Below, in pieces: positions 1 to 64,000 of a DNA stretch of 64,000 nt. Within the stretch, counting starts at the first letter, position 1. Each line of letters starts with the position of its first letter. The notes under the pieces were generated by a model. The model worked only from the letters and a program-made list of their open reading frames with translations. It was not told where the DNA came from and did no database searches. Source of the stretch: Fermentimonas sp. (GTDB taxonomy: Bacteria > Bacteroidota > Bacteroidia > Bacteroidales > Dysgonomonadaceae); NCBI GenBank assembly GCA_028709385.1, contig JAQVXD010000001.1, positions 62,001-126,000 of the forward strand, written 5' to 3'. The position numbers and the translations under genes are program-made.

Positions 1-1
1 A

Positions 2-484
2 ATTGCACACGCTGCAGCTTTTTTTGGAATTTGTTATGTTGGTTACAGACAAGGTTTTACTATTCATGACCTAAAAATTGAAAAACAAGTTGAAACTACA
101 GTCGAAACAGAACTTAATGATGAAGTATTCTCAAGTAACGAGTTTGATAAGCTTTTCACCCGGCTGGAAGCATTATTTGATGAAAAGCAGATTTTTAAAG
201 ATGCTGATTTAAGATTAAATGATGTTGCTAGTCAGTTGGGAACTAACCGTACATATGTATCAAAACTTATCAATACCAGGAGAGGGATGAATTTTAATGA
301 TTTTGTTAATGATTACAGAGTTCATTATTCTGAAATGATTCTCTCTTCATCAGAGTATTTTTCACTATCTCTCGAAGAAATTGCTTTAAAATCCGGCTTT
401 TCAAACACAAGCTCTTTCTATAGATCTTTTGTTAAGAAAAATGGCTTGCCGCCAGGAAAATTCAGAGAAAAAAAGGGAGAGTAA
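2..484 (+). CDS. C-terminal part of a membrane-anchored AraC-family regulator (start outside window)
   Basis: The reading frame is open from base 2 to a TAA at 482-484, so the gene begins before the window. The first ~19 residues are hydrophobic (AAFFGICYVGY) and look like the last membrane helix. A charged linker follows, then a C-terminal AraC/XylS-type double helix-turn-helix (LNDVASQLGTNRTYVSKLI and LEEIALKSGFSNTSSFYRSF). Bacteroidota often have regulators with several membrane helices in front of such a domain, and this fits that class. The ligand and target genes cannot be seen. An internal ATG at 236 is not the real start because it would remove half of the first HTH. Confidence 0.85.
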   Translation: MAHAAAFFGICYVGYRQGFTIHDLKIEKQVETTVETELNDEVFSSNEFDKLFTRLEALFDEKQIFKDADLRLNDVASQLGTNRTYVSKLINTRRGMNFNDFVNDYRVHYSEMILSSSEYFSLSLEEIALKSGFSNTSSFYRSFVKKNGLPPGKFREKKGE

Positions 485-553
485 CATTATGATACACTCC
501 CCCGGTTTACTAATAAAATTAAATATAATTCTTTGACTTTCTATATAAGAAAT

Positions 554-1054
554 CTACACGAACTCCTTTTTCAACTGTTCAACCCATCTTGTCAACCGTT
601 CTTCAGTCATGTCATATTCATTGTCTTCATCAAGTGGCAAGCCAACCCATACTCCATCTTCAACAGCTGTTGAATCATCGTAAGTATATCCTTCATCAGG
701 AACTTTGCCTACCACTTCTACCTTATCATGAATTTCATCATAAACTACTTTCATCGATTCAGCAAAGCTGGTTGAGTATGATGCGCTGTCACCCAACGCA
801 AAAATTGCAACCTTTTTTCCTGTGAAATCAATTTTTGCAAATGAGGGCAGGAAACCTTCCCAGTCGTCCTGCAGATCACCAATACCTGTTGTTGATGTGC
901 CAACTATTAAATACTTATAATCCTCTATTTCACTTAGTGAAACGTCTAATACGTTAAATAAATCCGCGGTGCCTTCGAAAAGATCCTGAACCTGTTTAGC
1001 AACAGATTCAACACTTCCCCCCGAAGTTCCATATAAAATGGCTATTTTATTCAT
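554..1054 (-). CDS. fldA: Flavodoxin, long-chain type
   Basis: This 166-residue protein is a cytoplasmic FMN-binding electron carrier. The N-terminal phosphate loop YGTSGGSVESVA (residues 9-20) matches the T/S-x-T/S-G-x-T FMN phosphate-binding motif. GTSTTGIGDLQDDW near residue 55 and the FALGDSASYSTSF stretch near residue 105 match the isoalloxazine-flanking loops. The length fits long-chain flavodoxins, which replace ferredoxin when iron is scarce and serve pyruvate:ferredoxin oxidoreductase and similar enzymes in anaerobes. It stands alone, convergent with the AraC-type gene on its left. Confidence 0.93.
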   Translation of the reverse strand: MNKIAILYGTSGGSVESVAKQVQDLFEGTADLFNVLDVSLSEIEDYKYLIVGTSTTGIGDLQDDWEGFLPSFAKIDFTGKKVAIFALGDSASYSTSFAESMKVVYDEIHDKVEVVGKVPDEGYTYDDSTAVEDGVWVGLPLDEDNEYDMTEERLTRWVEQLKKEFV

Positions 1055-1144
1055 GTTTGTTATCTTCTATTGTGTTTGTCTACTTATAATAACTAAACAG
1101 TTAAGTCAAAAAAATGTTTTTTGTATGATAGTAAATGTAAATTC

Positions 1145-1175
1145 TTTGAAGATAAAGGGAAAAGTGCTACTTTTG
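1145..1175 (+). promoter_or_regulatory. Bacteroidota-type promoter for the tRNA-Arg gene
   Basis: A TACTTTTG -7 box lies at 1168-1175 and a TTTG at 1145-1148 sits 19 bases upstream. This is the expected -33/-7 layout for the Bacteroidota housekeeping sigma factor. The tRNA begins 18 bases after the -7 box. Confidence 0.6.
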
Positions 1176-1192
1176 CACACTAACTACATAAC

Positions 1193-1264
1193 GGCGCGGT
1201 AGTTCAATGGATAGAATAGAAGTTTCCTAAACTTTAGATCAGGGTTCGATTCCCTGCCGTGCTA
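1193..1264 (+). tRNA. tRNA-Arg (anticodon CCT)
   Basis: The 72-base cloverleaf folds by hand. The acceptor stem is GGCGCGG/CCGTGCT with two G-T pairs. The D arm is GTTC/GAAT, the anticodon stem GAAGT/ACTTT with loop TTCCTAA (anticodon CCT), and the T arm CAGGG/CCCTG with loop TTCGATT. The discriminator base is A1264 and the 3' CCA is not encoded. The tRNA reads AGG codons. No integrase or direct repeat accompanies it, so there is no sign that it serves as an attachment site here. Confidence 0.93.
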
Positions 1265-1289
1265 CTAATTTTTAACATATCTGTAATTT

Positions 1290-2081
1290 ATGAAGCACAA
1301 CTATCTAATTATTCTTTCAGCAATAGTTATTGCAATACTGTTTTCATCTTGCAAACAACAAACTTCAGAAGGTGATTGGATTCAACTATTCAATGGTGAA
1401 GACCTGACAGGGTGGACTCCAAAAATTGCCGGTTATGAAGCTGGTGATAATTTTGGCAATACATTTAGTGTGGAGGATGGCATTATTAAAGTGAGATATG
1501 AAGCGTATGACTCATTAAGAGGGCGTTTTGGACATCTTTTTTATAAAGATGAGTTCTCGCATTATAAGCTGAGAGTAGAATACAGGATTCTTGACGGCCA
1601 AATTCCCGGTGCGCCTGCCTGGGCATACAAAAACAGTGGTTTGATGCTTCACGGTCAAACTCCCGAATCAATGCAGCTGAACCAGGATTTTCCCACTTCT
1701 ATTGAAGTACAGCTTCTTGGCAGTGATTCACTTGTGCAGCGTACCAATATGAATGTTTGTACCCCGGGAACCAATATTGTCATGAACAACAAGCTGATTC
1801 TTGATCACTGTACTAACTCCTCATCAGAATATTTCTTTGGTGACGAATGGGTTACAGCTGAAGTTGAAGTCAGAGGTAATGATGTTATTTATCATATACT
1901 AAATGGAGATACAGTTCTTCAGTACAGTAATCCTCAGCTCGATGAAAGAGATCATACCTATGCCAAACTGATAGAATTGAATAATGAGGATAAAATGCTG
2001 AGTAAGGGCACTATTTCTCTGCAGAGTGAAGGGCACCCTATTGATTTCCGCAAGGTTGAAATTCAGATACTTGAAGAGTAG
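1290..2081 (+). CDS. DUF1080 (3-keto-disaccharide hydrolase-like) lipoprotein
   Basis: This 263-residue protein begins with a lipoprotein signal (hydrophobic residues 6-18, lipobox LFSSC). It continues with WIQLFNGEDLTGWTPK, the hallmark start of the DUF1080 concanavalin-like fold. Some members of this family are known to hydrolyse 3-keto-glycosides, and many are uncharacterised outer-surface lipoproteins. No partner glycoside gene lies beside it: a tRNA precedes it and an acyl-CoA synthetase follows after 40 bases. The substrate is unknown. Confidence 0.85.
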   Translation: MKHNYLIILSAIVIAILFSSCKQQTSEGDWIQLFNGEDLTGWTPKIAGYEAGDNFGNTFSVEDGIIKVRYEAYDSLRGRFGHLFYKDEFSHYKLRVEYRILDGQIPGAPAWAYKNSGLMLHGQTPESMQLNQDFPTSIEVQLLGSDSLVQRTNMNVCTPGTNIVMNNKLILDHCTNSSSEYFFGDEWVTAEVEVRGNDVIYHILNGDTVLQYSNPQLDERDHTYAKLIELNNEDKMLSKGTISLQSEGHPIDFRKVEIQILEE

Positions 2082-2121
2082 TTTCAATAAAGTATTTAAT
2101 TCATTTACTTAAAAAAAAGAA

Positions 2122-4008
2122 ATGGGAAAAACAATTATTGAACTCTTAGAGGAGTCGGTATCAAAATATGGTAATCTGCCCTATCTTCACGAGGCACGGC
2201 ATGGAGAAGAATATACTTCAATCACCTACCGCGAAGTGCAGAAAGAGGCTATCCGTTTTGCGGTAGGATTAATGGCGCTTGGTGTTGAAGCCGGCGACAG
2301 AGTGGCATTAATTTCCGAAGGTAAAAATAACTGGGTGTTGGGAGAGTTGGGTATACTACATGCCGGTGCAGTGTGTGTGCCGCTCTCGGTAAAGCTCGAA
2401 ACGGAACAAGATATTACTTTCCGTCTTAATCATTCTGATACAGTTATGGTGCTGGCATCTGATCAGCAGATTGCTAAACTGCGCCCCATGAAAGATAAAT
2501 TGCCAACTGTAAAAAGATATATCCTGCTGGATCAGGTTGACCTTGAATGTGATGATGAAATCTGTTTTGATGCCGTTAAGCAATTAGGCGATGCTTTGCT
2601 CTCTTCTGACAAGAAGAGGGTGGATGAGCGTATTGTAACAGTCAAACCGGACAGTCTGGCAAATATTTCGTACACCTCAGGTACAACAGCTAATCCAAAG
2701 GGTATCATGTTGTCGCACAATAATTATGTGTTTAATGCTGAGCAGGCAGTCGATCATCTAAACGGCATACCATCATCATTCCGTACACTTCTCATACTGC
2801 CCTGGGACCACTCTTTCGGTCACACTGCCGGCATTTATGCTTTTATGAAATGCGGAGCTTCAATAGCCTCTGTTGCCGCAGGGAAAAGTGCAATTGAGGT
2901 TTTGCGTAACGTGCCAAAGAGTCTGAAGGCCATCAATCCCCACCTTCTCATGAGTGTGCCGGCACTTGCAGCAAACTTCAGGAAGAATATTGAGTCAGTC
3001 ATAGAGAAGAAAGGCAAGACTGCATATCGTATGTTCAAACAGGCTTTAAGAGTGGCATATAGATATAATGGCGAGGCTTTTAACAGAGGCAGAGGCAGTC
3101 GTGCATTACTTAAACCTCTGGTTGCTTTTTATGATCGTATTATCTTCTCGAAGATCAGAGAAAGCTTCTCAAGCAATATGGAATACTTTATCGGGGGAGG
3201 AGCGCTTCTTGATATCGAACTGCAACGCTTCTTTTATGCAATCGGCATACCCATGTACCAGGGTTACGGACTTTCAGAAGCCTCTCCGATAATATCGGCT
3301 AACACTGCTAAAGAACATAAACTCGGGTCTTCAGGTAAAACTATGCCTCGCATGGATATTCGTATTGGTGATGATGATATGAATCCGTTACCAGTAGGAC
3401 AAAAAGGCGAGATACTTATTCGCGGAGGTAATGTCATGATGGGCTACTGGAAAAATCCTGAAGCTACTGCAGAAACCATCGTTGATGGCTGGCTGCGTAC
3501 AGGTGATATGGGTTACCTCGATTCAGACGGTTATCTTTATGTATTAGGCCGGACCAAATCTCTTCTGATTAGCAACGATGGAGAGAAGTTCTCACCCGAA
3601 GGTATCGAGGAGTCGATTATGGCAAAATCTGAGTATATAAACCAGTGCGTACTTCACAACAATCAAAGTCCTTATACAACAGCTTTGCTGACTATCAACA
3701 GCGATGCTTTGAAGCGACGCACAACTGATTCTTCAGAGGCAGTTCAAATCATTGCAGGAGAGCTGGCTGAATATCTTAAAGGCGGGAAGAACGACGGTAT
3801 GTTCCCTTACCGCTGGATCCCTTCAGCTTTTGCAATTATCGAGGAACCTTTCAGTGAAAAGAACGGAATGGTCAACTCAACCATGAAGATAGTGAAGCAT
3901 AAGGTTTATGAAACATACGCAAAGGAGATTGAGGCGTTGCATACACCTGAAGGTAAAAAGCCTGATTCTGAGCAAAATTTAAAATCACTACAAAATTTAT
4001 TGAAATAA
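2122..4008 (+). CDS. Long-chain fatty acid-CoA ligase (AMP-binding)
   Basis: This 628-residue enzyme belongs to the ANL superfamily, FAA1/long-chain type. It activates a fatty acid to acyl-AMP and then acyl-CoA. Visible motifs are the P-loop YTSGTTANPKG (~residue 186), YGLSEASP (~382) and GWLRTGDMGYLDSDGYLYV with GRTKSL (~455-480). The C-terminal subdomain carries KNGMVNSTMK in place of the usual catalytic-lysine loop. There is no signal peptide, so it is cytoplasmic or peripheral to the inner membrane. The next gene starts one base after its stop, so the two are almost certainly co-transcribed. Confidence 0.9.
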   Translation: MGKTIIELLEESVSKYGNLPYLHEARHGEEYTSITYREVQKEAIRFAVGLMALGVEAGDRVALISEGKNNWVLGELGILHAGAVCVPLSVKLETEQDITFRLNHSDTVMVLASDQQIAKLRPMKDKLPTVKRYILLDQVDLECDDEICFDAVKQLGDALLSSDKKRVDERIVTVKPDSLANISYTSGTTANPKGIMLSHNNYVFNAEQAVDHLNGIPSSFRTLLILPWDHSFGHTAGIYAFMKCGASIASVAAGKSAIEVLRNVPKSLKAINPHLLMSVPALAANFRKNIESVIEKKGKTAYRMFKQALRVAYRYNGEAFNRGRGSRALLKPLVAFYDRIIFSKIRESFSSNMEYFIGGGALLDIELQRFFYAIGIPMYQGYGLSEASPIISANTAKEHKLGSSGKTMPRMDIRIGDDDMNPLPVGQKGEILIRGGNVMMGYWKNPEATAETIVDGWLRTGDMGYLDSDGYLYVLGRTKSLLISNDGEKFSPEGIEESIMAKSEYINQCVLHNNQSPYTTALLTINSDALKRRTTDSSEAVQIIAGELAEYLKGGKNDGMFPYRWIPSAFAIIEEPFSEKNGMVNSTMKIVKHKVYETYAKEIEALHTPEGKKPDSEQNLKSLQNLLK

Positions 4009-4009
4009 T

Positions 4010-4225
4010 ATGAAAACAAAGGAATATACCAACGGAGAGATTACCATTGTATGGAAGCCCGATGTTTGCATCCATTCAGGTATTTGTGTAAGAACACTTC
4101 CTAAAGTATATAAGCCAAGTGAAAGACCTTGGATTCAGATGGAAAATGCAACCAGCCAGGAGATGATTGATCAGGTTGCTAAATGTCCATCAGGTGCATT
4201 AAGCATTAAGAAAATAGAGAAATGA
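4010..4225 (+). CDS. Divergent 4Fe-4S mono-cluster protein (Fer4_19, YjdI-like)
   Basis: This 71-residue protein carries CIHSGICVRTLPKVY near the N-terminus and AKCPSGAL near the C-terminus. Together they give three cysteines spaced as in the Fer4_19 family (E. coli YjdI). These proteins are proposed to hold a single iron-sulfur cluster, and their function is not established. It starts one base after the acyl-CoA ligase stop and overlaps the following GNAT gene by four bases, so the three genes form one transcript. The Fer4_19/GNAT pairing is the same as E. coli yjdI-yjdJ. Confidence 0.85.
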   Translation: MKTKEYTNGEITIVWKPDVCIHSGICVRTLPKVYKPSERPWIQMENATSQEMIDQVAKCPSGALSIKKIEK

Positions 4226-4506
4226 CAAGGATTGAGCAGAAGGATAACAATAAAAAAGGCAGATTTATACTTTACGAAGGAGATAAAAAAGCCGGAGAGA
4301 TGACCTATGTGTGGGTGGATGATTATAAAATAATTATCGACCACACAGAGGTTGATACTGTTTACGGAGGTAAGGGATATGGTAAAGTTCTGGTAATGGA
4401 AGCAGTTAAGTTTGCAAGAAAACAGGATATCAAGATTATCCCCTTATGTCCTTTCGCGAAGAAAGTATTCGATAATGATTCGGATATTCAGGATGTGAGA
4501 TTTTGA
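4222..4506 (+). CDS. Small GNAT-like N-acetyltransferase (YjdJ type)
   Basis: This 94-residue protein belongs to the short acetyltransferase family (Acetyltransf_CG, YjdJ-like). It shows the acetyl-CoA pyrophosphate loop GGKGYGKVLV followed by MEAVKFARKQDIKIIPLCPFAKKVF, which is typical of the family. Its start overlaps the stop of the Fer4_19 gene as ATGA, implying translational coupling. The substrate is unknown. A second, diverged copy of its last 22 codons lies 390 bases downstream at 4831-4897, which matters for the history of the next locus. Confidence 0.88.
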   Translation: MTRIEQKDNNKKGRFILYEGDKKAGEMTYVWVDDYKIIIDHTEVDTVYGGKGYGKVLVMEAVKFARKQDIKIIPLCPFAKKVFDNDSDIQDVRF

Positions 4507-4617
4507 ATTTTGATGTAGGTTAGCCATCAGATTTGCTTTAATATTACTTAGGCCGTATTTCGTTAATTATAAGTTTAAAAAATGTTTATAAATAGTTTAT
4601 TATCGGTTTATAAAATT

Positions 4618-4672
4618 ATAAGTCGATATTAAGCCGGATATATACCGGATATAAGCCGATAATAAGCCGGTG
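4618..4672. repeat. Array of five 11-bp tandem units
   Basis: Five consecutive 11-base units can be read: ATAAGTCGATA, TTAAGCCGGAT, ATATACCGGAT, ATAAGCCGATA and ATAAGCCGGTG. They occupy the space between the GNAT gene and the terminator remnant. Exactly the last two units recur at 19278-19299, where the downstream copy of the flanking repeat begins. The period of 11 is close to one helical turn. The unit itself is not palindromic. Its function is unknown. Confidence 0.75.
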
Positions 4673-4830
4673 AGGTCTGAGACAAGAATAAAAAAGGACT
4701 ACACAGTTAAGTATAGCCCTGTATTTTACAATAAGTAGTGTTTGATAATGGGTTTTATTTCTCAGAAGAAATGTGTTTTTTTATCGGCTCGCATCCTTTG
4801 CAGCCGGCACAATATGAAGAGTCTTTTTCT
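4650..4830. repeat. Left flanking copy of the feo 3'-end repeat
   Basis: Bases 4650-4814 match 19277-19442 with about five substitutions and one single-base indel, roughly 96 percent identity. Weaker coding-level similarity continues to 4830. The repeat contains the last two 11-bp units, a minus-strand terminator (4688-4720) and the 3' end of the FeoB-associated Cys-rich gene. The intact version is the copy next to feoB at 19277 onward, so this copy is the orphan. Together the two copies bracket the amino-sugar locus. Confidence 0.9.
4755..4830 (-). pseudogene. 3' fragment of a FeoB-associated Cys-rich membrane protein gene
   Basis: Read on the minus strand this encodes EKDSSYCAGCKGC followed by the ending EPIKKHISSEK and TAA. 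That is the C-terminal cysteine tail of the intact gene at 19383-19544. The membrane-helix half is missing, because at 4831 the sequence switches abruptly to a second copy of the GNAT 3' end. A 61-codon ORF through this point is an accidental fusion across the junction. Confidence 0.85.
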
Positions 4831-4897
4831 CCCCTTATGTCCTTTCGCGAAGAAAGTATTTGATAGAAACCAGGAAATTCAGGATGTAAGATTTTGA
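4831..4897 (+). pseudogene. 3' fragment of a second, diverged GNAT gene copy
   Basis: This segment matches 4440-4506 at 58 of 67 bases, with the first 30 identical. In frame it encodes PLCPFAKKVFDRNQEIQDVRF against PLCPFAKKVFDNDSDIQDVRF in the intact gene. The differences keep the protein sensible and the stop is retained. This looks like the end of an allele from a related strain or species rather than a decayed recent duplicate. Sequence beyond ~4900 is unique and begins the inserted locus. Confidence 0.85.
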
Positions 4898-4954
4898 ATA
4901 CTCGGTATAAACTGGCTGTTAAATTGGAGTTTAATGTCATTTAATTTTTTTCTA

Positions 4955-6115
4955 TTAATTATTCCCTTTTGAAAACTTTTTACGGAAATTCAATGGTGAA
5001 TAGCCAGTGGTTTTTTTAAAAATCCTATAAGCGTTTCTTACGTCATTGAATCCTGCTTCAATACTTATATCCAGCAGACTATCGCTAGTCGTCAGTAATT
5101 TATAAGAAAGATATTCTGTTTTCTTTTCCAATATGAATTGATAAATAGTTGTACCCATTGTTTCTTTGAATTTTTTTTCTAGTGTCCTCCTGCCAAGCGG
5201 GACTAGTTGCGTCAGATTATCTATAGATATATCAGATGTGACATTTTTTTCAATATAATCTATAATCCTTACAATATCTTTGTTCGAGATGTTATATCTT
5301 TCTGTAGATTGTCTTTGTTCAATTCGTATCGGTTTCTTTGTGATATTGAATGGAATATTTTTATTATTCATAATTAATGTGTGAAGTTTATTACCTGTTG
5401 TATACCCGATATTTTCATCGTCGGTAACAATAGAAGAAATGGTGGGGTAAGATAAATTACAGATAAGCTCGTCATTATCAACTCCTAATAGTGATATCTC
5501 ATTTGGAATGTTGATATTATTTATTTTGCACATTTCAGTAACCTGTAAAGCGAAATAATCGTCACATGCAAAAACGGCAATCGGTTTTGGAAGTGAAGAC
5601 AGCCATGTATTCAACTCTATATGACTACTACTCCATTGACTGTTAGTTAAATATTCAGATTCAAAATAATAGTAGTTACCTTTTAATTTCTCAACTTCGC
5701 TTCGATAGCCTTCTGCCCTCCCTTTCGACCAAAGGAAATTTTTATTACCATAGAATGCAAAATTCTTAAACATCTTTTTTGAAAAAAAATCTGCCGCCAT
5801 TGCACCTACTTCTTGGTAATTTCCGGAAATCTTTGAGAACCAATCGGCGTCATCTTCATAGTTTTGAAGAAATACAGGAATATCCAGATTCTTTAAAAAT
5901 TGTACCTCCTGGTATTCCCATTGGGCAATCACTGCGTCTATACCCCATTCTTCAGTCCGCTTAACAATTCCAGCTTCACCATACAATACTTTATAATAAA
6001 AAGGCAGTCTGTAAAAAATCCAAGGGCCTTTCTCATGCGCATAACGTATCAGGCCTGTTAGAAAACGACGACTGAACTCAGTAGCGGAATCTATTAGAAT
6101 AAGTATTTTAATCAT
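4955..6115 (-). CDS. XylR-like transcriptional regulator (sugar-binding domain plus AraC HTH)
   Basis: This 386-residue protein has an N-terminal periplasmic-binding-protein-like sensor domain (about residues 1-270; MIKILILIDSATEFSRRFL, VFACDDYFALQVTEMC, LLGVDNDELICNLSYPTISS). The C-terminal AraC-type DNA-binding domain covers about 285-383 (SIDNLTQLVPLGRRTLEKKF, DISIEAGFNDVRNAYRIFKK). This is the architecture of the xylose regulator XylR. It is divergent from the SusC-SusD-nag operon with 333 bases between, so it is the likely local regulator. Its inducer is inferred to be an amino sugar or derivative rather than xylose, because no xylose genes are present. Confidence 0.85.
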   Translation of the reverse strand: MIKILILIDSATEFSRRFLTGLIRYAHEKGPWIFYRLPFYYKVLYGEAGIVKRTEEWGIDAVIAQWEYQEVQFLKNLDIPVFLQNYEDDADWFSKISGNYQEVGAMAADFFSKKMFKNFAFYGNKNFLWSKGRAEGYRSEVEKLKGNYYYFESEYLTNSQWSSSHIELNTWLSSLPKPIAVFACDDYFALQVTEMCKINNINIPNEISLLGVDNDELICNLSYPTISSIVTDDENIGYTTGNKLHTLIMNNKNIPFNITKKPIRIEQRQSTERYNISNKDIVRIIDYIEKNVTSDISIDNLTQLVPLGRRTLEKKFKETMGTTIYQFILEKKTEYLSYKLLTTSDSLLDISIEAGFNDVRNAYRIFKKTTGYSPLNFRKKFSKGNN

Positions 6116-6448
6116 AGTCTACCATTGTTGTTTTTAAAAATAAAATTGATATCGATTATCATTTATCAGGAAAATTACAACAATATTCTATAATAAGGAT
6201 TATTTTACTAAAAATATTCGCAATTTGTCATTAGTTATTCGCTAATTATCTTATGGGGATTAGTAGAGTGAGGTTATCTTTGTCAAAATTTAAACTAATA
6301 ATATACACATAAAGCAAATGTAAAAGCTCATTTAGAATTATCTCACCGTAAATTTAGATTTATAGCAATGGATAACACACTCACTCAGAATTTTTGTTTA
6401 ACAAAATCATAAATATTAAAAATCAATAACATTATTAAATGCATACCT
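6116..6448. promoter_or_regulatory. Divergent control region between the XylR-like gene and the SusC operon
   Basis: This 333-base AT-rich spacer has no ORF of note. A TATCTTTG -7 box on the plus strand lies at 6275-6282, giving a leader of about 160 bases before the susC start. Near the regulator start, the stretch around 6150-6166 (TTGATATCGATTATCA) is a partial inverted repeat and a candidate operator for the XylR-like protein. I could not assign a clear -33 box. Confidence 0.5.
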
Positions 6449-9400
6449 ATGGAACAAGTAATTAGAAAATTATTATTGATAAGTACATGTCTGTTATTTA
6501 TGTCTTATATGTCTTATGGTCAAGACAAGGCAATCAGACAAGGGATTGTTACCGATAAAGTGACAAATGAAACTTTACCCGGAGTACAGGTTGTAGTTAA
6601 AGGTACAACCAGAGGAGTAGTATCCGATTTGGACGGACATTTTACAATTGAGGTTAATAACAGCGATCATCTGGTTTTCAGTATGCTCGGCTATGAATCA
6701 GAGGAAGTTTTTATGGGAAATGAGGTGTCATTCAATATTGAATTATCGCCTACAGCCTATGATTTAGGAGAAGTTGTAGTAACCGCTTTAGGTATTGAAC
6801 GGAAAACAAGAACATTGTCTTATTCTACTCAACAGATAGAAGGATCTATTGGAGAGATAAAAGATAACAGCTCAAATATCTTAAGCAGTTTATCCGGAAA
6901 AATATCAGGTGCTGTGGTAACTACTGCTGCCTCTGGCCCAGGTGCTGCAGCACGTGTTGTACTTAGGGGAAATCGTTCCATAAGCGGAAATAATACCGCT
7001 TTAATTGTAATAGATGGTGTTCCTTATGATAATAGTTCATATAGACAAGCAACAGGAACTAATTATAATTACGGCGGAAGTGATGGTGCAGTAAATATAA
7101 ATCCCGATGATGTTGCTTCTATAAACGTTCTAAAAGGACCTTCTGCGGCTGCATTATATGGAAGCAGAGCTGCAAACGGAGCAATTATAATTACTACAAA
7201 ACAAGGGAAAGAAGGTGGATTGAAAATTGATCTTAATAGCAGTATGTCTGTTGATCAACCCAATTTATTAATCAACTTCCAGAATAAATACGGTAGAGGT
7301 AATGGAGGAGTTGCAGCAGAAGCAGTTGGCGAAAGTTGGGGTGCTGCAGCGCAAACTTATCCAAGCAATGTTAAAGACTTTTTCGAAACGGCTTACTCAT
7401 TTAATAATACGGTTAGCCTATATGGTGGTACTGAAATGATGAAAGGATTTGCATCCTATACCAACAACTCTGTAGAGGGGATGATACCCGGAAACAAAAT
7501 GGATAGGAATACGATGAACCTGAGAATAAATACTCAGCTTAATTCAAAACTTACCACTGATGCGAAGATCACGTATGTGAATCAGAAGATATTAAATCGC
7601 CCTCGCTTGGGTGATGCAGGAACACCCATAGAAGCATATATTATGCCGAGAGATATGAGTGAGGAGGAATTGAAAATTTATGAAACCATTGACCCGAATA
7701 ATGGGCAACCGGTAAGAAAATACTGGACCACATCTTCTATTTACGATAATCCATACTGGAGTACCGAAAGAACATCTGTAAATGAAGTGCGAAATCGTGT
7801 AACTTTATTGGGATCAGCCAAATATCAATTGTTTAATTGGTTGAGTATACTTGGTCGTGTAAGTTATGACCGGTATGATGATAAAGTAGATGGCTCTTTT
7901 TATAGTGGCACAGTTTCTTTAGGAGACGTAAAGACAGGAGGTAAATATTACGAGACCAATTCTCAATACTGGGAAAGGAACATAGATTTATTACTCTCAG
8001 GAGAGAACGCTATTACGGAGAATGTAAGTATAAATTACAACATTGGAAGCAGTTTCCTAAAGAGAGAGTATGCTACAGCAACGGACATGGCAAACGGACT
8101 TTCCATCCCGAACATGTTCAGCCTGACAGCTGCTACTACTCCTGCTTTTAGTGATATAGGCGGATATACTCGTGCTTTAAATTCTGTTTATGGAAATTTG
8201 CAGCTAGGACTTAAGTCTTTTTTATTCGTAGATGTTACGGGTAGAAACGACTGGTCTTCCACATTACCTTCGCCACATAGTTATTTTTATCCTTCAGTTG
8301 GTTTATCAGCTGTTATTTCTGATATGATGAACATGCCTTCCTGGATTAGTTTTGGGAAAGTAAGAGCTTCATATACACAAGTGGGTAACGACCCCGACCC
8401 TTACTTACTGAAACAAAGATTTCAATTTGGTTTAGGAGCAGGACAAGGATTTATTTCCAGAAATCAAAATAAGTCGATTCAGGATTTGAAACCGGAAAAG
8501 ACAAATTCTTACGAAGTTGGACTTGACTGGAGATTTTTAAGTGGCCGTTTAGGTCTGGATGCTACTTTATATAAAAGTAATACCATCAATCAGTTGTTGT
8601 ACGTAGGCTTGCCTATGGCAAGTGGATTCAACAGGAGATATATCAACGCTGGAAATATAGAGAACAAAGGAATAGAAATTCAATTAAATGCTACACCAGT
8701 CGAAACTAATAATTTCAGTTGGAGCACTGATGTTAATTTTTCCAGGAATATAAATAAGGTAATTGAACTGGCGCCAAACACTACACAGGTAAATATTACA
8801 GATAATACTAAATACGCAACTGTAATAGTGAAAGAAGGCAGCTCGTATGGTGATTTATATGGAAGAGCCTGGAAAACTGATGCTGAAACAGGTAAATATA
8901 TTGTCGACAACAGAGGATTGCCTGTTGCAGAGTCTAATCAAAAGCTTGGGAACTTTAATCCCGATGCTATGTTGGGATGGAGTAACAGATTGAATTATAA
9001 AAATTTCAGAGTATCGTTTCTGATCGATGCTCGCATAGGTGGAGAAATGATTTCCGGAACCGATGCATATCTGGCATATTATGGAGTTGCCGATTACACA
9101 GAGAAATTTAGAGATGGTGGCTTAATCCTTGATGCAGTAAAGGCTGATGGTTCTGTCAATTCAACTGAAATTACTGCCCAGCAATTATGGACTACTGTTT
9201 CTCAGAACGGTCGTGACGGATGGGGTGAATTCTTCGCTTATGATATGACCAACGTGCGTCTTAGAGAGCTATCGTTAGGATATGATTTTGATTTAAAAGA
9301 GACTTCTATTATTGAAGCTGCATCTTTCTCTGTAACAGGAAGAAATCTGGTGTTCTTCTACAGAGGAAAATCAATAATGGATATCAATGGTATCGGAAAA

Positions 9401-9517
9401 AGAGATAACCCTACTGATCCGGATGCATCTTTGGGTGCAGGTAATTATCAGGGAGTAGAATTAGGATTACCACCGATGTCAAGGTCAATCGGATTTAATA
9501 TTAAATTAACTTTTTAA
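6449..9517 (+). CDS. SusC/RagA-family TonB-dependent outer-membrane transporter
   Basis: This 1022-residue protein has a signal peptide (to about residue 24). A carboxypeptidase-regulatory-like domain follows (GIVTDKVTNETLPGVQVVVKG, ~30-105). The TonB plug includes LGEVVVTALGIERK and the SusC signature VLKGPSAAALYGSRAANGAI (~228-247). The rest is a long beta-barrel ending in phenylalanine (IKLTF). It imports oligosaccharides or glycan fragments through the outer membrane using TonB energy, working with the SusD lipoprotein encoded eight bases downstream. The neighbouring enzymes point to a substrate with N-acetylhexosamine. Confidence 0.95.
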   Translation: MEQVIRKLLLISTCLLFMSYMSYGQDKAIRQGIVTDKVTNETLPGVQVVVKGTTRGVVSDLDGHFTIEVNNSDHLVFSMLGYESEEVFMGNEVSFNIELSPTAYDLGEVVVTALGIERKTRTLSYSTQQIEGSIGEIKDNSSNILSSLSGKISGAVVTTAASGPGAAARVVLRGNRSISGNNTALIVIDGVPYDNSSYRQATGTNYNYGGSDGAVNINPDDVASINVLKGPSAAALYGSRAANGAIIITTKQGKEGGLKIDLNSSMSVDQPNLLINFQNKYGRGNGGVAAEAVGESWGAAAQTYPSNVKDFFETAYSFNNTVSLYGGTEMMKGFASYTNNSVEGMIPGNKMDRNTMNLRINTQLNSKLTTDAKITYVNQKILNRPRLGDAGTPIEAYIMPRDMSEEELKIYETIDPNNGQPVRKYWTTSSIYDNPYWSTERTSVNEVRNRVTLLGSAKYQLFNWLSILGRVSYDRYDDKVDGSFYSGTVSLGDVKTGGKYYETNSQYWERNIDLLLSGENAITENVSINYNIGSSFLKREYATATDMANGLSIPNMFSLTAATTPAFSDIGGYTRALNSVYGNLQLGLKSFLFVDVTGRNDWSSTLPSPHSYFYPSVGLSAVISDMMNMPSWISFGKVRASYTQVGNDPDPYLLKQRFQFGLGAGQGFISRNQNKSIQDLKPEKTNSYEVGLDWRFLSGRLGLDATLYKSNTINQLLYVGLPMASGFNRRYINAGNIENKGIEIQLNATPVETNNFSWSTDVNFSRNINKVIELAPNTTQVNITDNTKYATVIVKEGSSYGDLYGRAWKTDAETGKYIVDNRGLPVAESNQKLGNFNPDAMLGWSNRLNYKNFRVSFLIDARIGGEMISGTDAYLAYYGVADYTEKFRDGGLILDAVKADGSVNSTEITAQQLWTTVSQNGRDGWGEFFAYDMTNVRLRELSLGYDFDLKETSIIEAASFSVTGRNLVFFYRGKSIMDINGIGKRDNPTDPDASLGAGNYQGVELGLPPMSRSIGFNIKLTF

Positions 9518-9525
9518 TAATCAGT

Positions 9526-11076
9526 ATGATGAAAAAATATATTTACAGTTGTGTATTGTCTCTCTTAATAATGTTTAGCTGTACGGGAGACTTTGAAGAA
9601 ATGAATACAGATCCCAATAACTTAACGGAGGTTGGAGCACGTGAAATGCCTTTTATGTTTGCTAAAGCTCAATCTGCTTCTGCATTGAACCGCAGTTTTT
9701 ACCAAACCGTTCAGAATCTTGGAGCAGACTTATATTCACAATATTTTGCGCTGACCAGTACTTCCTTTTCTACTGACCGCTACGTTCTTGTCCCTGACTG
9801 GCAGAGACGCTTTTGGACTGTTGTCTATGTAGATACAGCACCTCAGCTAAAAGCAATAAAAGATAATGCAGAGCCTGGTTCAGGTGAGGAAGCTCTGGCT
9901 GATATTCTATGGGTATATGCATTTCATCGGCTAACTGATCATTTTGGGCCTATTCCTTATTTTCAGGCTGCTGAACCAATCGAAGTAATCCCTTATGATT
10001 CTCAGGATAAAATTTACGATGATTTTTTTACTCGCCTGGAATCGTCAGTTAATACACTCAAGGCATTGCCGGAAGGAACCACTGTGTTTAAGGGATACGA
10101 ACTAATGTATGACGGAGATATTAAAAAGTGGATAGCTTTTGCAAATACATTACGTCTTCGACTGGCATTACGTATATCTGCAATAGATCCTGCAAGAGCC
10201 AAATCTGAAGCAGAGGCAGCTTTTGCTGCAGGTGTATTATTGGATAACTCACAAAATGCATTTCTGAAAAAAGCAGAACCCGGTAATGATACAAATGGTT
10301 TGTCTCAGGTAGCAGCTTGGAATGAATTTGCAATGAGTTCTACTATAGCATCTTATTTAAAAGGGTATGAAGATCCTCGTTTGAGTATCTATTTCCAACC
10401 TAATGTAACAACCGGGACCTATACAAGTTTAAGAAATGGATTGCCGGCAACAGAGCTGGGTAAACCAAGAAATACGCCTTCGCAGAACTCTAATGTTGGT
10501 ACTTATTGGGCAACACCAAAAAGTGATAAAACATTCAGTCCTAATCTTACAGCTCCATACCATATTATGTGTGCCGCAGAAGCTTATTTCCTTAGAGCAG
10601 AAGGATCTTTGAACGGATGGAATATGGGTGGAACAGCAGAAGAATTGTATAATAAAGGAATTCAGACAAGTATGGAACAATGGGGAATTAATTCCAGTGC
10701 TATTGCCTCTTATATTCAATCAGATAATCAACCTATAGCACCGGATGATGATCAGGAGTCATTGGCTGTTGCATCTATTCCTGTTAAATGGAGCAGTAAT
10801 ATTGCTGAACAACGTCAACAGATTGGTACCCAAAAGTGGCTGGCCATATTTCCAAACGGTATGGAAGCCTGGGCGGAATTCAGACGTTCCGGTTACCCTG
10901 TAATGTATCCGGTATATCAGTCTGACAATCCATTGCTTCCATCGGGAAGTTTTATCAAAAGACTACCTTTCCCGTTAACAGAAGAGGCTAACAATAAAGC
11001 TGAACTGGAAAAAGGTAAAGCTCTTCTGGGTGGTCCTGATAATGTAGCTACAAACCTCTGGTGGGATGTGGATTGA
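9526..11076 (+). CDS. SusD/RagB-family surface glycan-binding lipoprotein
   Basis: This 516-residue lipoprotein has a signal with lipobox IMFSC (Cys ~19), followed by GDFEEMNTDPNNLTEV, a typical start of the SusD-like_2 group. The body contains the helical TPR-like features of the family (ALADILWVYAFHRLTDHFGPIPYFQA; AAEAYFLRAEGSLNGW; QKWLAIFPNGMEAWAEFRRSGYP). It should sit on the cell surface as the lid of the SusC transporter. Which glycan it binds cannot be read from sequence. Confidence 0.93.
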   Translation: MMKKYIYSCVLSLLIMFSCTGDFEEMNTDPNNLTEVGAREMPFMFAKAQSASALNRSFYQTVQNLGADLYSQYFALTSTSFSTDRYVLVPDWQRRFWTVVYVDTAPQLKAIKDNAEPGSGEEALADILWVYAFHRLTDHFGPIPYFQAAEPIEVIPYDSQDKIYDDFFTRLESSVNTLKALPEGTTVFKGYELMYDGDIKKWIAFANTLRLRLALRISAIDPARAKSEAEAAFAAGVLLDNSQNAFLKKAEPGNDTNGLSQVAAWNEFAMSSTIASYLKGYEDPRLSIYFQPNVTTGTYTSLRNGLPATELGKPRNTPSQNSNVGTYWATPKSDKTFSPNLTAPYHIMCAAEAYFLRAEGSLNGWNMGGTAEELYNKGIQTSMEQWGINSSAIASYIQSDNQPIAPDDDQESLAVASIPVKWSSNIAEQRQQIGTQKWLAIFPNGMEAWAEFRRSGYPVMYPVYQSDNPLLPSGSFIKRLPFPLTEEANNKAELEKGKALLGGPDNVATNLWWDVD

Positions 11077-11114
11077 ATAAACAGATTGTAATAACTTGAA
11101 AATAAAAAATATAA

Positions 11115-11882
11115 ATGACAACTGAAATTAAAGAATTACAGAAAGATAATCTTTTGGTTCGTATTTTCCCAGATGAGACTTCAGCAGGAAAAGGAAGCGC
11201 TGAGTTTGTAGCCATGCATTTGAAAGATGCCATTCAAGCCAAAGGCCATGCAAATCTAATCCTTGCTACGGGTGCCTCTCAATTTGCTTTTATCGAGGCT
11301 ATTAAAACACTTCAAATAGATTGGGGTAAAATTACAGTATTTCATTTGGATGAATATAAAGATTTATCTGAAACACATCCGGCTAGTTTCCGAAAGTATC
11401 TGAAAGAAAGAATCCTTGATAAGGTAAAACCATTTCAGGTGCATTATATCAATGGTGATGCGAAGGAAATTGATCGTGAAATTGCCCGCTATGAAGAGTT
11501 GTTAGAAGCCGTCACTGTTGATGTTGCCTGTATAGGTATTGGCGAGAATGGGCATATTGCTTTTAACGACCCGGAAGTAGCAGACTTTGATGATCCTAAA
11601 TTGGTGAAGATAGTGCAGCTGGACGAAATGTCACGCATGCAACAATTGGGAGAGGGTTGGTTTCCTACACTCGATGATGTACCAAAAGAGGCAATCAGTC
11701 TGACAATTCCTGCTATTATGCGTTGCAAAGTGGTCAGCTGTATGGTACCGGATGAGCGAAAAGCTAATGCAGTATATAATACTTTAAATGCAGAAATATC
11801 GACAGCATGTCCGGCAACTATCATAAGAAATCATCCTAATGCGGTATTATTTTTAGATAGCGACTCAGCTTCTCAGTTATGA
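11115..11882 (+). CDS. NagB-like glucosamine-/galactosamine-6-phosphate deaminase
   Basis: This 255-residue enzyme is of the NagB/6-phosphogluconolactonase fold. It should convert an amino-sugar 6-phosphate to the ketose 6-phosphate plus ammonia. LDEYKDL (D79-E80) and GIGENGHIAFNDP (residues 141-153, H147) correspond to the active-site segments. The usual NEP after the GHIAF motif is NDP here (D152), and the protein carries GEGWFPTLDDVP near residue 180. I take these as marks of a divergent Bacteroidota subfamily rather than the housekeeping NagB. Its stop overlaps the next start by four bases. Specificity for GlcN-6-P versus GalN-6-P is open. Confidence 0.85.
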   Translation: MTTEIKELQKDNLLVRIFPDETSAGKGSAEFVAMHLKDAIQAKGHANLILATGASQFAFIEAIKTLQIDWGKITVFHLDEYKDLSETHPASFRKYLKERILDKVKPFQVHYINGDAKEIDREIARYEELLEAVTVDVACIGIGENGHIAFNDPEVADFDDPKLVKIVQLDEMSRMQQLGEGWFPTLDDVPKEAISLTIPAIMRCKVVSCMVPDERKANAVYNTLNAEISTACPATIIRNHPNAVLFLDSDSASQL

Positions 11883-13918
11883 TGAAACGAGACTTATTTA
11901 TACTAATATTTATTATAATTTTCACCAAAGGTATCCGGGGACAAAATAGTCTTCCGGATATCTTTACCGGTGAGAGAGATAACGATTTGATAAGTTTTTC
12001 TCTAAAGAATGAGGCTGCAATAGCCTTCAATCTGTTACAGATAACACAAAGCAAAGATGAGTGGTTTACATATAGAGAAGAGCTGAAGAATGAAATCTTA
12101 CAACACGCAAAAGTTTCTTATCTGTCTGATCTGCCTCTTGAATACATAGAAACAGGTGTTACAAATGTGGATGGGTTCAGAATTAAAAATATTTACTTTC
12201 AAACTCGTCCAAATGTTTATGCTACTGCCAACCTGTATATTCCCGACGGAATAGGTCCCTTTCCTGCGGTTTTGGTGACAATGGGGCATTCGCGTAACGG
12301 AAAATTGTTTGCCGAATATCAGGCGTTGGGACAAACTTTGGCTTTGAACGGTTATGTAGCTATTGCCATAGATCCATGGGGAGCAGGCGAAAGAACTACT
12401 GATCACGGTGATTTTGAATACCATGGTGCAAATTTGGGCGGCTCTCTGTTGAATGTGGGAGAGACCTTAATGGGAATGCAAATTACAGACAATATGCGTG
12501 CGATTGATCTGCTTGCATCTCTTCCTTTTGTTGATGGTGAAAATATTGGAGCGACAGGAGCAAGTGGTGGTGGCAATCAAGTGATGTGGCTTGCAGCATT
12601 GGATGAGCGTATTAAAGCTGTTATTCCTGCAGTAAGTATAGGTACTTTTCAGTCATATATATTAAACAGTAACTGCATATGTGAAGCGTTACCTGGAGGA
12701 CTGACTTTTATTGAAGAGTCTGCAGTTTTAGGTCTTATTGCACCCAGGGCATTGAAAATATTTAGTGGTTTGCACGATGCAAATGCAGCATTTAAACCAC
12801 AGGAAATGTTGAGAAGCTTCCATGGTGCAGAGACTATATATGGGTTTTATGGTGCAGAAGAGAAACTTTCTTACCAGATATTTGATACTCCTCATGGTTA
12901 CTTTACAGAAATGAGGGAGGCTATGCTTGGTTGGTTTGATCTACATTTAAAAAACAGGGGTACAGGTGCGCCAAAAAAAGAGAAATATTTTAAAACGCTA
13001 CCTGATTCAGATCTGAGGGTTTTCCCACTAGGAAAACGTCCATTGGAAGTAGTTTCTACTGCTGATTACTGTTTTAATAAGGGCTCACTTTTGAGAACTA
13101 AGATGTTATCAATTGAAAATATTAATGTTCAACAAAAAAAAGATGAGTTAAAAGAATTACTAAGTATATCAGGAAAGTATAATTTGAAGTATGTAACTAA
13201 GTTATCGAATTCAAACGATTGGGATCGTTTTGTTTTGAAGTCAACCACCGGAGATCTCATACCTTTATTGCTCTATATACCAAATAAAGGCAGCAAAGAA
13301 TTTACGTTAATTGCCAGTTCTAAGGGAAAAGACTCGATTTCAATTGATTTGATTAATGAACTTATCGAAAAAGGAACAGGTATCTGTATTGTAGATTTAT
13401 GGGGGATAGGAGAGAGCTCATCTGCTGAGGCTAAACGCATTGATGGTTTGTTGCCGGAATTTCATACTTTATCCCGTTCTGCATTATGGTTGGGTAAACC
13501 AATGCAAGGAATATGGATTAAGCAGTTGGATGTGGTTGTAAACTGGTTAACAAATACTTTTCAAATGAAAAATATCACTATTGATGCAGATAGAGAATTA
13601 GCAGTTGCAAGTTTATTGTTTTCTGTTCTTGAAAATAAAGTTGATAAATTATTTCTCAGAAAAATTCCATCAAGCTATTTATTTGATAAATCCGCAGACA
13701 CTAATAATTATTCTATGGCGATTCATATACCCGACTTCTTAATTTGGGGTGACATCTCACTTGCAGTTGCTTTGTCGGGTAAAGATATTATCTTTATTGA
13801 TCCGTTAACCATCTCAGGGAGGAAATTAAGTGACAATGAAATTGAGGAGTTTGAAAATGAGATCTATCACTTTAGTTCACTCTATGAGAATAGTTCGGAG
13901 GTTATTTTTATAAAATAA
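11879..13918 (+). CDS. Secreted double alpha/beta-hydrolase (acetyl-xylan-esterase/dienelactone-hydrolase-like)
   Basis: This 679-residue protein has a signal peptide (to ~21) and an N-terminal alpha/beta-hydrolase (~70-385) of the AXE1/dienelactone-hydrolase type. A visible triad is Ser229 in GATGASGG, Asp300 in SGLHDAN and His339 in DTPHGYF. The C-terminal part (~425-600) repeats the fold: PLLLYIPNKGSKEFTLIA then GTGICIVDLWGIGES parallels ATANLYIPDGIGPFPAVLV then GYVAIAIDPWGAGER. It lacks a nucleophile elbow (ITIDADRELAVAS at that place). A de-O-acetylase acting on imported or surface glycan is the likely role. It lies between nagB and the GH109-like gene. Confidence 0.75.
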   Translation: MMKRDLFILIFIIIFTKGIRGQNSLPDIFTGERDNDLISFSLKNEAAIAFNLLQITQSKDEWFTYREELKNEILQHAKVSYLSDLPLEYIETGVTNVDGFRIKNIYFQTRPNVYATANLYIPDGIGPFPAVLVTMGHSRNGKLFAEYQALGQTLALNGYVAIAIDPWGAGERTTDHGDFEYHGANLGGSLLNVGETLMGMQITDNMRAIDLLASLPFVDGENIGATGASGGGNQVMWLAALDERIKAVIPAVSIGTFQSYILNSNCICEALPGGLTFIEESAVLGLIAPRALKIFSGLHDANAAFKPQEMLRSFHGAETIYGFYGAEEKLSYQIFDTPHGYFTEMREAMLGWFDLHLKNRGTGAPKKEKYFKTLPDSDLRVFPLGKRPLEVVSTADYCFNKGSLLRTKMLSIENINVQQKKDELKELLSISGKYNLKYVTKLSNSNDWDRFVLKSTTGDLIPLLLYIPNKGSKEFTLIASSKGKDSISIDLINELIEKGTGICIVDLWGIGESSSAEAKRIDGLLPEFHTLSRSALWLGKPMQGIWIKQLDVVVNWLTNTFQMKNITIDADRELAVASLLFSVLENKVDKLFLRKIPSSYLFDKSADTNNYSMAIHIPDFLIWGDISLAVALSGKDIIFIDPLTISGRKLSDNEIEEFENEIYHFSSLYENSSEVIFIK

Positions 13919-13930
13919 ATATATTTTACC

Positions 13931-15379
13931 ATGCAAGTTAATAGAAGAAATTTCCTTAAAATAGCAGGTGCCACAACTGTATCTGCAATGCTGCCCTTCA
14001 AGGGGCTAAGCAATGAAATACCTGCCAGAAATCAGGATTCAGACAAAACCCTAAAAAAAATATATGATGAAGCGTATAAAAAACATCCGCAAAGATTCAA
14101 TATGTGCGGGTATGCTGCTCCTAAACTCGAAACGGTAAGAGTAGGTTTTATTGGCGTTGGTTCAAGAGGTAGTGCGGCAGTAGAAAGGGTAAGTCGCATC
14201 GATGGGGTTAAAATTGTAGCCATCTGCGATGAATTGCCCGAGAGCGCAGAGAAAGCAAAAGCACGTATACAAACACCCGGGCATCCGGCAATTATTTATT
14301 CGGGAAAAGAGGACTCCTGGAAGGAGGTATGCAGACGTGAAGACATAGATCTGATATATGTAGCTACTCCATGGGAATTACACGCTCCGATTGGAATATA
14401 TTCAATGAAAGAGGGTAAGCACGTTGCATTGGAAATTCCTGCAGCCACTACAGTTGAGGATTGCTGGAAATTGGTGGAGACCTCTGAACAGACCAAAAAG
14501 CATTGTGTGATACTTGAGAACTGTTGTTATGATTTTTTTGAATTACTTACTCTTAACCTGGCTCGCACCGGTTTCTTTGGTGAGATAGTACATGCTGAAG
14601 GTGCTTATATTCATGATATCGGTGAGAGCCTCTTCTTCAGGGGTAAGCCCGGTCGCAGCTGGAGATTAAAAGAAAATATGAAGCGTAATGGCAATCTATA
14701 TCCTACACATGGTTTGGGACCTGTTGCGCAAATAATGAATATCAACCGTGGAAATCAGATGGAGTATATGGTTTCTATGTCATCTAATGATTTTTTAATG
14801 CATAAATATGCCGAAGAATTGGCACATAAAGAGGACTATTTTAAGCAATTTGAGGATGCTACATTCAGAGGGAATATGAATAGTTCCATTATTAAGACTG
14901 TTAAAGGACAAACTATACTTATTCAGCATGATATTACTACTCCACGTCCTTACTCACGACTTCATACTATTAGTGGAACAAAAGCAACTGCACAGAAATA
15001 TCCGCTTGAACCACGTATTTCTGTAGCTGAAAATCACAAAGAGTGGTTAACTGAAGAGCAATTTAAAGAACTTGAAATGAAATATAATCCACCTATAGTA
15101 CAAAAGATGCAGGAAATTGCCAAAGAGATTGGTGGTCACGGAGGAATGGATTTTCTGATGGATTGGAGATTGATAGACTGTTTAAGAAACGGTCTTCCGG
15201 TAGATATGGATGTATATGATGCCGCTTCATGGAGTGTGATAGGTCCTTTAAGCGAATGGTCGGTAGCAAATCGCTCAGCACCAATAGATATACCTGACTT
15301 CACAAATGGGTCATGGAAAACAAACCAACCTCATGATATCTCTTTAATAAACGGAGGTACAACGGGTGTAATCGCATAA
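13931..15379 (+). CDS. GH109-like NAD-dependent alpha-N-acetylgalactosaminidase (Gfo/Idh/MocA fold)
   Basis: This 482-residue protein has a twin-arginine signal (RRNFLKIAGATTVSAM). A Rossmann domain follows with GFIGVGSRGSAAVERV, ATPWELHAPIGIYSMKEGKH and EIPAATTVEDCW. The C-terminal half has NLYPTHGLGPVAQIMNINRG, GGHGGMDFLMDW, DVYDAASWSVIGPLSEWSV and IDIPDFTNGSWK. These segments closely resemble the GH109 alpha-N-acetylgalactosaminidase I know from Elizabethkingia, which cleaves alpha-GalNAc by NAD-dependent oxidation-elimination. Tat export with bound NAD fits that family. Nearby nagA, nagB-like and permease genes support an alpha-GalNAc substrate. A non-hydrolytic oxidoreductase role remains possible. 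Confidence 0.8.
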   Translation: MQVNRRNFLKIAGATTVSAMLPFKGLSNEIPARNQDSDKTLKKIYDEAYKKHPQRFNMCGYAAPKLETVRVGFIGVGSRGSAAVERVSRIDGVKIVAICDELPESAEKAKARIQTPGHPAIIYSGKEDSWKEVCRREDIDLIYVATPWELHAPIGIYSMKEGKHVALEIPAATTVEDCWKLVETSEQTKKHCVILENCCYDFFELLTLNLARTGFFGEIVHAEGAYIHDIGESLFFRGKPGRSWRLKENMKRNGNLYPTHGLGPVAQIMNINRGNQMEYMVSMSSNDFLMHKYAEELAHKEDYFKQFEDATFRGNMNSSIIKTVKGQTILIQHDITTPRPYSRLHTISGTKATAQKYPLEPRISVAENHKEWLTEEQFKELEMKYNPPIVQKMQEIAKEIGGHGGMDFLMDWRLIDCLRNGLPVDMDVYDAASWSVIGPLSEWSVANRSAPIDIPDFTNGSWKTNQPHDISLINGGTTGVIA

Positions 15380-15397
15380 TGAAATAATAATTCCCTA

Positions 15398-16732
15398 ATG
15401 AATAAAAAAGTCTTTTATATCTCTATGGGCATTTTGGCCGTGATGTATTTTGTATTCGGCCTTGTATCATGGGTAAACGCAATTCTTATTCCCTATTTCA
15501 AGATTGCTCTGGAATTAACCCATTTCCAATCATATTTCGTAACATTTGCTTTCTATATAGCCTATTTTGTAATGGCCATCCCCTCAGGACTATTAATAAG
15601 TAAAGTAGGATATAAAAGAGGTATAATGTTTGGCTTCTTGTTTCTCTCGCTGGGGGCTCTTATTTTTGTTCCTGCAGCTCTAATTCATCAATACTCTATA
15701 TTTCTTATAGGATTGTATTGTTTGGGAACAGGTCTGGCCATTCTTCAAACGGCAGCAAACCCCTATGTTACTAACATCGGACCAATTGAAAGTGCGGCAC
15801 AACGAATGAGTGTGATGGGGATTTTTAACAAGTCGGCAGGTATTATTGCCCCTTTGCTTTTTGCAGCAGTAGTGTTCAAGTCGACAGATGACACTACCTT
15901 CGCGCTGCTTGAAGCTGGAACACTATCCGAAACTGAGAAGAATGTTATTCTGCAGGAACTGATAAGGAGGGTAATTATGCCCTATTCGATCCTTGCTGTT
16001 TTTTTACTATTGGTCGGTATCGGTATAAGATATTCGGTATTGCCTGATATAGAAGAGGAAGATAATGAGGTTATTGAAGAGAATGACATTTTACATCCAA
16101 GTGCAGATATAAAAAAACCTAAGAAGTCACTTTTGGATTACCCATATCTTATTTTTGGAGCTATAGCAATTTTTCTGCATGTGGGGACACAGGTAATTGC
16201 AATTGATACAATTATTAATTATGCCGGATCGATGGGTATAGGACTGCTTGATGCAAAGTTTTTTCCCTCTTACACTCTTATTTGTACAATAATCGGATAT
16301 TTACTGGGTATCACGCTCATTCCAAAGTTTGTCTCTCAAAAGACTGCTTTAAAATTTTGTACTGTATTAGGACTAATCCTTTCATTAGGAGTAGTATTTG
16401 CCAATTATAATGTTTCATTGTTCGGTCATACAGCAAACATCTCAATTTGGTTTTTGGCTTCAATAGGATTCCCTAATGCTTTGATCTATGCCGGTATCTG
16501 GCCCTTATCTATACATAAACTGGGTAAATTAACCAAAACAGGCTCATCTCTTTTGATTATGGGGCTCAGCGGGAATGCCATATTACCACTAATCTATGGT
16601 GCAATTGGAGATAATCATGGACTGAGAGCTGGATACTGGGTGTTGATTCCATGCTTTATTTATTTGGTATGGTTTGCATTTCATGGACATACAATTAATT
16701 ACTGGAAAAGAGAAAAAAGTATTGCTAAATGA
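15398..16732 (+). CDS. MFS sugar permease of the FucP/NagP (FHS) type
   Basis: This 444-residue inner-membrane protein has about 12 predicted helices. The FHS-family start is FGLVSWVNAILIPYFKIAL, followed by SGLLISKVGYKRGIMFG and LGTGLAILQTAANPYVT. The central loop is charged (EEEDNEVIEENDILHPS). FHS members move L-fucose, glucose/galactose or GlcNAc by proton symport. The gene overlaps nagA by four bases, which makes an N-acetylhexosamine (GlcNAc or GalNAc) the probable cargo. As an MFS carrier it delivers unphosphorylated sugar, so a cytoplasmic kinase is required and none is encoded here. Confidence 0.88.
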   Translation: MNKKVFYISMGILAVMYFVFGLVSWVNAILIPYFKIALELTHFQSYFVTFAFYIAYFVMAIPSGLLISKVGYKRGIMFGFLFLSLGALIFVPAALIHQYSIFLIGLYCLGTGLAILQTAANPYVTNIGPIESAAQRMSVMGIFNKSAGIIAPLLFAAVVFKSTDDTTFALLEAGTLSETEKNVILQELIRRVIMPYSILAVFLLLVGIGIRYSVLPDIEEEDNEVIEENDILHPSADIKKPKKSLLDYPYLIFGAIAIFLHVGTQVIAIDTIINYAGSMGIGLLDAKFFPSYTLICTIIGYLLGITLIPKFVSQKTALKFCTVLGLILSLGVVFANYNVSLFGHTANISIWFLASIGFPNALIYAGIWPLSIHKLGKLTKTGSSLLIMGLSGNAILPLIYGAIGDNHGLRAGYWVLIPCFIYLVWFAFHGHTINYWKREKSIAK

Positions 16733-17931
16733 GAAGATTAATAATAGAAAATGGGAGTGTTATTTTTCCTGATTATATCGAGGAAAATATTTCAATAATA
16801 TGTGAAGGGAGTAAGATTCGAAGTATTCTCCCTTCGTCAGATGTCGTTTTTTCTGACTCTGACTACAGGATCGATGCTTCCGGAAAGTATATCTCACCTG
16901 GGTTTATTGATATTCACCTTCATGGAGGTGGAGGTCACGATTTTATGGATGGCACAGTGGATGCTTTCCTGGGTGCGGCTGAATTACACGCCCGATACGG
17001 AACTACAGCTATGGTTCCAACTACTTTGACAAGTACAACAGAAGGATTAATGAACACTTTCTCAGTGTATAGTGAAGCAGTAAATAAAAACACAAAAGGA
17101 GCTAAATTTCTGGGTCTGCATCTTGAAGGACCTTATTTTTCATACAATCAGAGGGGAGCTCAGGATCCTAAATATCTTCGTAATCCGGAACGTGAAGAAT
17201 ATATGCATATTCTGGAATCATCAAAAGACATCGTCCGCTGGAGTCTTGCCCCTGAATTACCGGGAGCACTTGATATGAGTCGTACCTTAGTATCAAGAAA
17301 TATACTTGCAGCTGTGGCGCACAGCGACGCTGTATGTGAAGAAGTGGAAGAAGCGTTTAAAGAAGGTTTTACTCACATCACGCATTTATATTCGGGAATG
17401 TCTTCCGTAACACGCCGCAACGCCTTTAGATATGCCGGAGTTGTAGAAGCAGCCTATCTTATCGATGATATGACTGTGGAGATTATTGCTGACGGAGTAC
17501 ATATCCCTCGTCCATTATTGCAGTTTGTATACAAGTTTAAAGGTGTCGATAAAATTGCCTTGTGTACTGATTCTATGCGTGGTGCAGGTATGCCGGATGG
17601 CGAGTCAATTTTAGGAAGTCTCAAAGAAGGGCAACGTGTAATTATCGAGGATGGAGTAGCTAAGCTGCCCGATCGCACATCTTTCGCCGGCAGTGTGGCA
17701 ACGGCCGACAGGCTGATACGTACTATGGTGAATATTGCCGGTGTGTCAATACAAGAAGCCGTGAAAATGATGACTCTTACACCTGCACGTATTATGAAGA
17801 TTGACAGCCAAAAAGGATCTATAGAATCCGGAAAAGATGCTGATTTTGTGATATTCGATGAAAACATAAAAGTGTCTTACACAGTATCGGAAGGTACTGT
17901 TATATATGACGCTTTACAGAAAAAACATTAA
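16729..17931 (+). CDS. nagA: N-acetylglucosamine-/N-acetylgalactosamine-6-phosphate deacetylase
   Basis: This 400-residue amidohydrolase removes acetate from GlcNAc-6-P or GalNAc-6-P. The metal/active-site pattern is complete: HLHG (H63, H65), LEGPYFS (E133), VAHSDA, THLYSGMSS and CTDSMRGAGMPDG (D281). Length and motifs match NagA/AgaA enzymes. These overlap in specificity, so sequence alone does not fix the epimer. Its ATG overlaps the permease stop, and the UxaE-like gene follows after 22 bases. The product is the substrate of the NagB-like enzyme of the same operon. Confidence 0.93.
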   Translation: MRRLIIENGSVIFPDYIEENISIICEGSKIRSILPSSDVVFSDSDYRIDASGKYISPGFIDIHLHGGGGHDFMDGTVDAFLGAAELHARYGTTAMVPTTLTSTTEGLMNTFSVYSEAVNKNTKGAKFLGLHLEGPYFSYNQRGAQDPKYLRNPEREEYMHILESSKDIVRWSLAPELPGALDMSRTLVSRNILAAVAHSDAVCEEVEEAFKEGFTHITHLYSGMSSVTRRNAFRYAGVVEAAYLIDDMTVEIIADGVHIPRPLLQFVYKFKGVDKIALCTDSMRGAGMPDGESILGSLKEGQRVIIEDGVAKLPDRTSFAGSVATADRLIRTMVNIAGVSIQEAVKMMTLTPARIMKIDSQKGSIESGKDADFVIFDENIKVSYTVSEGTVIYDALQKKH

Positions 17932-17953
17932 TGAATAAAAATATTAATCTAAA

Positions 17954-19210
17954 ATGAATGACATGAAGCTTGAAAAGTTTAGTATAGGTATAGGGGACCG
18001 GTTTTTACACCAGGGAGAGGCACAACTGAGAGCCATAATGAAGATGAATAATGCAGGATATAACATATCTCCGGTATGGAATAAATCTAATCGCGAGCAT
18101 ATCTATGTGGGTTCTGTTCCGGCAGACACTCGCGTAGAAGCAGATGAAGCAGTAAAAGCATTGAATTTTAAGGGATCATATTTTGTCGATGCAGATCATA
18201 TCAATCTGGAAACAGTTGGTAAGTATATAGATACCTCTAACTTTTTTACTCTTGATGTTGCTTCTTTCATAGGTATAGAAAGTAGTCAGGAGGAATTGGA
18301 AGATTTTATCCTGTCCTGCAGAAGATTTATGGGACAACTGCATATTCCCGGTTTAGAAAAACCATTGAATGTTACTGCAGATTTATTAAAGACGATTGCC
18401 GGCAAATTCCTTGCTGCAGCAAAACAAGCTTCTGATATTTATATGTTTCTGAAGAAAGAAAAAGGAGAGGGTAATTTTATTACAGAGGTATCAATGGATG
18501 AAGTGGAATCACCACAGACTCCTGTTGAACTGTTTTTTATCCTTAAGATGCTTGCTGAAAAGAGTATTCCTGTGCAAACAATTGCCCCCAAATTTACTGG
18601 AAGATTCAATAAGGGAGTCGACTATGTGGGTGATTTGGATCAGTTCGCCCTTGAATTTGAACAAAACCTCTTAATAATTGATTTTGCTGTAAAAGAATTC
18701 GGTTTGCCAGCAGAAATAAAACTTAGTGTTCACTCGGGAAGCGATAAATTTACTATATACCCTATAATGGCAAATTTGCTTAAAATGCACGATAAAGGCT
18801 TGCATTTAAAAACAGCAGGTACAACCTGGCTGGAAGAAGTAATCGGGTTATCTTTAGGAGGAGAAGATAGTTTAACTTTGGTGAAAGAAATTTATAAAGA
18901 GGCTTTACATAAGAAAGATATTTTATGTGCTCCGTATGCGGACGTAATTGATATTGATGATAAAAAGCTGCCTAAAGTAAGTGAGGTGGAAACATGGACA
19001 GGCCAGAAATTTGCTGATACACTTCGTCATATACCCGGGCACCCGGATTATAATCCTGATTTCCGGCAATTAATTCATGTCGCTTATAGTCTTGCGGCAA
19101 CAATGGGTACTGAATATACGGATCTTTTAAAGAAATATGCTGACATAATCGGACAGTGTGTTGAGGAAAATATATATGAACGTCATCTCAAACGATTATT
19201 TGCAGTTTAA
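17954..19210 (+). CDS. UxaE-family C4 epimerase (tagaturonate epimerase-like)
   Basis: This 418-residue cytoplasmic protein resembles the tagaturonate epimerase family (UxaE), whose known reaction interconverts D-tagaturonate and D-fructuronate at C4. Typical segments are EKFSIGIGDRFLHQGEAQL, YFVDADHINLETV, IAPKFTGRFNKGVDYVGD, LSVHSGSDKFTIYPIM and LHLKTAGTTWLEE. No uronate genes (uxaC, uxuA, uxaB, kdgK) are present. As the last gene after nagA and the nagB-like gene, it could act on a ketose 6-phosphate, turning tagatose-6-P from a galactosamine route into fructose-6-P. That role is inference; the family assignment is firmer. Confidence 0.75.
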   Translation: MNDMKLEKFSIGIGDRFLHQGEAQLRAIMKMNNAGYNISPVWNKSNREHIYVGSVPADTRVEADEAVKALNFKGSYFVDADHINLETVGKYIDTSNFFTLDVASFIGIESSQEELEDFILSCRRFMGQLHIPGLEKPLNVTADLLKTIAGKFLAAAKQASDIYMFLKKEKGEGNFITEVSMDEVESPQTPVELFFILKMLAEKSIPVQTIAPKFTGRFNKGVDYVGDLDQFALEFEQNLLIIDFAVKEFGLPAEIKLSVHSGSDKFTIYPIMANLLKMHDKGLHLKTAGTTWLEEVIGLSLGGEDSLTLVKEIYKEALHKKDILCAPYADVIDIDDKKLPKVSEVETWTGQKFADTLRHIPGHPDYNPDFRQLIHVAYSLAATMGTEYTDLLKKYADIIGQCVEENIYERHLKRLFAV

Positions 19211-19276
19211 TGAGAGAATTGCAGAATAAAATAAAAACAAAACACTTTATATGGTCCTGATTTTTGTTTACAGTTT

Positions 19277-19442
19277 TATAAGCCGATAATAAGCCGGTGA
19301 GGTTTGAGACAGGAATAAAAAAGGACTACACAGTTAAGTATAGCCCTGTATTTTAACAAAAAGCAGTGTTTGATACTGGGTTTTATTTCTCAGAAGAAAT
19401 GTGTTTTTTTATCGGCTCGCATCCTTTGCAGCCGGCACAATA
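19277..19442. repeat. Right flanking copy of the feo 3'-end repeat
   Basis: This is the counterpart of 4650-4814, about 96 percent identical. Similarity starts at the boundary between the third and fourth 11-bp unit, so only two units of the array are present here. It continues through the feo terminator into the 3' end of the intact Cys-rich gene. This copy is in its natural context beside feoB. The 66 bases between the epimerase stop and this repeat are unique. Confidence 0.9.
19315..19347 (-). terminator. Rho-independent terminator of the feoB operon
   Basis: On the minus strand AGGGCTATAC, loop TTAACT and GTGTAGTCCT form a 10-bp stem with two G-U pairs, followed by six T. It lies 36 bases past the stop of the Cys-rich gene. 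The same hairpin, intact but orphaned, occurs at 4688-4720 in the left repeat. Confidence 0.85.
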
Positions 19443-19544
19443 AGAGGTGTCTCTCTTTGTGAAAAAAAAGTTGTATATGTTTCTAAGCAGGATAAATCCT
19501 ACTGCAATTCCTATTAATATTACTATGATGAGTTGAATGTCCAT
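19383..19544 (-). CDS. FeoB-associated Cys-rich membrane protein
   Basis: This 53-residue protein starts at the ATG at 19544 and ends at TAA 19383. It has one N-terminal membrane helix (IQLIIVILIGIAVGFILL) and a short cytoplasmic tail with the cysteine cluster CAGCKGC. This matches the small FeoB-associated Cys-rich family, often called FeoB-associated or FeoC-like in Bacteroidota and Firmicutes, though unrelated to the winged-helix FeoC. It lies 15 bases after feoB in the same orientation and ends at a shared terminator. A role in handling Fe2+ at the FeoB cytoplasmic face is plausible but unproven. Confidence 0.85.
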   Translation of the reverse strand: MDIQLIIVILIGIAVGFILLRNIYNFFFTKRDTSYCAGCKGCEPIKKHISSEK

Positions 19545-19559
19545 AACTTTTTTTTTAAT

Positions 19560-22163
19560 CTATACAAACAAGCTGCCCAACTGAAACACAAGTAAGGCAA
19601 CTAACCAAGCGAGGCCTGTAGAATAAAGAACGCTGAACAGTGCCCATTTCCATGAATGGGATTCTTCTTTTATTGCTGCAACTGTTGCTATGCAAGGGAA
19701 ATATATCAGTACAAACAGCAAAAACGCTGCTACGACAAGAGGAGTGAAAACGGGACTGCCGTCTGAATTTGTTTCTGAGAGTAGTCGTGACTGAAGCGAC
19801 TCCTGATTTTCACTGTCACCTGTGTATAATACTCCCAAAGTACTTATCACTATCTCTTTGGCTGCCATCCCCGAGAGGAGGCTGACAGACATTTTCCAGT
19901 CAAATCCAAGGGGACGCATTACCGGTTCTATGAATTTACCTATTCTTCCAATATATGAGTTCTCCTGATGTTCTATATTATAAGCAAGTGTTGCTTCAGC
20001 TAATAGTTGATCTCTTTGATCTGTAGTAATCCGGTTATCGGTAAACTGGTTTTCGATTATCGCTGTTTGCTGTGCAAAATTGTTGTCCTGACTTGTGTTC
20101 TGCGGGAAATATCCCAGGAACCAAATAATAATTGAAGCAACAAGTATGGGGCCTCCCATTTTTCGAAGATACTGGCTGGCTCTTTCCCACATGTGAATAA
20201 CTATTGATTTGACAGTGGGCATCCGGTATGGCGGAAGTTCCATAACAAATGGGGTGTCCTCTTCTTTAAATAAAGTTTTGCGGAAGAGTAATGCCGTAAG
20301 TGCTGCAATCAGAATTCCCGTGACGTAAAGTGCCAGTAGAGCTAAACTTGCATTTTTAGGGAAGAAGATTCCAATGAAAAGTATATATACAGGCAGTCGT
20401 GCGCTGCAAGACATGAATGGTACTATCAGCATTGTAATCATTCTGCTGCTTCTGCTCTCAATTGTGCGGGTTGACATAATTGCGGGGACGTTGCACCCGA
20501 ATCCCATGATAAGTGGGATAAAGGATTTGCCGTGCAGCCCAATTTTATGCATCAGTTTATCCATTATAAAAGCCGCACGTGCCATATAGCCGGAGTCTTC
20601 CATAAATGAAATAAAGAGATACAATATTACAATGTTGGGAAGGAATACAATGACACCGCCCACTCCCCCGATTATACCGTCAACAATAAGATCTTTGAGC
20701 GGACCCGGAGACATGTTGCTTCTTACGAGGTTGCCTATCGAGCCTACAATTGATTCTATCCATTCCATAGGGTAGTTACCCAGTCGGAATGTAGCCTCAA
20801 ACATTATCCACAGAAAAAGGAAGAATATCGGGAAGCCCAGATACTTATTTGTTACGATAGAGTCGATCAGCTTACCTTTGTCAACCTTTTCCGGCTTTTC
20901 ATCAAGAGTCTCTTTCAGTCCGCCTGCAATAAATCCATACCTTGCATTTGTAAAGGCTGATTCGGTATCTTCCCTTAAGAGCTTTTCAATATAGTTACGT
21001 TCTTTATCCCTGCGTGCAATTATCTGTTCATGCTTTGGAGAGTTGGAAATATGTCTTTCTGCCTCCTTGTCACCCTCAAGCAGTTTTATGCAAATATATC
21101 TGAGAGGCAGGCCTCTTTTCGACTGATAATTATTCTTTAATTCACGCTCCATTATACCTATCGACTTTTCCGGGACTCTGCCGTAAGGTAGTTGTATAAA
21201 AGCGTGGTTAGTCTCATTGTTAACTTTAATTACCTCTTCAAGCAACTGTGGAATTCCTTCTCCCCGTTTACCGACTGTAGGCACAATCGGGATATTTATC
21301 AGTTTTGAAAATGTGTGATAATCAAACTTTCTGCCGCTGTTTTCAAGCTCGTCATACATGTTAAGAGCTATAACCATTGGTACTTCCAGGTCCAGCAGTT
21401 CTGTTGTCAGATAAAGATTTCTTTCTAATGCTGAAGCCGACACAACATTTACAATAACATCCGGCTTTTCGTCTAAAATGTAGTTGCGTGCGTAAAGTTC
21501 TTCGGGCGAGTATGAAGAGAGCGAGTAAGTACCCGGCAGATCCACAAGTGTAAAACTGTAACCGTTATGTTTCAGGTATCCCTCTTTTGCATCGATAGTT
21601 ACACCGCTGTAATTTCCCACATGCTCGTGAGCCCCGGATGCCAGGTTGAAGATTGAAGTTTTACCTGAATTCGGATTGCCCATCAGGGCAACCTTAATAT
21701 TTTTCTCCTTTATTTTCTTTAGACTGCCGTTACGCGATTTAGCGCCTGCATTTAGTGTTTTTATTAATTCATGGTCGTGGTTTCTGTATCTTACACCATT
21801 GCGTGTATAGACGTTTGTTTGCAGCCCTGACACTGAGTTGTCAGATGTTAGAAAATCAACAGGTTCAGAACCCCATTTTTCGTTATGACCGTTTTCGGAG
21901 TATCCATATTCGGAATATCCGTTTTGTGTAGCCTCTACTTTAATCATGGTGATTTCTATCATTACAGCTTCGCTGCGGCGTAATGAAACCTCATACTCCA
22001 TGATTCCGTATTTAATTGGATCTTTTAGTGGAGCATTGAGAATTGATTTGACCTCTTCACCGCGTACGAATCCCATCTCCAGGATTCGCTTCCTGAATGC
22101 ACCGTTGCCATTTACTTTTTTAATATATGCTGTATGTCCCGTTTGTAGTTCCGACAGTCGCAT
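19560..22163 (-). CDS. feoB: Ferrous iron transporter, FeoA-FeoB fusion
   Basis: This 867-residue protein takes up Fe2+ across the inner membrane. Residues 1-73 are a FeoA (SH3-like) domain (LSELQTGHTAYIKKVNGNGAFRKRILEMG). Residues 74-155 form a polar linker containing NGYSEYGYSENGHNEKW. The G domain starts near 156 with P-loop GNPNSGKTS (162-170), then DLPGTYSLSSYSPEE and ALNMYDELE. The rest is the multi-helix permease with VPFMSCSARLPVYILFIG and the Gate-like IGLHGKSFIPLIMGFGCNVPAI. Fused FeoA-FeoB is common in Bacteroidota. The neighbours are a Cys-rich partner downstream and fumarases divergent upstream. Confidence 0.96.
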   Translation of the reverse strand: MRLSELQTGHTAYIKKVNGNGAFRKRILEMGFVRGEEVKSILNAPLKDPIKYGIMEYEVSLRRSEAVMIEITMIKVEATQNGYSEYGYSENGHNEKWGSEPVDFLTSDNSVSGLQTNVYTRNGVRYRNHDHELIKTLNAGAKSRNGSLKKIKEKNIKVALMGNPNSGKTSIFNLASGAHEHVGNYSGVTIDAKEGYLKHNGYSFTLVDLPGTYSLSSYSPEELYARNYILDEKPDVIVNVVSASALERNLYLTTELLDLEVPMVIALNMYDELENSGRKFDYHTFSKLINIPIVPTVGKRGEGIPQLLEEVIKVNNETNHAFIQLPYGRVPEKSIGIMERELKNNYQSKRGLPLRYICIKLLEGDKEAERHISNSPKHEQIIARRDKERNYIEKLLREDTESAFTNARYGFIAGGLKETLDEKPEKVDKGKLIDSIVTNKYLGFPIFFLFLWIMFEATFRLGNYPMEWIESIVGSIGNLVRSNMSPGPLKDLIVDGIIGGVGGVIVFLPNIVILYLFISFMEDSGYMARAAFIMDKLMHKIGLHGKSFIPLIMGFGCNVPAIMSTRTIESRSSRMITMLIVPFMSCSARLPVYILFIGIFFPKNASLALLALYVTGILIAALTALLFRKTLFKEEDTPFVMELPPYRMPTVKSIVIHMWERASQYLRKMGGPILVASIIIWFLGYFPQNTSQDNNFAQQTAIIENQFTDNRITTDQRDQLLAEATLAYNIEHQENSYIGRIGKFIEPVMRPLGFDWKMSVSLLSGMAAKEIVISTLGVLYTGDSENQESLQSRLLSETNSDGSPVFTPLVVAAFLLFVLIYFPCIATVAAIKEESHSWKWALFSVLYSTGLAWLVALLVFQLGSLFV

Positions 22164-22186
22164 CTGATACCCTCAAAATTAGTTTG

Positions 22187-22194
22187 CAAAGATA
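22187..22194 (-). promoter_or_regulatory. -7 promoter box for feoB
   Basis: On the minus strand the sequence reads TATCTTTG, a perfect TAnnTTTG box, with its last base 24 bases upstream of the feoB ATG. I saw no obvious Fur-box palindrome. Confidence 0.65.
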
Positions 22195-22355
22195 CATCAA
22201 TTTTCTCTATTATTTATAATCAGTATAAATAATGTCTGCTTATTTAGAATTTTTACACCCTGTTTTTTTATTTTTTCATTACAGTTATATTGCCTGAAAA
22301 CTCTTTAGTGGTTGGATTTGTTGTTTTAATTGAGATACACTAAAAAGTTATATAT

Positions 22356-23753
22356 ATGGAGTACAGAATTGAAAAAGACACACTGGGAGAGGTGAAAGTG
22401 CCCGCTGACAAGTTATGGGGTGCCCAGACGGAGAGATCGCGTAATAATTTCAAGATAGGCAAACCTGCGTCTATGCCAATTGAGCTGATTTATGGATTTG
22501 CATACCTTAAAAAAGGAGCAGCATATGCAAACCATGAGCTGGGTGTACTGCCAGTTGAAAAGCGTGATCTGATTGCAAAAGTTTGTGATGAGATACTTGA
22601 GGGGAAGCATGACGATCAGTTTCCTTTAGTAATCTGGCAGACAGGTTCAGGCACTCAAAGCAATATGAATGTAAACGAGGTAATAGCAAATCGTGCACAC
22701 CAGCTTGCAGGAAAAAGAGTAGGCGAAGGAGAAAAAACATTGCAGCCGAATGATGATGTTAATAAGTCGCAATCATCAAACGACACATTCCCCACAGGGA
22801 TGCACATTGCCAGCTACAAAAAGGTGGTTGAAGTTACCCTTCCCGGATTGCGTCAGCTTCACAAGTCTTTGGAAAAGAAGTCAAAAGAGTTGGCTGATGT
22901 GGTAAAAATAGGGCGCACACACCTTATGGATGCCACGCCTCTTACACTCGGCCAGGAATTCAGCGGTTATGTTTCTCAGCTTGAGTATGGGATCAGGGCA
23001 ATAGAGAATACATTGCCACACCTTGCAGAGCTCGCTCTCGGAGGTACGGCTGTAGGCACCGGGCTCAATACTCCTAAAGACTATGATGTTACGGTAGCAA
23101 AATATATAGCTGAATTCACCGGCCTGCCTTTTGTTACCGCTCCAAATAAGTTTGAAGCACTTGCAGCACACGATGCAATCGTGGAAACACATGGTGCGTT
23201 AAAACAGGTTGCTGTTTCGCTAAACAAAATTGCAAATGACGTCAGACTGCTTGCATCAGGCCCAAGAAGCGGTATCGGTGAGATTATAATACCTGCAAAT
23301 GAGCCGGGGTCATCAATCATGCCCGGCAAAGTGAATCCTACACAGGCAGAAGCGCTTACTATGGTTTGCGCTCAAGTTATAGGTAATGATGCTGCAATTA
23401 CTGTTGGCGGTATGCAGGGACATTTTGAGCTCAACGTGTTTAAACCCGTTATGGCAGCAAACTTCCTTCAGAGTGCACAGTTGCTGGGTGATGCTGCTAT
23501 CTCTTTTGATATTCACTGTGTATCAGGTATTGAACCTAATAAACCACGCATTAAAGAATTGCTTGATAATTCGCTTATGCTAGTGACTGCACTTAATACC
23601 AAAATAGGGTATTATAAGGCAGCGGAGATTGCAAATACTGCTCACCAAAATGGCACAACGCTTAAAGAGGAGGCTGTGCGACTGGGCTATGTGACAGCAG
23701 ATGAGTTTGATGAATGGGTGCGTCCGGAGGATATGATCGGACCTCTGGAATAA
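22356..23753 (+). CDS. fumC: Fumarate hydratase, class II
   Basis: This 465-residue enzyme interconverts fumarate and malate and needs no metal cofactor. Signatures are [18 protein letters not shown] (~105-122), [20 protein letters not shown] (~188-207) and the catalytic loop [13 protein letters not shown] (~318-330). Length and motifs match FumC. It ends at a terminator, and a separate class I fumarase follows 127 bases later, so the strain carries both fumarase types side by side. Confidence 0.97.
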
Positions 23754-23775
23754 ATAAAAGGTCAACAGTTATTAT

Positions 23776-23805
23776 AAACGGTGTCATTTCACGATGCCGT
23801 TTTTT
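23776..23805 (+). terminator. Terminator after fumC
   Basis: AAACGG and CCGTTT, with an inner CAT/ATG pairing, form a hairpin followed by a run of T. It lies 22 bases past the fumC stop. It is directly followed by the promoter of the next gene. Confidence 0.7.
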
Positions 23806-23810
23806 CTTTG

Positions 23811-23818
23811 TATTTTTG
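23811..23818 (+). promoter_or_regulatory. -7 promoter box for the class I fumarase
   Basis: A TATTTTTG sequence fits TAnnTTTG and lies about 60 bases before the start codon, just after the fumC terminator. This suggests the two fumarases are transcribed independently. Confidence 0.5.
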
Positions 23819-23879
23819 TATACTTATTTATCGACAGACCAAATAATTAACAATAACATAAAATTTAATTTAATAGTTT

Positions 23880-25520
23880 ATGGCTACAAAACCATTTATT
23901 TATCAGGAACCTTTCCCTATGTCGGAAGATAAAACTGAATATTATCTGCTTACCAAGGATCATGTTTCTGTCGCAGAATTTGAAGGAAAAGAGATACTTA
24001 AGGTCTCAACCGAGGGATTAACACTTATGGCGCAAACAGCTTTTCGTGATGTGGAGTTTTTATTACGTCCCGAACATCAGGAACAGGTGGCAAAAATTTT
24101 AAATGATCCCGAATCAAGTGAGAATGATAAATTTGTGGCTTTGACATTCCTGCGTAATGCTGAGATTTCTGCAAAAGGTGTTCTCCCATTTTGTCAGGAT
24201 ACAGGAACAGCCATAATAACAGGTAAGAAAGGACAGAACGTATGGACTGACGGCTGTGATTCGGAAGCTCTCTCTAAAGGTGTTTACAACACTTTCGTGA
24301 ATGAGAATCTTCGCTATTCTCAGAATGCAGCGCTCAACATGTATGATGAAGTTAATACCGGTACCAACCTGCCTGCACAAATAGATTTGTATGCAACTGG
24401 CGGAAATGAATACAACTTCCTATGTATTGCTAAAGGCGGAGGCTCTGCCAACAAAACGTACCTCTATCAGGAAACAAAAGCATTGCTTACTCCCGGTAAA
24501 CTGGAAAATTATCTGATTGAGAAAATGAAATCGCTGGGTACAGCTGCTTGTCCCCCTTATCACCTTGCTTTTGTTATTGGTGGAACATCAGCAGAAGCAA
24601 ATCTTAAAACAGTAAAGCTGGCATCTGCCAAGTATTATGATAACCTGCCAACAGAAGGAAATGAGCATGGTCAGGCTTTCAGAGATATTGAGTTGGAAAA
24701 AAGATTAAAAAAAGCCTCTGAAGAGCTGGGCTTAGGTGCACAGTTTGGAGGTAAGTATTTTGCACATGATGTACGAGTAATACGTTTGCCGCGCCACGGT
24801 GCTTCTTGTCCCGTTGGTATGGGAGTTTCCTGCTCTGCCGACCGCAATATTAAGGCTAAGATCAATAAAGATGGTATCTGGATTGAGAAACTTGAGGATA
24901 ATCCGGCAAGACTGATACCTGAGGAGTATCGTGAAGTGGGTGAAGCAGGCGGAGTTAAGATTGATCTTAATCAGCCAATGGTAAAGATACTTGCAGAACT
25001 TTCAAAATATCCTGTTTCTACGAGACTGTCACTAAATGGAACTATAATAGTAGGACGTGATATTGCTCATGCGAAACTAAAAGAACGCATTGATAAAGGT
25101 GAAGGAATGCCTCAGTATATGAAAGATCACCCGATCTATTATGCCGGTCCTGCAAAAACACCCGCAGGTTATGCTTCAGGGTCTATGGGACCAACCACGG
25201 CAGGGCGAATGGACTCATATGTTGATCTTTTCCAGTCGCATGGCGGAAGCATGATAATGCTGGCAAAAGGTAATCGTAGTCAGCAGGTTACCGATGCTTG
25301 TAAAAAACATGGCGGATTTTACCTGGGTAGTATTGGTGGACCTGCAGCTATCCTTGCTAAAGAGAGCATCAAGAGTCTGGAGTGTGTTGAATACCCTGAA
25401 CTGGGAATGGAAGCAATCTGGAAAATTGAAGTTGAGGATTTCCCGGCATTTATTCTTGTAGATGATAAGGGCAACGACTTCTTCCAGGTGGTTACACAGC
25501 CGAATTGCAGTTTTAGTTAA
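23880..25520 (+). CDS. Fumarate hydratase, class I (iron-sulfur)
   Basis: This 546-residue enzyme of the FumA/FumB type interconverts fumarate and malate using an oxygen-sensitive [4Fe-4S] cluster. Visible segments include [17 protein letters not shown] with a cluster-type cysteine, [36 protein letters not shown] and [21 protein letters not shown]. The C-terminal beta region has [26 protein letters not shown]. The two halves (alpha and beta) are fused, as in E. coli FumA. With fumC upstream, the cell can use the iron enzyme when iron is plentiful and fumC otherwise. The ORF begins at the ATG used here. Confidence 0.95.
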
Positions 25521-25562
25521 TACTATTAGATATTGGTATTAGGGAACAATAAAAGAATAATT

Positions 25563-28052
25563 ATGAAGAGAACGTATTTAATTATAATAACAATATTTGC
25601 GAGTCTTGCCGTGTCATTAGGGCAGACACGCTCTGTAGTAACACTTGAGAAGGGATGGAAATTTACCCGGGAAGACAACCCTTCATCAAAAGAGGTTGTA
25701 TATGACGACAGTGATTGGCAATCGGTGCGTGTACCGCATGACTGGGCAATTTACGGTCCGTTTGACAAAAGCAACGATATTCACCGTATGGCAATTGTGC
25801 AGGATGGACAAACTTCAGCAATTGAGCATTATGGAAGGACTGGCGGACTACCGTTCACAGGAACTGGCTGGTATCGTATCAACTTCACTATTCCGGAATT
25901 TAGTAATACCAAAAGGGTTACCGTTAAGTTTGACGGTGCAATGAGTAATGCCCGTGTATTTGTAAATGGGAAAGAGGCAGGTTACTGGCCTTATGGTTAC
26001 AACACCTTTTATTTTGATATCACGGATCTGTTAAATGATGACGGTAAGGGTAACACTCTTGCTGTACGTTTAGAAAATCCTGAAGAGAGCTCACGCTGGT
26101 ATCCCGGTGCCGGACTGTATCGCAATGTTCACCTTATCACAACTAATAATTCGCATATTCCTGTTTGGGGTACATATATTACCACTCCCGAGGTAAATGA
26201 TGAGTTTGCGAAGGTTGATGTGAAAACAAAGGTTGTTACTTCAGGTGAAGCAGATTACAAACTTGTAACAGATATTTTAGATGGTGATGCAAAACTTGTC
26301 TCATCATCTGAATCGGTGTTGACACCATACGATCAGAATGAGTTTTCTCAGACTCTTATAGTAGAAAATCCTAAACTGTGGGATATTAAGAAACCAAATC
26401 TGTACAAGGCTGTTTCTAAGCTGTATAAAAATGGTCAACTGGTTGATGAGTATAATACCACATTCGGTATAAGAACTATAGAAGTAGTTGCAGATGAGGG
26501 GGTTTATCTGAACGGGCGACTGATAAAATTCCAGGGTGTGTGTCTGCATCACGACCTCGGGCCACTCGGAGCTGCTGTAAATGATGCTGCTATTCGTCGC
26601 CAGATAAGCATTATGCAGGATATGGGAGTAAATGCAATACGTACCTCTCATAATATGCCTGCACCTGATTTCGTGAGGATTGCCGATGAAATGGGTATGA
26701 TGATAATGGCTGAATCTTTCGACAGCTGGAGAATCCCAAAAGTGAGAAACGGTTACAATCTGTTTTTTGATGACTGGGCAGAGAAGGATATGGTAAACCT
26801 GGTGCATAACTTCAGAAACAGCGCCAGTGTTGTAATGTGGTGTATCGGTAATGAAGTGGAGGAACAGAGTCACCCGCAGGGAGCTAGAGTAGCCCGCTTC
26901 CTTCAGGATATAGTTCATAGGGAAGATCCAACCAGACCGATTACAAATGGAATGGACCGGCCTGATCACGTTTTTTCAAACGGTATGGCTGCAATAATGG
27001 ATGTGCCCGGTTTTAATTACCGCTCATTCCGTTATCAGGAAGCTTACGATAAATTACCTCAGCAGGTGATACTGGGTTCTGAAACAACCTCAACTTTCAG
27101 TTCACGCGGGGTTTACAAATTCCCCGTTGAACGTAAACAGATGGCCATTTACGATGATCATCAGGCTTCTTCCTATGATGTAGAGCATGCTTCATGGTCT
27201 AATCTTCCTGAAGATGATTTTATTCAGCACGACGAACTCCCTTTTACAATGGGTGAGTTTATTTGGACAGGTATAGACTACCTGGGAGAACCTACACCTT
27301 ATTACAGTAACTGGCCAAGCCACAGTTCTCTGTTCGGTGCAGTTGACCTTGCAGGTATTCCAAAAGACAGATTTTACCTCTATCGCAGTCACTGGAACAA
27401 AGAAGAGGAGACACTTCATATTCTGCCCCACTGGAATTGGGAAGGGCGTGAAGGAGAAGTTACACCTGTTTTTGTTTACACTAATTACCCTTCGGCAGAA
27501 CTTTTCATAAATGGAAAGAGTCAGGGCATTAGGACAAAAGACCTTTCAATTGGAATTGAAGGCAGCTATACGGCTGAGGCACAAAAATCCTTTGAGCGTC
27601 AGAAGAGATATCGCCTGATGTGGATGGATACTAAATATGAGCCGGGGACAGTTAAAGTTGTTGCCTATGACGAAGCGGGTAATGCAGTTGCGGAAAAAGA
27701 AATCCGCACAGCCGGCAAGCCACACAGACTGGTGCTTGAAGCTGACAGGAATGTTATATCTGCTGATGGAAAAGACCTATCGTTCATAACAGTATCAGTT
27801 GTAGACAGAAACGGCAATCTTTGTCCCAATGTTAACGAGTTGGTTAAATTCAACGTAAAGGGAGCAGGTACATATCGTGCCGGTGCTAATGGTGACCCTG
27901 CAAGTATTGATCTGTTTCATCTTCCTCAGATGCACTTGTTTAACGGCAAACTGGTTGCAATTGTGGAGTCTTCAGAAACTCCGGGAACTATAACTCTTGA
28001 AGCTAATGCTAAAGGGTTAAGAAAAGGAAGTATAAAGATTCAGGCTAAATAA
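25563..28052 (+). CDS. Secreted glycoside hydrolase family 2 (beta-galactosidase-like)
   Basis: The 829-residue product is counted from the ATG at 25563, because a signal peptide (MKRTYLIIITIFASLAVSLGQ) starts there. A TTG 30 bases upstream is unlikely. Domains are GH2 sugar-binding (~25-190), Ig-like (~195-295), TIM barrel (~300-600) with acid/base Glu431 in IGNEVEEQ and nucleophile Glu507 in LGSETTST, then DUF4982-like and invasin-type Ig domains. It removes beta-linked galactose or a related sugar in the periplasm or outside. No SusC/D or other carbohydrate genes adjoin it. Substrate preference among GH2 activities is open. Confidence 0.9.
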   Translation: MKRTYLIIITIFASLAVSLGQTRSVVTLEKGWKFTREDNPSSKEVVYDDSDWQSVRVPHDWAIYGPFDKSNDIHRMAIVQDGQTSAIEHYGRTGGLPFTGTGWYRINFTIPEFSNTKRVTVKFDGAMSNARVFVNGKEAGYWPYGYNTFYFDITDLLNDDGKGNTLAVRLENPEESSRWYPGAGLYRNVHLITTNNSHIPVWGTYITTPEVNDEFAKVDVKTKVVTSGEADYKLVTDILDGDAKLVSSSESVLTPYDQNEFSQTLIVENPKLWDIKKPNLYKAVSKLYKNGQLVDEYNTTFGIRTIEVVADEGVYLNGRLIKFQGVCLHHDLGPLGAAVNDAAIRRQISIMQDMGVNAIRTSHNMPAPDFVRIADEMGMMIMAESFDSWRIPKVRNGYNLFFDDWAEKDMVNLVHNFRNSASVVMWCIGNEVEEQSHPQGARVARFLQDIVHREDPTRPITNGMDRPDHVFSNGMAAIMDVPGFNYRSFRYQEAYDKLPQQVILGSETTSTFSSRGVYKFPVERKQMAIYDDHQASSYDVEHASWSNLPEDDFIQHDELPFTMGEFIWTGIDYLGEPTPYYSNWPSHSSLFGAVDLAGIPKDRFYLYRSHWNKEEETLHILPHWNWEGREGEVTPVFVYTNYPSAELFINGKSQGIRTKDLSIGIEGSYTAEAQKSFERQKRYRLMWMDTKYEPGTVKVVAYDEAGNAVAEKEIRTAGKPHRLVLEADRNVISADGKDLSFITVSVVDRNGNLCPNVNELVKFNVKGAGTYRAGANGDPASIDLFHLPQMHLFNGKLVAIVESSETPGTITLEANAKGLRKGSIKIQAK

Positions 28053-28092
28053 GATAAGATTTGTAACTTAGATTACAATTAGAATAATAGTA

Positions 28093-28132
28093 AAAAGACT
28101 GCCTCGTAATTAAATACGGCGCAGTTTTTTTT
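28093..28132 (+). terminator. Terminator after the GH2 gene
   Basis: ACTGC, an inner CGTA/TACG pairing and GCAGT form a stem flanked by A and T runs. The plus-strand side ends in eight T. It also lies at the 3' end of the convergent response-regulator gene, so it may act in both directions. Confidence 0.7.
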
Positions 28133-28133
28133 A

Positions 28134-28751
28134 CTATATAAGTCTCTGCTCCATAGCAATCTTCACCAGGACAGCAGTATTTTTTGCCTCCAGCTTGTAT
28201 AAAAGATTTTTGCGATAACCCCTCACTGTTTCGGGGCTCAGGAAAATCTTATCTGCAATCTCCGCATTTGTATAGCCTTCAGAAACCAGCTTAAGCAGCT
28301 CTCTTTCACGGTCGGTAAGCCATATAGCATTTTCCGATCTCTTTTTCATAAGCAGATCAACTTCATGACTTAGAAAAGTATCTCCATTATAAACAGTCTT
28401 AATGCCTTCAATTACCTCTCTCGATTCAGCATTCTTTACCAGATAACCTGAAGCGCCGTTGTCCAGCATTTGCTTTACCATAGCATACTCATTGTGGCTG
28501 GTAAGTGCAAGAATCTTTAAATGAGGATAATTATTTTTAAGTTCCTTGCAAAAGTCTATTCCACTAATATCGGGCAGTCCGATATCAAGCATCAAAACAT
28601 CAGGTTTCCATGAGGACAGGTATTTTCTGCAGTTCTCAGCATCATGGGCAACACCCACAATTTCAATGACTTCTGTCTCGTTAATTATATCCCTTAAACC
28701 CTCAACCAACATCTTGTGGTCATCAACAATAACAACTCTAATTTTACTCAT
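28134..28751 (-). CDS. NarL/LuxR-family response regulator
   Basis: This 205-residue protein is taken from the ATG at 28751 because VVIVDDHKMLVEGL, the receiver start, follows at once. Thirteen extra upstream codons lie inside the kinase gene. The receiver domain has the acidic pair D10-D11, phospho-acceptor D56 in LMLDIGLPD and the switch residues ALTSH and K. The C-terminal LuxR HTH is LTDRERELLKLVSEGYTNAEIADKIFLSPETVRGYRKNLLYKLEAKN. Its start overlaps the kinase stop as ATGAGTAA, so kinase and regulator are translationally coupled. Confidence 0.92.
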   Translation of the reverse strand: MSKIRVVIVDDHKMLVEGLRDIINETEVIEIVGVAHDAENCRKYLSSWKPDVLMLDIGLPDISGIDFCKELKNNYPHLKILALTSHNEYAMVKQMLDNGASGYLVKNAESREVIEGIKTVYNGDTFLSHEVDLLMKKRSENAIWLTDRERELLKLVSEGYTNAEIADKIFLSPETVRGYRKNLLYKLEAKNTAVLVKIAMEQRLI

Positions 28752-30696
28752 TGCTAATATTTTCATCAATCGGGTTGTTTTCAAGATCAAGCTCTATATG
28801 GATCTCTGTGCCTTTTCCAATGTTAGAAGAGATAAACATCACACCGTCATATGATTCCACTCGTTTGCGGATATTATCAAGTCCCATTCCATCTCGTTTA
28901 GCTTCTGTGTCAAAACCAAAACCGTCATCCTGAACGACAAGTGAAATTCTATCAGATTCCTGTATTATCTGCACATCTATTTTCTCTGCATTCGCATGCT
29001 TAATGGCATTATTCACCAACTCATGTACGGAGCGGTAAAGTAGGATCTCGAGCTTACTGTCGAGTCGCACCTCATTTCCGTAATAATGAAACTGAGCATT
29101 TGGAATAGCATCGCAAAAGTCTGCAAGTGAAGCCTTCAAGCCAAACCTTATCAGCGATTCGGGCATCATATGATGCGCTACTCTTCTCAATTCCTGTATG
29201 GAATCGTCAAGCATATCCACTGCCTTTCTGAATCTCTCAACACTCTCTTTCTCTAAAATTACACCTGTTTTCATTTCCGGAAGATTATATTTTACAACGG
29301 AAAGCATACTGCCCAGCCCGTCGTGCAAATCCTTAGCCAACCTGCTCCTTTCTGCAGTTTCACCATCAAGTACCGCTTGAACGGTTGCCAATTGCTTCTC
29401 CTTTTCCAACTGCATCAATTGTTGTTCTGCTAACTTATGTTTACTTAAAGTGAGTCTGTGTCTCACAATAAAAAAAGCCAAAGCAAATAGCAGTAGCGCT
29501 ACAATTGCCACAGTCAGCAACCATATCAGTCTCTTTTCTTTCTCCAAAACTTCAATTCTCAACTCCTTCTTTTCAGTTTCGTACTTCACTTCAAGTTCAG
29601 ACAATGCACTCTGAAATTCACTGTTTGAATATATATCAAGCTGATCGCGCAGCTTATCTAAATATTCTACTGCTTTTTCTGCATTGCCCATGTGGATATT
29701 ACTTCTTGTAATATTGTACAACATGTTACTTGTCAGATTCACATCTGTAGAGTCATATTCCAAAGCCGTTTGAGCAGCATGCTCACTTAATTTATATTTA
29801 TTCTGATGGTAGTAAATGTTAGAGAGGTCTACATAGGATTGCGAAATCAAAAAGGGAGCTTCCAATTCTTCTGCAATTTTTAATGCTCCCATTGCAACAT
29901 TTTCTGCCTTAATATATTCCTCATTGCTGTAATAGACCTTTGCCAGTGCAAGTGTAGCATCTACCTCCTGAAACCTGTTGCCAAGCTCTCTGAAAATATC
30001 AATTGATTCTTCTGCATATTCAATTGCTTTGTTAGTGTCAATGTAAATATTTATATCGCTCAGAGAAACATAGATACTTGCAAGACTGCTTCTGTTATCG
30101 AGCTCCTTAGCAATTTTCTCCGCCTGCTCAAAATACTTGAGTGCCTGCTCAAAATTGCGTAGCTTCTGATATATCACACCCATGTTACCGCTTACCTTGC
30201 CTACTTCCGACTTGTCCCTATTTTTTTCGTGTAAAGTAAGTGACTTCATATAGAAATCAATAGCAGGAGTATAATCACTCTGTCGGTTATATAAATTTCC
30301 TAAAGCGTTATAAATACGTGCTTCGAGTGCCTCATTCCCGGTCTCTTGAGTAATTTCGAGTGCCTCATTTAAATATTCCAGTGCTATATCAAATCTGCTT
30401 TCCATATAATAGGCAACACCAAGATTGCGTTTAAATGTAGCCAGATAGATACTGTCTCCCTCTTCAGCAGATAATTTCAGACCTTTTTCGCCATAAAACT
30501 TAGACTTCTCAAAGTTGGAATTCAAATATCCCCAACTCAAATCATCATAAATCTTAAGTCTGTCATTTACTTTCATCAAATACTCGTTGTTTCCCTGAAG
30601 CAGTAACTCAATTGAATCAAGGTCCTGAGTAAATACAGAGTAATTACTCAAAACGCAGAAACACAAAAGCAACAGATACTTTACTTTCAACACCAT
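28744..30696 (-). CDS. TPR-containing sensor histidine kinase (HisKA_3 type)
   Basis: This 650-residue protein has a signal peptide or N-terminal helix (to ~24) and a periplasmic run of TPR repeats (~80-345). A coiled segment (~360-388), a single membrane helix (~390-411) and a cytoplasmic coiled coil precede the HisKA_3 domain. His458 lies in AKDLHDGLGSML, and the HATPase domain contains HELVNNAIKHANA and DDGFGFDTEAKRDGMGLDNIRKRVE. This is the NarX/DesK-like class paired with LuxR-type regulators. Periplasmic TPR sensors of this kind are widespread in Bacteroidota and their signals are mostly unknown. Confidence 0.92.
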   Translation of the reverse strand: MVLKVKYLLLLCFCVLSNYSVFTQDLDSIELLLQGNNEYLMKVNDRLKIYDDLSWGYLNSNFEKSKFYGEKGLKLSAEEGDSIYLATFKRNLGVAYYMESRFDIALEYLNEALEITQETGNEALEARIYNALGNLYNRQSDYTPAIDFYMKSLTLHEKNRDKSEVGKVSGNMGVIYQKLRNFEQALKYFEQAEKIAKELDNRSSLASIYVSLSDINIYIDTNKAIEYAEESIDIFRELGNRFQEVDATLALAKVYYSNEEYIKAENVAMGALKIAEELEAPFLISQSYVDLSNIYYHQNKYKLSEHAAQTALEYDSTDVNLTSNMLYNITRSNIHMGNAEKAVEYLDKLRDQLDIYSNSEFQSALSELEVKYETEKKELRIEVLEKEKRLIWLLTVAIVALLLFALAFFIVRHRLTLSKHKLAEQQLMQLEKEKQLATVQAVLDGETAERSRLAKDLHDGLGSMLSVVKYNLPEMKTGVILEKESVERFRKAVDMLDDSIQELRRVAHHMMPESLIRFGLKASLADFCDAIPNAQFHYYGNEVRLDSKLEILLYRSVHELVNNAIKHANAEKIDVQIIQESDRISLVVQDDGFGFDTEAKRDGMGLDNIRKRVESYDGVMFISSNIGKGTEIHIELDLENNPIDENISNE

Positions 30697-30784
30697 GATT
30701 TTTAAAACAATTGTTACTCACTTCTAACGCAAATTAACAATTAATGTTTTATGCGCTTGTAATAGTAACTCTGAATATTATGCA

Positions 30785-30792
30785 CAAAGATA
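30785..30792 (-). promoter_or_regulatory. -7 promoter box for the kinase/regulator operon
   Basis: The minus strand reads TATCTTTG. It lies 89 bases upstream of the kinase start and faces the opposite promoter at 30853-30860. Confidence 0.6.
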
Positions 30793-30813
30793 GGGCATAG
30801 CCTAATCAGAAAT

Positions 30814-30831
30814 AACCCCTTTTAGGGGGTT
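30814..30831. promoter_or_regulatory. Inverted repeat AACCCC-N6-GGGGTT between divergent promoters
   Basis: A perfect 6-bp inverted repeat with a 6-base spacer (AACCCCTTTTAGGGGGTT) lies between the -7 boxes of the kinase operon and the lipoprotein operon. It sits about where the -33 region of the plus-strand promoter would fall. It is a reasonable operator for the adjacent LuxR-type regulator, but this is inference from position and symmetry only. Confidence 0.5.
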
Positions 30832-30852
30832 GTTGCAACATTCTCCCACATA

Positions 30853-30860
30853 TACCTTTG
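30853..30860 (+). promoter_or_regulatory. -7 promoter box for the beta-helix lipoprotein operon
   Basis: TACCTTTG fits TAnnTTTG exactly and lies 44 bases before the chosen ATG at 30905. This placement argues against an earlier possible start at 30830, which would precede the transcript. Confidence 0.65.
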
Positions 30861-30904
30861 TTGCGTTTAAAATTTTTAAAGTCACACAATTTAAACCAAA
30901 AGAA

Positions 30905-31999
30905 ATGAAAAAATTATTATTATTGACATTACCGGGATTTTTATTTTTCCTCTTGTCATGCGAAAAAGATGAACTCACTGAACAGTTAGAAGACCAAAGC
31001 TGCAATATTGTAGAAATAACAGATAATATCACCGAACCCACAACTTGGGAAGCAGGAAATGTTTATGTTATTAACAATAGAAACATCTCAGTCAGAAGTG
31101 TCCTCACAATAGAGCCGGGAGTGGTAGTAAAACTTAAAGATGCCAGGATAGATGTAGTAAATGGTGTAATACTTGCCAAAGGTACAGCAACAAACCGCAT
31201 CGTATTTACTTCACTTGCAGATGACAGGTACTGTGGTGACACAAATGGTGATGGCGTTGCAACAGAACCACGGAAAGGCGATTGGAAACAGATAAATTTT
31301 AACGGTACAAACGGCACTGTATTTCAATATGTGGATTTTCTATATGCAGGAGGTAACTCAGGAGGCTTTTATAATGCAATAAATGCGTCAGGATCTACTT
31401 CAACTCAGTTCACATTTGACAACTGCGTATTTGCACACACATTAAGTGCAACTGCCTCATTCTTTAATAATAGTGCATTCTATGGCGGCTCCACAATGAT
31501 TGATCCTGAGATTAGTGTATTCACAAACAATGTATTCTATGACAATGGCAGACCGCTTATGCTAAATGCCTACTACACACTTAATACAAACAACAAGTTC
31601 TATAACCCTAAAGATCCGTCTCAAACCAATACCGAAAATGGCATTTACATCACCGCACCAAACAGCCCCAACGGAGCTGTAGTGTCGTGGAATATTACAG
31701 AAGTACCATATGTATTGGACGAATGGTTTCAAGGTTCTACGCAGACAATAAATATCGGACCCGGGGCAGTAGTCAAGTTTATGCGCGCAGGAGCAGGATT
31801 GGTGACATCTCAAAATAGAATTATAAACATTTCACCTTCCGCTATCTTAACCTCCTACAAAGACGATGAACACGGTGGAGATACAAATGGCGACGGGAAC
31901 GAATCTTCTCCTGCAGTGGGCGACTGGCGCGGAGTATACAATTCTAGCCTGCAAATATTTATAGAGTCGGCAAACATAAAATATGCTGCAAACAAATAA
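30905..31999 (+). CDS. Lipoprotein with predicted right-handed beta-helix
   Basis: This 364-residue protein starts at the ATG at 30905 with a clear lipoprotein signal (KKLLLLTLPGFLFFLLSC). The body has repeated short beta turns (VLTIEPGVVVKLKDARIDVVNG, IVFTSLADDRYCGDTNGDG, FQYVDFLYAGG, FTFDNCVFAHT). Two EF-hand-like DTNGDG calcium loops occur at ~117 and ~330. This resembles surface beta-helix proteins of Bacteroidota with no defined function. An outer-membrane barrel gene follows after 41 bases, and a two-component system is divergent upstream, suggesting a signal-controlled surface pair. Confidence 0.7.
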   Translation: MKKLLLLTLPGFLFFLLSCEKDELTEQLEDQSCNIVEITDNITEPTTWEAGNVYVINNRNISVRSVLTIEPGVVVKLKDARIDVVNGVILAKGTATNRIVFTSLADDRYCGDTNGDGVATEPRKGDWKQINFNGTNGTVFQYVDFLYAGGNSGGFYNAINASGSTSTQFTFDNCVFAHTLSATASFFNNSAFYGGSTMIDPEISVFTNNVFYDNGRPLMLNAYYTLNTNNKFYNPKDPSQTNTENGIYITAPNSPNGAVVSWNITEVPYVLDEWFQGSTQTINIGPGAVVKFMRAGAGLVTSQNRIINISPSAILTSYKDDEHGGDTNGDGNESSPAVGDWRGVYNSSLQIFIESANIKYAANK

Positions 32000-32040
32000 T
32001 TATATAAACTTTAAAATTCAAACTATTTAAATTACGTAAA

Positions 32041-32577
32041 ATGAAAAAAGTACTATTTATCGCACTCTTGGCAATGTTGATAAGCTCGCCAATATCTGCA
32101 CAACAATTTCAGAAAGGCTCAAGTGCAGTTAACCTTGGGGTAGGATTTGGTACCGCACTGGGCGGGCTTGGAACAGGCAGACCGGCTATCAGCGGATCAT
32201 TTGAACATGGATTATGGGAAGCAGGACCGGGAGTAATAAGCCTAGGTGGTTATATCGGTAACACAGGTTATCGCTATAAAACTGAAGGTTATACTCAAAA
32301 ATGGAATTATACCGTAATTGGTGCTCGTGGTGCATACCACTTACATTCATTCGAAACAGTTCCGCAACTTGATCCATATGCCGGTTTAATGCTTGGCTAT
32401 AATATTGCAAGCTATTCGGTAACCGGAGGATACACAGGGCCCAACAGTTATGGAAGCGGCTTGGGCTACTCATTCTTTTTAGGAGCGCGATGGTTCTTTA
32501 CAGATAATATTGCTGCTTTTGCAGAGTTGGGTTATGGTGTTTCCGTAATTAATGCAGGGGTTTCTTTTAAGTTTTAG
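32041..32577 (+). CDS. Small outer-membrane beta-barrel protein
   Basis: This 178-residue protein has a signal peptide (to ~20, ending SAQQ). Alternating aromatic strands follow (GGYIGNTGYRYKTEGYTQKWNYTVIGARGAYHL, YSFFLGARWFFTDNIAAFAELGYG), ending with VSFKF, a C-terminal Phe typical of barrel proteins. It probably forms an 8-strand barrel of the OmpX/OmpW-like porin group. It is co-oriented with the lipoprotein gene and ends at a strong terminator. Function not recognised. Confidence 0.8.
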   Translation: MKKVLFIALLAMLISSPISAQQFQKGSSAVNLGVGFGTALGGLGTGRPAISGSFEHGLWEAGPGVISLGGYIGNTGYRYKTEGYTQKWNYTVIGARGAYHLHSFETVPQLDPYAGLMLGYNIASYSVTGGYTGPNSYGSGLGYSFFLGARWFFTDNIAAFAELGYGVSVINAGVSFKF

Positions 32578-32638
32578 AAAGTCATAGTTAGTTGCAATTT
32601 TCACATACTTTGTTTCAGTTCAGTTAGTTTTTTTGTTA

Positions 32639-32675
32639 AATATCCGGGCAATATTATTTTGTCCGGATATTTTTT
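32639..32675 (+). terminator. Terminator after the barrel gene
   Basis: ATATCCGG and CCGGATAT form a perfect 8-bp stem around a 14-base loop, followed by a six-T run. It ends the lipoprotein-barrel operon. A group II intron-like sequence begins right behind it. Confidence 0.88.
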
Positions 32676-32740
32676 GGTGCGCCATGCATGACAATTAACT
32701 CGATGGTGTAAGTCCATTATGGAGGTTTATAGTCGCCAAC
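32676..32740 (+). mobile_element. Probable 5' remnant of a group II intron
   Basis: Directly after the terminator T-run the sequence reads GTGCGCC, then GCATGA, then the hairpin ATGGTGTAAGTCCAT, then GGAGG. These resemble the first ~65 bases of domain I of bacterial group II introns (5' GUGCG end and GGUGnAAGUCC hairpin). Group IIC introns are known to insert behind rho-independent terminators, which fits the position. No reverse transcriptase ORF and no domain V are present, so it would be a dead fragment. Recognition is by eye only. Confidence 0.5.
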
Positions 32741-32763
32741 AATTATCTAATACAGAAATTACC

Positions 32764-32771
32764 TATCTTTG
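32764..32771 (+). promoter_or_regulatory. -7 promoter box for rlmD
   Basis: TATCTTTG lies 22 bases upstream of the rlmD ATG and fits the TAnnTTTG consensus exactly. Confidence 0.65.
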
Positions 32772-32792
32772 TATCTCCAAAAAATATAAAGA

Positions 32793-34202
32793 ATGGCAAG
32801 AAAGAGAAAACAACTTCCCTTATTAGAAAATGTGGTTATAACTGATGTGGCAGCTGAAGGTAAAGCGATTGCCAAAGTGGATGGTATGGCTGTTTTTGTA
32901 CCGTATGCAGTCCCCGGCGATGTGGTAGATATACAGTTGACACGCAAGAAAAGCAGTTTCGCTGAAGGAAAGGTTGTACGTTTCGAAAGCTATTCTGAAA
33001 ATAGAGCCGAGCCTTTTTGTGAGCATTTCGGAGTATGCGGTGGCTGTAAGTGGCAGAATCTGCCTTATGAAGAACAGCTTAAATACAAGCATAAGCAGGT
33101 TGTAGATAACCTTGAGCGTATTGGTAAAATTGAACTGCCTGAAATTAGTCCTATACTTGGTGCGCCCAAATCAAATTTCTACAGAAATAAGCTGGAGTAT
33201 ACCTTCTCTGATAAAAGATGGCTTACGGATGAGGAGATATCGTCGGATAAGGAGTTTGCTCATAAAAATGCAGTGGGGTTTCATATTCCGGGTATGTTTG
33301 ATAAGGTGCTTGATATAAACAAGTGCTGGCTGATGGATGATCTCCAGAACAATATAAGAAACAGTGTGCGTAAGTTTTGTCTTGATAATGAATACACCTT
33401 TTTTGATCTGCGTAATCAGAATGGGTTGATGCGAACACTTGTTGTAAGAAATACATCCATTGGAGAGTGGATGGTTATTGTTGTCTTTTTTGAAGACGAT
33501 CAGGAGAAGAGAGAAAGATTGATGAATCATATTCAAACTGAATTTCCTCAGATTACTTCATTGCTTTATATCATTAACCAGAAAGCAAATGATACTATTA
33601 CAGATCAGGAAGTAGTTACCTGGAGCGGACGCGATCATATCTTCGAAGAGATGGAGGGATTAAAGTTTAAGATTGGTCCTAAATCTTTTTACCAGACAAA
33701 TAGTGAGCAAGCATATCATTTATACGAGGTTGCGCGTGAGTTTGCACAATTGAATGGCGATGAGCTGGTTTATGACCTTTATACCGGTACCGGCACAATC
33801 GCTAATTTTATCGCTCGTTATGTCAAAAAGGTAATTGGTATTGAGTATGTTGAAGATGCAATTGAGGATGCGAAGGTCAATTCTGAAATTAACGGCATTG
33901 ATAACACTCTATTCTTTGCTGGCGATATGAAAGATGTTCTTACAACAGATTTCATTGAAGAGCATGGCAAGCCTGATGTAATTATTACAGACCCTCCTCG
34001 TGCGGGTATGCATGAAGATGTTATAAATGCTATACTCACAGCAGAGCCCGAAAGAATTGTATATGTAAGCTGTAATCCTGCAACGCAGTCGCGTGACCTC
34101 AGTCTGCTGGATTCCAAATATAGTGTCTCACGTGTTCAGCCTGTAGATATGTTCCCTCAGACTCATCATGTGGAGAATGTGGTGCTGTTAGAGAAAAGAT
34201 AA
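32793..34202 (+). CDS. rlmD: 23S rRNA (uracil-5-)-methyltransferase, RlmD/RumA family
   Basis: This 469-residue SAM-dependent enzyme methylates uridine at C5 in 23S rRNA (U1939 in E. coli numbering). A TRAM domain (~10-70) is followed by the iron-sulfur cysteines in FCEHFGVCGGCKW and a further one in INKCWL. The SAM site is YDLYTGTGTIANFIA, and DPPRAGMH and the catalytic VYVSCNPATQSRDL close the fold. Bacteroidota often have several RumA paralogues (RlmC/RlmD/TrmA-like), so the exact target base is inferred. Confidence 0.9.
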   Translation: MARKRKQLPLLENVVITDVAAEGKAIAKVDGMAVFVPYAVPGDVVDIQLTRKKSSFAEGKVVRFESYSENRAEPFCEHFGVCGGCKWQNLPYEEQLKYKHKQVVDNLERIGKIELPEISPILGAPKSNFYRNKLEYTFSDKRWLTDEEISSDKEFAHKNAVGFHIPGMFDKVLDINKCWLMDDLQNNIRNSVRKFCLDNEYTFFDLRNQNGLMRTLVVRNTSIGEWMVIVVFFEDDQEKRERLMNHIQTEFPQITSLLYIINQKANDTITDQEVVTWSGRDHIFEEMEGLKFKIGPKSFYQTNSEQAYHLYEVAREFAQLNGDELVYDLYTGTGTIANFIARYVKKVIGIEYVEDAIEDAKVNSEINGIDNTLFFAGDMKDVLTTDFIEEHGKPDVIITDPPRAGMHEDVINAILTAEPERIVYVSCNPATQSRDLSLLDSKYSVSRVQPVDMFPQTHHVENVVLLEKR

Positions 34203-34238
34203 AAAAAGGAGTAAAAGTTTTATCTTTTTACCCCTTTG
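34203..34238. terminator. Probable bidirectional terminator between rlmD and the TraB/GumN gene
   Basis: GGAGTAAAAG and CTTTTTACCCC pair with one mismatch and are flanked by A and T runs. It lies between two convergent genes, so it could stop transcription from both sides. Confidence 0.55.
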
Positions 34239-34257
34239 AACTTTATATATTTTCAGC

Positions 34258-35163
34258 TTATCTTAAAGGCTCAACAGTATAACCCTGACTTCTGAGTCCT
34301 TCTATCAAACCGACTTCACCCGGAAGGTGCAGGCACCCTACGGCAATAAATGAAGATTTATCGGCCATAATTGCCGGTAGTTTTTGCAGCCATTTACCAT
34401 TCCGGTCTCTGTTAATAGCATTCTTCTCTTCTTCTGTACTCGGGCAGGGGTCATTTGGTAATTCCTTCTCTGAGAGTTCATAAAGTGCATTAATATCATA
34501 AGAAAGATATGCAACCTGAAGTTCGTCCATTTGCTCTTTAAGCATTTCGGGATTCTTAACCATACACATCAGCAATTCTGCCTGACGCTCGGGAGTTTGT
34601 GAATTTAGTAGTACTTGGATCTGATCCTCAGTTGTTTCCAGTCCGACAACAGCTTTATTGCGTTTTAATGCTTCTTCCTGAAAGTGCTGATCCATGCTCA
34701 TATTATTTGACAGAGACGGATAATATTGTTGATAAAGACTTAAAGAAATTAAATTAGAAAGCAGAGCCGGCTTCATGGTTCCTAATTGATTCATGCCTGC
34801 CCCTACAAGATTTTTGAGAGTACTGTCAAGCAAAGCAATATCATCGTTAGGAAGTAGTGACTCATATGTTACTCCTTCAGGCAACATCGACTCCATTACT
34901 ATTTTCATCTGCATCTCAGACATATTACTCATGTCGAGTTCTCCAACAACTTGCTCTGTATTATCAAAAGCACTTTTCAGTCCGGGAACTGAATCAAGAA
35001 ATGTTGTGGGTACAAGGTGATGCGTTCCAAAAAGATATGAGGGATTTTTTAATCCGTTTCCGGAAATTTTCCAAAGCAGGGAGTTGTTGTCAACTTTTGA
35101 CTGACCTGTGCATGACAGCATCATTAATAATGCTGTTAAAGGCAGCAGTATTTTTTTGAACAT
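34258..35163 (-). CDS. TraB/GumN-family lipoprotein
   Basis: This 301-residue protein has a lipoprotein signal (LTALLMMLSC). The family start is LLWKISGNGLKNPSYLFGTHHLVP, which includes the conserved GTHH, and the typical ending IAVGCLHLPGEVGLIEGLRSQGYTVEPL has its GxxHLxGxxGL. TraB/GumN/Tiki-type proteins share a fold with metal-dependent proteases of the Tiki group, but the bacterial function is not settled. It is followed on the same strand by a small membrane protein 17 bases upstream in coordinates. Confidence 0.88.
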   Translation of the reverse strand: MFKKILLPLTALLMMLSCTGQSKVDNNSLLWKISGNGLKNPSYLFGTHHLVPTTFLDSVPGLKSAFDNTEQVVGELDMSNMSEMQMKIVMESMLPEGVTYESLLPNDDIALLDSTLKNLVGAGMNQLGTMKPALLSNLISLSLYQQYYPSLSNNMSMDQHFQEEALKRNKAVVGLETTEDQIQVLLNSQTPERQAELLMCMVKNPEMLKEQMDELQVAYLSYDINALYELSEKELPNDPCPSTEEEKNAINRDRNGKWLQKLPAIMADKSSFIAVGCLHLPGEVGLIEGLRSQGYTVEPLR

Positions 35164-35179
35164 AATATTTTTATTTGTT

Positions 35180-35488
35180 TTAAGCTAAATCTGCTTCAGT
35201 TGTGTCATTAAATGAGATGTCCTCTTTTCCTATTTTTAGTAAATCAAATAGTATCCAGAATATGGTAAAAGTAGGTATAACATCTGTAACAGGTAATAAC
35301 TCCTCAATGAAAGTAATTAATGAGGTGTATTTGCCTTTTTTATTGCCAAACATCTTGTAGCTTATTGATGCAGCTACCGGTGCCCATATTACATCAACAA
35401 AGGGACCTATTACAGGAATTGCAGCTGATGCCATTCCTATAGCATCGAGTAAAACACATTTGGCTAATTTTTTATACTTGTTACCCAT
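35180..35488 (-). CDS. Small conserved membrane protein of unknown function
   Basis: This 102-residue protein has two or three hydrophobic segments (LLDAIGMASAAIPVIGPFVDVIWAPVAA; ELLPVTDVIPTFTIFWILFDLL). The tail is acidic and polar (KIGKEDISFNDTTEADLA). I do not recognise a family with certainty. It lies in front of the TraB/GumN gene with 16 bases between, so the two may be co-transcribed. An inner-membrane location is likely. Confidence 0.7.
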   Translation of the reverse strand: MGNKYKKLAKCVLLDAIGMASAAIPVIGPFVDVIWAPVAASISYKMFGNKKGKYTSLITFIEELLPVTDVIPTFTIFWILFDLLKIGKEDISFNDTTEADLA

Positions 35489-35560
35489 GGGTAATTTTTT
35501 TTTAAAATAAATCAGGGAAAAATATTCCCTGATTTGTATTTTTTGCTGAATGAAAGTTTG

Positions 35561-36088
35561 TTAAGCTCCCTGAGCACCCTGAGTAGTGTTCAGCGGAGTG
35601 TAAGTCCTTGTTGCAAGTTCTTTGTCCATCATGTAAACACCAACTCCGTTGTCTCCTATAAGTTTTAAAGCATCTACCATGCCCTGAGCTGTTTCCTCTT
35701 CTTCTACCTGTTCATTTACAAACCATTGAAGCATATTTTCTGTAGCGTAATCATTTTCACTGCGTGCAATGGCTACCAGGTCGTTGATAAGAGAAGTTAC
35801 AACTTTTTCATGTTTTAATGTATCTTCAAATGCTTTTAATACTGTATCCCATGAAGTCTGTACTTCCTTAATTGGTTGTAATTCCACTTTGTTCCCTTTA
35901 GAAACCAGGTAGTTCATGAATTTAAGTGCATGATCCTGCTCTTCATGAAATTGCACTTTAAACCAGTTTGCAATGCCGGGCAATGCATTGTTTGCAAAAT
36001 GAGCCGACATAGAAAGATAGAGATATGCAGACCATAATTCGGCATTAATCTGCTTGTTGATTGCTGTTTCTAATTTTTTACTAATCAT
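35561..36088 (-). CDS. ftnA: Ferritin (non-heme iron storage)
   Basis: This 175-residue protein is a bacterial ferritin of the FtnA type. It oxidises Fe2+ and stores it as ferrihydrite in a 24-mer. The ferroxidase residues lie in NAELWSAYLYLSMSAHF (~17-33), HEEQDHALKFMNYL (~49-62) and the C-terminal helix FVNEQVEEEETAQGMVD (~124-140). The tail TYTPLNTTQGAQGA is unstructured. It stands alone and counters the FeoB uptake system of the same region. Confidence 0.95.
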   Translation of the reverse strand: MISKKLETAINKQINAELWSAYLYLSMSAHFANNALPGIANWFKVQFHEEQDHALKFMNYLVSKGNKVELQPIKEVQTSWDTVLKAFEDTLKHEKVVTSLINDLVAIARSENDYATENMLQWFVNEQVEEEETAQGMVDALKLIGDNGVGVYMMDKELATRTYTPLNTTQGAQGA

Positions 36089-36227
36089 ACTTGTGCTATT
36101 TGTTTATTTTGTTTCATATTATGTTAAAACGTTTCGATAAGAAAAAAGTTTAATAAATATACTCACTTTTATCATCTATAAAAAACTCTGATAAACAGTA
36201 TGTGAATAGAGATTTTAAATTTATTAC

Positions 36228-36235
36228 TATCTTTG
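36228..36235 (+). promoter_or_regulatory. -7 promoter box deciding the spt start
   Basis: TATCTTTG ends 12 bases before a possible GTG start at 36248 and 45 bases before the ATG at 36281. The GTG would leave almost no leader, so I chose the ATG. Confidence 0.6.
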
Positions 36236-36280
36236 TAGTATGGCTTCGTGGAAAAAAGATTTTTTATTAATTTTCTTCAA

Positions 36281-37471
36281 ATGAACTTGCTAAGAGAAAA
36301 AATGATGAAATATGATGCCCCGCAACGTGCGAAGGCAGCAGGAATCTACCCCTATTTCAGGGCTATTGAGAGTGATCAGGATACTGAGGTTGTCATAAAC
36401 GGAAAGAAAGTCCTGATGTTTGGTTCCAACGCATATTTAGGTCTGACAAATCACCCTAAGGTAATTGAGGCAGCAGTAGCAGCAACTAAAAAGTATGGGA
36501 CCGGAATGGCGGGCTCACGCTTCCTGAACGGTACTCTTGATATACATCTTGAGCTGGAAAGGAAATTGGCCAATTTTATGAATAAAGATGAAGCTGTTGT
36601 TTTCTCTACAGGTTTTTCTGTGAATGAAGGTGTGCTTGGCTGCCTTACCGGTCGTGAAGATTATATAATATGGGATGAAAGGGATCACGCTTCTATTATA
36701 GAGGGTTTACGTACATCTTTTTCTACGAAATATAAATTCAGGCATAATGATATGGGGCATCTTGAAAAGCAGCTTAAGCGCTGTGATGCCCAAAGCGTTA
36801 AGCTGATTGTGGTGGATGGTGTGTTTAGTATGGAAGGTGATTTGACTAATCTGCCTGAAATTGTGAAACTGGCTAAAAAGTATAATGCCAACATAATGGT
36901 TGATGAAGCCCATAGTTTAGGAGTCCTTGGTAAAAAGTACAGCGGTCGCGGAGTTTGTGACCACTTTGGCATACTGGATGATGTAGATCTGGTAATGGGT
37001 ACTTTCAGCAAGTCGCTTGCTTCAATCGGTGGTTTTATTGCAGGAGATTATTCTGTAGTCAACTACATAAGGCACAATGCAAGAACAAACATTTTCAGCG
37101 CAAGTATTACTCCTGCTGCAACTGCTGCGGCATCCGCAGCTCTCGATATTTTGAAGTCAGAGCCTGAAAGAGTGAAAAGGTTATGGGAGTTAACATATTA
37201 CGCAATTAATCAGTTTAAGGATAAAGGTTTTGAATTAGGACCAACATCTACCCCAATAATGCCGCTTTATGTAAGAGATAATGATAAGACATTCCTGATT
37301 ACCAAACTTCTGTTTGAAGAGGGTATATTTGTGAATCCTGTTGTTTCTCCCGGCGTATCACCGGGTGATACTCTTATTCGTTTCTCATTGATGGCTACCC
37401 ACACAAAGGAACAGATAGATTTTGCCATAGAACATATTACAAAAGTATTTAATAAATTAGATTTGTTATAG
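36281..37471 (+). CDS. spt: Serine palmitoyltransferase-type alpha-oxoamine synthase
   Basis: This 396-residue PLP enzyme condenses an amino acid with an acyl-CoA. GSNAYLGLTNHPKV (~48-61), DERDHAS with His136, VDEAHSLGVLG with Asp208, and GTFSKSLASIGGF with PLP-Lys244 are diagnostic of the family. The N-terminal region and the PVVSPGVSPGDTLIRFSLMATHT ending resemble the Bacteroides sphingolipid enzyme rather than KBL or BioF. This suggests the organism makes sphingolipids from serine and palmitoyl-CoA. The acyl-CoA ligase at 2122 could feed it, though that link is only inference. 2-Amino-3-ketobutyrate-CoA ligase is the main alternative. Confidence 0.82.
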   Translation: MNLLREKMMKYDAPQRAKAAGIYPYFRAIESDQDTEVVINGKKVLMFGSNAYLGLTNHPKVIEAAVAATKKYGTGMAGSRFLNGTLDIHLELERKLANFMNKDEAVVFSTGFSVNEGVLGCLTGREDYIIWDERDHASIIEGLRTSFSTKYKFRHNDMGHLEKQLKRCDAQSVKLIVVDGVFSMEGDLTNLPEIVKLAKKYNANIMVDEAHSLGVLGKKYSGRGVCDHFGILDDVDLVMGTFSKSLASIGGFIAGDYSVVNYIRHNARTNIFSASITPAATAAASAALDILKSEPERVKRLWELTYYAINQFKDKGFELGPTSTPIMPLYVRDNDKTFLITKLLFEEGIFVNPVVSPGVSPGDTLIRFSLMATHTKEQIDFAIEHITKVFNKLDLL

Positions 37472-37537
37472 TTCATTTCATGTTATAGTCATAAGAAACA
37501 ATGTTATTTAACATCAAGAAAGGGAGTCATTAGATAA

Positions 37538-39061
<1,524 letters not shown>

Positions 39062-39084
39062 CAGTAATCAGTTATAAATTTAAG

Positions 39085-39120
39085 AAAGGGGTTGAGGAGT
39101 TTACTTTTCAATCCCTTTTT
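39085..39120 (+). terminator. guaB terminator
   Basis: AAAGGGGTTGA and TCAATCCCTTT form an 11-bp stem with one G-T pair, followed by T residues. The hairpin overlaps the last codons of the convergent PCMT gene. Confidence 0.8.
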
Positions 39121-39856
39121 GCATTGGTACAAATATAAAGTCTCCGTGTAACGACTCATCAAAAGAATCTTCACCGGTGCGCTTTATAATTGTCATTTTT
39201 TGTCCCATTCTGCCACCTACAGGCACAACCATCCATCCACCGATACGTAATTGATACATTAGCTTTTCAGGAATTTCTTCAGGAGCTGCAGTTACAAGTA
39301 TTTTGTCGAAAGGGGCTTCATCGGGCAGACCTTCATAACCGTCGCCATAAAAAAGATGGGGATAGTATCCTAAAGAATTCAGAGTTTTTTTTGCTGACAG
39401 ATATAGTTCTTCAAATCTTTCTATACTGTACACATCAGCACCCATTTCAAACAATATTGCTGCCTGATAACCACTGCCGGTGCCTATTTCCAGAACTTTC
39501 TCGCCGGGCTTTATGCGAAGAAGCTCCGACTGATAGGCAACTGTAAATGGTTGTGATATAGTCTGTCCCCTCTCGATTGGCAGAGGACGGTCAAGATAGG
39601 CTGCTCCTCTTATCTCCTCGTCAACAAATTCATGTCTTGGAACAGTGGCTATAGCCTTTAGAACAAGCTGGTCTGAGATTCCTTTCTGTTCAAGCTGCTT
39701 TGCCAGCTTAGCAGCTTCGGTTGTCTGCTGAAAATTCATAATTACCTCTGAATTAGAATTTCTAGTTTTCGTTTTATTTGATGAGCAGGTAATTAGTCCC
39801 CCACAACAAAGTAGAATAGTGAACAGTGTGATACGATGTCTTTCTAATATTTCCAT
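39101..39856 (-). CDS. pcm: Protein-L-isoaspartate O-methyltransferase with lipoprotein signal
   Basis: This 251-residue protein carries the PCMT core: VPRHEFVDEEIRGAAYLDRPLPIERGQTISQPF (substrate loop) and VLEIGTGSGYQAAIL (SAM site). It should repair isoaspartyl residues using SAM. Unusually it begins with a lipoprotein-like signal (LFTILLCCGGLITC, Cys24) and a polar linker. A cytoplasmic start may exist at the internal Met in VIMNFQQTTEAAK (~residue 40). If the lipoprotein form is real, SAM supply outside the cytoplasm is a problem, so dual starts should be considered. Confidence 0.85.
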   Translation of the reverse strand: MEILERHRITLFTILLCCGGLITCSSNKTKTRNSNSEVIMNFQQTTEAAKLAKQLEQKGISDQLVLKAIATVPRHEFVDEEIRGAAYLDRPLPIERGQTISQPFTVAYQSELLRIKPGEKVLEIGTGSGYQAAILFEMGADVYSIERFEELYLSAKKTLNSLGYYPHLFYGDGYEGLPDEAPFDKILVTAAPEEIPEKLMYQLRIGGWMVVPVGGRMGQKMTIIKRTGEDSFDESLHGDFIFVPMQKGIEK

Positions 39857-39882
39857 CTTACAATCTGTTTACATTATTATTG

Positions 39883-39890
39883 CAAAGATA
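39883..39890 (-). promoter_or_regulatory. -7 promoter box for pcm
   Basis: The minus strand reads TATCTTTG, with its last base 27 bases upstream of the upstream pcm ATG at 39856. This position supports transcription that includes the signal-peptide start. Confidence 0.6.
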
Positions 39891-39987
39891 GTGTATTTCT
39901 GAACTTTAAGCCTATTTTTCACAGATTCTACAATTTTTAAAAGAAATGTCGTATATTTCGAACATCTATTAAAATGCGATTGAGTTT

Positions 39988-41157
39988 ATGAATAAAGATA
40001 TCCTGATATTAATTTTATTGATTTTTTCAATTCAAGGTTGTATGGATCAGAAAAACGATGTTGAGCAAGTAATCCGGGAAGTTCAGGAAAAATATGCACC
40101 TGATAAAAGAGTAGAAGTGTTTAATGCAGAATTATTGCACAAAGATAAAAGTGTTGTAGTTAAAGGTGAGACCACAAGCCGCGAAGCACATGAAGCACTG
40201 CTTAGTGAATTGAGAAAGATTTATCCTGAAATTGAAGACTCTGTCCGTCTGTTGCCTGATATTAGTTTAGGTGAAAAAACCGTGGGCGTTATCTATAACT
40301 CAACAGGCACTTTAAGGTCTGCTCCAAGATATAACGCAGAGCTGGTTTCACAGGCATTATTGGGTACAACCGTAAAAATTCTTGATGAGAAAAGAGGATG
40401 GCTTCGAGTACAGACACCTGACGGATATATAGGGTGGATGATGGGTTCGGTTAAGCCTATGACCCAAAAAGAACTGGATGAATATGATAATCAGCAGAAA
40501 ATTATTGTTACCAGCACTTTTGCAAATTCTTACGAAAAAGATAGTGATAAGTCGTTACCCGTGTCTGACCTTGTAATCGGAAATATTCTGAATCTCAAAT
40601 CTGAGACAGCAGGGTACTATGAGGTCACATATCCTGACGGGCGCATTGCTTTTATTAAATTAACTGATGCGGTGAAATTAACTGACTGGCAGGATAATAT
40701 AGAACTAACGGGTGAGAGTATAGTAAGCACTGCTTATAAATTTAAGGGTATACCATATCTTTGGGGCGGCACTTCTTCAAAAGGGCTTGATTGCAGCGGT
40801 TTTACCAAGTCAGTTTACTTTATGCATGGTATTATACTTGCAAGGGATGCATCCCAACAGGTTAAACAGGGCGAATTAGTAGATTCAGAAAGAGATTTCA
40901 GCAAACTCGTTCCGGGAGATCTGATATTTTTTGGTTCCAGGGCAAACTCATCTGCCGTTGTCGAAGGAGAAAACAATCAGGAGAGAGTTGTGCATGTCGG
41001 CATTTATATAGGGAACAACCATTTTATTCATGCCTCAGATAATATACATATCAGCAGTTTAAACCCGGAAGATGCTCTTTATGATCAATTTAATGCAGAC
41101 AGATATCTGCGAACTAAAAGATATATTGTTGACGGTAAGACCGTAAATGTTAATTGA
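39988..41157 (+). CDS. NlpC/P60 cysteine peptidase with SH3 domains (murein peptide endopeptidase)
   Basis: This 389-residue lipoprotein (signal ending IFSIQGC) has SH3-like domains (~95-155 and ~165-230) and a C-terminal NlpC/P60 domain. Catalytic Cys269 lies in KGLDCSGF and His336 in RVVHVGIY, with HFIHAS following. The arrangement matches the YkfC-type gamma-D-glutamyl-diamino-acid endopeptidases (dipeptidyl-peptidase VI), which release L-Ala-D-Glu from cell-wall peptides. The next gene, 19 bases on, is an Ala-Glu epimerase, which strongly supports this role. It would act in the periplasm. Confidence 0.9.
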   Translation: MNKDILILILLIFSIQGCMDQKNDVEQVIREVQEKYAPDKRVEVFNAELLHKDKSVVVKGETTSREAHEALLSELRKIYPEIEDSVRLLPDISLGEKTVGVIYNSTGTLRSAPRYNAELVSQALLGTTVKILDEKRGWLRVQTPDGYIGWMMGSVKPMTQKELDEYDNQQKIIVTSTFANSYEKDSDKSLPVSDLVIGNILNLKSETAGYYEVTYPDGRIAFIKLTDAVKLTDWQDNIELTGESIVSTAYKFKGIPYLWGGTSSKGLDCSGFTKSVYFMHGIILARDASQQVKQGELVDSERDFSKLVPGDLIFFGSRANSSAVVEGENNQERVVHVGIYIGNNHFIHASDNIHISSLNPEDALYDQFNADRYLRTKRYIVDGKTVNVN

Positions 41158-41176
41158 GTGATGCAATAATTTATAA

Positions 41177-42361
41177 ATGAATAGTATCAGTATGAATAAA
41201 GAACGACGCCACTTTATAAAATCCACTGCAATTGCAGCAGCTGCATTTACTGTACCATCTGTTGCATCTTACTCGAATAATATCATCTTTAGTTTCAATA
41301 AACAAAACAAATCCTCTTCTAAAATGAAACTATCTTGGACTCCTTATAATCTGCAGCTTAAACATACATTTACAATATCCGGATTTTCAAGAACAACTAC
41401 TCCGGTAGTGCTCACTAAGATTGAGTATGACGGACTTGTTGGTTATGGAGAAGCCTCTCTTCCGCCTTATTTAGGTGAATCACAGGCTTCTGTAATTGAC
41501 TTTCTGAAAAGAGTAGATTTGTCTGGTTTTAGTGATCCAACGCATATTGAGGAGATTGTTCATTATGTCGATTCAATAGCTATAAACAATACTGCTGCCA
41601 AAGCTTCCGTAGATATTGCTCTTCATGATCTTGCAGGTAAGATTATCAATTCTCCCTGGTATAAAATGTATGGTTTTGATAAAACAGATGTACCTGATAC
41701 AACTTTTACCATAGGTATTGATACAGATGAGGTTGTAAGAGAAAAAACCCTTGAAGCAGAGGATATGTTTAATATACTTAAAGTGAAAGTCGGAGGACCG
41801 GATGACAAAAGAATGATAAGTGCCATTCGTTCTGTAACTGATCTGCCATTGTCTGTTGATGCTAATCAGGGATGGACTGACCGGCTCCAGGCTTTAGATA
41901 TGATCTATTGGCTCAAAGAGCAGGACGTGGTGATGGTTGAACAACCTATGCCCAAGAATGATTTGGATAGTATAGCAAGGTTGACAGAGGTGAGTCCGCT
42001 TCCAATTTTTGCAGATGAATCTTTACAAAGACTTAGTGATATTGAGCGGTTGAAAGGTGTATTTTCAGGTATCAATATTAAACTGATGAAATGTACAGGC
42101 ATGAACGAAGCCATAAAGATGCGTAACCTGGCAAAAGCTTTGGGCATGAAAGTGATGATGGGTTGTATGACAGAAACATCTTGTGCAATTTCTGCCGCTT
42201 CACAGCTCTATTCGGGGATGGATTTTGCAGATCTTGACGGAGCGCTATTAATTAGTAACGACTGTTTTGATGGTGCCACTCTCAAGAATGGCAAAATAAT
42301 AGCATCAGATTTGCCGGGTATTGGTGTTACCCCAAACCGTGAACTGAGCTTCAGCCGTTAA
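41177..42361 (+). CDS. L-Ala-D/L-Glu epimerase with Tat signal (YkfB/YcjG-like)
   Basis: This 394-residue enolase-superfamily enzyme epimerises L-Ala-D-Glu to L-Ala-L-Glu. The muconate-lactonizing-type barrel shows LKVKVGGP (K202, K204), DANQGW (D228), EQPMP, ADESL and NIKLMKCTG (K302). The N-terminus is a twin-arginine signal (RRHFIKSTAIAAAAF), which most relatives in Proteobacteria and Firmicutes lack. It follows the endopeptidase gene closely, making an exported two-step murein-peptide route. The first Met at 41177 is followed by another five codons later. Confidence 0.88.
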   Translation: MNSISMNKERRHFIKSTAIAAAAFTVPSVASYSNNIIFSFNKQNKSSSKMKLSWTPYNLQLKHTFTISGFSRTTTPVVLTKIEYDGLVGYGEASLPPYLGESQASVIDFLKRVDLSGFSDPTHIEEIVHYVDSIAINNTAAKASVDIALHDLAGKIINSPWYKMYGFDKTDVPDTTFTIGIDTDEVVREKTLEAEDMFNILKVKVGGPDDKRMISAIRSVTDLPLSVDANQGWTDRLQALDMIYWLKEQDVVMVEQPMPKNDLDSIARLTEVSPLPIFADESLQRLSDIERLKGVFSGINIKLMKCTGMNEAIKMRNLAKALGMKVMMGCMTETSCAISAASQLYSGMDFADLDGALLISNDCFDGATLKNGKIIASDLPGIGVTPNRELSFSR

Positions 42362-42369
42362 TTCATTTA

Positions 42370-42762
42370 TTAAACAACCACCTCTTCAAATAACCGATCG
42401 AATGTTTTATCCAGATCATCTGTTTTTCCTGCATGAGTGGGGGATGTCTGAATTATTGTACTGCGAACTGCTGTAAGCCACCTGAACCTTTCCGGAATAT
42501 CCATTAAGGAAATCGGCTTGTAGTTAATATTTCCCTCAGCAATATGTTTGAATGTTTCCAAGCTGCTTATCACCTCTTCATATTCCAGGTCACCACACAT
42601 AAGATCGAATTTTTGAGTACAAAGGTGATATTTCAGACGAATATATTTTTCCTCTTTCGAAAAGAGTATAAGTCCGACATTGAAAAATTCCTCCCTCTCC
42701 ACCTTAGGCACCAGTCGGATAACAGCATAATGATATAATTTATCCTCTCGCATCTTTAGCAC
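42370..42762 (-). CDS. DUF3037 protein
   Basis: This 130-residue protein starts with YHYAVIRLVPKVEREEFFNVGLILFSKEEKYIRLKY, the typical DUF3037 beginning. It ends with a hydrophilic tail containing TIIQTSPTHAGKTDD. It has no known function. Its start overlaps the 3' end of the HipA-like kinase gene by 23 bases, a pairing that recurs in many bacteria, so the two products probably work together. It is cytoplasmic. Confidence 0.85.
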   Translation of the reverse strand: MLKMREDKLYHYAVIRLVPKVEREEFFNVGLILFSKEEKYIRLKYHLCTQKFDLMCGDLEYEEVISSLETFKHIAEGNINYKPISLMDIPERFRWLTAVRSTIIQTSPTHAGKTDDLDKTFDRLFEEVVV

Positions 42763-43546
42763 TATTTAGGAATATAGCAGAATTTGACAATCTTTTTGTA
42801 AGAAAATTATAGTAGATTTCCCTCACTTCATCCGGACTTTCATTTGTGTGGTCCCATTCAACCCAGTCATCCGGAATAAGGTTAACAACCTTTCTCAGTA
42901 TTTCGTCAGTTAGAATTTCATGTGCAAACTTATCAGCTTCGTCAAGCTTTGAGGCTTGCGACAAAAGTATATGATCTTTTACATAAGGGAACGGATTCAG
43001 AGCATTTGTGTCAAAATCTTTCCAGGAGTGATGAAAGTAGAAAGATGCACCATTATCAATAATCCACAGTTCCTGATGCCACCACAAGAGGTTACTGTTA
43101 TTGTGAGTGCGGTCGATATTTGTAGTAAATGCATCAAACCATACAATTATTGAAGCCAGTAACGGATCAATTTCTACTTTAGGATCGTAAGCCATTGCTC
43201 CTGACAGGTAGTGGAGTCCCAGATTAAGACCTATACTGCCTTTGAGCAGATCCTGAATCTCTTCATCACCTTCAGTACGGCCGAAATCCTCGTCCAGACA
43301 GGCAAAAACCAGTTCAGGAATATTTAATCCCAGCAAAGAAGCTATTTTTCCACCTAAAAGTTCAGATATCAGCATCTTGGTGCCATGTCCGGCACCACGG
43401 AATTTCAGCACATACTTGAACCCGTCGTCTGCTTCTGCTAACGCAGGCAGCGATCCTCCTTCACGCAGAGGGAGAATATATCGCGTAACATTAACGCTGC
43501 GTAATGATATATCTTTTGGCATCTTACACACAAAGATACTATCCAT
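42740..43546 (-). CDS. HipA-like kinase paired with DUF3037
   Basis: This 268-residue protein belongs to the compact HipA-like kinase group. It shows LPALAEADDGFKYVLKFRGAGHGTKMLISELLGGKIA (ATP-binding lysine region) and DAFTTNIDRTHNNSNLLWW, where D and N residues match the catalytic loop. WIIDNGASFYFH matches the metal-binding DxG position. It is shorter than E. coli HipA and has no HipB-like partner here; DUF3037 follows instead. A -7 box inside the first codons (43531-43538) suggests that the true start may be the Met at 43522 (MPKDISLRSV). Confidence 0.82.
   Translation of the reverse strand: MDSIFVCKMPKDISLRSVNVTRYILPLREGGSLPALAEADDGFKYVLKFRGAGHGTKMLISELLGGKIASLLGLNIPELVFACLDEDFGRTEGDEEIQDLLKGSIGLNLGLHYLSGAMAYDPKVEIDPLLASIIVWFDAFTTNIDRTHNNSNLLWWHQELWIIDNGASFYFHHSWKDFDTNALNPFPYVKDHILLSQASKLDEADKFAHEILTDEILRKVVNLIPDDWVEWDHTNESPDEVREIYYNFLTKRLSNSAIFLNSAKDARG
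43531..43538 (-). promoter_or_regulatory. -7 promoter box near the HipA-like gene start
   Basis: The minus strand reads TATCTTTG within codons 3-6 of the longest ORF. If used, it would give a nearly leaderless message starting close to the Met codon at 43522, and would separate this pair from pncA upstream. Confidence 0.45.
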
Positions 43547-43579
43547 AAATGATATTAGCTTTATTCATGGATGTTTATT

Positions 43580-44131
43580 TCAAATCACAATTATATCCTC
43601 AGATTCTATCAGTACGCAGCCTTTTGAAAACATATTATTCAGAGCTTCTTTCCCATCATTAGGACTGGCATTCACTGCAGCAATGGCATCAGTGATTACG
43701 AAGGTATGAATTCCATTCTTTACAGCATCAAGTGCACTCTCTTTTACACAATAGTCAGTTGTTAATCCACAAACATAAAGAGTTGTAATTTCATTGTCTT
43801 CAAGATACTTTGTAAATGATATGTTAGTTGCTTCAAATGCTGAGTAGCCGTCATCTTTGTTATCTATCCCTTTTTTTAGTTTCAGATCTATCTTTTCACT
43901 TTTAAGGTCAGGATGAAATTCTGCACCTTTTGTGCCGGCTACACAATGTACCGGCCATTTCTTAAAATGTACAGATTCCTCGGGATGCCAGTCTTGTGAC
44001 GAAATTACAAAATCAAACTTCTCAATCAGTTTATTAATTACAGGTACAACTTTATCTCCATCTTTTACTCCAAGTGCACCTCCCGGACAAAAGTCATTTT
44101 GAACATCAACAATTAGTAGAGCTGTTTTCAT
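43580..44131 (-). CDS. pncA: Nicotinamidase/pyrazinamidase
   Basis: This 183-residue cysteine hydrolase converts nicotinamide to nicotinate in NAD salvage. ALLIVDVQNDFCPGGALGV contains catalytic Asp9. SSQDWHPEESVHF holds the metal-binding residues, and VCGLTTDYCVKESALDA holds catalytic Cys128. The length is that expected for PncA. It is on the same strand as the HipA-like pair with 33 bases between. Confidence 0.93.
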   Translation of the reverse strand: MKTALLIVDVQNDFCPGGALGVKDGDKVVPVINKLIEKFDFVISSQDWHPEESVHFKKWPVHCVAGTKGAEFHPDLKSEKIDLKLKKGIDNKDDGYSAFEATNISFTKYLEDNEITTLYVCGLTTDYCVKESALDAVKNGIHTFVITDAIAAVNASPNDGKEALNNMFSKGCVLIESEDIIVI

Positions 44132-44205
44132 ACTATATTCCCCTTTACTTTTTTAATTATAACAAAAGAACTGAGAAGCTGTTCAAAGAGTGATTAAGGA
44201 AAAAA

Positions 44206-44303
44206 ATCACTAATTATAGTGATTGTTTCTTCATCCTAATTAATATTACTTTGCAAATTATCTTTGGTTAAAATAAGGTTTATATTAGAGTACTGTACTT
44301 TTG
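44206..44303 (+). promoter_or_regulatory. Upstream control region of the TonB-dependent receptor
   Basis: A 7-bp inverted repeat (ATCACTA-ATTA-TAGTGAT, 44206-44223) precedes two candidate -7 boxes, TATCTTTG at 44259-44266 and TACTTTTG at 44296-44303. The palindrome is placed as an operator would be. No known Fur or Zur consensus was recognised in it. Confidence 0.45.
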
Positions 44304-44333
44304 ACCCCAATTTATATAAATTAAAGTTCAAAT

Positions 44334-46709
44334 ATGAAGAAGTCAATTTTATTACTGTCTGTTGTTTGTTGCGCCTTTGTTACCGCCTTAGGAGCCAGTT
44401 ATGAAAAAGAAAATCCACAGGATACTTTAAGAGTATATTTTTTAGATGAAGTTGTGGTAAGCAGTTCCGTGAAGGAAACAAATAATCTGAAAAATATGCC
44501 TACAGCTGTATCGGTAATATCTCCAAAACAGCTGCAGAACACGCAGATAGAGTCGTTACCAGATCTTAGCAGTTATATACCTAACTTCTTTATTCCTACA
44601 TACGGGTCTAAAGTTTCCACACCGATATATATTCGCGGTATAGGAGCGCGACTCGGATCACAAACTGTTAGTTTATATGTTGATAACGTCCCCAGTTTCA
44701 ATCCCTCTGCATTCGATTTTGAGTTTCAGGATATTCAGCGAGTGGAGGTCCTGCGTGGAGCACAAGGTACACTCTACGGAAGAAATGCAATTGGAGGGAT
44801 TGTGAATCTATACACTCTGTCACCCTTAACCTATCAGGGAACCCGTTTAACAATGAGTGGCGGCAATTATGGTCAGTTATCTGTTATGGGTTCAAACTAC
44901 AGCAAGCTTTCAGATAATTTCGGACTCTCTGCTGCTGCTTATTATAAACGTGATGACGGATATTTTATGAATAGTTACACAAACGAGAAAGTGGACAATT
45001 CAGAAAATGCAGGAGGCAAAATCAAGTTAGAATGGCAAGTGTCGCCTGATTTTAAAGCTTTATTATTTGGCAATTATGATTATGTAAGTGGCGGCGCATT
45101 CCCATATATGCATGAAGATTCCACTAAATCAAATTTTAATGAACCTTCATCTTACGATCGTTACCTTTTTACAAACGGATTATCCCTTGACTGGAGGAGG
45201 AGTGGTTACAGCGTTCACTCAACCACAGGGTTTCAGTATCTGAAAGATGATATGAAAATGGACCAGGACTACACTTCCAACTCTGTTTTTTCAATAAATC
45301 AGAAGCAGAAACAGCATTCAATAAGTCAGGAGTTTACTGTTAAGTCGGGCTTAAACAAAAAATATAATTGGGTATGGGGTGCATTTGGTTTTTATGACAA
45401 GAAAGAAATTGATACACCAGTAGCCATTAAAGAAGATGGAATGGTTGCTATGCAGGGGCATCTTGACGTGGCTATGCAAAGAATGGGGGCTCCGTTAAGA
45501 ATTGTTTACGCCAATAACAGGATAGATCTACCCGGGGTATATACAAAACCATCACGCGGAGCAGCTTTTTTTCACCAGTCAACAATTAACGATCTGTTTG
45601 ATATTAAGGGCTTTTCAGCTACTGCAGGGTTAAGATTCGACTATGAGCATACAGGTATTGATTTTTCAACTGAGAGTGATGGAGGAGATGTAATCCTGAA
45701 GTTTCAGATCCCTAACAGACCTATGCCGGATATACCTGTTGAAGGAGATACTTTGATCGAGGGTTCTTTTAGAAGAGATTTTGGTCAGTTCCTTCCAAAG
45801 TTTGCTCTTAAATATGAATTCTCGCCTACTTCAATGATCTATTTATCCGCATCAAAAGGGTATAAAACAGGTGGGTATAACGAACAGGTCTTTTCTGAAG
45901 TGCTGCAAGGTGCACTTGCCGAATCTATCATGAAAAACTCTATGAGCGGAATGCCTCCGGGAATGTTTCCGGGCGGTGGTGCTCCGGGCGGTGTAACTGA
46001 AACGCCCACACTTGAGGAAATGTTGTCATATGACCCTGAAACAAGTTGGACATATGAACTGGGCGGGCGCTATGAAATGTTTAACAGAAAACTATCGTTA
46101 AGCTATGCTCTTTTCTATTCCAGAGTTAATGATATCCAGATTATTAAATTAACGAGACAGGGAACATCAGGGAGAACTGTTGAGAATGCAGGTAAATCAG
46201 AAAGTAAGGGATTTGAATTAAGTGTGAAGTATAGCCCCATTAGGAACCTGTCATTTTACGGTGATTATGGATTTGCTGATGCTCGATTCAAAGATTATGA
46301 AGCTTCAGAGGAGGTAAACTACTCCGGAAATTATATTCCTTTTGCTCCACGTCACACTTTAAGTCTTGGAACCGGATATGTTCATAATTTTGGAACTGGA
46401 TCTTTTATTGACAGATTTATTGCTAATATTCAGTATACAGGTGTAGGAAAAATATACTGGACTGAATCTAATGAAGATGTAAATGGTGAAGAACTTTATC
46501 AGCCATTCTACGGTTTGGTGAACGCAACATTTGCAGTTGAAAAAGGAACTTTCGGACTGGAGTTATGGGGAAAGAATTTATTAGGGAAGGACTTTAATTC
46601 ATTCCTGTTTGAAGCTACTGATATGACTACTGGTAATACTAATTCCTTTGTACAGCGTGGGTATCCTACTCGTGTTGGTGCAACCTTGAGGTATACTATT
46701 GACAGATAA
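44334..46709 (+). CDS. TonB-dependent outer-membrane receptor with Met-rich loops
   Basis: This 791-residue receptor has a signal peptide (to ~21) and a TonB-box-like YFLDEVVVSS. The plug domain contains MPTAVSVISPKQLQ and VEVLRGAQGTLYGRNAIGGIVNLYT (~137-161). The barrel ends in LRYTIDR. It lacks the SusC N-terminal domain and has no SusD, so it resembles siderophore, metal or vitamin receptors. Two predicted extracellular regions are rich in Met: residues 370-384 (Mets 370, 373, 381, 384 and His376) and residues 533-553 (MKNSMSGMPPGMFPGGGAPG). The cargo is unknown; copper or a metal-chelate is one guess. Confidence 0.88.
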   Translation: MKKSILLLSVVCCAFVTALGASYEKENPQDTLRVYFLDEVVVSSSVKETNNLKNMPTAVSVISPKQLQNTQIESLPDLSSYIPNFFIPTYGSKVSTPIYIRGIGARLGSQTVSLYVDNVPSFNPSAFDFEFQDIQRVEVLRGAQGTLYGRNAIGGIVNLYTLSPLTYQGTRLTMSGGNYGQLSVMGSNYSKLSDNFGLSAAAYYKRDDGYFMNSYTNEKVDNSENAGGKIKLEWQVSPDFKALLFGNYDYVSGGAFPYMHEDSTKSNFNEPSSYDRYLFTNGLSLDWRRSGYSVHSTTGFQYLKDDMKMDQDYTSNSVFSINQKQKQHSISQEFTVKSGLNKKYNWVWGAFGFYDKKEIDTPVAIKEDGMVAMQGHLDVAMQRMGAPLRIVYANNRIDLPGVYTKPSRGAAFFHQSTINDLFDIKGFSATAGLRFDYEHTGIDFSTESDGGDVILKFQIPNRPMPDIPVEGDTLIEGSFRRDFGQFLPKFALKYEFSPTSMIYLSASKGYKTGGYNEQVFSEVLQGALAESIMKNSMSGMPPGMFPGGGAPGGVTETPTLEEMLSYDPETSWTYELGGRYEMFNRKLSLSYALFYSRVNDIQIIKLTRQGTSGRTVENAGKSESKGFELSVKYSPIRNLSFYGDYGFADARFKDYEASEEVNYSGNYIPFAPRHTLSLGTGYVHNFGTGSFIDRFIANIQYTGVGKIYWTESNEDVNGEELYQPFYGLVNATFAVEKGTFGLELWGKNLLGKDFNSFLFEATDMTTGNTNSFVQRGYPTRVGATLRYTIDR

Positions 46710-48131
46710 TCACAGTTTAATTGTTCCGGACAGTATCAGACCAATAATTACTACTGATCCGATAAGTAATAATGTTATAACAGCCCATTCCCAGTGTTTG
46801 GGCTGTTGCTTTTGTTCCCTTTTAGATCTTATAAACAGTAATGATCCAATAGCATAAAACAGAACGGAGAGGAGCAGGTATTTAATTCCCACTGCAAATA
46901 TCACGTAAAGAGAATAGATAGTCCCAAGCAGAGCAACAACCAGATGATGTATTGATTCATTTTTCCTGTTAATGATAGCAATCTTCACAGCATAAAGAGA
47001 AGAGAGCAAATAGGGAATAAGTACAAGGGTTGTGGCAATTGTAATAGCAGCGAGATAGGTCTCGTTTAGCTGAGGTGATAGTATTGAAAAAAGGAATATT
47101 TGTGTAAATCCTTGTGTGAGCAGCAAAGCATTTACGGGTGTACCTTTTCTGTTTACTTTCTTAAAAATACGAGGCATGACATTATCAAGTGCGGCAGCGT
47201 AGATCGTTTCAATAGATAGCATTATCCAGGAAAGGCTTGCTCCCAAAACTGAAACCATAATTCCCAGTTTAACTATTATTCCACCTGCCGCACCTACTGC
47301 TGTTTGTTCAAGAACAAGTGCCAAAGGTGTCTCTGATGCTGAAAGAAGGTTTGCAGGCACTGAAGACATAGCTATAATGGTGATAAGCATGTAAACAGCA
47401 AGTACTATAAGCAGGGAAATAATTATCGTCAGCCTTACGGTCTTCTGACTTTTTGCTCTTCCCGATAAAACTGAAGCTGCTTCCATACCCACAAAACACC
47501 ATAAGATTATTGCCATAGCGCCCTTCAATTGTTGTGTTGTGGTAGTTGGTTCTCCTGTTGAAGCAAGTCTGCTATGCCAATTATCAACAATAAAAAGATC
47601 GCTGTTTATCAATGAAAGTCCTAGTATAATTATAAGAAGAATAGGTATCAGCTTTGCAGTAGTTACAATAAAATTGAGTATTGCTCCTTCTCTGATACCC
47701 GCTATCAGGATAAGGTAGAAAAACCAAAGAAGTGCTGAGCCAATTAAAAAAGCATGTAAAGGGGAGAGTGCATGAATACCAAGCAGATCGTTTAGAGTCT
47801 TGAAAAAAAGTGCCAGATAGCTTACGTTGCCAAGCCAGCCTACCGACCAGTAGCCCCAGGCGGAATTGAATCCCATAAAATCACCAAAACCATCGCGTGC
47901 ATAGGCATAAATGCCACTTTTCAGTTCAGGTTTGCGCGAAGCGAGATATACAAAGACAAGTGCAAGCATAAGAGCTCCGAAGCCTCCGATCAGCCAGGCA
48001 ATTATTGTTGCCTGTGGATTAGCAGAGGTGATGAGGTCTTTTGGTGAATTGAAGATACCTGAGCCTATCATAGACCCAAGGGCTATGAATACCAGCAACC
48101 ACAAACCTAACTTCTTATCCTTCTTTTGCAA
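46710..48131 (-). CDS. APC-family amino acid permease (basic amino acid/polyamine antiporter type)
   Basis: This 473-residue inner-membrane protein has about 12-13 helices. The APC signature LGSMIGSGIFNSPKDLI is at the N-terminus, followed by WCFVGMEAASVLSGRAKSQ. These features match the arginine/ornithine antiporter-like subgroup. No arginine deiminase genes adjoin it, so the exact substrate is open. Its stop abuts the receptor stop head to head, and DUF554 lies 14 bases upstream on the same strand, so the two likely share a transcript. Confidence 0.88.
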   Translation of the reverse strand: MQKKDKKLGLWLLVFIALGSMIGSGIFNSPKDLITSANPQATIIAWLIGGFGALMLALVFVYLASRKPELKSGIYAYARDGFGDFMGFNSAWGYWSVGWLGNVSYLALFFKTLNDLLGIHALSPLHAFLIGSALLWFFYLILIAGIREGAILNFIVTTAKLIPILLIIILGLSLINSDLFIVDNWHSRLASTGEPTTTTQQLKGAMAIILWCFVGMEAASVLSGRAKSQKTVRLTIIISLLIVLAVYMLITIIAMSSVPANLLSASETPLALVLEQTAVGAAGGIIVKLGIMVSVLGASLSWIMLSIETIYAAALDNVMPRIFKKVNRKGTPVNALLLTQGFTQIFLFSILSPQLNETYLAAITIATTLVLIPYLLSSLYAVKIAIINRKNESIHHLVVALLGTIYSLYVIFAVGIKYLLLSVLFYAIGSLLFIRSKREQKQQPKHWEWAVITLLLIGSVVIIGLILSGTIKL

Positions 48132-48145
48132 CTTAATCCGGGAGG

Positions 48146-48823
48146 TTAATTAAAAATAAAGATTAACAATACGACTATTATAAGGGATGGCAGCATATTC
48201 ATGATTCTGAGCTTTTTGATTCCCAGAATATTTATACCCAGTCCGATGAGTAGTATGCCGCCTACATTGGTAATACCCAAGATGATATCGTCAGTAAAAA
48301 GTATTGCTGCATATCTCGCCAGAAGTGTTAACGCAGCCTGAAATATAAATAAGGGAACAGAAGAAAAGACTACACCTATTCCAAATGCGGATGCCAAAAG
48401 AATAGCTGAGAAAAAGTCCATAAGTGATTTCGTGTAAAGAAGATCGGGTGATCCTCCTGTGCCTTCCTGAATTGTTCCAAGGATAGTCATAGAACCCACA
48501 CAAAACAGCAGAAAAGATGTTATAAGTCCTTCTGAAAACTTTTCACTGCCCACTTTGAAATGATTTTTAAGCTTTTCGCTCATTCGTTCAGCACCTTTCT
48601 CTAAGTCCCACCATTCACCTAACAGAGAGCCTATCGCAAGACTGCTGACTACTATAAGAATCTTTTCCATACTCACAGCCATTGATGCTCCTATAGCCAG
48701 AGTAAAAAGTCCGATTGCCTGAAAATAGATAGTTGTAACACGTTCGGGCATCTTCTTATTAAGTAACATGCCTAACAAACCACCAACCAGTACTGCAACT
48801 GTATTTACAATAGTTCCAATCAT
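48146..48823 (-). CDS. DUF554 membrane protein
   Basis: The start is placed at the ATG at 48823 because MIGTIVNTVAVLVGGLLGMLL is the typical family beginning, giving 225 residues. Seven predicted helices include SLAIGSLLGEWWDLEKG and LLFCVGSMTILGTIQEGTGGSPDLLYTKSLMDF, the conserved DUF554 core. Members such as E. coli YqgA are inner-membrane proteins of unknown transport function. It probably heads the operon with the APC permease. Confidence 0.88.
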   Translation of the reverse strand: MIGTIVNTVAVLVGGLLGMLLNKKMPERVTTIYFQAIGLFTLAIGASMAVSMEKILIVVSSLAIGSLLGEWWDLEKGAERMSEKLKNHFKVGSEKFSEGLITSFLLFCVGSMTILGTIQEGTGGSPDLLYTKSLMDFFSAILLASAFGIGVVFSSVPLFIFQAALTLLARYAAILFTDDIILGITNVGGILLIGLGINILGIKKLRIMNMLPSLIIVVLLIFIFN

Positions 48824-48909
48824 TTTATTAAGATAGATTGGCAAAATTACAATTTAAAACCGAAATACAATATTTAACGCCAAAACACTTTGCCAAGACA
48901 CCAGAATTA

Positions 48910-48960
48910 TCCATACTTTAGTCTTACCTGGCTATTACCTGACTCTTACCTTCTCCTTAT
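48910..48960. repeat. Second array of 11-bp tandem units
   Basis: Units in register are TCCATACTTTA, GTCTTACCTGG, CTATTACCTGA, CTCTTACCTTC and TCCTTAT with its continuation. The core TTACCT recurs every 11 bases. The array lies between the divergent DUF554 and DUF4494 genes. Its sequence differs from the array at 4618-4672 but the period is the same. Confidence 0.6.
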
Positions 48961-49047
48961 AAAGGCCTTTTAAACCTCGTAAATAAAAGAGCAAGGTAAA
49001 AACGAAATCACACTAAAGTTTCGCCTTTTCAATACCTATTTTATGTG

Positions 49048-49055
49048 TATCTTTG
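49048..49055 (+). promoter_or_regulatory. -7 promoter box for the DUF4494-yggS unit
   Basis: TATCTTTG fits TAnnTTTG and lies 30 bases before the DUF4494 ATG. Confidence 0.6.
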
Positions 49056-49085
49056 CTATTCCAAAAATTTAAAATAAAATAATAT

Positions 49086-49538
49086 ATGTACAACTGGTTT
49101 GAATGTAAATTGAGATATGATAAAATGCTGGAAACCGGCATGCAGAAGACAGTAACAGAACCTTATCTGGTTGATGCTTTATCGTTTACAGAGGCGGAGG
49201 CAAGAATTATTGAGGAGATCAGACCCTACATTTCAGGAGAGTTTAATGTCTCGGATATTAAACGAGTAAAATATTCAGATTCATTTTTTAATGAAACCGG
49301 TGACAGATATTATAAAGCAAAACTATATTTTATCTCTTTGGATGAAAAAAGCGGTTCTGAGAAAAAGACTGCGGTAAACATGCTCGTGCAGGCATCTGAA
49401 CTTAAAGAGGCAGTTGAGATTATTGAGGTTGAAATGAAAAAAACTATGATAGATTATACAATAGCATCTGTTGTTGAGACTGCAATAATGGATGTTTTTC
49501 CATATTCAGGTGATAAGGTTATTAATAAGGAAGAATGA
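49086..49538 (+). CDS. DUF4494 protein
   Basis: This 150-residue protein starts with MYNWFECKLRYDKMLETGMQKTVTEPYLVDALSFTEAEARI, the hallmark of the Bacteroidota-restricted DUF4494 family. It ends with TIASVVETAIMDVFPY. It has no known function and no membrane segment. Its stop overlaps the yggS start by four bases (ATGA), implying coupled translation and perhaps a link to PLP metabolism. Confidence 0.9.
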   Translation: MYNWFECKLRYDKMLETGMQKTVTEPYLVDALSFTEAEARIIEEIRPYISGEFNVSDIKRVKYSDSFFNETGDRYYKAKLYFISLDEKSGSEKKTAVNMLVQASELKEAVEIIEVEMKKTMIDYTIASVVETAIMDVFPYSGDKVINKEE

Positions 49539-50197
49539 GTATAAGATTAAAAATAGAAGAATTAAGAGAAATAGTCCCATCGGAGGTTAAGATTGCAGCA
49601 GTTTCCAAATTTCACTCTAATGATGAAATTATGGAAGCTTATAATGCAGGTCAGCGGATATTTGGCGAAAGTCGTGTTCAGGAAGTCGTGCAAAAACAAC
49701 AAGAACTTCCTAAAGATATTGAGTGGCATTTCATTGGAAATCTACAGCGTAATAAAGTTAAACAGATAGCTCCTTTTGTTTCATTAATTCATAGTATGGA
49801 CAGCGAAAGACTGATGCGTGAGATTGAAAAACAGGGCAGTGCCAATAACAGGGCTATACCCTGTCTTCTTCAGATTCACATTGCTGATGAGGACACTAAA
49901 TCAGGTTTCTCCCTTGAAGAATGCCGCCGTTTTTTATCTGAAGGAAAATGGAGAGAATGCAGTCATGTGAAGATTTCCGGACTTATGGGTATGGCCACTT
50001 TTACAGAAGATGAGGATAAGGTGAGAAAAGAATTTGATCAGCTGAAGTTGCTTTTTGACGAATTCAAAGATGCTTATTTCAAAAAAGACCCTGATTTTAA
50101 GGAAATCTCAATGGGGATGACCGGCGACTATCAGCTCGCAATTGAAGCAGGCAGTACAATAGTACGCATTGGTACTCTTATATTTGGGGATCGCTGA
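49535..50197 (+). CDS. YggS-family PLP homeostasis protein
   Basis: This 220-residue protein has the fold-III PLP-binding barrel of the YggS/PROSC family. AAVSKFHSNDEI carries the PLP lysine, FGESRVQEVVQKQ and WHFIGNLQRNKVKQI follow, and SMGMTGDYQLAIEAGSTIVRIGTLIFGDR is the phosphate-binding end. The family buffers pyridoxal phosphate and has no catalytic role. It is coupled to DUF4494. Confidence 0.94.
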   Translation: MSIRLKIEELREIVPSEVKIAAVSKFHSNDEIMEAYNAGQRIFGESRVQEVVQKQQELPKDIEWHFIGNLQRNKVKQIAPFVSLIHSMDSERLMREIEKQGSANNRAIPCLLQIHIADEDTKSGFSLEECRRFLSEGKWRECSHVKISGLMGMATFTEDEDKVRKEFDQLKLLFDEFKDAYFKKDPDFKEISMGMTGDYQLAIEAGSTIVRIGTLIFGDR

Positions 50198-50252
50198 TTG
50201 GTGGTGATATTATTTTTAAATATATCTTATCGATTTTATCAATAAAATTCCC

Positions 50253-50260
50253 TATTTTTG
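50253..50260 (+). promoter_or_regulatory. -7 promoter box for the DHOD-like gene
   Basis: TATTTTTG fits TAnnTTTG and lies 37 bases before the start codon at 50298. Confidence 0.5.
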
Positions 50261-50297
50261 TTTATTAAGAAATTTTGAAAAACATTTTGCATATCTT

Positions 50298-51275
50298 ATG
50301 AATACAAGTTTACATACAACATTTGCCGGCTTACAACTAAAAAATCCAATAATTGCTGCAAGCAGTGGTTTAACAAATTCAATTAAAAAGATTATAGAGT
50401 TAGAGAATGCAGGCGTTGGAGCTATTGTTCTGAAATCACTTTTCGAAGAACAGATCGAGAATCATTCCGAAAAACTCTCCCAGATAGCTGACTATCCGGA
50501 GGCGGCTGATTACATCAACACTTATGTTGAGATGAATCATATGGATAAATATCTGGAGCTGATCAGGTCTGCAAAATCACATTGCAAGGTGCCAATTATC
50601 GCAAGTATAAATTGTTATAAAATGGCAAAATGGACCGAATTTGCAAAGTCTATTCAAGATGCCGGTGCCGACGGACTGGAGCTAAACCTGTTTGTACTCA
50701 ATGCCGGTGAGTTTGGCGATTCGTATCTTGAGGATACTTATGTAAACATAGTAAGAGAATTAAAAAAAGTAATTAATATACCGGTAGTGATAAAGATGGC
50801 GAAGAATATCAGTAATCTGCCGGGACTTGTTTCAAAGTTAAAAGCTTTGAAAGCTGATGGTGTTGTTCTGTTTAATCGTTTTTATCAGCTTGATATCGAT
50901 ATAAATACAATGGAATTAACAGCGGGTCCTGTTTTTAGTAACCCTTCTGATTTCAGTGATACTTTGAGATGGACAGCTATTGTATCAGGGCGTGTGCCTG
51001 ATTTTGATATTGCATGTTCTTACGGTGTTCACACCTGGGAAGATGTAATCAAAGGGATATTGGCAGGTGCCGGTGCAATCCAGCTTTGCAGCACTTTATA
51101 CGAAAATGGCTTAGGAACTGTCGACAATATACTTACATGCGTTGAAGAGTGGATGAATCAGAACAATTATTCTAGTATAGAAGAATTCAGGGGTAAGCTG
51201 AACTATTCAAACATAAAGAGTCCCTACTTGTACGAAAGGGTACAGTTTATGAAGTATTTCTCAAATTACAAGTAA
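50298..51275 (+). CDS. Dihydroorotate dehydrogenase-like flavoprotein
   Basis: This 325-residue TIM-barrel protein resembles class 1 PyrD (TTFAGLQLKNPIIAASSGLTNS, KSLFEEQIE, IASINC, DGLELNLF, VVIKMAKN, DGVVLFNRF). It also has YGVHTWEDVIKGILAGAGAIQLCSTLYENG as the FMN phosphate site. It lacks the usual active-site Cys/Ser context of PyrD (NxSxPN), so it may not use dihydroorotate. Annotation pipelines call these dihydroorotate dehydrogenase-like. It sits alone between yggS and oxyR. Confidence 0.82.
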   Translation: MNTSLHTTFAGLQLKNPIIAASSGLTNSIKKIIELENAGVGAIVLKSLFEEQIENHSEKLSQIADYPEAADYINTYVEMNHMDKYLELIRSAKSHCKVPIIASINCYKMAKWTEFAKSIQDAGADGLELNLFVLNAGEFGDSYLEDTYVNIVRELKKVINIPVVIKMAKNISNLPGLVSKLKALKADGVVLFNRFYQLDIDINTMELTAGPVFSNPSDFSDTLRWTAIVSGRVPDFDIACSYGVHTWEDVIKGILAGAGAIQLCSTLYENGLGTVDNILTCVEEWMNQNNYSSIEEFRGKLNYSNIKSPYLYERVQFMKYFSNYK

Positions 51276-51306
51276 CAGGCAAAATATCACAAAATGCTTT
51301 TTTCAT

Positions 51307-52251
51307 ATGAATATACAACAGTTAGAATATATTATTGCAGTAGATAATTACCGCCACTTTTCAAAGGCTGCAGAAGCCTCATTTGTTACTCAGCCTACCT
51401 TGAGTATGATGATTCAAAAGCTTGAAGAGGAACTGGGAGTAAAGATATTCGACCGTTCACAGTTGCCTGTGCAACCTACAGAAATAGGGGAACGGATTAT
51501 CGATCAAGCTCGAATAGCCATAGCACAGGTTAACCATATCAAAGAGATAATTCTCGAAGAAAAAGGTATAGTAAAAGGGGTATTCCGACTTGGGATTATT
51601 CCAACTGTTTCTCCTTATCTTTTGCCCAAGCTAATGCAGGTGCATCGGGATAATAAATATGATATACGTATTATTATATCTGAACTTACAACAGATCAAA
51701 TCTTAAAGGGTTTATCAAATGATTCACTAGATGGTGGTATATTGGCAACTCCGTTGAAGGAACCGACAATAGAAGAATACCCTATCTATTACGAGCAGTT
51801 TTTTGCTTATGTCTCGCCGCTTGAAAGATCCTTATATGCAAAAAATGCTTTGGATGAAGATGATCTGAACTCGACAAAGTTATGGCTGCTTGATGAAGTT
51901 CACTGTTTCAGGACACAGATACTTCACTTATGCAATCTGAAAAAAAGACGCGGTCCAAATCAATCCATATTTTCTTACGAAGCGGGGAGTATTGATACTC
52001 TTATTAATATTGTAGATGAAAATGAGGGACTTACTGTAATTCCTGAAATGGCAATTGCTAACCTTAGTGAAAAGCAGAAAAAGAATGTAAGACCATTTAA
52101 AAATGCTACACCAGTACGCGAAATAAGCCTTATAACACGTAAAGAATTTATTCGTGAAAGACTAATCAATATTATTGTTGATGAAGTAAAGGAGGCTGTG
52201 CCAAAATCACTTCAGGATGAGGCTATGAAGAAATATGTTGTTCCATTATAA
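51307..52251 (+). CDS. oxyR: OxyR-type LysR peroxide sensor
   Basis: This 314-residue LysR regulator has an N-terminal winged HTH (MNIQQLEYIIAVDNYRHFSKAAEASFVTQPTLSMMIQKLEEELG). The sensor domain has two cysteines at 200 and 209 (VHCFRTQILHLCNL). These match the redox pair C199/C208 of E. coli OxyR in spacing and context. It should activate peroxide-defence genes when the disulfide forms. No catalase or Dps gene adjoins it. It ends at a strong terminator. Confidence 0.93.
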   Translation: MNIQQLEYIIAVDNYRHFSKAAEASFVTQPTLSMMIQKLEEELGVKIFDRSQLPVQPTEIGERIIDQARIAIAQVNHIKEIILEEKGIVKGVFRLGIIPTVSPYLLPKLMQVHRDNKYDIRIIISELTTDQILKGLSNDSLDGGILATPLKEPTIEEYPIYYEQFFAYVSPLERSLYAKNALDEDDLNSTKLWLLDEVHCFRTQILHLCNLKKRRGPNQSIFSYEAGSIDTLINIVDENEGLTVIPEMAIANLSEKQKKNVRPFKNATPVREISLITRKEFIRERLINIIVDEVKEAVPKSLQDEAMKKYVVPL

Positions 52252-52253
52252 AA

Positions 52254-52293
52254 TAAAAAACGGGCAAACTCTAAATAAAGTTGCCCGTTTTTA
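52254..52293 (+). terminator. oxyR terminator
   Basis: AAAAACGGGCAA and TTGCCCGTTTTT form a 12-bp stem around a 13-base loop with A and T flanks. It is strong and probably bidirectional, also closing the eroded receptor gene on the other strand. Confidence 0.9.
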
Positions 52294-52315
52294 GTAGAAA
52301 TATCTGTAATAGTTA

Positions 52316-52797
52316 TTACAATATTATTTTAGTACCAACAAAAAATGTTCTCGGCATTCCTGGGCCGTAGATGTAGTTGTTTGCCCGACCGGCACCGGTA
52401 TCAAAATCTTTCTGAAAAGAGTTGAAGATGTTTTGAATGCCTGCGTTTATCTCTAACTGTGTGTCATAATAGATGTCTATTAAATAGGCTATTTTGGTGT
52501 TTAGTTCAAAGAACGAAGGAGATTCTTTCGTGATATTTTCAGGAGAGAACCTGTCAACTCCCTCTACTCCGAAACCGGCATCATGTGGTACAAGCATACT
52601 GCCTGTGAAGTTGCCAGATAGAGATGCTGAAAATTCTCCACTGTTGCGTATCGGCTCACGTGTATTCTATTTATAGTACCCCCTATCGCATTAGCTCCGA
52701 ACAGAGCTGATCCGCCTCCCCGTACCACTTCAATCCACTCAATCATATTTGCAAGTATTTGTTCAAGTCCATAAACTCCTGCAAGTGCTCCAATCAT
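52316..52797 (-). pseudogene. Remnant of a TonB-dependent receptor (large internal deletion)
   Basis: Read on the minus strand, the upstream part encodes plug-domain text ([37 protein letters not shown], 52797-52680). It then jumps, with a frame change, to the end of a barrel (INAGIQNIFNSFQKDFDTGAGR ... GPGMPRTFFVGTKIIL, 52597-52316). A full receptor needs ~700 residues, so about 500 are missing. The order of pieces is that of one receptor gene, so this is decay in place rather than two genes. Confidence 0.85.
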
Positions 52798-52991
52798 ATG
52801 GCGTTAGTAGTTAAGTATCTGCAAATATGATTGAGAGGTTCACCAAATTTGAACGGATGTGAGTGAACATACCTTATGTTGTTTATATAATGTGAATGGG
52901 TAAAAAGTGTAATGCTGAATACGTACATCGTAAACAGCAGTGGAAAAAACAATTTCAGCCTATTCAATCTTTTTTTAGCATAAGCTGACAA
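52794..52991 (-). pseudogene. Probable truncated small His-rich membrane protein of the same lost locus
   Basis: This 65-codon ORF starts with a plausible signal or membrane helix (LFFPLLFTMYVFSITLF). THSHYINNIRYVHSHPF follows. Such short His-rich proteins are often encoded just before TonB-dependent receptors for metals in Bacteroidota. The sequence loses sense after PFKFGEPLNHI and runs into the receptor remnant. I read it as the 5' gene of a decayed metal-uptake locus, but a live small gene cannot be excluded. Confidence 0.5.
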
Positions 52992-53075
52992 ATATTTATT
53001 ATTTATATTTCCTGTAAGCAGAGTTTAGTGTATATTAACAAATGCATATCAGTTACCAGATTTATATTTTTATAT

Positions 53076-53083
53076 TACCTTTG
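53076..53083 (+). promoter_or_regulatory. -7 promoter box deciding the HD-protein start
   Basis: TACCTTTG overlaps a possible GTG start at 53083 by one base. The ATG at 53104, 20 bases downstream, is therefore the better start. Confidence 0.6.
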
Positions 53084-53103
53084 TGACTGGAAAACCGACT
53101 TTT

Positions 53104-53640
53104 ATGGATCCTGAAGTAATTATAAGAAAGTACTATAAAGAAGGAACTAAACTCTATGATATCTATATGTCTCATTGTACCGATGTGACAAATAAAGCCC
53201 TTGATGTTGTAAATAAGCATCCGGAGCTGGCTGTAGATGTGAAATTCATAGAGGAGGCCGGTATGCTGCATGATATAGGAATTTTTAAGACTAATGCCCC
53301 GCGGATAGCATGTGAGGGAGACATGCCATATATATGTCATGGATATCTGGGACGGGATTTACTGACCAATGAGGGTTACTCTAAGCATGGACTGGTGTGC
53401 GAAAGGCATACAGGCACGGGATTGAGTCTGGAAACAATTTTAAACAGGGATTTACCAATTCCAAAGAGAGATATGCGACCACAAAGCCTTGAGGAGAAGA
53501 TAATTTGTTTTGCTGATAAGTTTTTCTCCAAGTCTCAGCTTGGAAAAGAAAAGCCTTTGAAGAAGGTCCGGCAAAGCCTAAGCAGACATGGTTGGCATCA
53601 GGTGGAAATATTTGACGAATGGTGTGAATTGTTCCTCTAA
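53104..53640 (+). CDS. HD-domain phosphohydrolase
   Basis: This 178-residue protein is counted from the ATG at 53104. The HD fold is shown by MSHCTDVTNKALDV (first His), EEAGMLHDIGIFKT (HD pair) and HGYLGRDLLTNEGYSKHGLVCERHTGTG (further His). EKIICFADKFFSK supplies the last Asp. Such proteins hydrolyse phosphoesters, often nucleotides, but the substrate is not visible. It precedes grpE-dnaJ on the same strand with 63 bases between and is probably separate. Confidence 0.85.
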   Translation: MDPEVIIRKYYKEGTKLYDIYMSHCTDVTNKALDVVNKHPELAVDVKFIEEAGMLHDIGIFKTNAPRIACEGDMPYICHGYLGRDLLTNEGYSKHGLVCERHTGTGLSLETILNRDLPIPKRDMRPQSLEEKIICFADKFFSKSQLGKEKPLKKVRQSLSRHGWHQVEIFDEWCELFL

Positions 53641-53703
53641 AATTTATGGCAAACTATTTGCTGTATATTAATCACAGTTATAGTAAACAAAACTAAATTA
53701 TAT

Positions 53704-54306
53704 ATGAAACGTGGTATAGATCAGCATAGTAATGCTAGTGACAGTAAAAAGGATATTAAGGACAATTTGACAGTAGATACAGATAATTCAGTTCAGACAG
53801 AAGAAAAAGATGACACTCTTAATAACGAGGGCAATGATGAATTTTCTATGCTTAAGAAAGAACACGAGGAGCTTCAGACTAAACATGAAGAGCTTAACGA
53901 TAGCTTTCTGAGACTGAATGCAGAATTTGATAACTTCAGAAAACGTACTTTAAAAGAAAAAGCTGAAATCATTAAAAGTGGCGGAGAGAGAGTGCTCCTA
54001 AGCATCATATCATTGGTTGATGATTTCGAGCGTGCACTTGTTTCATTGCATGAGTCTGAAGATAAGGACGCTCTTCTTGAAGGCATGGACCTTATATACT
54101 CAAAGTTCATCAGTTTTCTTAAACAAAATGGTGTTGAAGAAATTGAGGCAGTAGGTTTGCCTTTTGATGCAGATACTTTTGAAGCTGTCACAACAATTCC
54201 TTCACAAGATGAATCACAGAAAGGGATTGTACTTGACTGTATTCAAAAGGGTTATAAATTAAACGATAAAATTATTCGTTTTCCAAAAGTAGTTGTAGGA
54301 GAATAA
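53704..54306 (+). CDS. grpE: GrpE nucleotide exchange factor
   Basis: This 200-residue protein releases ADP from DnaK. An acidic variable N-terminus (~1-45) is followed by the long coiled helix ([38 protein letters not shown]). The beta-wing domain contains [28 protein letters not shown] and [17 protein letters not shown], the family signature. The stop is one base before the dnaJ start, so grpE and dnaJ form an operon. Confidence 0.96.
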
Positions 54307-54307
54307 T

Positions 54308-55462
54308 ATGGCCGGCAAAAGAGATTATTACGAAATACTTGAAGTTTCTAAGAATGCAACAGCTGAAGAAATAAAAAAAGCCTACAGAAAAAAGGCTATT
54401 CAATATCACCCTGATAAGAATCCGGGAGATAAAGCATCTGAAGAAAAATTTAAGGAAGCCGCAGAAGCCTATGAGGTTCTCAGCGATGAAAACAAGCGTG
54501 CCAGATACGACCAGTTTGGGCATGCCGGAGTAGGCAGTGCAGCATCAGGCGGATTTGGCGGCGGAATGTCAATGGATGATATTTTCTCTCAGTTTGGAGA
54601 TATATTTGGAGGACACTTTGGCGGTTTCGGAGGATTTGGCGGATTTGGCAGTTCTCAACGCGGAAGAAGAATGAACAGAGGTTCTGATCTTCGTGTGAAA
54701 GTTAAGCTGACATTAAAAGAAATTCTTAACGGTGTTGAGAAAAAAATTAAAGTCAAGAAATATGTATCCTGCTCACATTGTGACGGGAATGGTTCTGAAA
54801 ACGGCAATTCTGTTTCTACCTGTTCTACATGTAATGGCTCAGGTGTTGTAACCCGTGTTGCTAACACAATTCTCGGACAGATGCAAACTTCATCTACTTG
54901 TCCCACTTGTAACGGTGATGGTAAAACAATTACAAAAAAATGTTCTCATTGCAATGGTGAAGGAATTTTACGGGAAGAGGAGGTTATAACAATCAAGATA
55001 CCCGCAGGCGTTGGAGAAGGCATGCAGCTTTCGATGTCCGGTAAAGGTAATGCAGCACGCAGAGGAGGAGTAAACGGAGATCTTCTGATTGTAATAGAAG
55101 AGGAGGAAGACCCAAATCTTATACGTGATGAGAACGATGTAATATACAACCTGTTTTTAAGCTTCCCAACTGCTGTTCTTGGCGGTACCGTAGAAGTGCC
55201 GACAATTGATGGTATGGCTAAAGTTAAAATAGATCCGGGAACACAGCCGGGTAAAGTCCTTCGACTCCGCAATAAGGGTTTACCAAGTGTAAATGGCTAT
55301 GGAAAAGGAGACCAGCTGATTCATGTGAATGTTTATGTTCCGGAAAATCTGACAGCGAAGGAGCGTAAGCAGATGGAGGAGATGGAAAAGTCAGAAAATT
55401 TTGCACCGTCAACGACTGCACGTAAAAGTGTATTCAATAAATTTAAAAAGATGTTCGATTAA
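54308..55462 (+). CDS. dnaJ: Chaperone DnaJ
   Basis: This 384-residue type I DnaJ has a J domain ([28 protein letters not shown] at ~37-39) and a Gly/Phe-rich region (~75-115). Four zinc-binding CxxCxGxG repeats follow ([32 protein letters not shown]). The C-terminal substrate-binding domains include [19 protein letters not shown]. It stimulates DnaK ATPase. It is co-transcribed with grpE and ends at a strong terminator. Confidence 0.97.
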
Positions 55463-55487
55463 CTAATAATCAGGGAATTTGTATATA

Positions 55488-55529
55488 AAGTAGTGGCAAG
55501 GCCTCATGAGGTTCTTGCCACTACTTTTT
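55488..55529 (+). terminator. dnaJ terminator
   Basis: AAGTAGTGGCAAG and CTTGCCACTACTT form a 13-bp perfect stem around GCCTCATGAGGTT, followed by T residues. It is the strongest terminator seen in the window. Confidence 0.93.
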
Positions 55530-55619
55530 ATATTTAAACAAAGTAAACAATATGTAAAACTTTTACACTCTTATATATGTTCAGAATTAAACTTGTTTCA
55601 ACATTTAAATCCGGCAAAT

Positions 55620-57527
55620 ATGAGTAATTACAGTATTGACTCTCTGGAAAAATACTTTAAGGTGTACAGAAAATCAATAAGTAAACCTAAAAAGTTCTGG
55701 GGAAAAATTGCAGAAAATAATTTCACCTGGTATCAAAAATGGGATAAAGTATTGGAGTTTGATATGCAAAAAGCAGAGTTTACATGGTTTAAAAACGCTA
55801 AGCTTAATATCACAAAAAACTGTATTGACCGACATTTGGCTAATAAAGGTGAAAAGAAGGCTATAATATTTGAACCTAATAATCCTGATGAACAATCCAG
55901 ATATTACACATACAGTGAGCTTTATGCTGAGGTCTCCAGAATGTCTAATGTGCTGCGTGATCAGGGTGTAAAAAAGGGTGACAGGGTGTGTATATACTTG
56001 CCGATGATTCCTGAACTTGTGTTTACTGTTTTAGCATGTGCACGGATAGGGGCAATCCACTCGGTTGTCTTCGCAGGTTTTTCAGCAAATGCTCTTTCAA
56101 CGAGAATTAACGACTGTAACTGTAAGATTATTATAACAGCCGACGGAGGTTATAGAGGCAGTAAAACGGTTGAACTTAAGAAGATTGTTGATGATGCGCT
56201 AAAGAAATCCCCTTTTGTAGAAAAAGTGCTTTTGGTTAAAAGAACTAACCAGGGAATTGATTTTAAAGAGGGACGCGATATTTGGCTTCAGCCGCTCCTT
56301 GATGAGGCAGACACAACCAGTAAAGCTGAGGTGATGGATGCAGAAGATCCTCTTTTTATACTTTATACATCCGGTTCAACAGGAAAACCAAAGGGTATGG
56401 TCCATTCTACTGCAGGATACATGGTGTATGTTGCATATACGTTTAAAAACGTTTTCAATTACAAAGACGAAGATATTTATTGGTGTACTGCAGATATTGG
56501 ATGGATTACCGGTCATTCATATTCTATTTACGGACCATTATTGAATGGAGCCACAACAGTCATATTCGAAGGAATTCCATCATACCCTGATCATAGCAGA
56601 TTCTGGAATGTGATACAAAAGCATGGAGTTAACCAGTTTTATACTGCACCGACAGCTATTCGCTCGTTAGCAAAAGAAAGGATTGAGTTTGTTCAGAATT
56701 TTCGAATGGATTCACTTAAAGTGATAGGATCAGTTGGTGAGCCTATAAATGAGGAAGCCTGGCACTGGTATAATGATCATGTGGGCAATAAACGATGCCC
56801 GTTAGTTGATACTTGGTGGCAGACAGAAACAGGAGGAATAGTTATCTCTGCGATTCCTTTTGTTACACCAACCAAACCTACCTACGCTTCTCTGCCGTTA
56901 CCCGGCATAAGGCCTGTTTTGATGGATGAGCTACGGAACGAAATTGAAGGAAACCAAAAACTGGGTAATCTATGTATTGATTATCCATGGCCAGGGATAG
57001 CAAGAACTATATGGGGTGACCATCAGCGTTATATTGACACCTATTTTTCTAAATTCCCGGGGAAATATTTTTCTGGAGACGGTGCTTTGCGCGACGAAGT
57101 GGGATATTACAGAATAACCGGAAGAGTAGATGATGTGATAATAGTCTCAGGTCATAACCTTGGCACTGCACCAATAGAAGACGCGATTAATGAGCATCAG
57201 ACAGTTGCAGAAAGTGCCGTAGTAGGTTATCCGCATGATATAAAAGGGAATGCTTTGTACGGATTTGTGGTACTGAAAGAAGTCGGTTTATGGCGTGACA
57301 GAAATAATCTCACTAAAGAGATAAATCAACTTATTTCTGACCAGATTGGTGGAATTGCCAAGCTGGATAAGATTCAATTTGTCAGTGGATTGCCTAAAAC
57401 AAGATCCGGTAAAATAATGCGTCGAATATTGAGGAAAATTGCCGAGGGAGAGAAGAGTGATTTTGGCGATATCACAACTTTAGTAAATCCAGAGATAGTA
57501 GAAGAAATCAGTAGAGAAGTTTTGTGA
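55620..57527 (+). CDS. acs: Acetyl-CoA synthetase (AMP-forming)
   Basis: This 635-residue enzyme makes acetyl-CoA from acetate, ATP and CoA. The start is the ATG at 55620 (MSNYSIDSLEKYF). An upstream in-frame ATG at 55506 lies inside the dnaJ terminator hairpin. Motifs are YTSGSTGKPKGMVHST (P-loop), WWQTETGG, YFSGDGALRDEVGYYRITGRVDDVI and the C-terminal PKTRSGKIMRR with the catalytic, acetylatable lysine. It could reuse acetate released by NagA or the esterase of the amino-sugar locus, though no genetic link is seen. Confidence 0.93.
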   Translation: MSNYSIDSLEKYFKVYRKSISKPKKFWGKIAENNFTWYQKWDKVLEFDMQKAEFTWFKNAKLNITKNCIDRHLANKGEKKAIIFEPNNPDEQSRYYTYSELYAEVSRMSNVLRDQGVKKGDRVCIYLPMIPELVFTVLACARIGAIHSVVFAGFSANALSTRINDCNCKIIITADGGYRGSKTVELKKIVDDALKKSPFVEKVLLVKRTNQGIDFKEGRDIWLQPLLDEADTTSKAEVMDAEDPLFILYTSGSTGKPKGMVHSTAGYMVYVAYTFKNVFNYKDEDIYWCTADIGWITGHSYSIYGPLLNGATTVIFEGIPSYPDHSRFWNVIQKHGVNQFYTAPTAIRSLAKERIEFVQNFRMDSLKVIGSVGEPINEEAWHWYNDHVGNKRCPLVDTWWQTETGGIVISAIPFVTPTKPTYASLPLPGIRPVLMDELRNEIEGNQKLGNLCIDYPWPGIARTIWGDHQRYIDTYFSKFPGKYFSGDGALRDEVGYYRITGRVDDVIIVSGHNLGTAPIEDAINEHQTVAESAVVGYPHDIKGNALYGFVVLKEVGLWRDRNNLTKEINQLISDQIGGIAKLDKIQFVSGLPKTRSGKIMRRILRKIAEGEKSDFGDITTLVNPEIVEEISREVL

Positions 57528-57625
57528 ATTTTTCATTTAATCCTTGAATATACAGTTTGTTTTACTATATTTACTGATTAAATACGCAGACTATATTAAA
57601 ATAATAAATAAATAGATACGCATTT

Positions 57626-59260
57626 ATGAAAACTAAATTCTCTTTACTAATTCTATTGCATTTATTTGCTGTTACTTTTTTAGTTCAGGCCGTTGATACT
57701 ATACAGGTAAAACAGACAAAAACTCCTGTACTTATTGAAAGGACAGACAATGTACTCTTTTATCTTAGGATTAATGCTGAGAATTCAAAAGAGTTAAATC
57801 AGATTAATCTTCGTTTTTCTGATGAGGTAAACCTTGATGAAATTGCTGCAGTAAAGCTTTATTACAGCGGTACGGAAGCCCCGCAAAGAAGTGGTCAGCT
57901 TCATTTTGCTCCCGTTGGACAGTATATATCCAGCCACTCACCGGGAAAAACTTTATCAGCTAATCCTTCCTACTCTATAAAGGTTGTAGAGCAACGGTCT
58001 CCCGGCAATGAAGTTGTTTTATCTCCCAATTATAAACTATTTCCCGGAATAAACTATTTTTGGGTGAGTTTACAGATGAAACCCAACAGTTCGCTTCTTT
58101 CTAAGATTGATGTGGAAATGACTTCTGCTCAACTGGATGGCAAAGATGCACCCTTATCAATGTATTCAGAGAAAGCTACTCATAGACTTGGAATTGGAGT
58201 AAGACATGCGGGTGATGATGGTTCTGCTTCATTTAGAATCCCTGGATTGGATACATCAAATGAAGGTACTCTTTTAGCAGTATATGATGTTCGTTATAAC
58301 AGCAGTGTCGACCTGCAGGAGTATGTTGATGTTGGACTTAGCAGAAGTACCGATAAAGGACAGACTTGGGAAAAAATGCGATTGCCTTTGAGCTTCGGTG
58401 AGTATGACGGTATGCCAAAAGCACAGAATGGTGTAGGAGACCCTGCAATTCTGGTTGACAAAAAAACTGGCACAATTTGGGTTATCGCAGCTTGGACACA
58501 CGGAATGGGAAATGGAAGAGCATGGACTAACTCAATGTCGGGAAATGATAAAGAAACTACTGCTCAGCTGGTTTTAAGTAAAAGTACAGATGATGGTAAA
58601 ACATGGTCAGATCCTATTAATATTACTGAACAGGTAAAGGATCCATCATGGAATTTCCTCCTTCAGGGACCCGGTAAAGGTATTACCATGGAAGATGGAA
58701 CGCTGGTGTTTGCAATTCAGTTTATAGATTCAGAGAGAATGCCTCACGCAGGTATATTGTATAGTAAAGATCAAGGTGAAACATGGACAATACACAAACC
58801 TGCCAGATCCAATACAACAGAAGCGCAGGTGGTTGAAGTTGAACCGGGTGTATTAATGTTGAATATGAGAGATAACAGAGGGGGAAGCAGGGCTGTATCT
58901 GTGACTTCTGATCTGGGTAAAACATGGCAGGAGCATCCTTCGTCACGCAGTGTACTTCAGGAACCTGTTTGCATGGCAAGTCTGATTAGCGTGAAGGCTG
59001 AAGATAATATAATAGGCAAGGATATACTCCTCTTCTCAAATCCCAATACCACTCAGGGTAGAAATAACATAACCATCAAAGCAAGTCTGGATGGCGGACT
59101 TACATTTCCAGCCGAGTATAATGTATTGCTGGATGAAGATTATGGCTGGGGTTATTCATGCTTAACTATGATTGATGAGGAGACAGTTGGAATCCTTTAT
59201 GAAAGTAGTGTAGCACACATGACCTTTCAGGCAGTCAAACTGACAGACCTCATCAAATAG
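57626..59260 (+). CDS. nanH: Exo-alpha-sialidase, GH33
   Basis: This 544-residue secreted enzyme (signal to ~22) releases terminal sialic acid. An N-terminal BNR-associated domain (~25-180) precedes the six-blade propeller. The FRIP motif is at 203-206. Asp-boxes end at W248 (STDKGQTW), W327 (STDDGKTW), W387 (SKDQGETW) and W434 (SDLGKTW), with a weaker one at SLDGGLTF. The Arg triad is R204, R415 (MRDNRG) and R479 (TQGRNN). Likely catalytic Glu399 (EAQVVE) and Tyr510 (GYSCL) are present. It faces the Neu5Ac lyase gene with only 19 bases between stops. Confidence 0.95.
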   Translation: MKTKFSLLILLHLFAVTFLVQAVDTIQVKQTKTPVLIERTDNVLFYLRINAENSKELNQINLRFSDEVNLDEIAAVKLYYSGTEAPQRSGQLHFAPVGQYISSHSPGKTLSANPSYSIKVVEQRSPGNEVVLSPNYKLFPGINYFWVSLQMKPNSSLLSKIDVEMTSAQLDGKDAPLSMYSEKATHRLGIGVRHAGDDGSASFRIPGLDTSNEGTLLAVYDVRYNSSVDLQEYVDVGLSRSTDKGQTWEKMRLPLSFGEYDGMPKAQNGVGDPAILVDKKTGTIWVIAAWTHGMGNGRAWTNSMSGNDKETTAQLVLSKSTDDGKTWSDPINITEQVKDPSWNFLLQGPGKGITMEDGTLVFAIQFIDSERMPHAGILYSKDQGETWTIHKPARSNTTEAQVVEVEPGVLMLNMRDNRGGSRAVSVTSDLGKTWQEHPSSRSVLQEPVCMASLISVKAEDNIIGKDILLFSNPNTTQGRNNITIKASLDGGLTFPAEYNVLLDEDYGWGYSCLTMIDEETVGILYESSVAHMTFQAVKLTDLIK

Positions 59261-59279
59261 TTAAGTCATTAGACATTAT

Positions 59280-60203
59280 TTAGAGCTTGTTGCATCGTTC
59301 AAAAAAACCGATTGCTTCAAGCTCTTTCTTTATTACAGCTTCTTCCTCATCTGTAACATTTTGGAAAGGTGTGCGATTGATACCTAAATCAATCCCTAAG
59401 AATTTCATTATACGTTTTCCAGCAACAATATTGCCTCTGTAGCGTGCAATAACATTTATAACTTCCTGTGCAAAGTTCTGGTGATCTAATGCACCTTCAA
59501 TATTTCCGTTATTGTAATCTTCAATAACACCAACAAGAGATTTTCCGATATAACTGCCGGTTCCGCTTATTCCTCCCTGAGCACCACCCATAATCAATGC
59601 TGAAAGTATTGTTTCGTCCTGTCCGTGTAACATGTCAAACTTACCGTTTTCATACAACATGCACTGGTTATATTCATACAGGCTTTCATAGGTGTATTTA
59701 ATGCCGGCCAGATTTGGTATTCTTCCATCAGCAGCTTTAAGAAATGGAAGCATAGGAAGGAAAACTCCGTTTAGTGCAGGAATATGATAGAAATAAAATG
59801 GAATATCAGGAGCTCCGCAAGCTGTTTCTTCGCAATACTTTACTAATTCTTCTACACGTCCGGCTTTAGGAAAAGGTGAAGCCATGGCACCAGTGCCGAA
59901 AGCTCCTATTTCCTGTGCATGTTGTGCAAGCTTAAAGCTGTCTTTTATGCAGGTTGAGCCTACGTGAACAATAACTTTAAATCCTTTTGGTGCAACAGAT
60001 ATCCATTTTTCAGCAAGTTTCATGCGCTCTTCCACCGTCAGCATATAGCCTTCACCCGATGAGCCATTTATAAAAACACCGATAAGTCCGTTTTTCTGCA
60101 ACATTGATGCATAGTCATTTATAGGACTTAAATCAACTTCGCCTTGTTTGTCAAAAGGTGTGAATGGCGCTACTATCAGACCTTTAATTTTTTCAAATTT
60201 CAT
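59280..60203 (-). CDS. nanA: N-acetylneuraminate lyase
   Basis: This 307-residue class I aldolase splits Neu5Ac into ManNAc and pyruvate. It shows the carboxylate-binding GSSGEGYMLTVEERMKLAE (47-65), catalytic Tyr139 in FYFYHIP and Schiff-base Lys169 in AGIKYTYESL, matching the NanA subgroup of the DHDPS family. It is the last gene of the minus-strand sialic-acid operon, with 53 bases after the permease gene. ManNAc produced here needs a kinase or epimerase (NanE/RokA-type) not found in the window. Confidence 0.94.
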   Translation of the reverse strand: MKFEKIKGLIVAPFTPFDKQGEVDLSPINDYASMLQKNGLIGVFINGSSGEGYMLTVEERMKLAEKWISVAPKGFKVIVHVGSTCIKDSFKLAQHAQEIGAFGTGAMASPFPKAGRVEELVKYCEETACGAPDIPFYFYHIPALNGVFLPMLPFLKAADGRIPNLAGIKYTYESLYEYNQCMLYENGKFDMLHGQDETILSALIMGGAQGGISGTGSYIGKSLVGVIEDYNNGNIEGALDHQNFAQEVINVIARYRGNIVAGKRIMKFLGIDLGINRTPFQNVTDEEEAVIKKELEAIGFFERCNKL

Positions 60204-60256
60204 AATTAATATTCTTTATTCAGTTGTTTTTAATTTTAAATATCCTGATGTTATTT

Positions 60257-61519
60257 TTATTTATCTTGTGAATATGTGAGTTCCGATTTCGGTTTAACAA
60301 AAGCAAGCATTAGTACCACTGCAACTAATACTACTATTGACAGTTTACTGAAGTCTGCCCCGAGATTACCTGCATCTGTTGAGCTGCCAAGCATTAGGGT
60401 TACTATATAACCTGCAAATACTCCCATCATATTCATTATTCCGTAGGCCGTTGCCCTGTACTTCTGAGGTATAATCTGACATAGTATAGGCATATTGTTA
60501 GTATCAAACATTCCATATCCAATTCCAAATAATACTGCAGCCCCAATCAATCCGGCATAACTGTGACCGTATCCCAATAATATCAAAGATGGAATAGTTA
60601 GTACTAATCCAATGACACTGGTATATATTCTTCCTCTGATGTTTTTCTGCACCCACTTATCAGAGAGTGGTCCTCCAATAAGTACTCCTATAAATGACGC
60701 GATTGCAATCGATATTGTAGCCATTGGTCCCGCTTTTGCCATTTCAACACCTAAGTTTTCAGAGAAAAGAGTAGGGAGCCAGTTTTTTGTTGCCCATCCC
60801 GGAAAGCTGGGAGCCATAAAATAAATCAACATAATCCAGAAAGAGAGAGTACCTAAAATTACTCCTAAAGAACGAAAGACAGACTCTTTTTTTATTGGTG
60901 CTGCCTGAGGATCGACATTTAGTTTCGCGGTTTTTGTACCGGCATGCCCTTCTTTGTCATGCAGGAAAAAAATCAATATTATTGAGTATAATATACCTAT
61001 TATTCCAAACCAGTGAAATACAGTTTGCCAGGAGTAGTTTGCTGCTATAGTCGCTCCAAAACCACCTAAGGCCTGACCTGTGTATAGACCCGACATATGA
61101 ATACCTATTGCCAGGGATCTGGTTTTAGAACTGTGAAAATCAGCAATCATTGCGAGACCGGTAGGTAAATACAACGCCTCACTGACACCCATAAGTGCTC
61201 TTAACCAATATACCTGATTATAGGTCTGTGCATAACCCATTCCCCAGGTTACAGCCGACCATACGAAAAGACTGCCGATTATAAGCCATTTACGATTTAC
61301 ACGGTCTGCAATTATTCCAGCTATCGGACTCATTAATCCGTATATAAGCAGGAATATTCCCATTATTCTTCCAAAGTTCTCCGCTATTGCCAGCTCTTGA
61401 ATATCAATCTGCATAGAAGATTGCATAGTAGAAAGCATCTGTCTGTCGAGATAATTAAGAAGTGCTACAAACCAAAGCAAACCAACCACTATCCAGGGAT
61501 AATATTTACTGTTTTTCAT
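60257..61519 (-). CDS. MFS permease, probably for sialic acid
   Basis: This 420-residue inner-membrane protein has 12 predicted helices. MFS features are the first-helix LLNYLDRQMLSTM, the loop DRVNRKWLIIG, and LYLPTGLAMIADFHSSKTRSLAIG. It resembles the anion:cation symporter branch that carries sugar acids. Placed between nanA and the NanM-like gene, Neu5Ac is the natural cargo, comparable to the NanT-type MFS carriers of other Bacteroidales. Substrate assignment rests on context. Confidence 0.82.
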   Translation of the reverse strand: MKNSKYYPWIVVGLLWFVALLNYLDRQMLSTMQSSMQIDIQELAIAENFGRIMGIFLLIYGLMSPIAGIIADRVNRKWLIIGSLFVWSAVTWGMGYAQTYNQVYWLRALMGVSEALYLPTGLAMIADFHSSKTRSLAIGIHMSGLYTGQALGGFGATIAANYSWQTVFHWFGIIGILYSIILIFFLHDKEGHAGTKTAKLNVDPQAAPIKKESVFRSLGVILGTLSFWIMLIYFMAPSFPGWATKNWLPTLFSENLGVEMAKAGPMATISIAIASFIGVLIGGPLSDKWVQKNIRGRIYTSVIGLVLTIPSLILLGYGHSYAGLIGAAVLFGIGYGMFDTNNMPILCQIIPQKYRATAYGIMNMMGVFAGYIVTLMLGSSTDAGNLGADFSKLSIVVLVAVVLMLAFVKPKSELTYSQDK

Positions 61520-61597
61520 CTGTCTTGTTTTTATTCTTTTATTTTACTTTGTATTAATTTGTCTTATTGCCAATTTACACCTTTAAGGGATTAGAAG

Positions 61598-62818
61598 TTA
61601 ATCTGTTGTTATATCTCCTTTAAAAGTTAGGGAAGACCGTAAACCCGGCTTTAATTCACCTTGTACAGCATAAAAACTTCTTCCCTCATATACCAGGGTT
61701 GCCCCTGCACGTGCAGCATCAGGGGTGTTGTCTATAATTGACCATTCACCGGTAAGAGTATCATATACTCTGCATTCAGAGTTGAATTTATAATATTCTA
61801 CAGGTTGAGTCATATAATGTTTTGAGAAATTCAGATTTTGTTCCTTCTTTTCTTCTGGAGTAAGTTCTGAATTAGTATTAATGTTGTATTGTGAAGTTAT
61901 GGCGTCAAGAAATATATCATAGTTAACCCCTCCAAGGCATATGATATATCTGTTATCGATACAAAATGCAACTGCACCTCCAAGTGAAAATGGCTTTCCT
62001 GTTTCAGGATCAATCTGTTCTCCTGCAACTGACCACTCTTTAGCATCAACATCATATCTTAATATCTCAGTTGCCATAGCCGGCTTTTGATTATCATCAC
62101 CCCCAAAAAATCCTCCTAAAAGATAAACGTATGTTTTGTCTTCTGTTTCTATTGATGCTAACACAGGCTGTACACGCGGAATTCCGGGATATTGTGGCAA
62201 TTCGACCCATTCGCTCCCTGCTTTTGTATCTATACAATAAATAGAATTGGAAGGTTTGCCGTTTAGATTGCCTCCTGCAACAAAAACTATATCACCGCTT
62301 GAACAGCCTGAGAAATTGTCCATAGGAAATGGTAAATCAACAAACGGTTTGAGTGAAATTTCATTGTTGGATGTGAGTGAAACGCGGTAACATGATTTTA
62401 ATGATTCTTTTTCATTATTGCCTCCTATCCAAAGTGCTCCGTCAGAAACAGGTACAGAGACCCCATAAGCAGAGGGGGTGGGGAGTCGGCCAATAACTGT
62501 CCACTCTTCAGTTGCATCATTATATAACATTATCTCATCATAAAATGCTTTTGAACCTCCTTCGAATCCAAGTTTCCCGGGGAAGTTAGCTCCTCCTGCA
62601 ACGATAAGTTTTTCGTCAATCAGTGCGGCATAAGCAGCAGAAACCCCTTTGTTGAGATCTCCTGTCAAGCCCTCTGTTGATAATTTATTCCAGTTTATTT
62701 TCATTGTATAATTTTTTGATGTTTCATCTGTGGTATGTTTACAAGAAAACATTGTAATTACCGTAAATGTAATTATAAGTAGTCGTGATATGAAAGAAAT
62801 AACTGAATTCATTTTCAA
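61598..62818 (-). CDS. nanM: Cyclically permuted mutarotase, NanM-like N-acetylneuraminate epimerase
   Basis: This 406-residue lipoprotein (signal with lipobox TMFSC) carries kelch-type blades (LIVAGGANFPGK, LWIGGNNEKE, IVFVAGGNLNGK, YVYLLGGFFGGDD, YIICLGGVNYDIF). NanM enzymes speed conversion of the alpha- to the beta-anomer of sialic acid after sialidase action. The blade order and the FPGKLGFEGGSKAFYDE segment fit the cyclically permuted mutarotase family. It lies between the hexosaminidase and permease genes of the operon. Confidence 0.9.
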   Translation of the reverse strand: MKMNSVISFISRLLIITFTVITMFSCKHTTDETSKNYTMKINWNKLSTEGLTGDLNKGVSAAYAALIDEKLIVAGGANFPGKLGFEGGSKAFYDEIMLYNDATEEWTVIGRLPTPSAYGVSVPVSDGALWIGGNNEKESLKSCYRVSLTSNNEISLKPFVDLPFPMDNFSGCSSGDIVFVAGGNLNGKPSNSIYCIDTKAGSEWVELPQYPGIPRVQPVLASIETEDKTYVYLLGGFFGGDDNQKPAMATEILRYDVDAKEWSVAGEQIDPETGKPFSLGGAVAFCIDNRYIICLGGVNYDIFLDAITSQYNINTNSELTPEEKKEQNLNFSKHYMTQPVEYYKFNSECRVYDTLTGEWSIIDNTPDAARAGATLVYEGRSFYAVQGELKPGLRSSLTFKGDITTD

Positions 62819-62822
62819 ATTA

Positions 62823-64000
62823 TTATTCTTTTATTTTTGATGGATTGTATATTAATCCCGGGACAGCCTCCTCTCCGTCGGGTGTAACAAAAACAAATGT
62901 AAACATCCATTTCTGCAGTCGCACTTCGGGTGTACTGAATTTGCCAACCGGCAGTTTTAATAATACTTTATTCCATCCTTTATTAAGCTCTACTGATATC
63001 GGTTCACGTGCAACATAATTTTCATTCTTAAGAGTAATCTCGTTTGTCTTTTTAGTGTGAATGTTCTCCCATTCAGGAGCCGGCAGTTCTTCATCATTTA
63101 TCCATATACGGCTGCCACGATAGTCCCACTTGCCCTGTGGCGCAGCTAAATCTGCTTCAGATCTGCTATAATCCTGAGTAGACGCCCATAAACCTGCTTT
63201 TTGTGATTTGGGTGACCATACCCACGTATAAGCATAAGCAGTATGATTTTCCTGAGGGCTATCATAAAAAGCAGGGACTATATCACCCCATACATGTCTT
63301 AAATATATACCTGCACCGATTGCAGGTCTGAAATTATAGACCTTATCATCAAATGTATAACTTTCACTTATATTTTCCTCCGGAGGAAACGACATATCGA
63401 GATCTCCTTCGTTTGGAAACGGGTCTGTAATATGCCATTTTATGTTGGTCTGTTTTACATATGGAAATGGCTCGTTCGTAAAATTATACTTTTTATGCCA
63501 AATCATTCGCTCTTCAAAATCAGCAAATTCCTTGAAAACAGGATCATCTACTTCTGTCGGCAGAATTACACCATTTTTGTCAAAATATTCAGAGCCGCCG
63601 CCTCTCCATGTACGTTCTGCAAATGCCATCATGTTTGGATAGAAGTAGTTCTGAAGCATGATGTCCTGTTCCGTTGGCAAATAACGGTCATTCCAAATTG
63701 CGAGGATTGATCCTGCAATATCATCGCTCCCTTGTATTTCATTATATATTCTGCTGTTATAGAGTGCAACGATATCTCCAAAAGCGTCGTAGTGGTTGAT
63801 ATAATGAAAGCGTGAATCTATTGCAGGAATTCCCGGTTGTGCTTTGCCTCTGTAACTCCATAGATGAGTAGCATCAATCTCCCCCGGCTCATAATGCCAG
63901 CCTGGATTCCATGAAATTACCTTCTTCCCGAAACCTCTGATATGTTCTACCATTTCAGGAACAAAATAAGGATTGGTGAACTGTACTTCGTCAGTGCCTA
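62823..64000 (-). CDS. Beta-N-acetylhexosaminidase, GH20 (N-terminal part outside window)
   Basis: The frame stays open to the right edge of the window, so the N-terminus is missing. The first visible residues are GTDEVQFTNPYFVPEM, where D-E is the GH20 catalytic pair, followed by KKVISWNPGWHYEPG (substrate Trp) and further Trp residues of the barrel. A C-terminal beta-sandwich domain (~residues 200-390 of the visible part) contains NKGWNKVLLKLPVGKFS. The enzyme removes terminal beta-GlcNAc or GalNAc, which fits the sialidase next door. Only four bases separate its stop from the NanM-like start. Confidence 0.88.
   Translation of the reverse strand, partial: GTDEVQFTNPYFVPEMVEHIRGFGKKVISWNPGWHYEPGEIDATHLWSYRGKAQPGIPAIDSRFHYINHYDAFGDIVALYNSRIYNEIQGSDDIAGSILAIWNDRYLPTEQDIMLQNYFYPNMMAFAERTWRGGGSEYFDKNGVILPTEVDDPVFKEFADFEERMIWHKKYNFTNEPFPYVKQTNIKWHITDPFPNEGDLDMSFPPEENISESYTFDDKVYNFRPAIGAGIYLRHVWGDIVPAFYDSPQENHTAYAYTWVWSPKSQKAGLWASTQDYSRSEADLAAPQGKWDYRGSRIWINDEELPAPEWENIHTKKTNEITLKNENYVAREPISVELNKGWNKVLLKLPVGKFSTPEVRLQKWMFTFVFVTPDGEEAVPGLIYNPSKIKE

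Follow-up and report, generated by a model that had tools for sequence, protein, structure and literature searches.

An epimerase gene of the UxaE family, normally found among hexuronate genes, lies at the 3′ end of an amino-sugar operon in Fermentimonas sp. The window, i.e., the whole stretch of 64,000 nucleotides that was analysed, contains this operon. We consider it most likely (probability about 0.5) that the gene left a hexuronate context, joined the 3′ end of the GH109/NagA/NagB-like operon, and still encodes an enzyme that converts D-tagaturonate to D-fructuronate. Comparison with relatives suggests that this move of a uronate-type epimerase into an amino-sugar operon is meaningful.

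Gene content of the operon

The operon and its divergent regulator are composed of the following genes:

4955..6115, − strand, divergent regulator with a periplasmic-binding-protein domain and an AraC HTH (PF13377, PF12833)
6449..9517, + strand, SusC/RagA-type outer-membrane transporter (ORF named from its position before SusD)
9526..11076, + strand, SusD-like lipoprotein (PF12741, 416.8 bits)
11115..11882, + strand, non-canonical NagB-like amino-sugar isomerising deaminase (PF01182, Glucosamine_iso, 79.6 bits)
11879..13918, + strand, AXE1-like alpha/beta hydrolase (acetyl-xylan-esterase-like), a probable esterase (PF05448, 41.1 bits, cut-off 21)
13931..15379, + strand, GH109, the alpha-N-acetylgalactosaminidase family (PF21252 C-terminal domain, 147.7 bits; PF01408 Rossmann domain, 64.2 bits)
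15398..16732, + strand, MFS permease of the NagP/FucP type (NF046060 (NagP), 354.5 bits, under the cut-off of 625; TIGR01272, 223.2 bits, above its cut-off)
16729..17931, + strand, NagA-type deacetylase (TIGR00221, 286 bits, above the equivalog cut-off of 225.65; PDB NagA alignments)
17954..19210, + strand, short-form UxaE family C4-epimerase (PF16257, 173.6 bits, cut-off 27.1), between nagA and feoB

All eight genes from susC to uxaE run in one direction. The genes named in a preliminary description of this DNA were confirmed as open, co-directional reading frames with unchanged coordinates, and the Pfam/NCBIfam family matches agree with their naming. The esterase-like gene (11879-13918) and the susC/susD pair (6449-11076) were absent from that description. 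Orthologues of susC at 86-89% occur in L177-L179, L212, and L213, and in the last two an 81-84% orthologue of the regulator is directly 5′ of susC. The GH109 protein has both the C-terminal and the Rossmann domain of its family and aligns to the solved GH109 6t2b with 332 bits (E = 5.7e-98). Its Tat-like signal is weak (PF10518, 22.1 bits, cut-off 22.7).

The NagB-like protein falls under the cut-offs of all the NCBIfam deaminase models that it matched, including the TIGR00502 nagB equivalog (127.1 bits, cut-off 236.9), and a canonical NagB is encoded on contig C70 (TIGR00502, 406.6 bits). Given this non-canonical score and the canonical copy elsewhere, its substrate probably differs from that of canonical NagB. 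No Arg aligned to the Arg of the canonical ANSRFF/ANARYF motif with either MAFFT or HMMER, the registers of which differ there. We take the missing residue to be the phosphate-side Arg172 of E. coli NagB. Other parts of the NagB site are retained, namely the T-G-x-S loop and a Lys, and an Arg occurs a few positions N-terminal to the missing one. At the position of HL(Y/F)NAM in three of four aligned NagA structures, the window NagA reads HLYSGM. The genus has another nag operon whose NagA also shows HLYSGM or HLYSAM, and the motif is therefore not special to the GH109/UxaE operon.

Neither AgaS nor a tagatose-6-P kinase or aldolase was detected among the scanned operon proteins (Pfam/NCBIfam). 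The genome-wide check for a tagatose-6-P route covered GatZ/KbaZ (PF08013) alone, which was absent from four of four genomes (the source, an assembly that is 88% complete, and three relatives), with a positive E. coli control.

The epimerase and its conserved residues

PF16257 is the sole profile match of the window UxaE at E ≤ 0.001; PF08013 was not matched. Its predicted structure (AF2, pLDDT 94.2) has UxaE/tagatose 4-epimerases as top solved Foldseek matches (9lhw, 9lhu, 9lhy, 6il9, 6ilb, and 6ila; TMq 0.78-0.82). The nearest non-UxaE folds are 3txv and 2fiq, entries named tagatose 6-phosphate kinase that we take to be GatZ-type (GatZ/KbaZ, PF08013), and class II aldolases including the tagatose-bisphosphate aldolase 1gvf. 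The protein would thus belong to the short Bacteroidota subfamily of UxaE-type ketohexose C4-epimerases. It resembles the UxaE tagaturonate/fructuronate epimerases (6il9, 9lhw) in family and fold, and differs from the long forms in length (~418 aa vs. ~500 aa), with 27-29% identity to four of them.

None of the 83 columns that are identical across 104 other short UxaE is altered in the window copy, which favours unchanged tagaturonate chemistry. The 55 columns invariant in 19 other UxaE (15 short and 4 long, a reference that excludes GH109-linked copies) are likewise all kept; 0/55 are changed in the G513 copy and 1/55 in that of G502b. Tagaturonate has roughly even odds of being the substrate, and tagatose-6-P is a distinctly less probable one. 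At columns conserved in >90% of sequences the window copy keeps 161/169, and its 8 deviations compare with 0-18 (median 2) among the other 104 sequences. The copy is fast-evolving, with an end branch of 0.53 vs. a median of 0.076, and this could mark a new role. Gene decay was rejected, as deviations affect 8/169 conserved columns vs. 95/246 other columns and none of the 83 fully conserved ones. Recent foreign import was rejected on composition, the GC (0.373) and GC3 (0.298) of uxaE being similar to those of its neighbours.

Hexuronate context

UxaE genes are typically found with hexuronate genes. Scoring as hexuronate any locus with uxaC, mannOR, exuT, eda, hexEpi, or gnd as best hit within 5 kb, we found a marker at 121 of 147 loci, a count in which some genes entered twice from two collections (seemingly L272/L101) and many flanks end at contig ends. 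The input was 148 loci plus the window, less L081 and L089, in which no UxaE ORF was read. We regard this neighbourhood as the typical context and not as a strict family criterion. In a 73-row tree that leaves out the distant L029, L030, L032, and L067, the window copy falls within a clade of 31 rows (support 100/98); nearly all of these belong to the same genus, and most come from hexuronate loci. In an earlier 65-row tree, which had no G512 or G513 copies, it was basal in the genus group (support 87).

The window uxaE has no homologue of these six markers within 5 kb. The preliminary description had reported no hexuronate genes, which is true of the operon but not of the genome. The sole uxaC found lies upstream of the window on the same contig, in a hexuronate operon with mannonate oxidoreductase, a PfkB kinase, gnd, and hexonate epimerase (about C111:50797-60072, ~28 kb upstream and outside the window). 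The interval from uxaC to mannOR, which holds a uxaE in at least 16 loci of the genus, has none in that operon. A second uxaE is located on contig C93 among rhamnosidase genes, outside a hexuronate context. Since the genome's own hexuronate operon lacks uxaE, in an 88%-complete assembly, either the window copy or the C93 copy would have to supply the tagaturonate to fructuronate step.

The operon in relatives

A homologous operon with uxaE occurs in a second genus, as nagB-axe-gh109-uxaE in G513 and gh109-uxaE-perm-nagA in G512, so the link between gene and operon recurs; the position of uxaE differs from that in the window. In three genomes uxaE stands in the operon without uxaC, as far as the contigs extend. 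As regards independent recruitment of the gene in the two genera, the 73-row tree sets the window and G512/G513 copies apart, but among groups chosen from gene context after a first tree their joint clade was not rejected (p 0.27), nor was a grouping of the window with G502b (p 0.29), and all four together were rejected (p 0.005). The window and G512/G513 proteins have 274 N, 276 L, and 401 Q in common, which may reflect shared descent or chance.

In six genomes (G022, G027, G035, G015, G495, and G461) the operon is present wholly or for the most part but contains no uxaE; G027 and G035 are near-identical here. The syntenic nagA-feoB site in L177/L178 has no uxaE, and these two differ at 7 positions across the first 12.5 kb and so represent one lineage. 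The L179 contig stops ~250 bp past nagA, with the sole uxaE match of that genome elsewhere, and the L212 and L213 operons lack both uxaE and nagA. That the operon requires an internal uxaE was rejected on these loci and L217. Because relatives have the amino-sugar operon without it, the window uxaE was probably gained between nagA and feoB. Within the family, UxaE accompanies the operon marker (the esterase) in 9/10 cases vs. 35/91, an association (Fisher p 0.002) that is confounded by kinship, with 6/10 carriers in one genus.

Role of the epimerase

We prefer the reading in which uxaE moved from a hexuronate operon to the 3′ end of the amino-sugar operon and kept its reaction. The unaltered residues, the hexuronate markers at most UxaE loci, the mostly hexuronate clade, the gap in the genome's own hexuronate operon, and the NagB-like protein's lack of the canonical Arg all point this way. 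A tagaturonate reductase encoded near the operon of G461, a genome with no UxaE match, also fits; since a LacI gene on the opposite strand stands between them, the reductase may belong to another operon. The presence of uxaE in the amino-sugar operon of two genera suggests that tagaturonate arises when the operon is used. Its precursor would be galacturonate that the same glycan releases alongside other sugars or, more boldly, an amino-uronate, and uxaE would be expressed with its neighbours. The operon has no uxaC, uxaB, or uronate-type transporter and therefore gives no indication of where galacturonate would come from. Counter to this reading, GH109, the NagP-type permease, and NagA point to a neutral N-acetylhexosamine, and the fast evolution of the copy may also speak against an unchanged role.

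The substrate switch put forward in the preliminary description is a tentative alternative. GH109 would free GalNAc, which after import would be turned into tagatose-6-phosphate by an unlinked kinase, NagA, and the NagB-like enzyme, and UxaE would give fructose-6-phosphate. The lack of uxaC beside uxaE in three genomes, the long branch, and the missing GatZ/KbaZ are consistent with this route, and PMC11907403 reports the same one-step chemistry for GatZ/KbaZ, a family different from UxaE. The G022, G027, and G035 genomes argue against it, as they have the operon, lack GatZ/KbaZ, and carry uxaE elsewhere, as does G461, with no UxaE match at all. B. thetaiotaomicron uses GalNAc via a 1-kinase, according to PMC11992087, which also counts against the route. 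With the invariant residues intact and hexuronate markers at most UxaE loci, the switch is not supported. The preliminary interpretation nevertheless retains some support from the tie of UxaE to this operon type in two genera, the divergent deaminase alongside a canonical NagB, and the fold kinship with 3txv/2fiq and 1gvf. We found no literature joining N-acetylgalactosamine with a tagaturonate epimerase, and none on tagatose-6-phosphate 4-epimerase under that term.

A bolder sub-case of our preferred reading, unlikely in itself and already counted in its probability, is that the operon degrades an N-acetylhexosaminuronate. The non-canonical NagA/NagB pair would accept a C6 carboxylate in place of a phosphate and give tagaturonate directly, which UxaE would feed into the hexuronate operon; neither a kinase nor uxaC would be needed. 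The missing phosphate-side Arg, the HLYSGM motif, the unchanged UxaE invariants, and the reductase near the G461 operon fit this sub-case, as does G778, in which a 50% NagB-like protein occurs with GH88 and a TIGR00893-type MFS adjoining a UxaE operon. However, GH109 and a permease of the NagP/FucP type are more suggestive of a neutral sugar, the retained loop, Lys, and nearby Arg of the NagB-like protein also count against the sub-case, HLYSGM/HLYSAM is common to the other nag operon, and no such pathway was found in the literature, with partly loose search terms.

It is equally improbable that uxaE is a passenger, placed here at random and transcribed with the operon while having no link to amino-sugar use. 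The six genomes without an internal uxaE, the long branch, and the C93 copy among rhamnosidase genes might suggest this, but uxaE recurs at a different position in a second genus and its conserved columns are under strong constraint.

Comparison with known systems

The operon shares a GalNAc-releasing enzyme family and a deacetylase with the aga GalNAc pathway (AgaA, AgaS, tagatose-6-P kinase/aldolase), but has a NagB-like protein in place of AgaS and no kinase or aldolase. As in the B. thetaiotaomicron PUL BT4240-50, a single Bacteroidota locus combines GH109 with an MFS permease; the PUL, however, uses the GalNAc 1-kinase BT4240, which has no counterpart in the window operon with its NagA, NagB-like protein, and UxaE. 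A 2017 survey of gut genomes reports AgaS-type GalNAc catabolism in Actinobacteria, Firmicutes, and Proteobacteria only, although the genomes richest in GalNAc-releasing enzymes were two of Bacteroides (PMC5583593).

The operon might encode a deaminase-epimerase route, to which we give somewhat less than even odds. Starting from an N-acetylated derivative of galactosamine, either an amino-uronate or a 6-phosphate, the non-canonical NagA/NagB pair would produce tagaturonate or tagatose-6-phosphate. One-step C4 inversion by the recruited UxaE would then open the way to hexuronate or fructose-6-phosphate metabolism, and neither a tagatose kinase nor an aldolase would be involved. The association of a uronate-type epimerase with a GH109/NagA/NagB-like operon, found in two genera, provides a small gene set for a possible new exit route, and it bears on the use of GalNAc-like sugars in Bacteroidota other than B. 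thetaiotaomicron.

The UxaE-containing operon

The set of GH109, permease, NagA, NagB-like and UxaE genes claimed in the preliminary description is present as a co-directional run, together with susC and susD:

4955-6115, opposite the operon: divergent regulator
6449-19210, co-directional run: susC, susD, NagB-like protein, AXE1-like hydrolase, GH109, MFS permease, NagA, UxaE-family protein
11115-11882, within the run: NagB-like protein
17954-19210, within the run: UxaE-family protein

The nagA stop lies at 17931 and uxaE begins at 17954; feoB (named from sequence reading) follows on the opposite strand. The GH109 protein is a strong match to 6t2b (332 bits), NagA scores above its equivalog cut-off, and the NagB-like protein falls below its own (127.1 vs 236.9 bits). 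In the NagB-like protein, the Arg of the ANSRFF motif has no Arg counterpart, and TGASQ stands in place of TGSSP. Because of these altered residues, and because a canonical NagB (406.6 bits) is encoded elsewhere in the genome (contig C70), the operon is probably not for plain glucosamine-6-phosphate, judging from sequence. The genus has a second nag operon type (regulator-permease-nagA-nagB, loci L180-L192), whose NagB-like counterparts are further changed, with AAPSQ replacing the TG-loop. Two genes at 22356-25520, named from sequence reading, lie directly one after the other: a fumC-type fumarase and then a fumarate-hydratase-like gene that seems unrelated to it. Both have orthologues at locus L177.

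Form and fold of the UxaE protein

PF16257 is matched in 55/392 genomes of the phylum, by long proteins (~419-632 bits), short proteins (~172-202 bits) and a few others, mostly partial. The window UxaE belongs to the short group. Modeled with AlphaFold2 (mean pLDDT 94.2), it is closest in structure to UxaE and a Thermotogota tagatose 4-epimerase (TMq 0.78-0.82), then to another tagatose 4-epimerase (9kcs, 0.62), followed by 3txv and 2fiq, both deposited as tagatose 6-phosphate kinase and presumably of the GatZ family, and by class II aldolases including tagatose-1,6-bisphosphate aldolase. At the 83 columns that 104 other short UxaE share without exception, and at the 55 that are invariant across 19 short and long UxaE, the protein has no changes. 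Among the 169 columns conserved at >90% it departs from the consensus at 8 (other UxaE: median 2, range 0-18), its end branch is long (0.53 vs a median of 0.076), and it is 73% identical to genus UxaE, which have an internal median of 87%. We take this pattern to mean that the chemistry was retained while the rest of the protein drifted fast; the enzyme may instead have a new role that leaves the core intact.

Genomic context of UxaE relatives

Recurrent neighbors at the 80 nearest named loci include UxaC, D-mannonate oxidoreductase (mannOR), PfkB kinase, Gnd, KDPG aldolase, a galactonate-type MFS transporter and a nickel-dependent putative hexonate epimerase. The window's nagA, nagB, gh109 and permease had no match there (BLAST, E 1e-10; flanks often shortened by contig ends). 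Among 147 partly redundant loci (two further loci left out), 120 have a hexuronate marker (uxaC, mannOR, exuT, eda, hexonate epimerase or gnd) within a 5-kb context, one more (L262) has a marker plus a NagB-like gene, and 22 have neither marker nor amino-sugar genes. The remaining four of the 147 (window, G513, G512, G502b) lie beside GH109/NagA/NagB-like genes. In Petrimonas mucosa, a member of the same family, no GH family is more abundant than GH109 (PMC7768429), a finding that makes the G502b case weaker. At the G502 locus (L216:12433-16829), one strand carries Gfo/Idh-UxaE-GH109, and the opposite strand a susC-like gene, three AXE-like hydrolases and one more ORF.

Short UxaE recur in a second unusual setting, among rhamnosidase genes: at L173, L040 and L247, which form one clade, a short UxaE and a Gfo/Idh oxidoreductase have alpha-L-rhamnosidase genes on both sides. 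L173 is the small contig C93, which carries the second uxaE of the window genome with a Gfo/Idh gene and rhamnosidase pieces; since the assembly is in 128 contigs, its assignment is possibly a binning error.

G513 and G512 are both from another genus of the same family. The former reads nagB(70%)-axe(60%)-gh109(79%)-uxaE, then ORFs without Pfam match to the contig end; the latter reads gh109(79%)-uxaE-permease(70%)-nagA(56%, cut by the contig end). In both, at most ~60 bases separate the gh109 stop from the uxaE start, and the place of uxaE within the operon differs from that in the window. In the tree, the window copy is separated from these two, in a 31-row clade nearly all of its own genus (100/98). 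One origin of the three copies was not rejected (p 0.27); a single clade of all four GH109-linked copies was (p 0.005). The link between UxaE and the operon may reflect two recruitments or a single association that was maintained; either way, chance seems to us to explain it poorly.

Probable gain of uxaE at one operon and its absence at another

G027 and G035 belong to the same genus and hardly differ from each other here; synteny of their operon extends to both flanks, and nagA is followed by feoB-fumC-fumA, without uxaE. In G022 the operon runs to a contig end just past nagA, and the sole uxaE match lies beside uxaC. G015 and G495 have susC-susD-nagB-axe-gh109-permease, then neither nagA nor uxaE. 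The UxaE of genus member G017 has the same sequence as that of a locus named Proteiniphilum (L034 and L006), which probably places the genus in Dysgonomonadaceae.

The sole uxaC found in the window genome is on the same contig, ~28 kb upstream of the window uxaE, in the order lacI(-)-uxaC-mannOR-kinase-gnd-hexonate epimerase. No uxaE lies in the 93 bp between uxaC and mannOR; all three genes occur together at at least 16 genus loci. This UxaC (L197:8797-10206) has a median identity of 67% to genus UxaC (internal median 86%), and the neighboring operon genes share 79-93% identity with their counterparts at L034, L037 and L174. It may be a xenologous replacement, coinciding with the missing uxaE.

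The hexuronate operons of the genus (L034:11378-16247; own, L197:8797-18072) encode UxaC, D-mannonate oxidoreductase, PfkB kinase, 6-phosphogluconate dehydrogenase and the NF052594 nickel-dependent putative hexonate epimerase. These enzymes would probably form a path from fructuronate through mannonate and gluconate to 6-phosphogluconate, with an exit via Gnd instead of KDG. The own operon ends in genes for a Gfo/Idh protein and a 3-keto-disaccharide hydrolase (PF06439; L197:15230-18072), a hint that 3-keto-type cleavage of glycosides supplies uronate use.

Possible substrate

The preliminary description proposed a GalNAc route in which the UxaE-family epimerase turns tagatose-6-phosphate into fructose-6-phosphate. 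Gene content, the second deaminase, the fold kinship and the lack of GatZ/KbaZ (none in the four genomes searched) all fit this route. GatZ/KbaZ interconvert the same two phosphates (PMC11907403), so a related fold offers precedent for the chemistry. GalNAc use in B. theta is reported to require a 1-kinase (PMC11992087), and one survey found no AgaS-type pathways in Bacteroidetes (PMC5583593). Our search of open-licence papers found none linking N-acetylgalactosamine with tagaturonate epimerase. On balance we consider the tagatose-6-phosphate route possible, though less likely than one with tagaturonate.

Two neighborhoods lean to uronate products, and either could be coincidence. G461, a genome with no UxaE match, has nagA-permease-nagB-gh109-axe-susD-susC. 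Beside it, on the far side of an oppositely oriented LacI gene, lies a tagaturonate reductase (581.5 bits against a cut-off of 359). In G778, a UxaE operon has next to it GH35, GH88, a TIGR00893-type MFS transporter and a NagB-like protein of 50% identity. Tagaturonate is also formed outside hexuronate catabolism, e.g., from L-galactose/L-galactonate (PMC12632266). Tagaturonate, an amino-uronate sub-case included, is our best single guess for the substrate of the window UxaE, with a probability of about one half.
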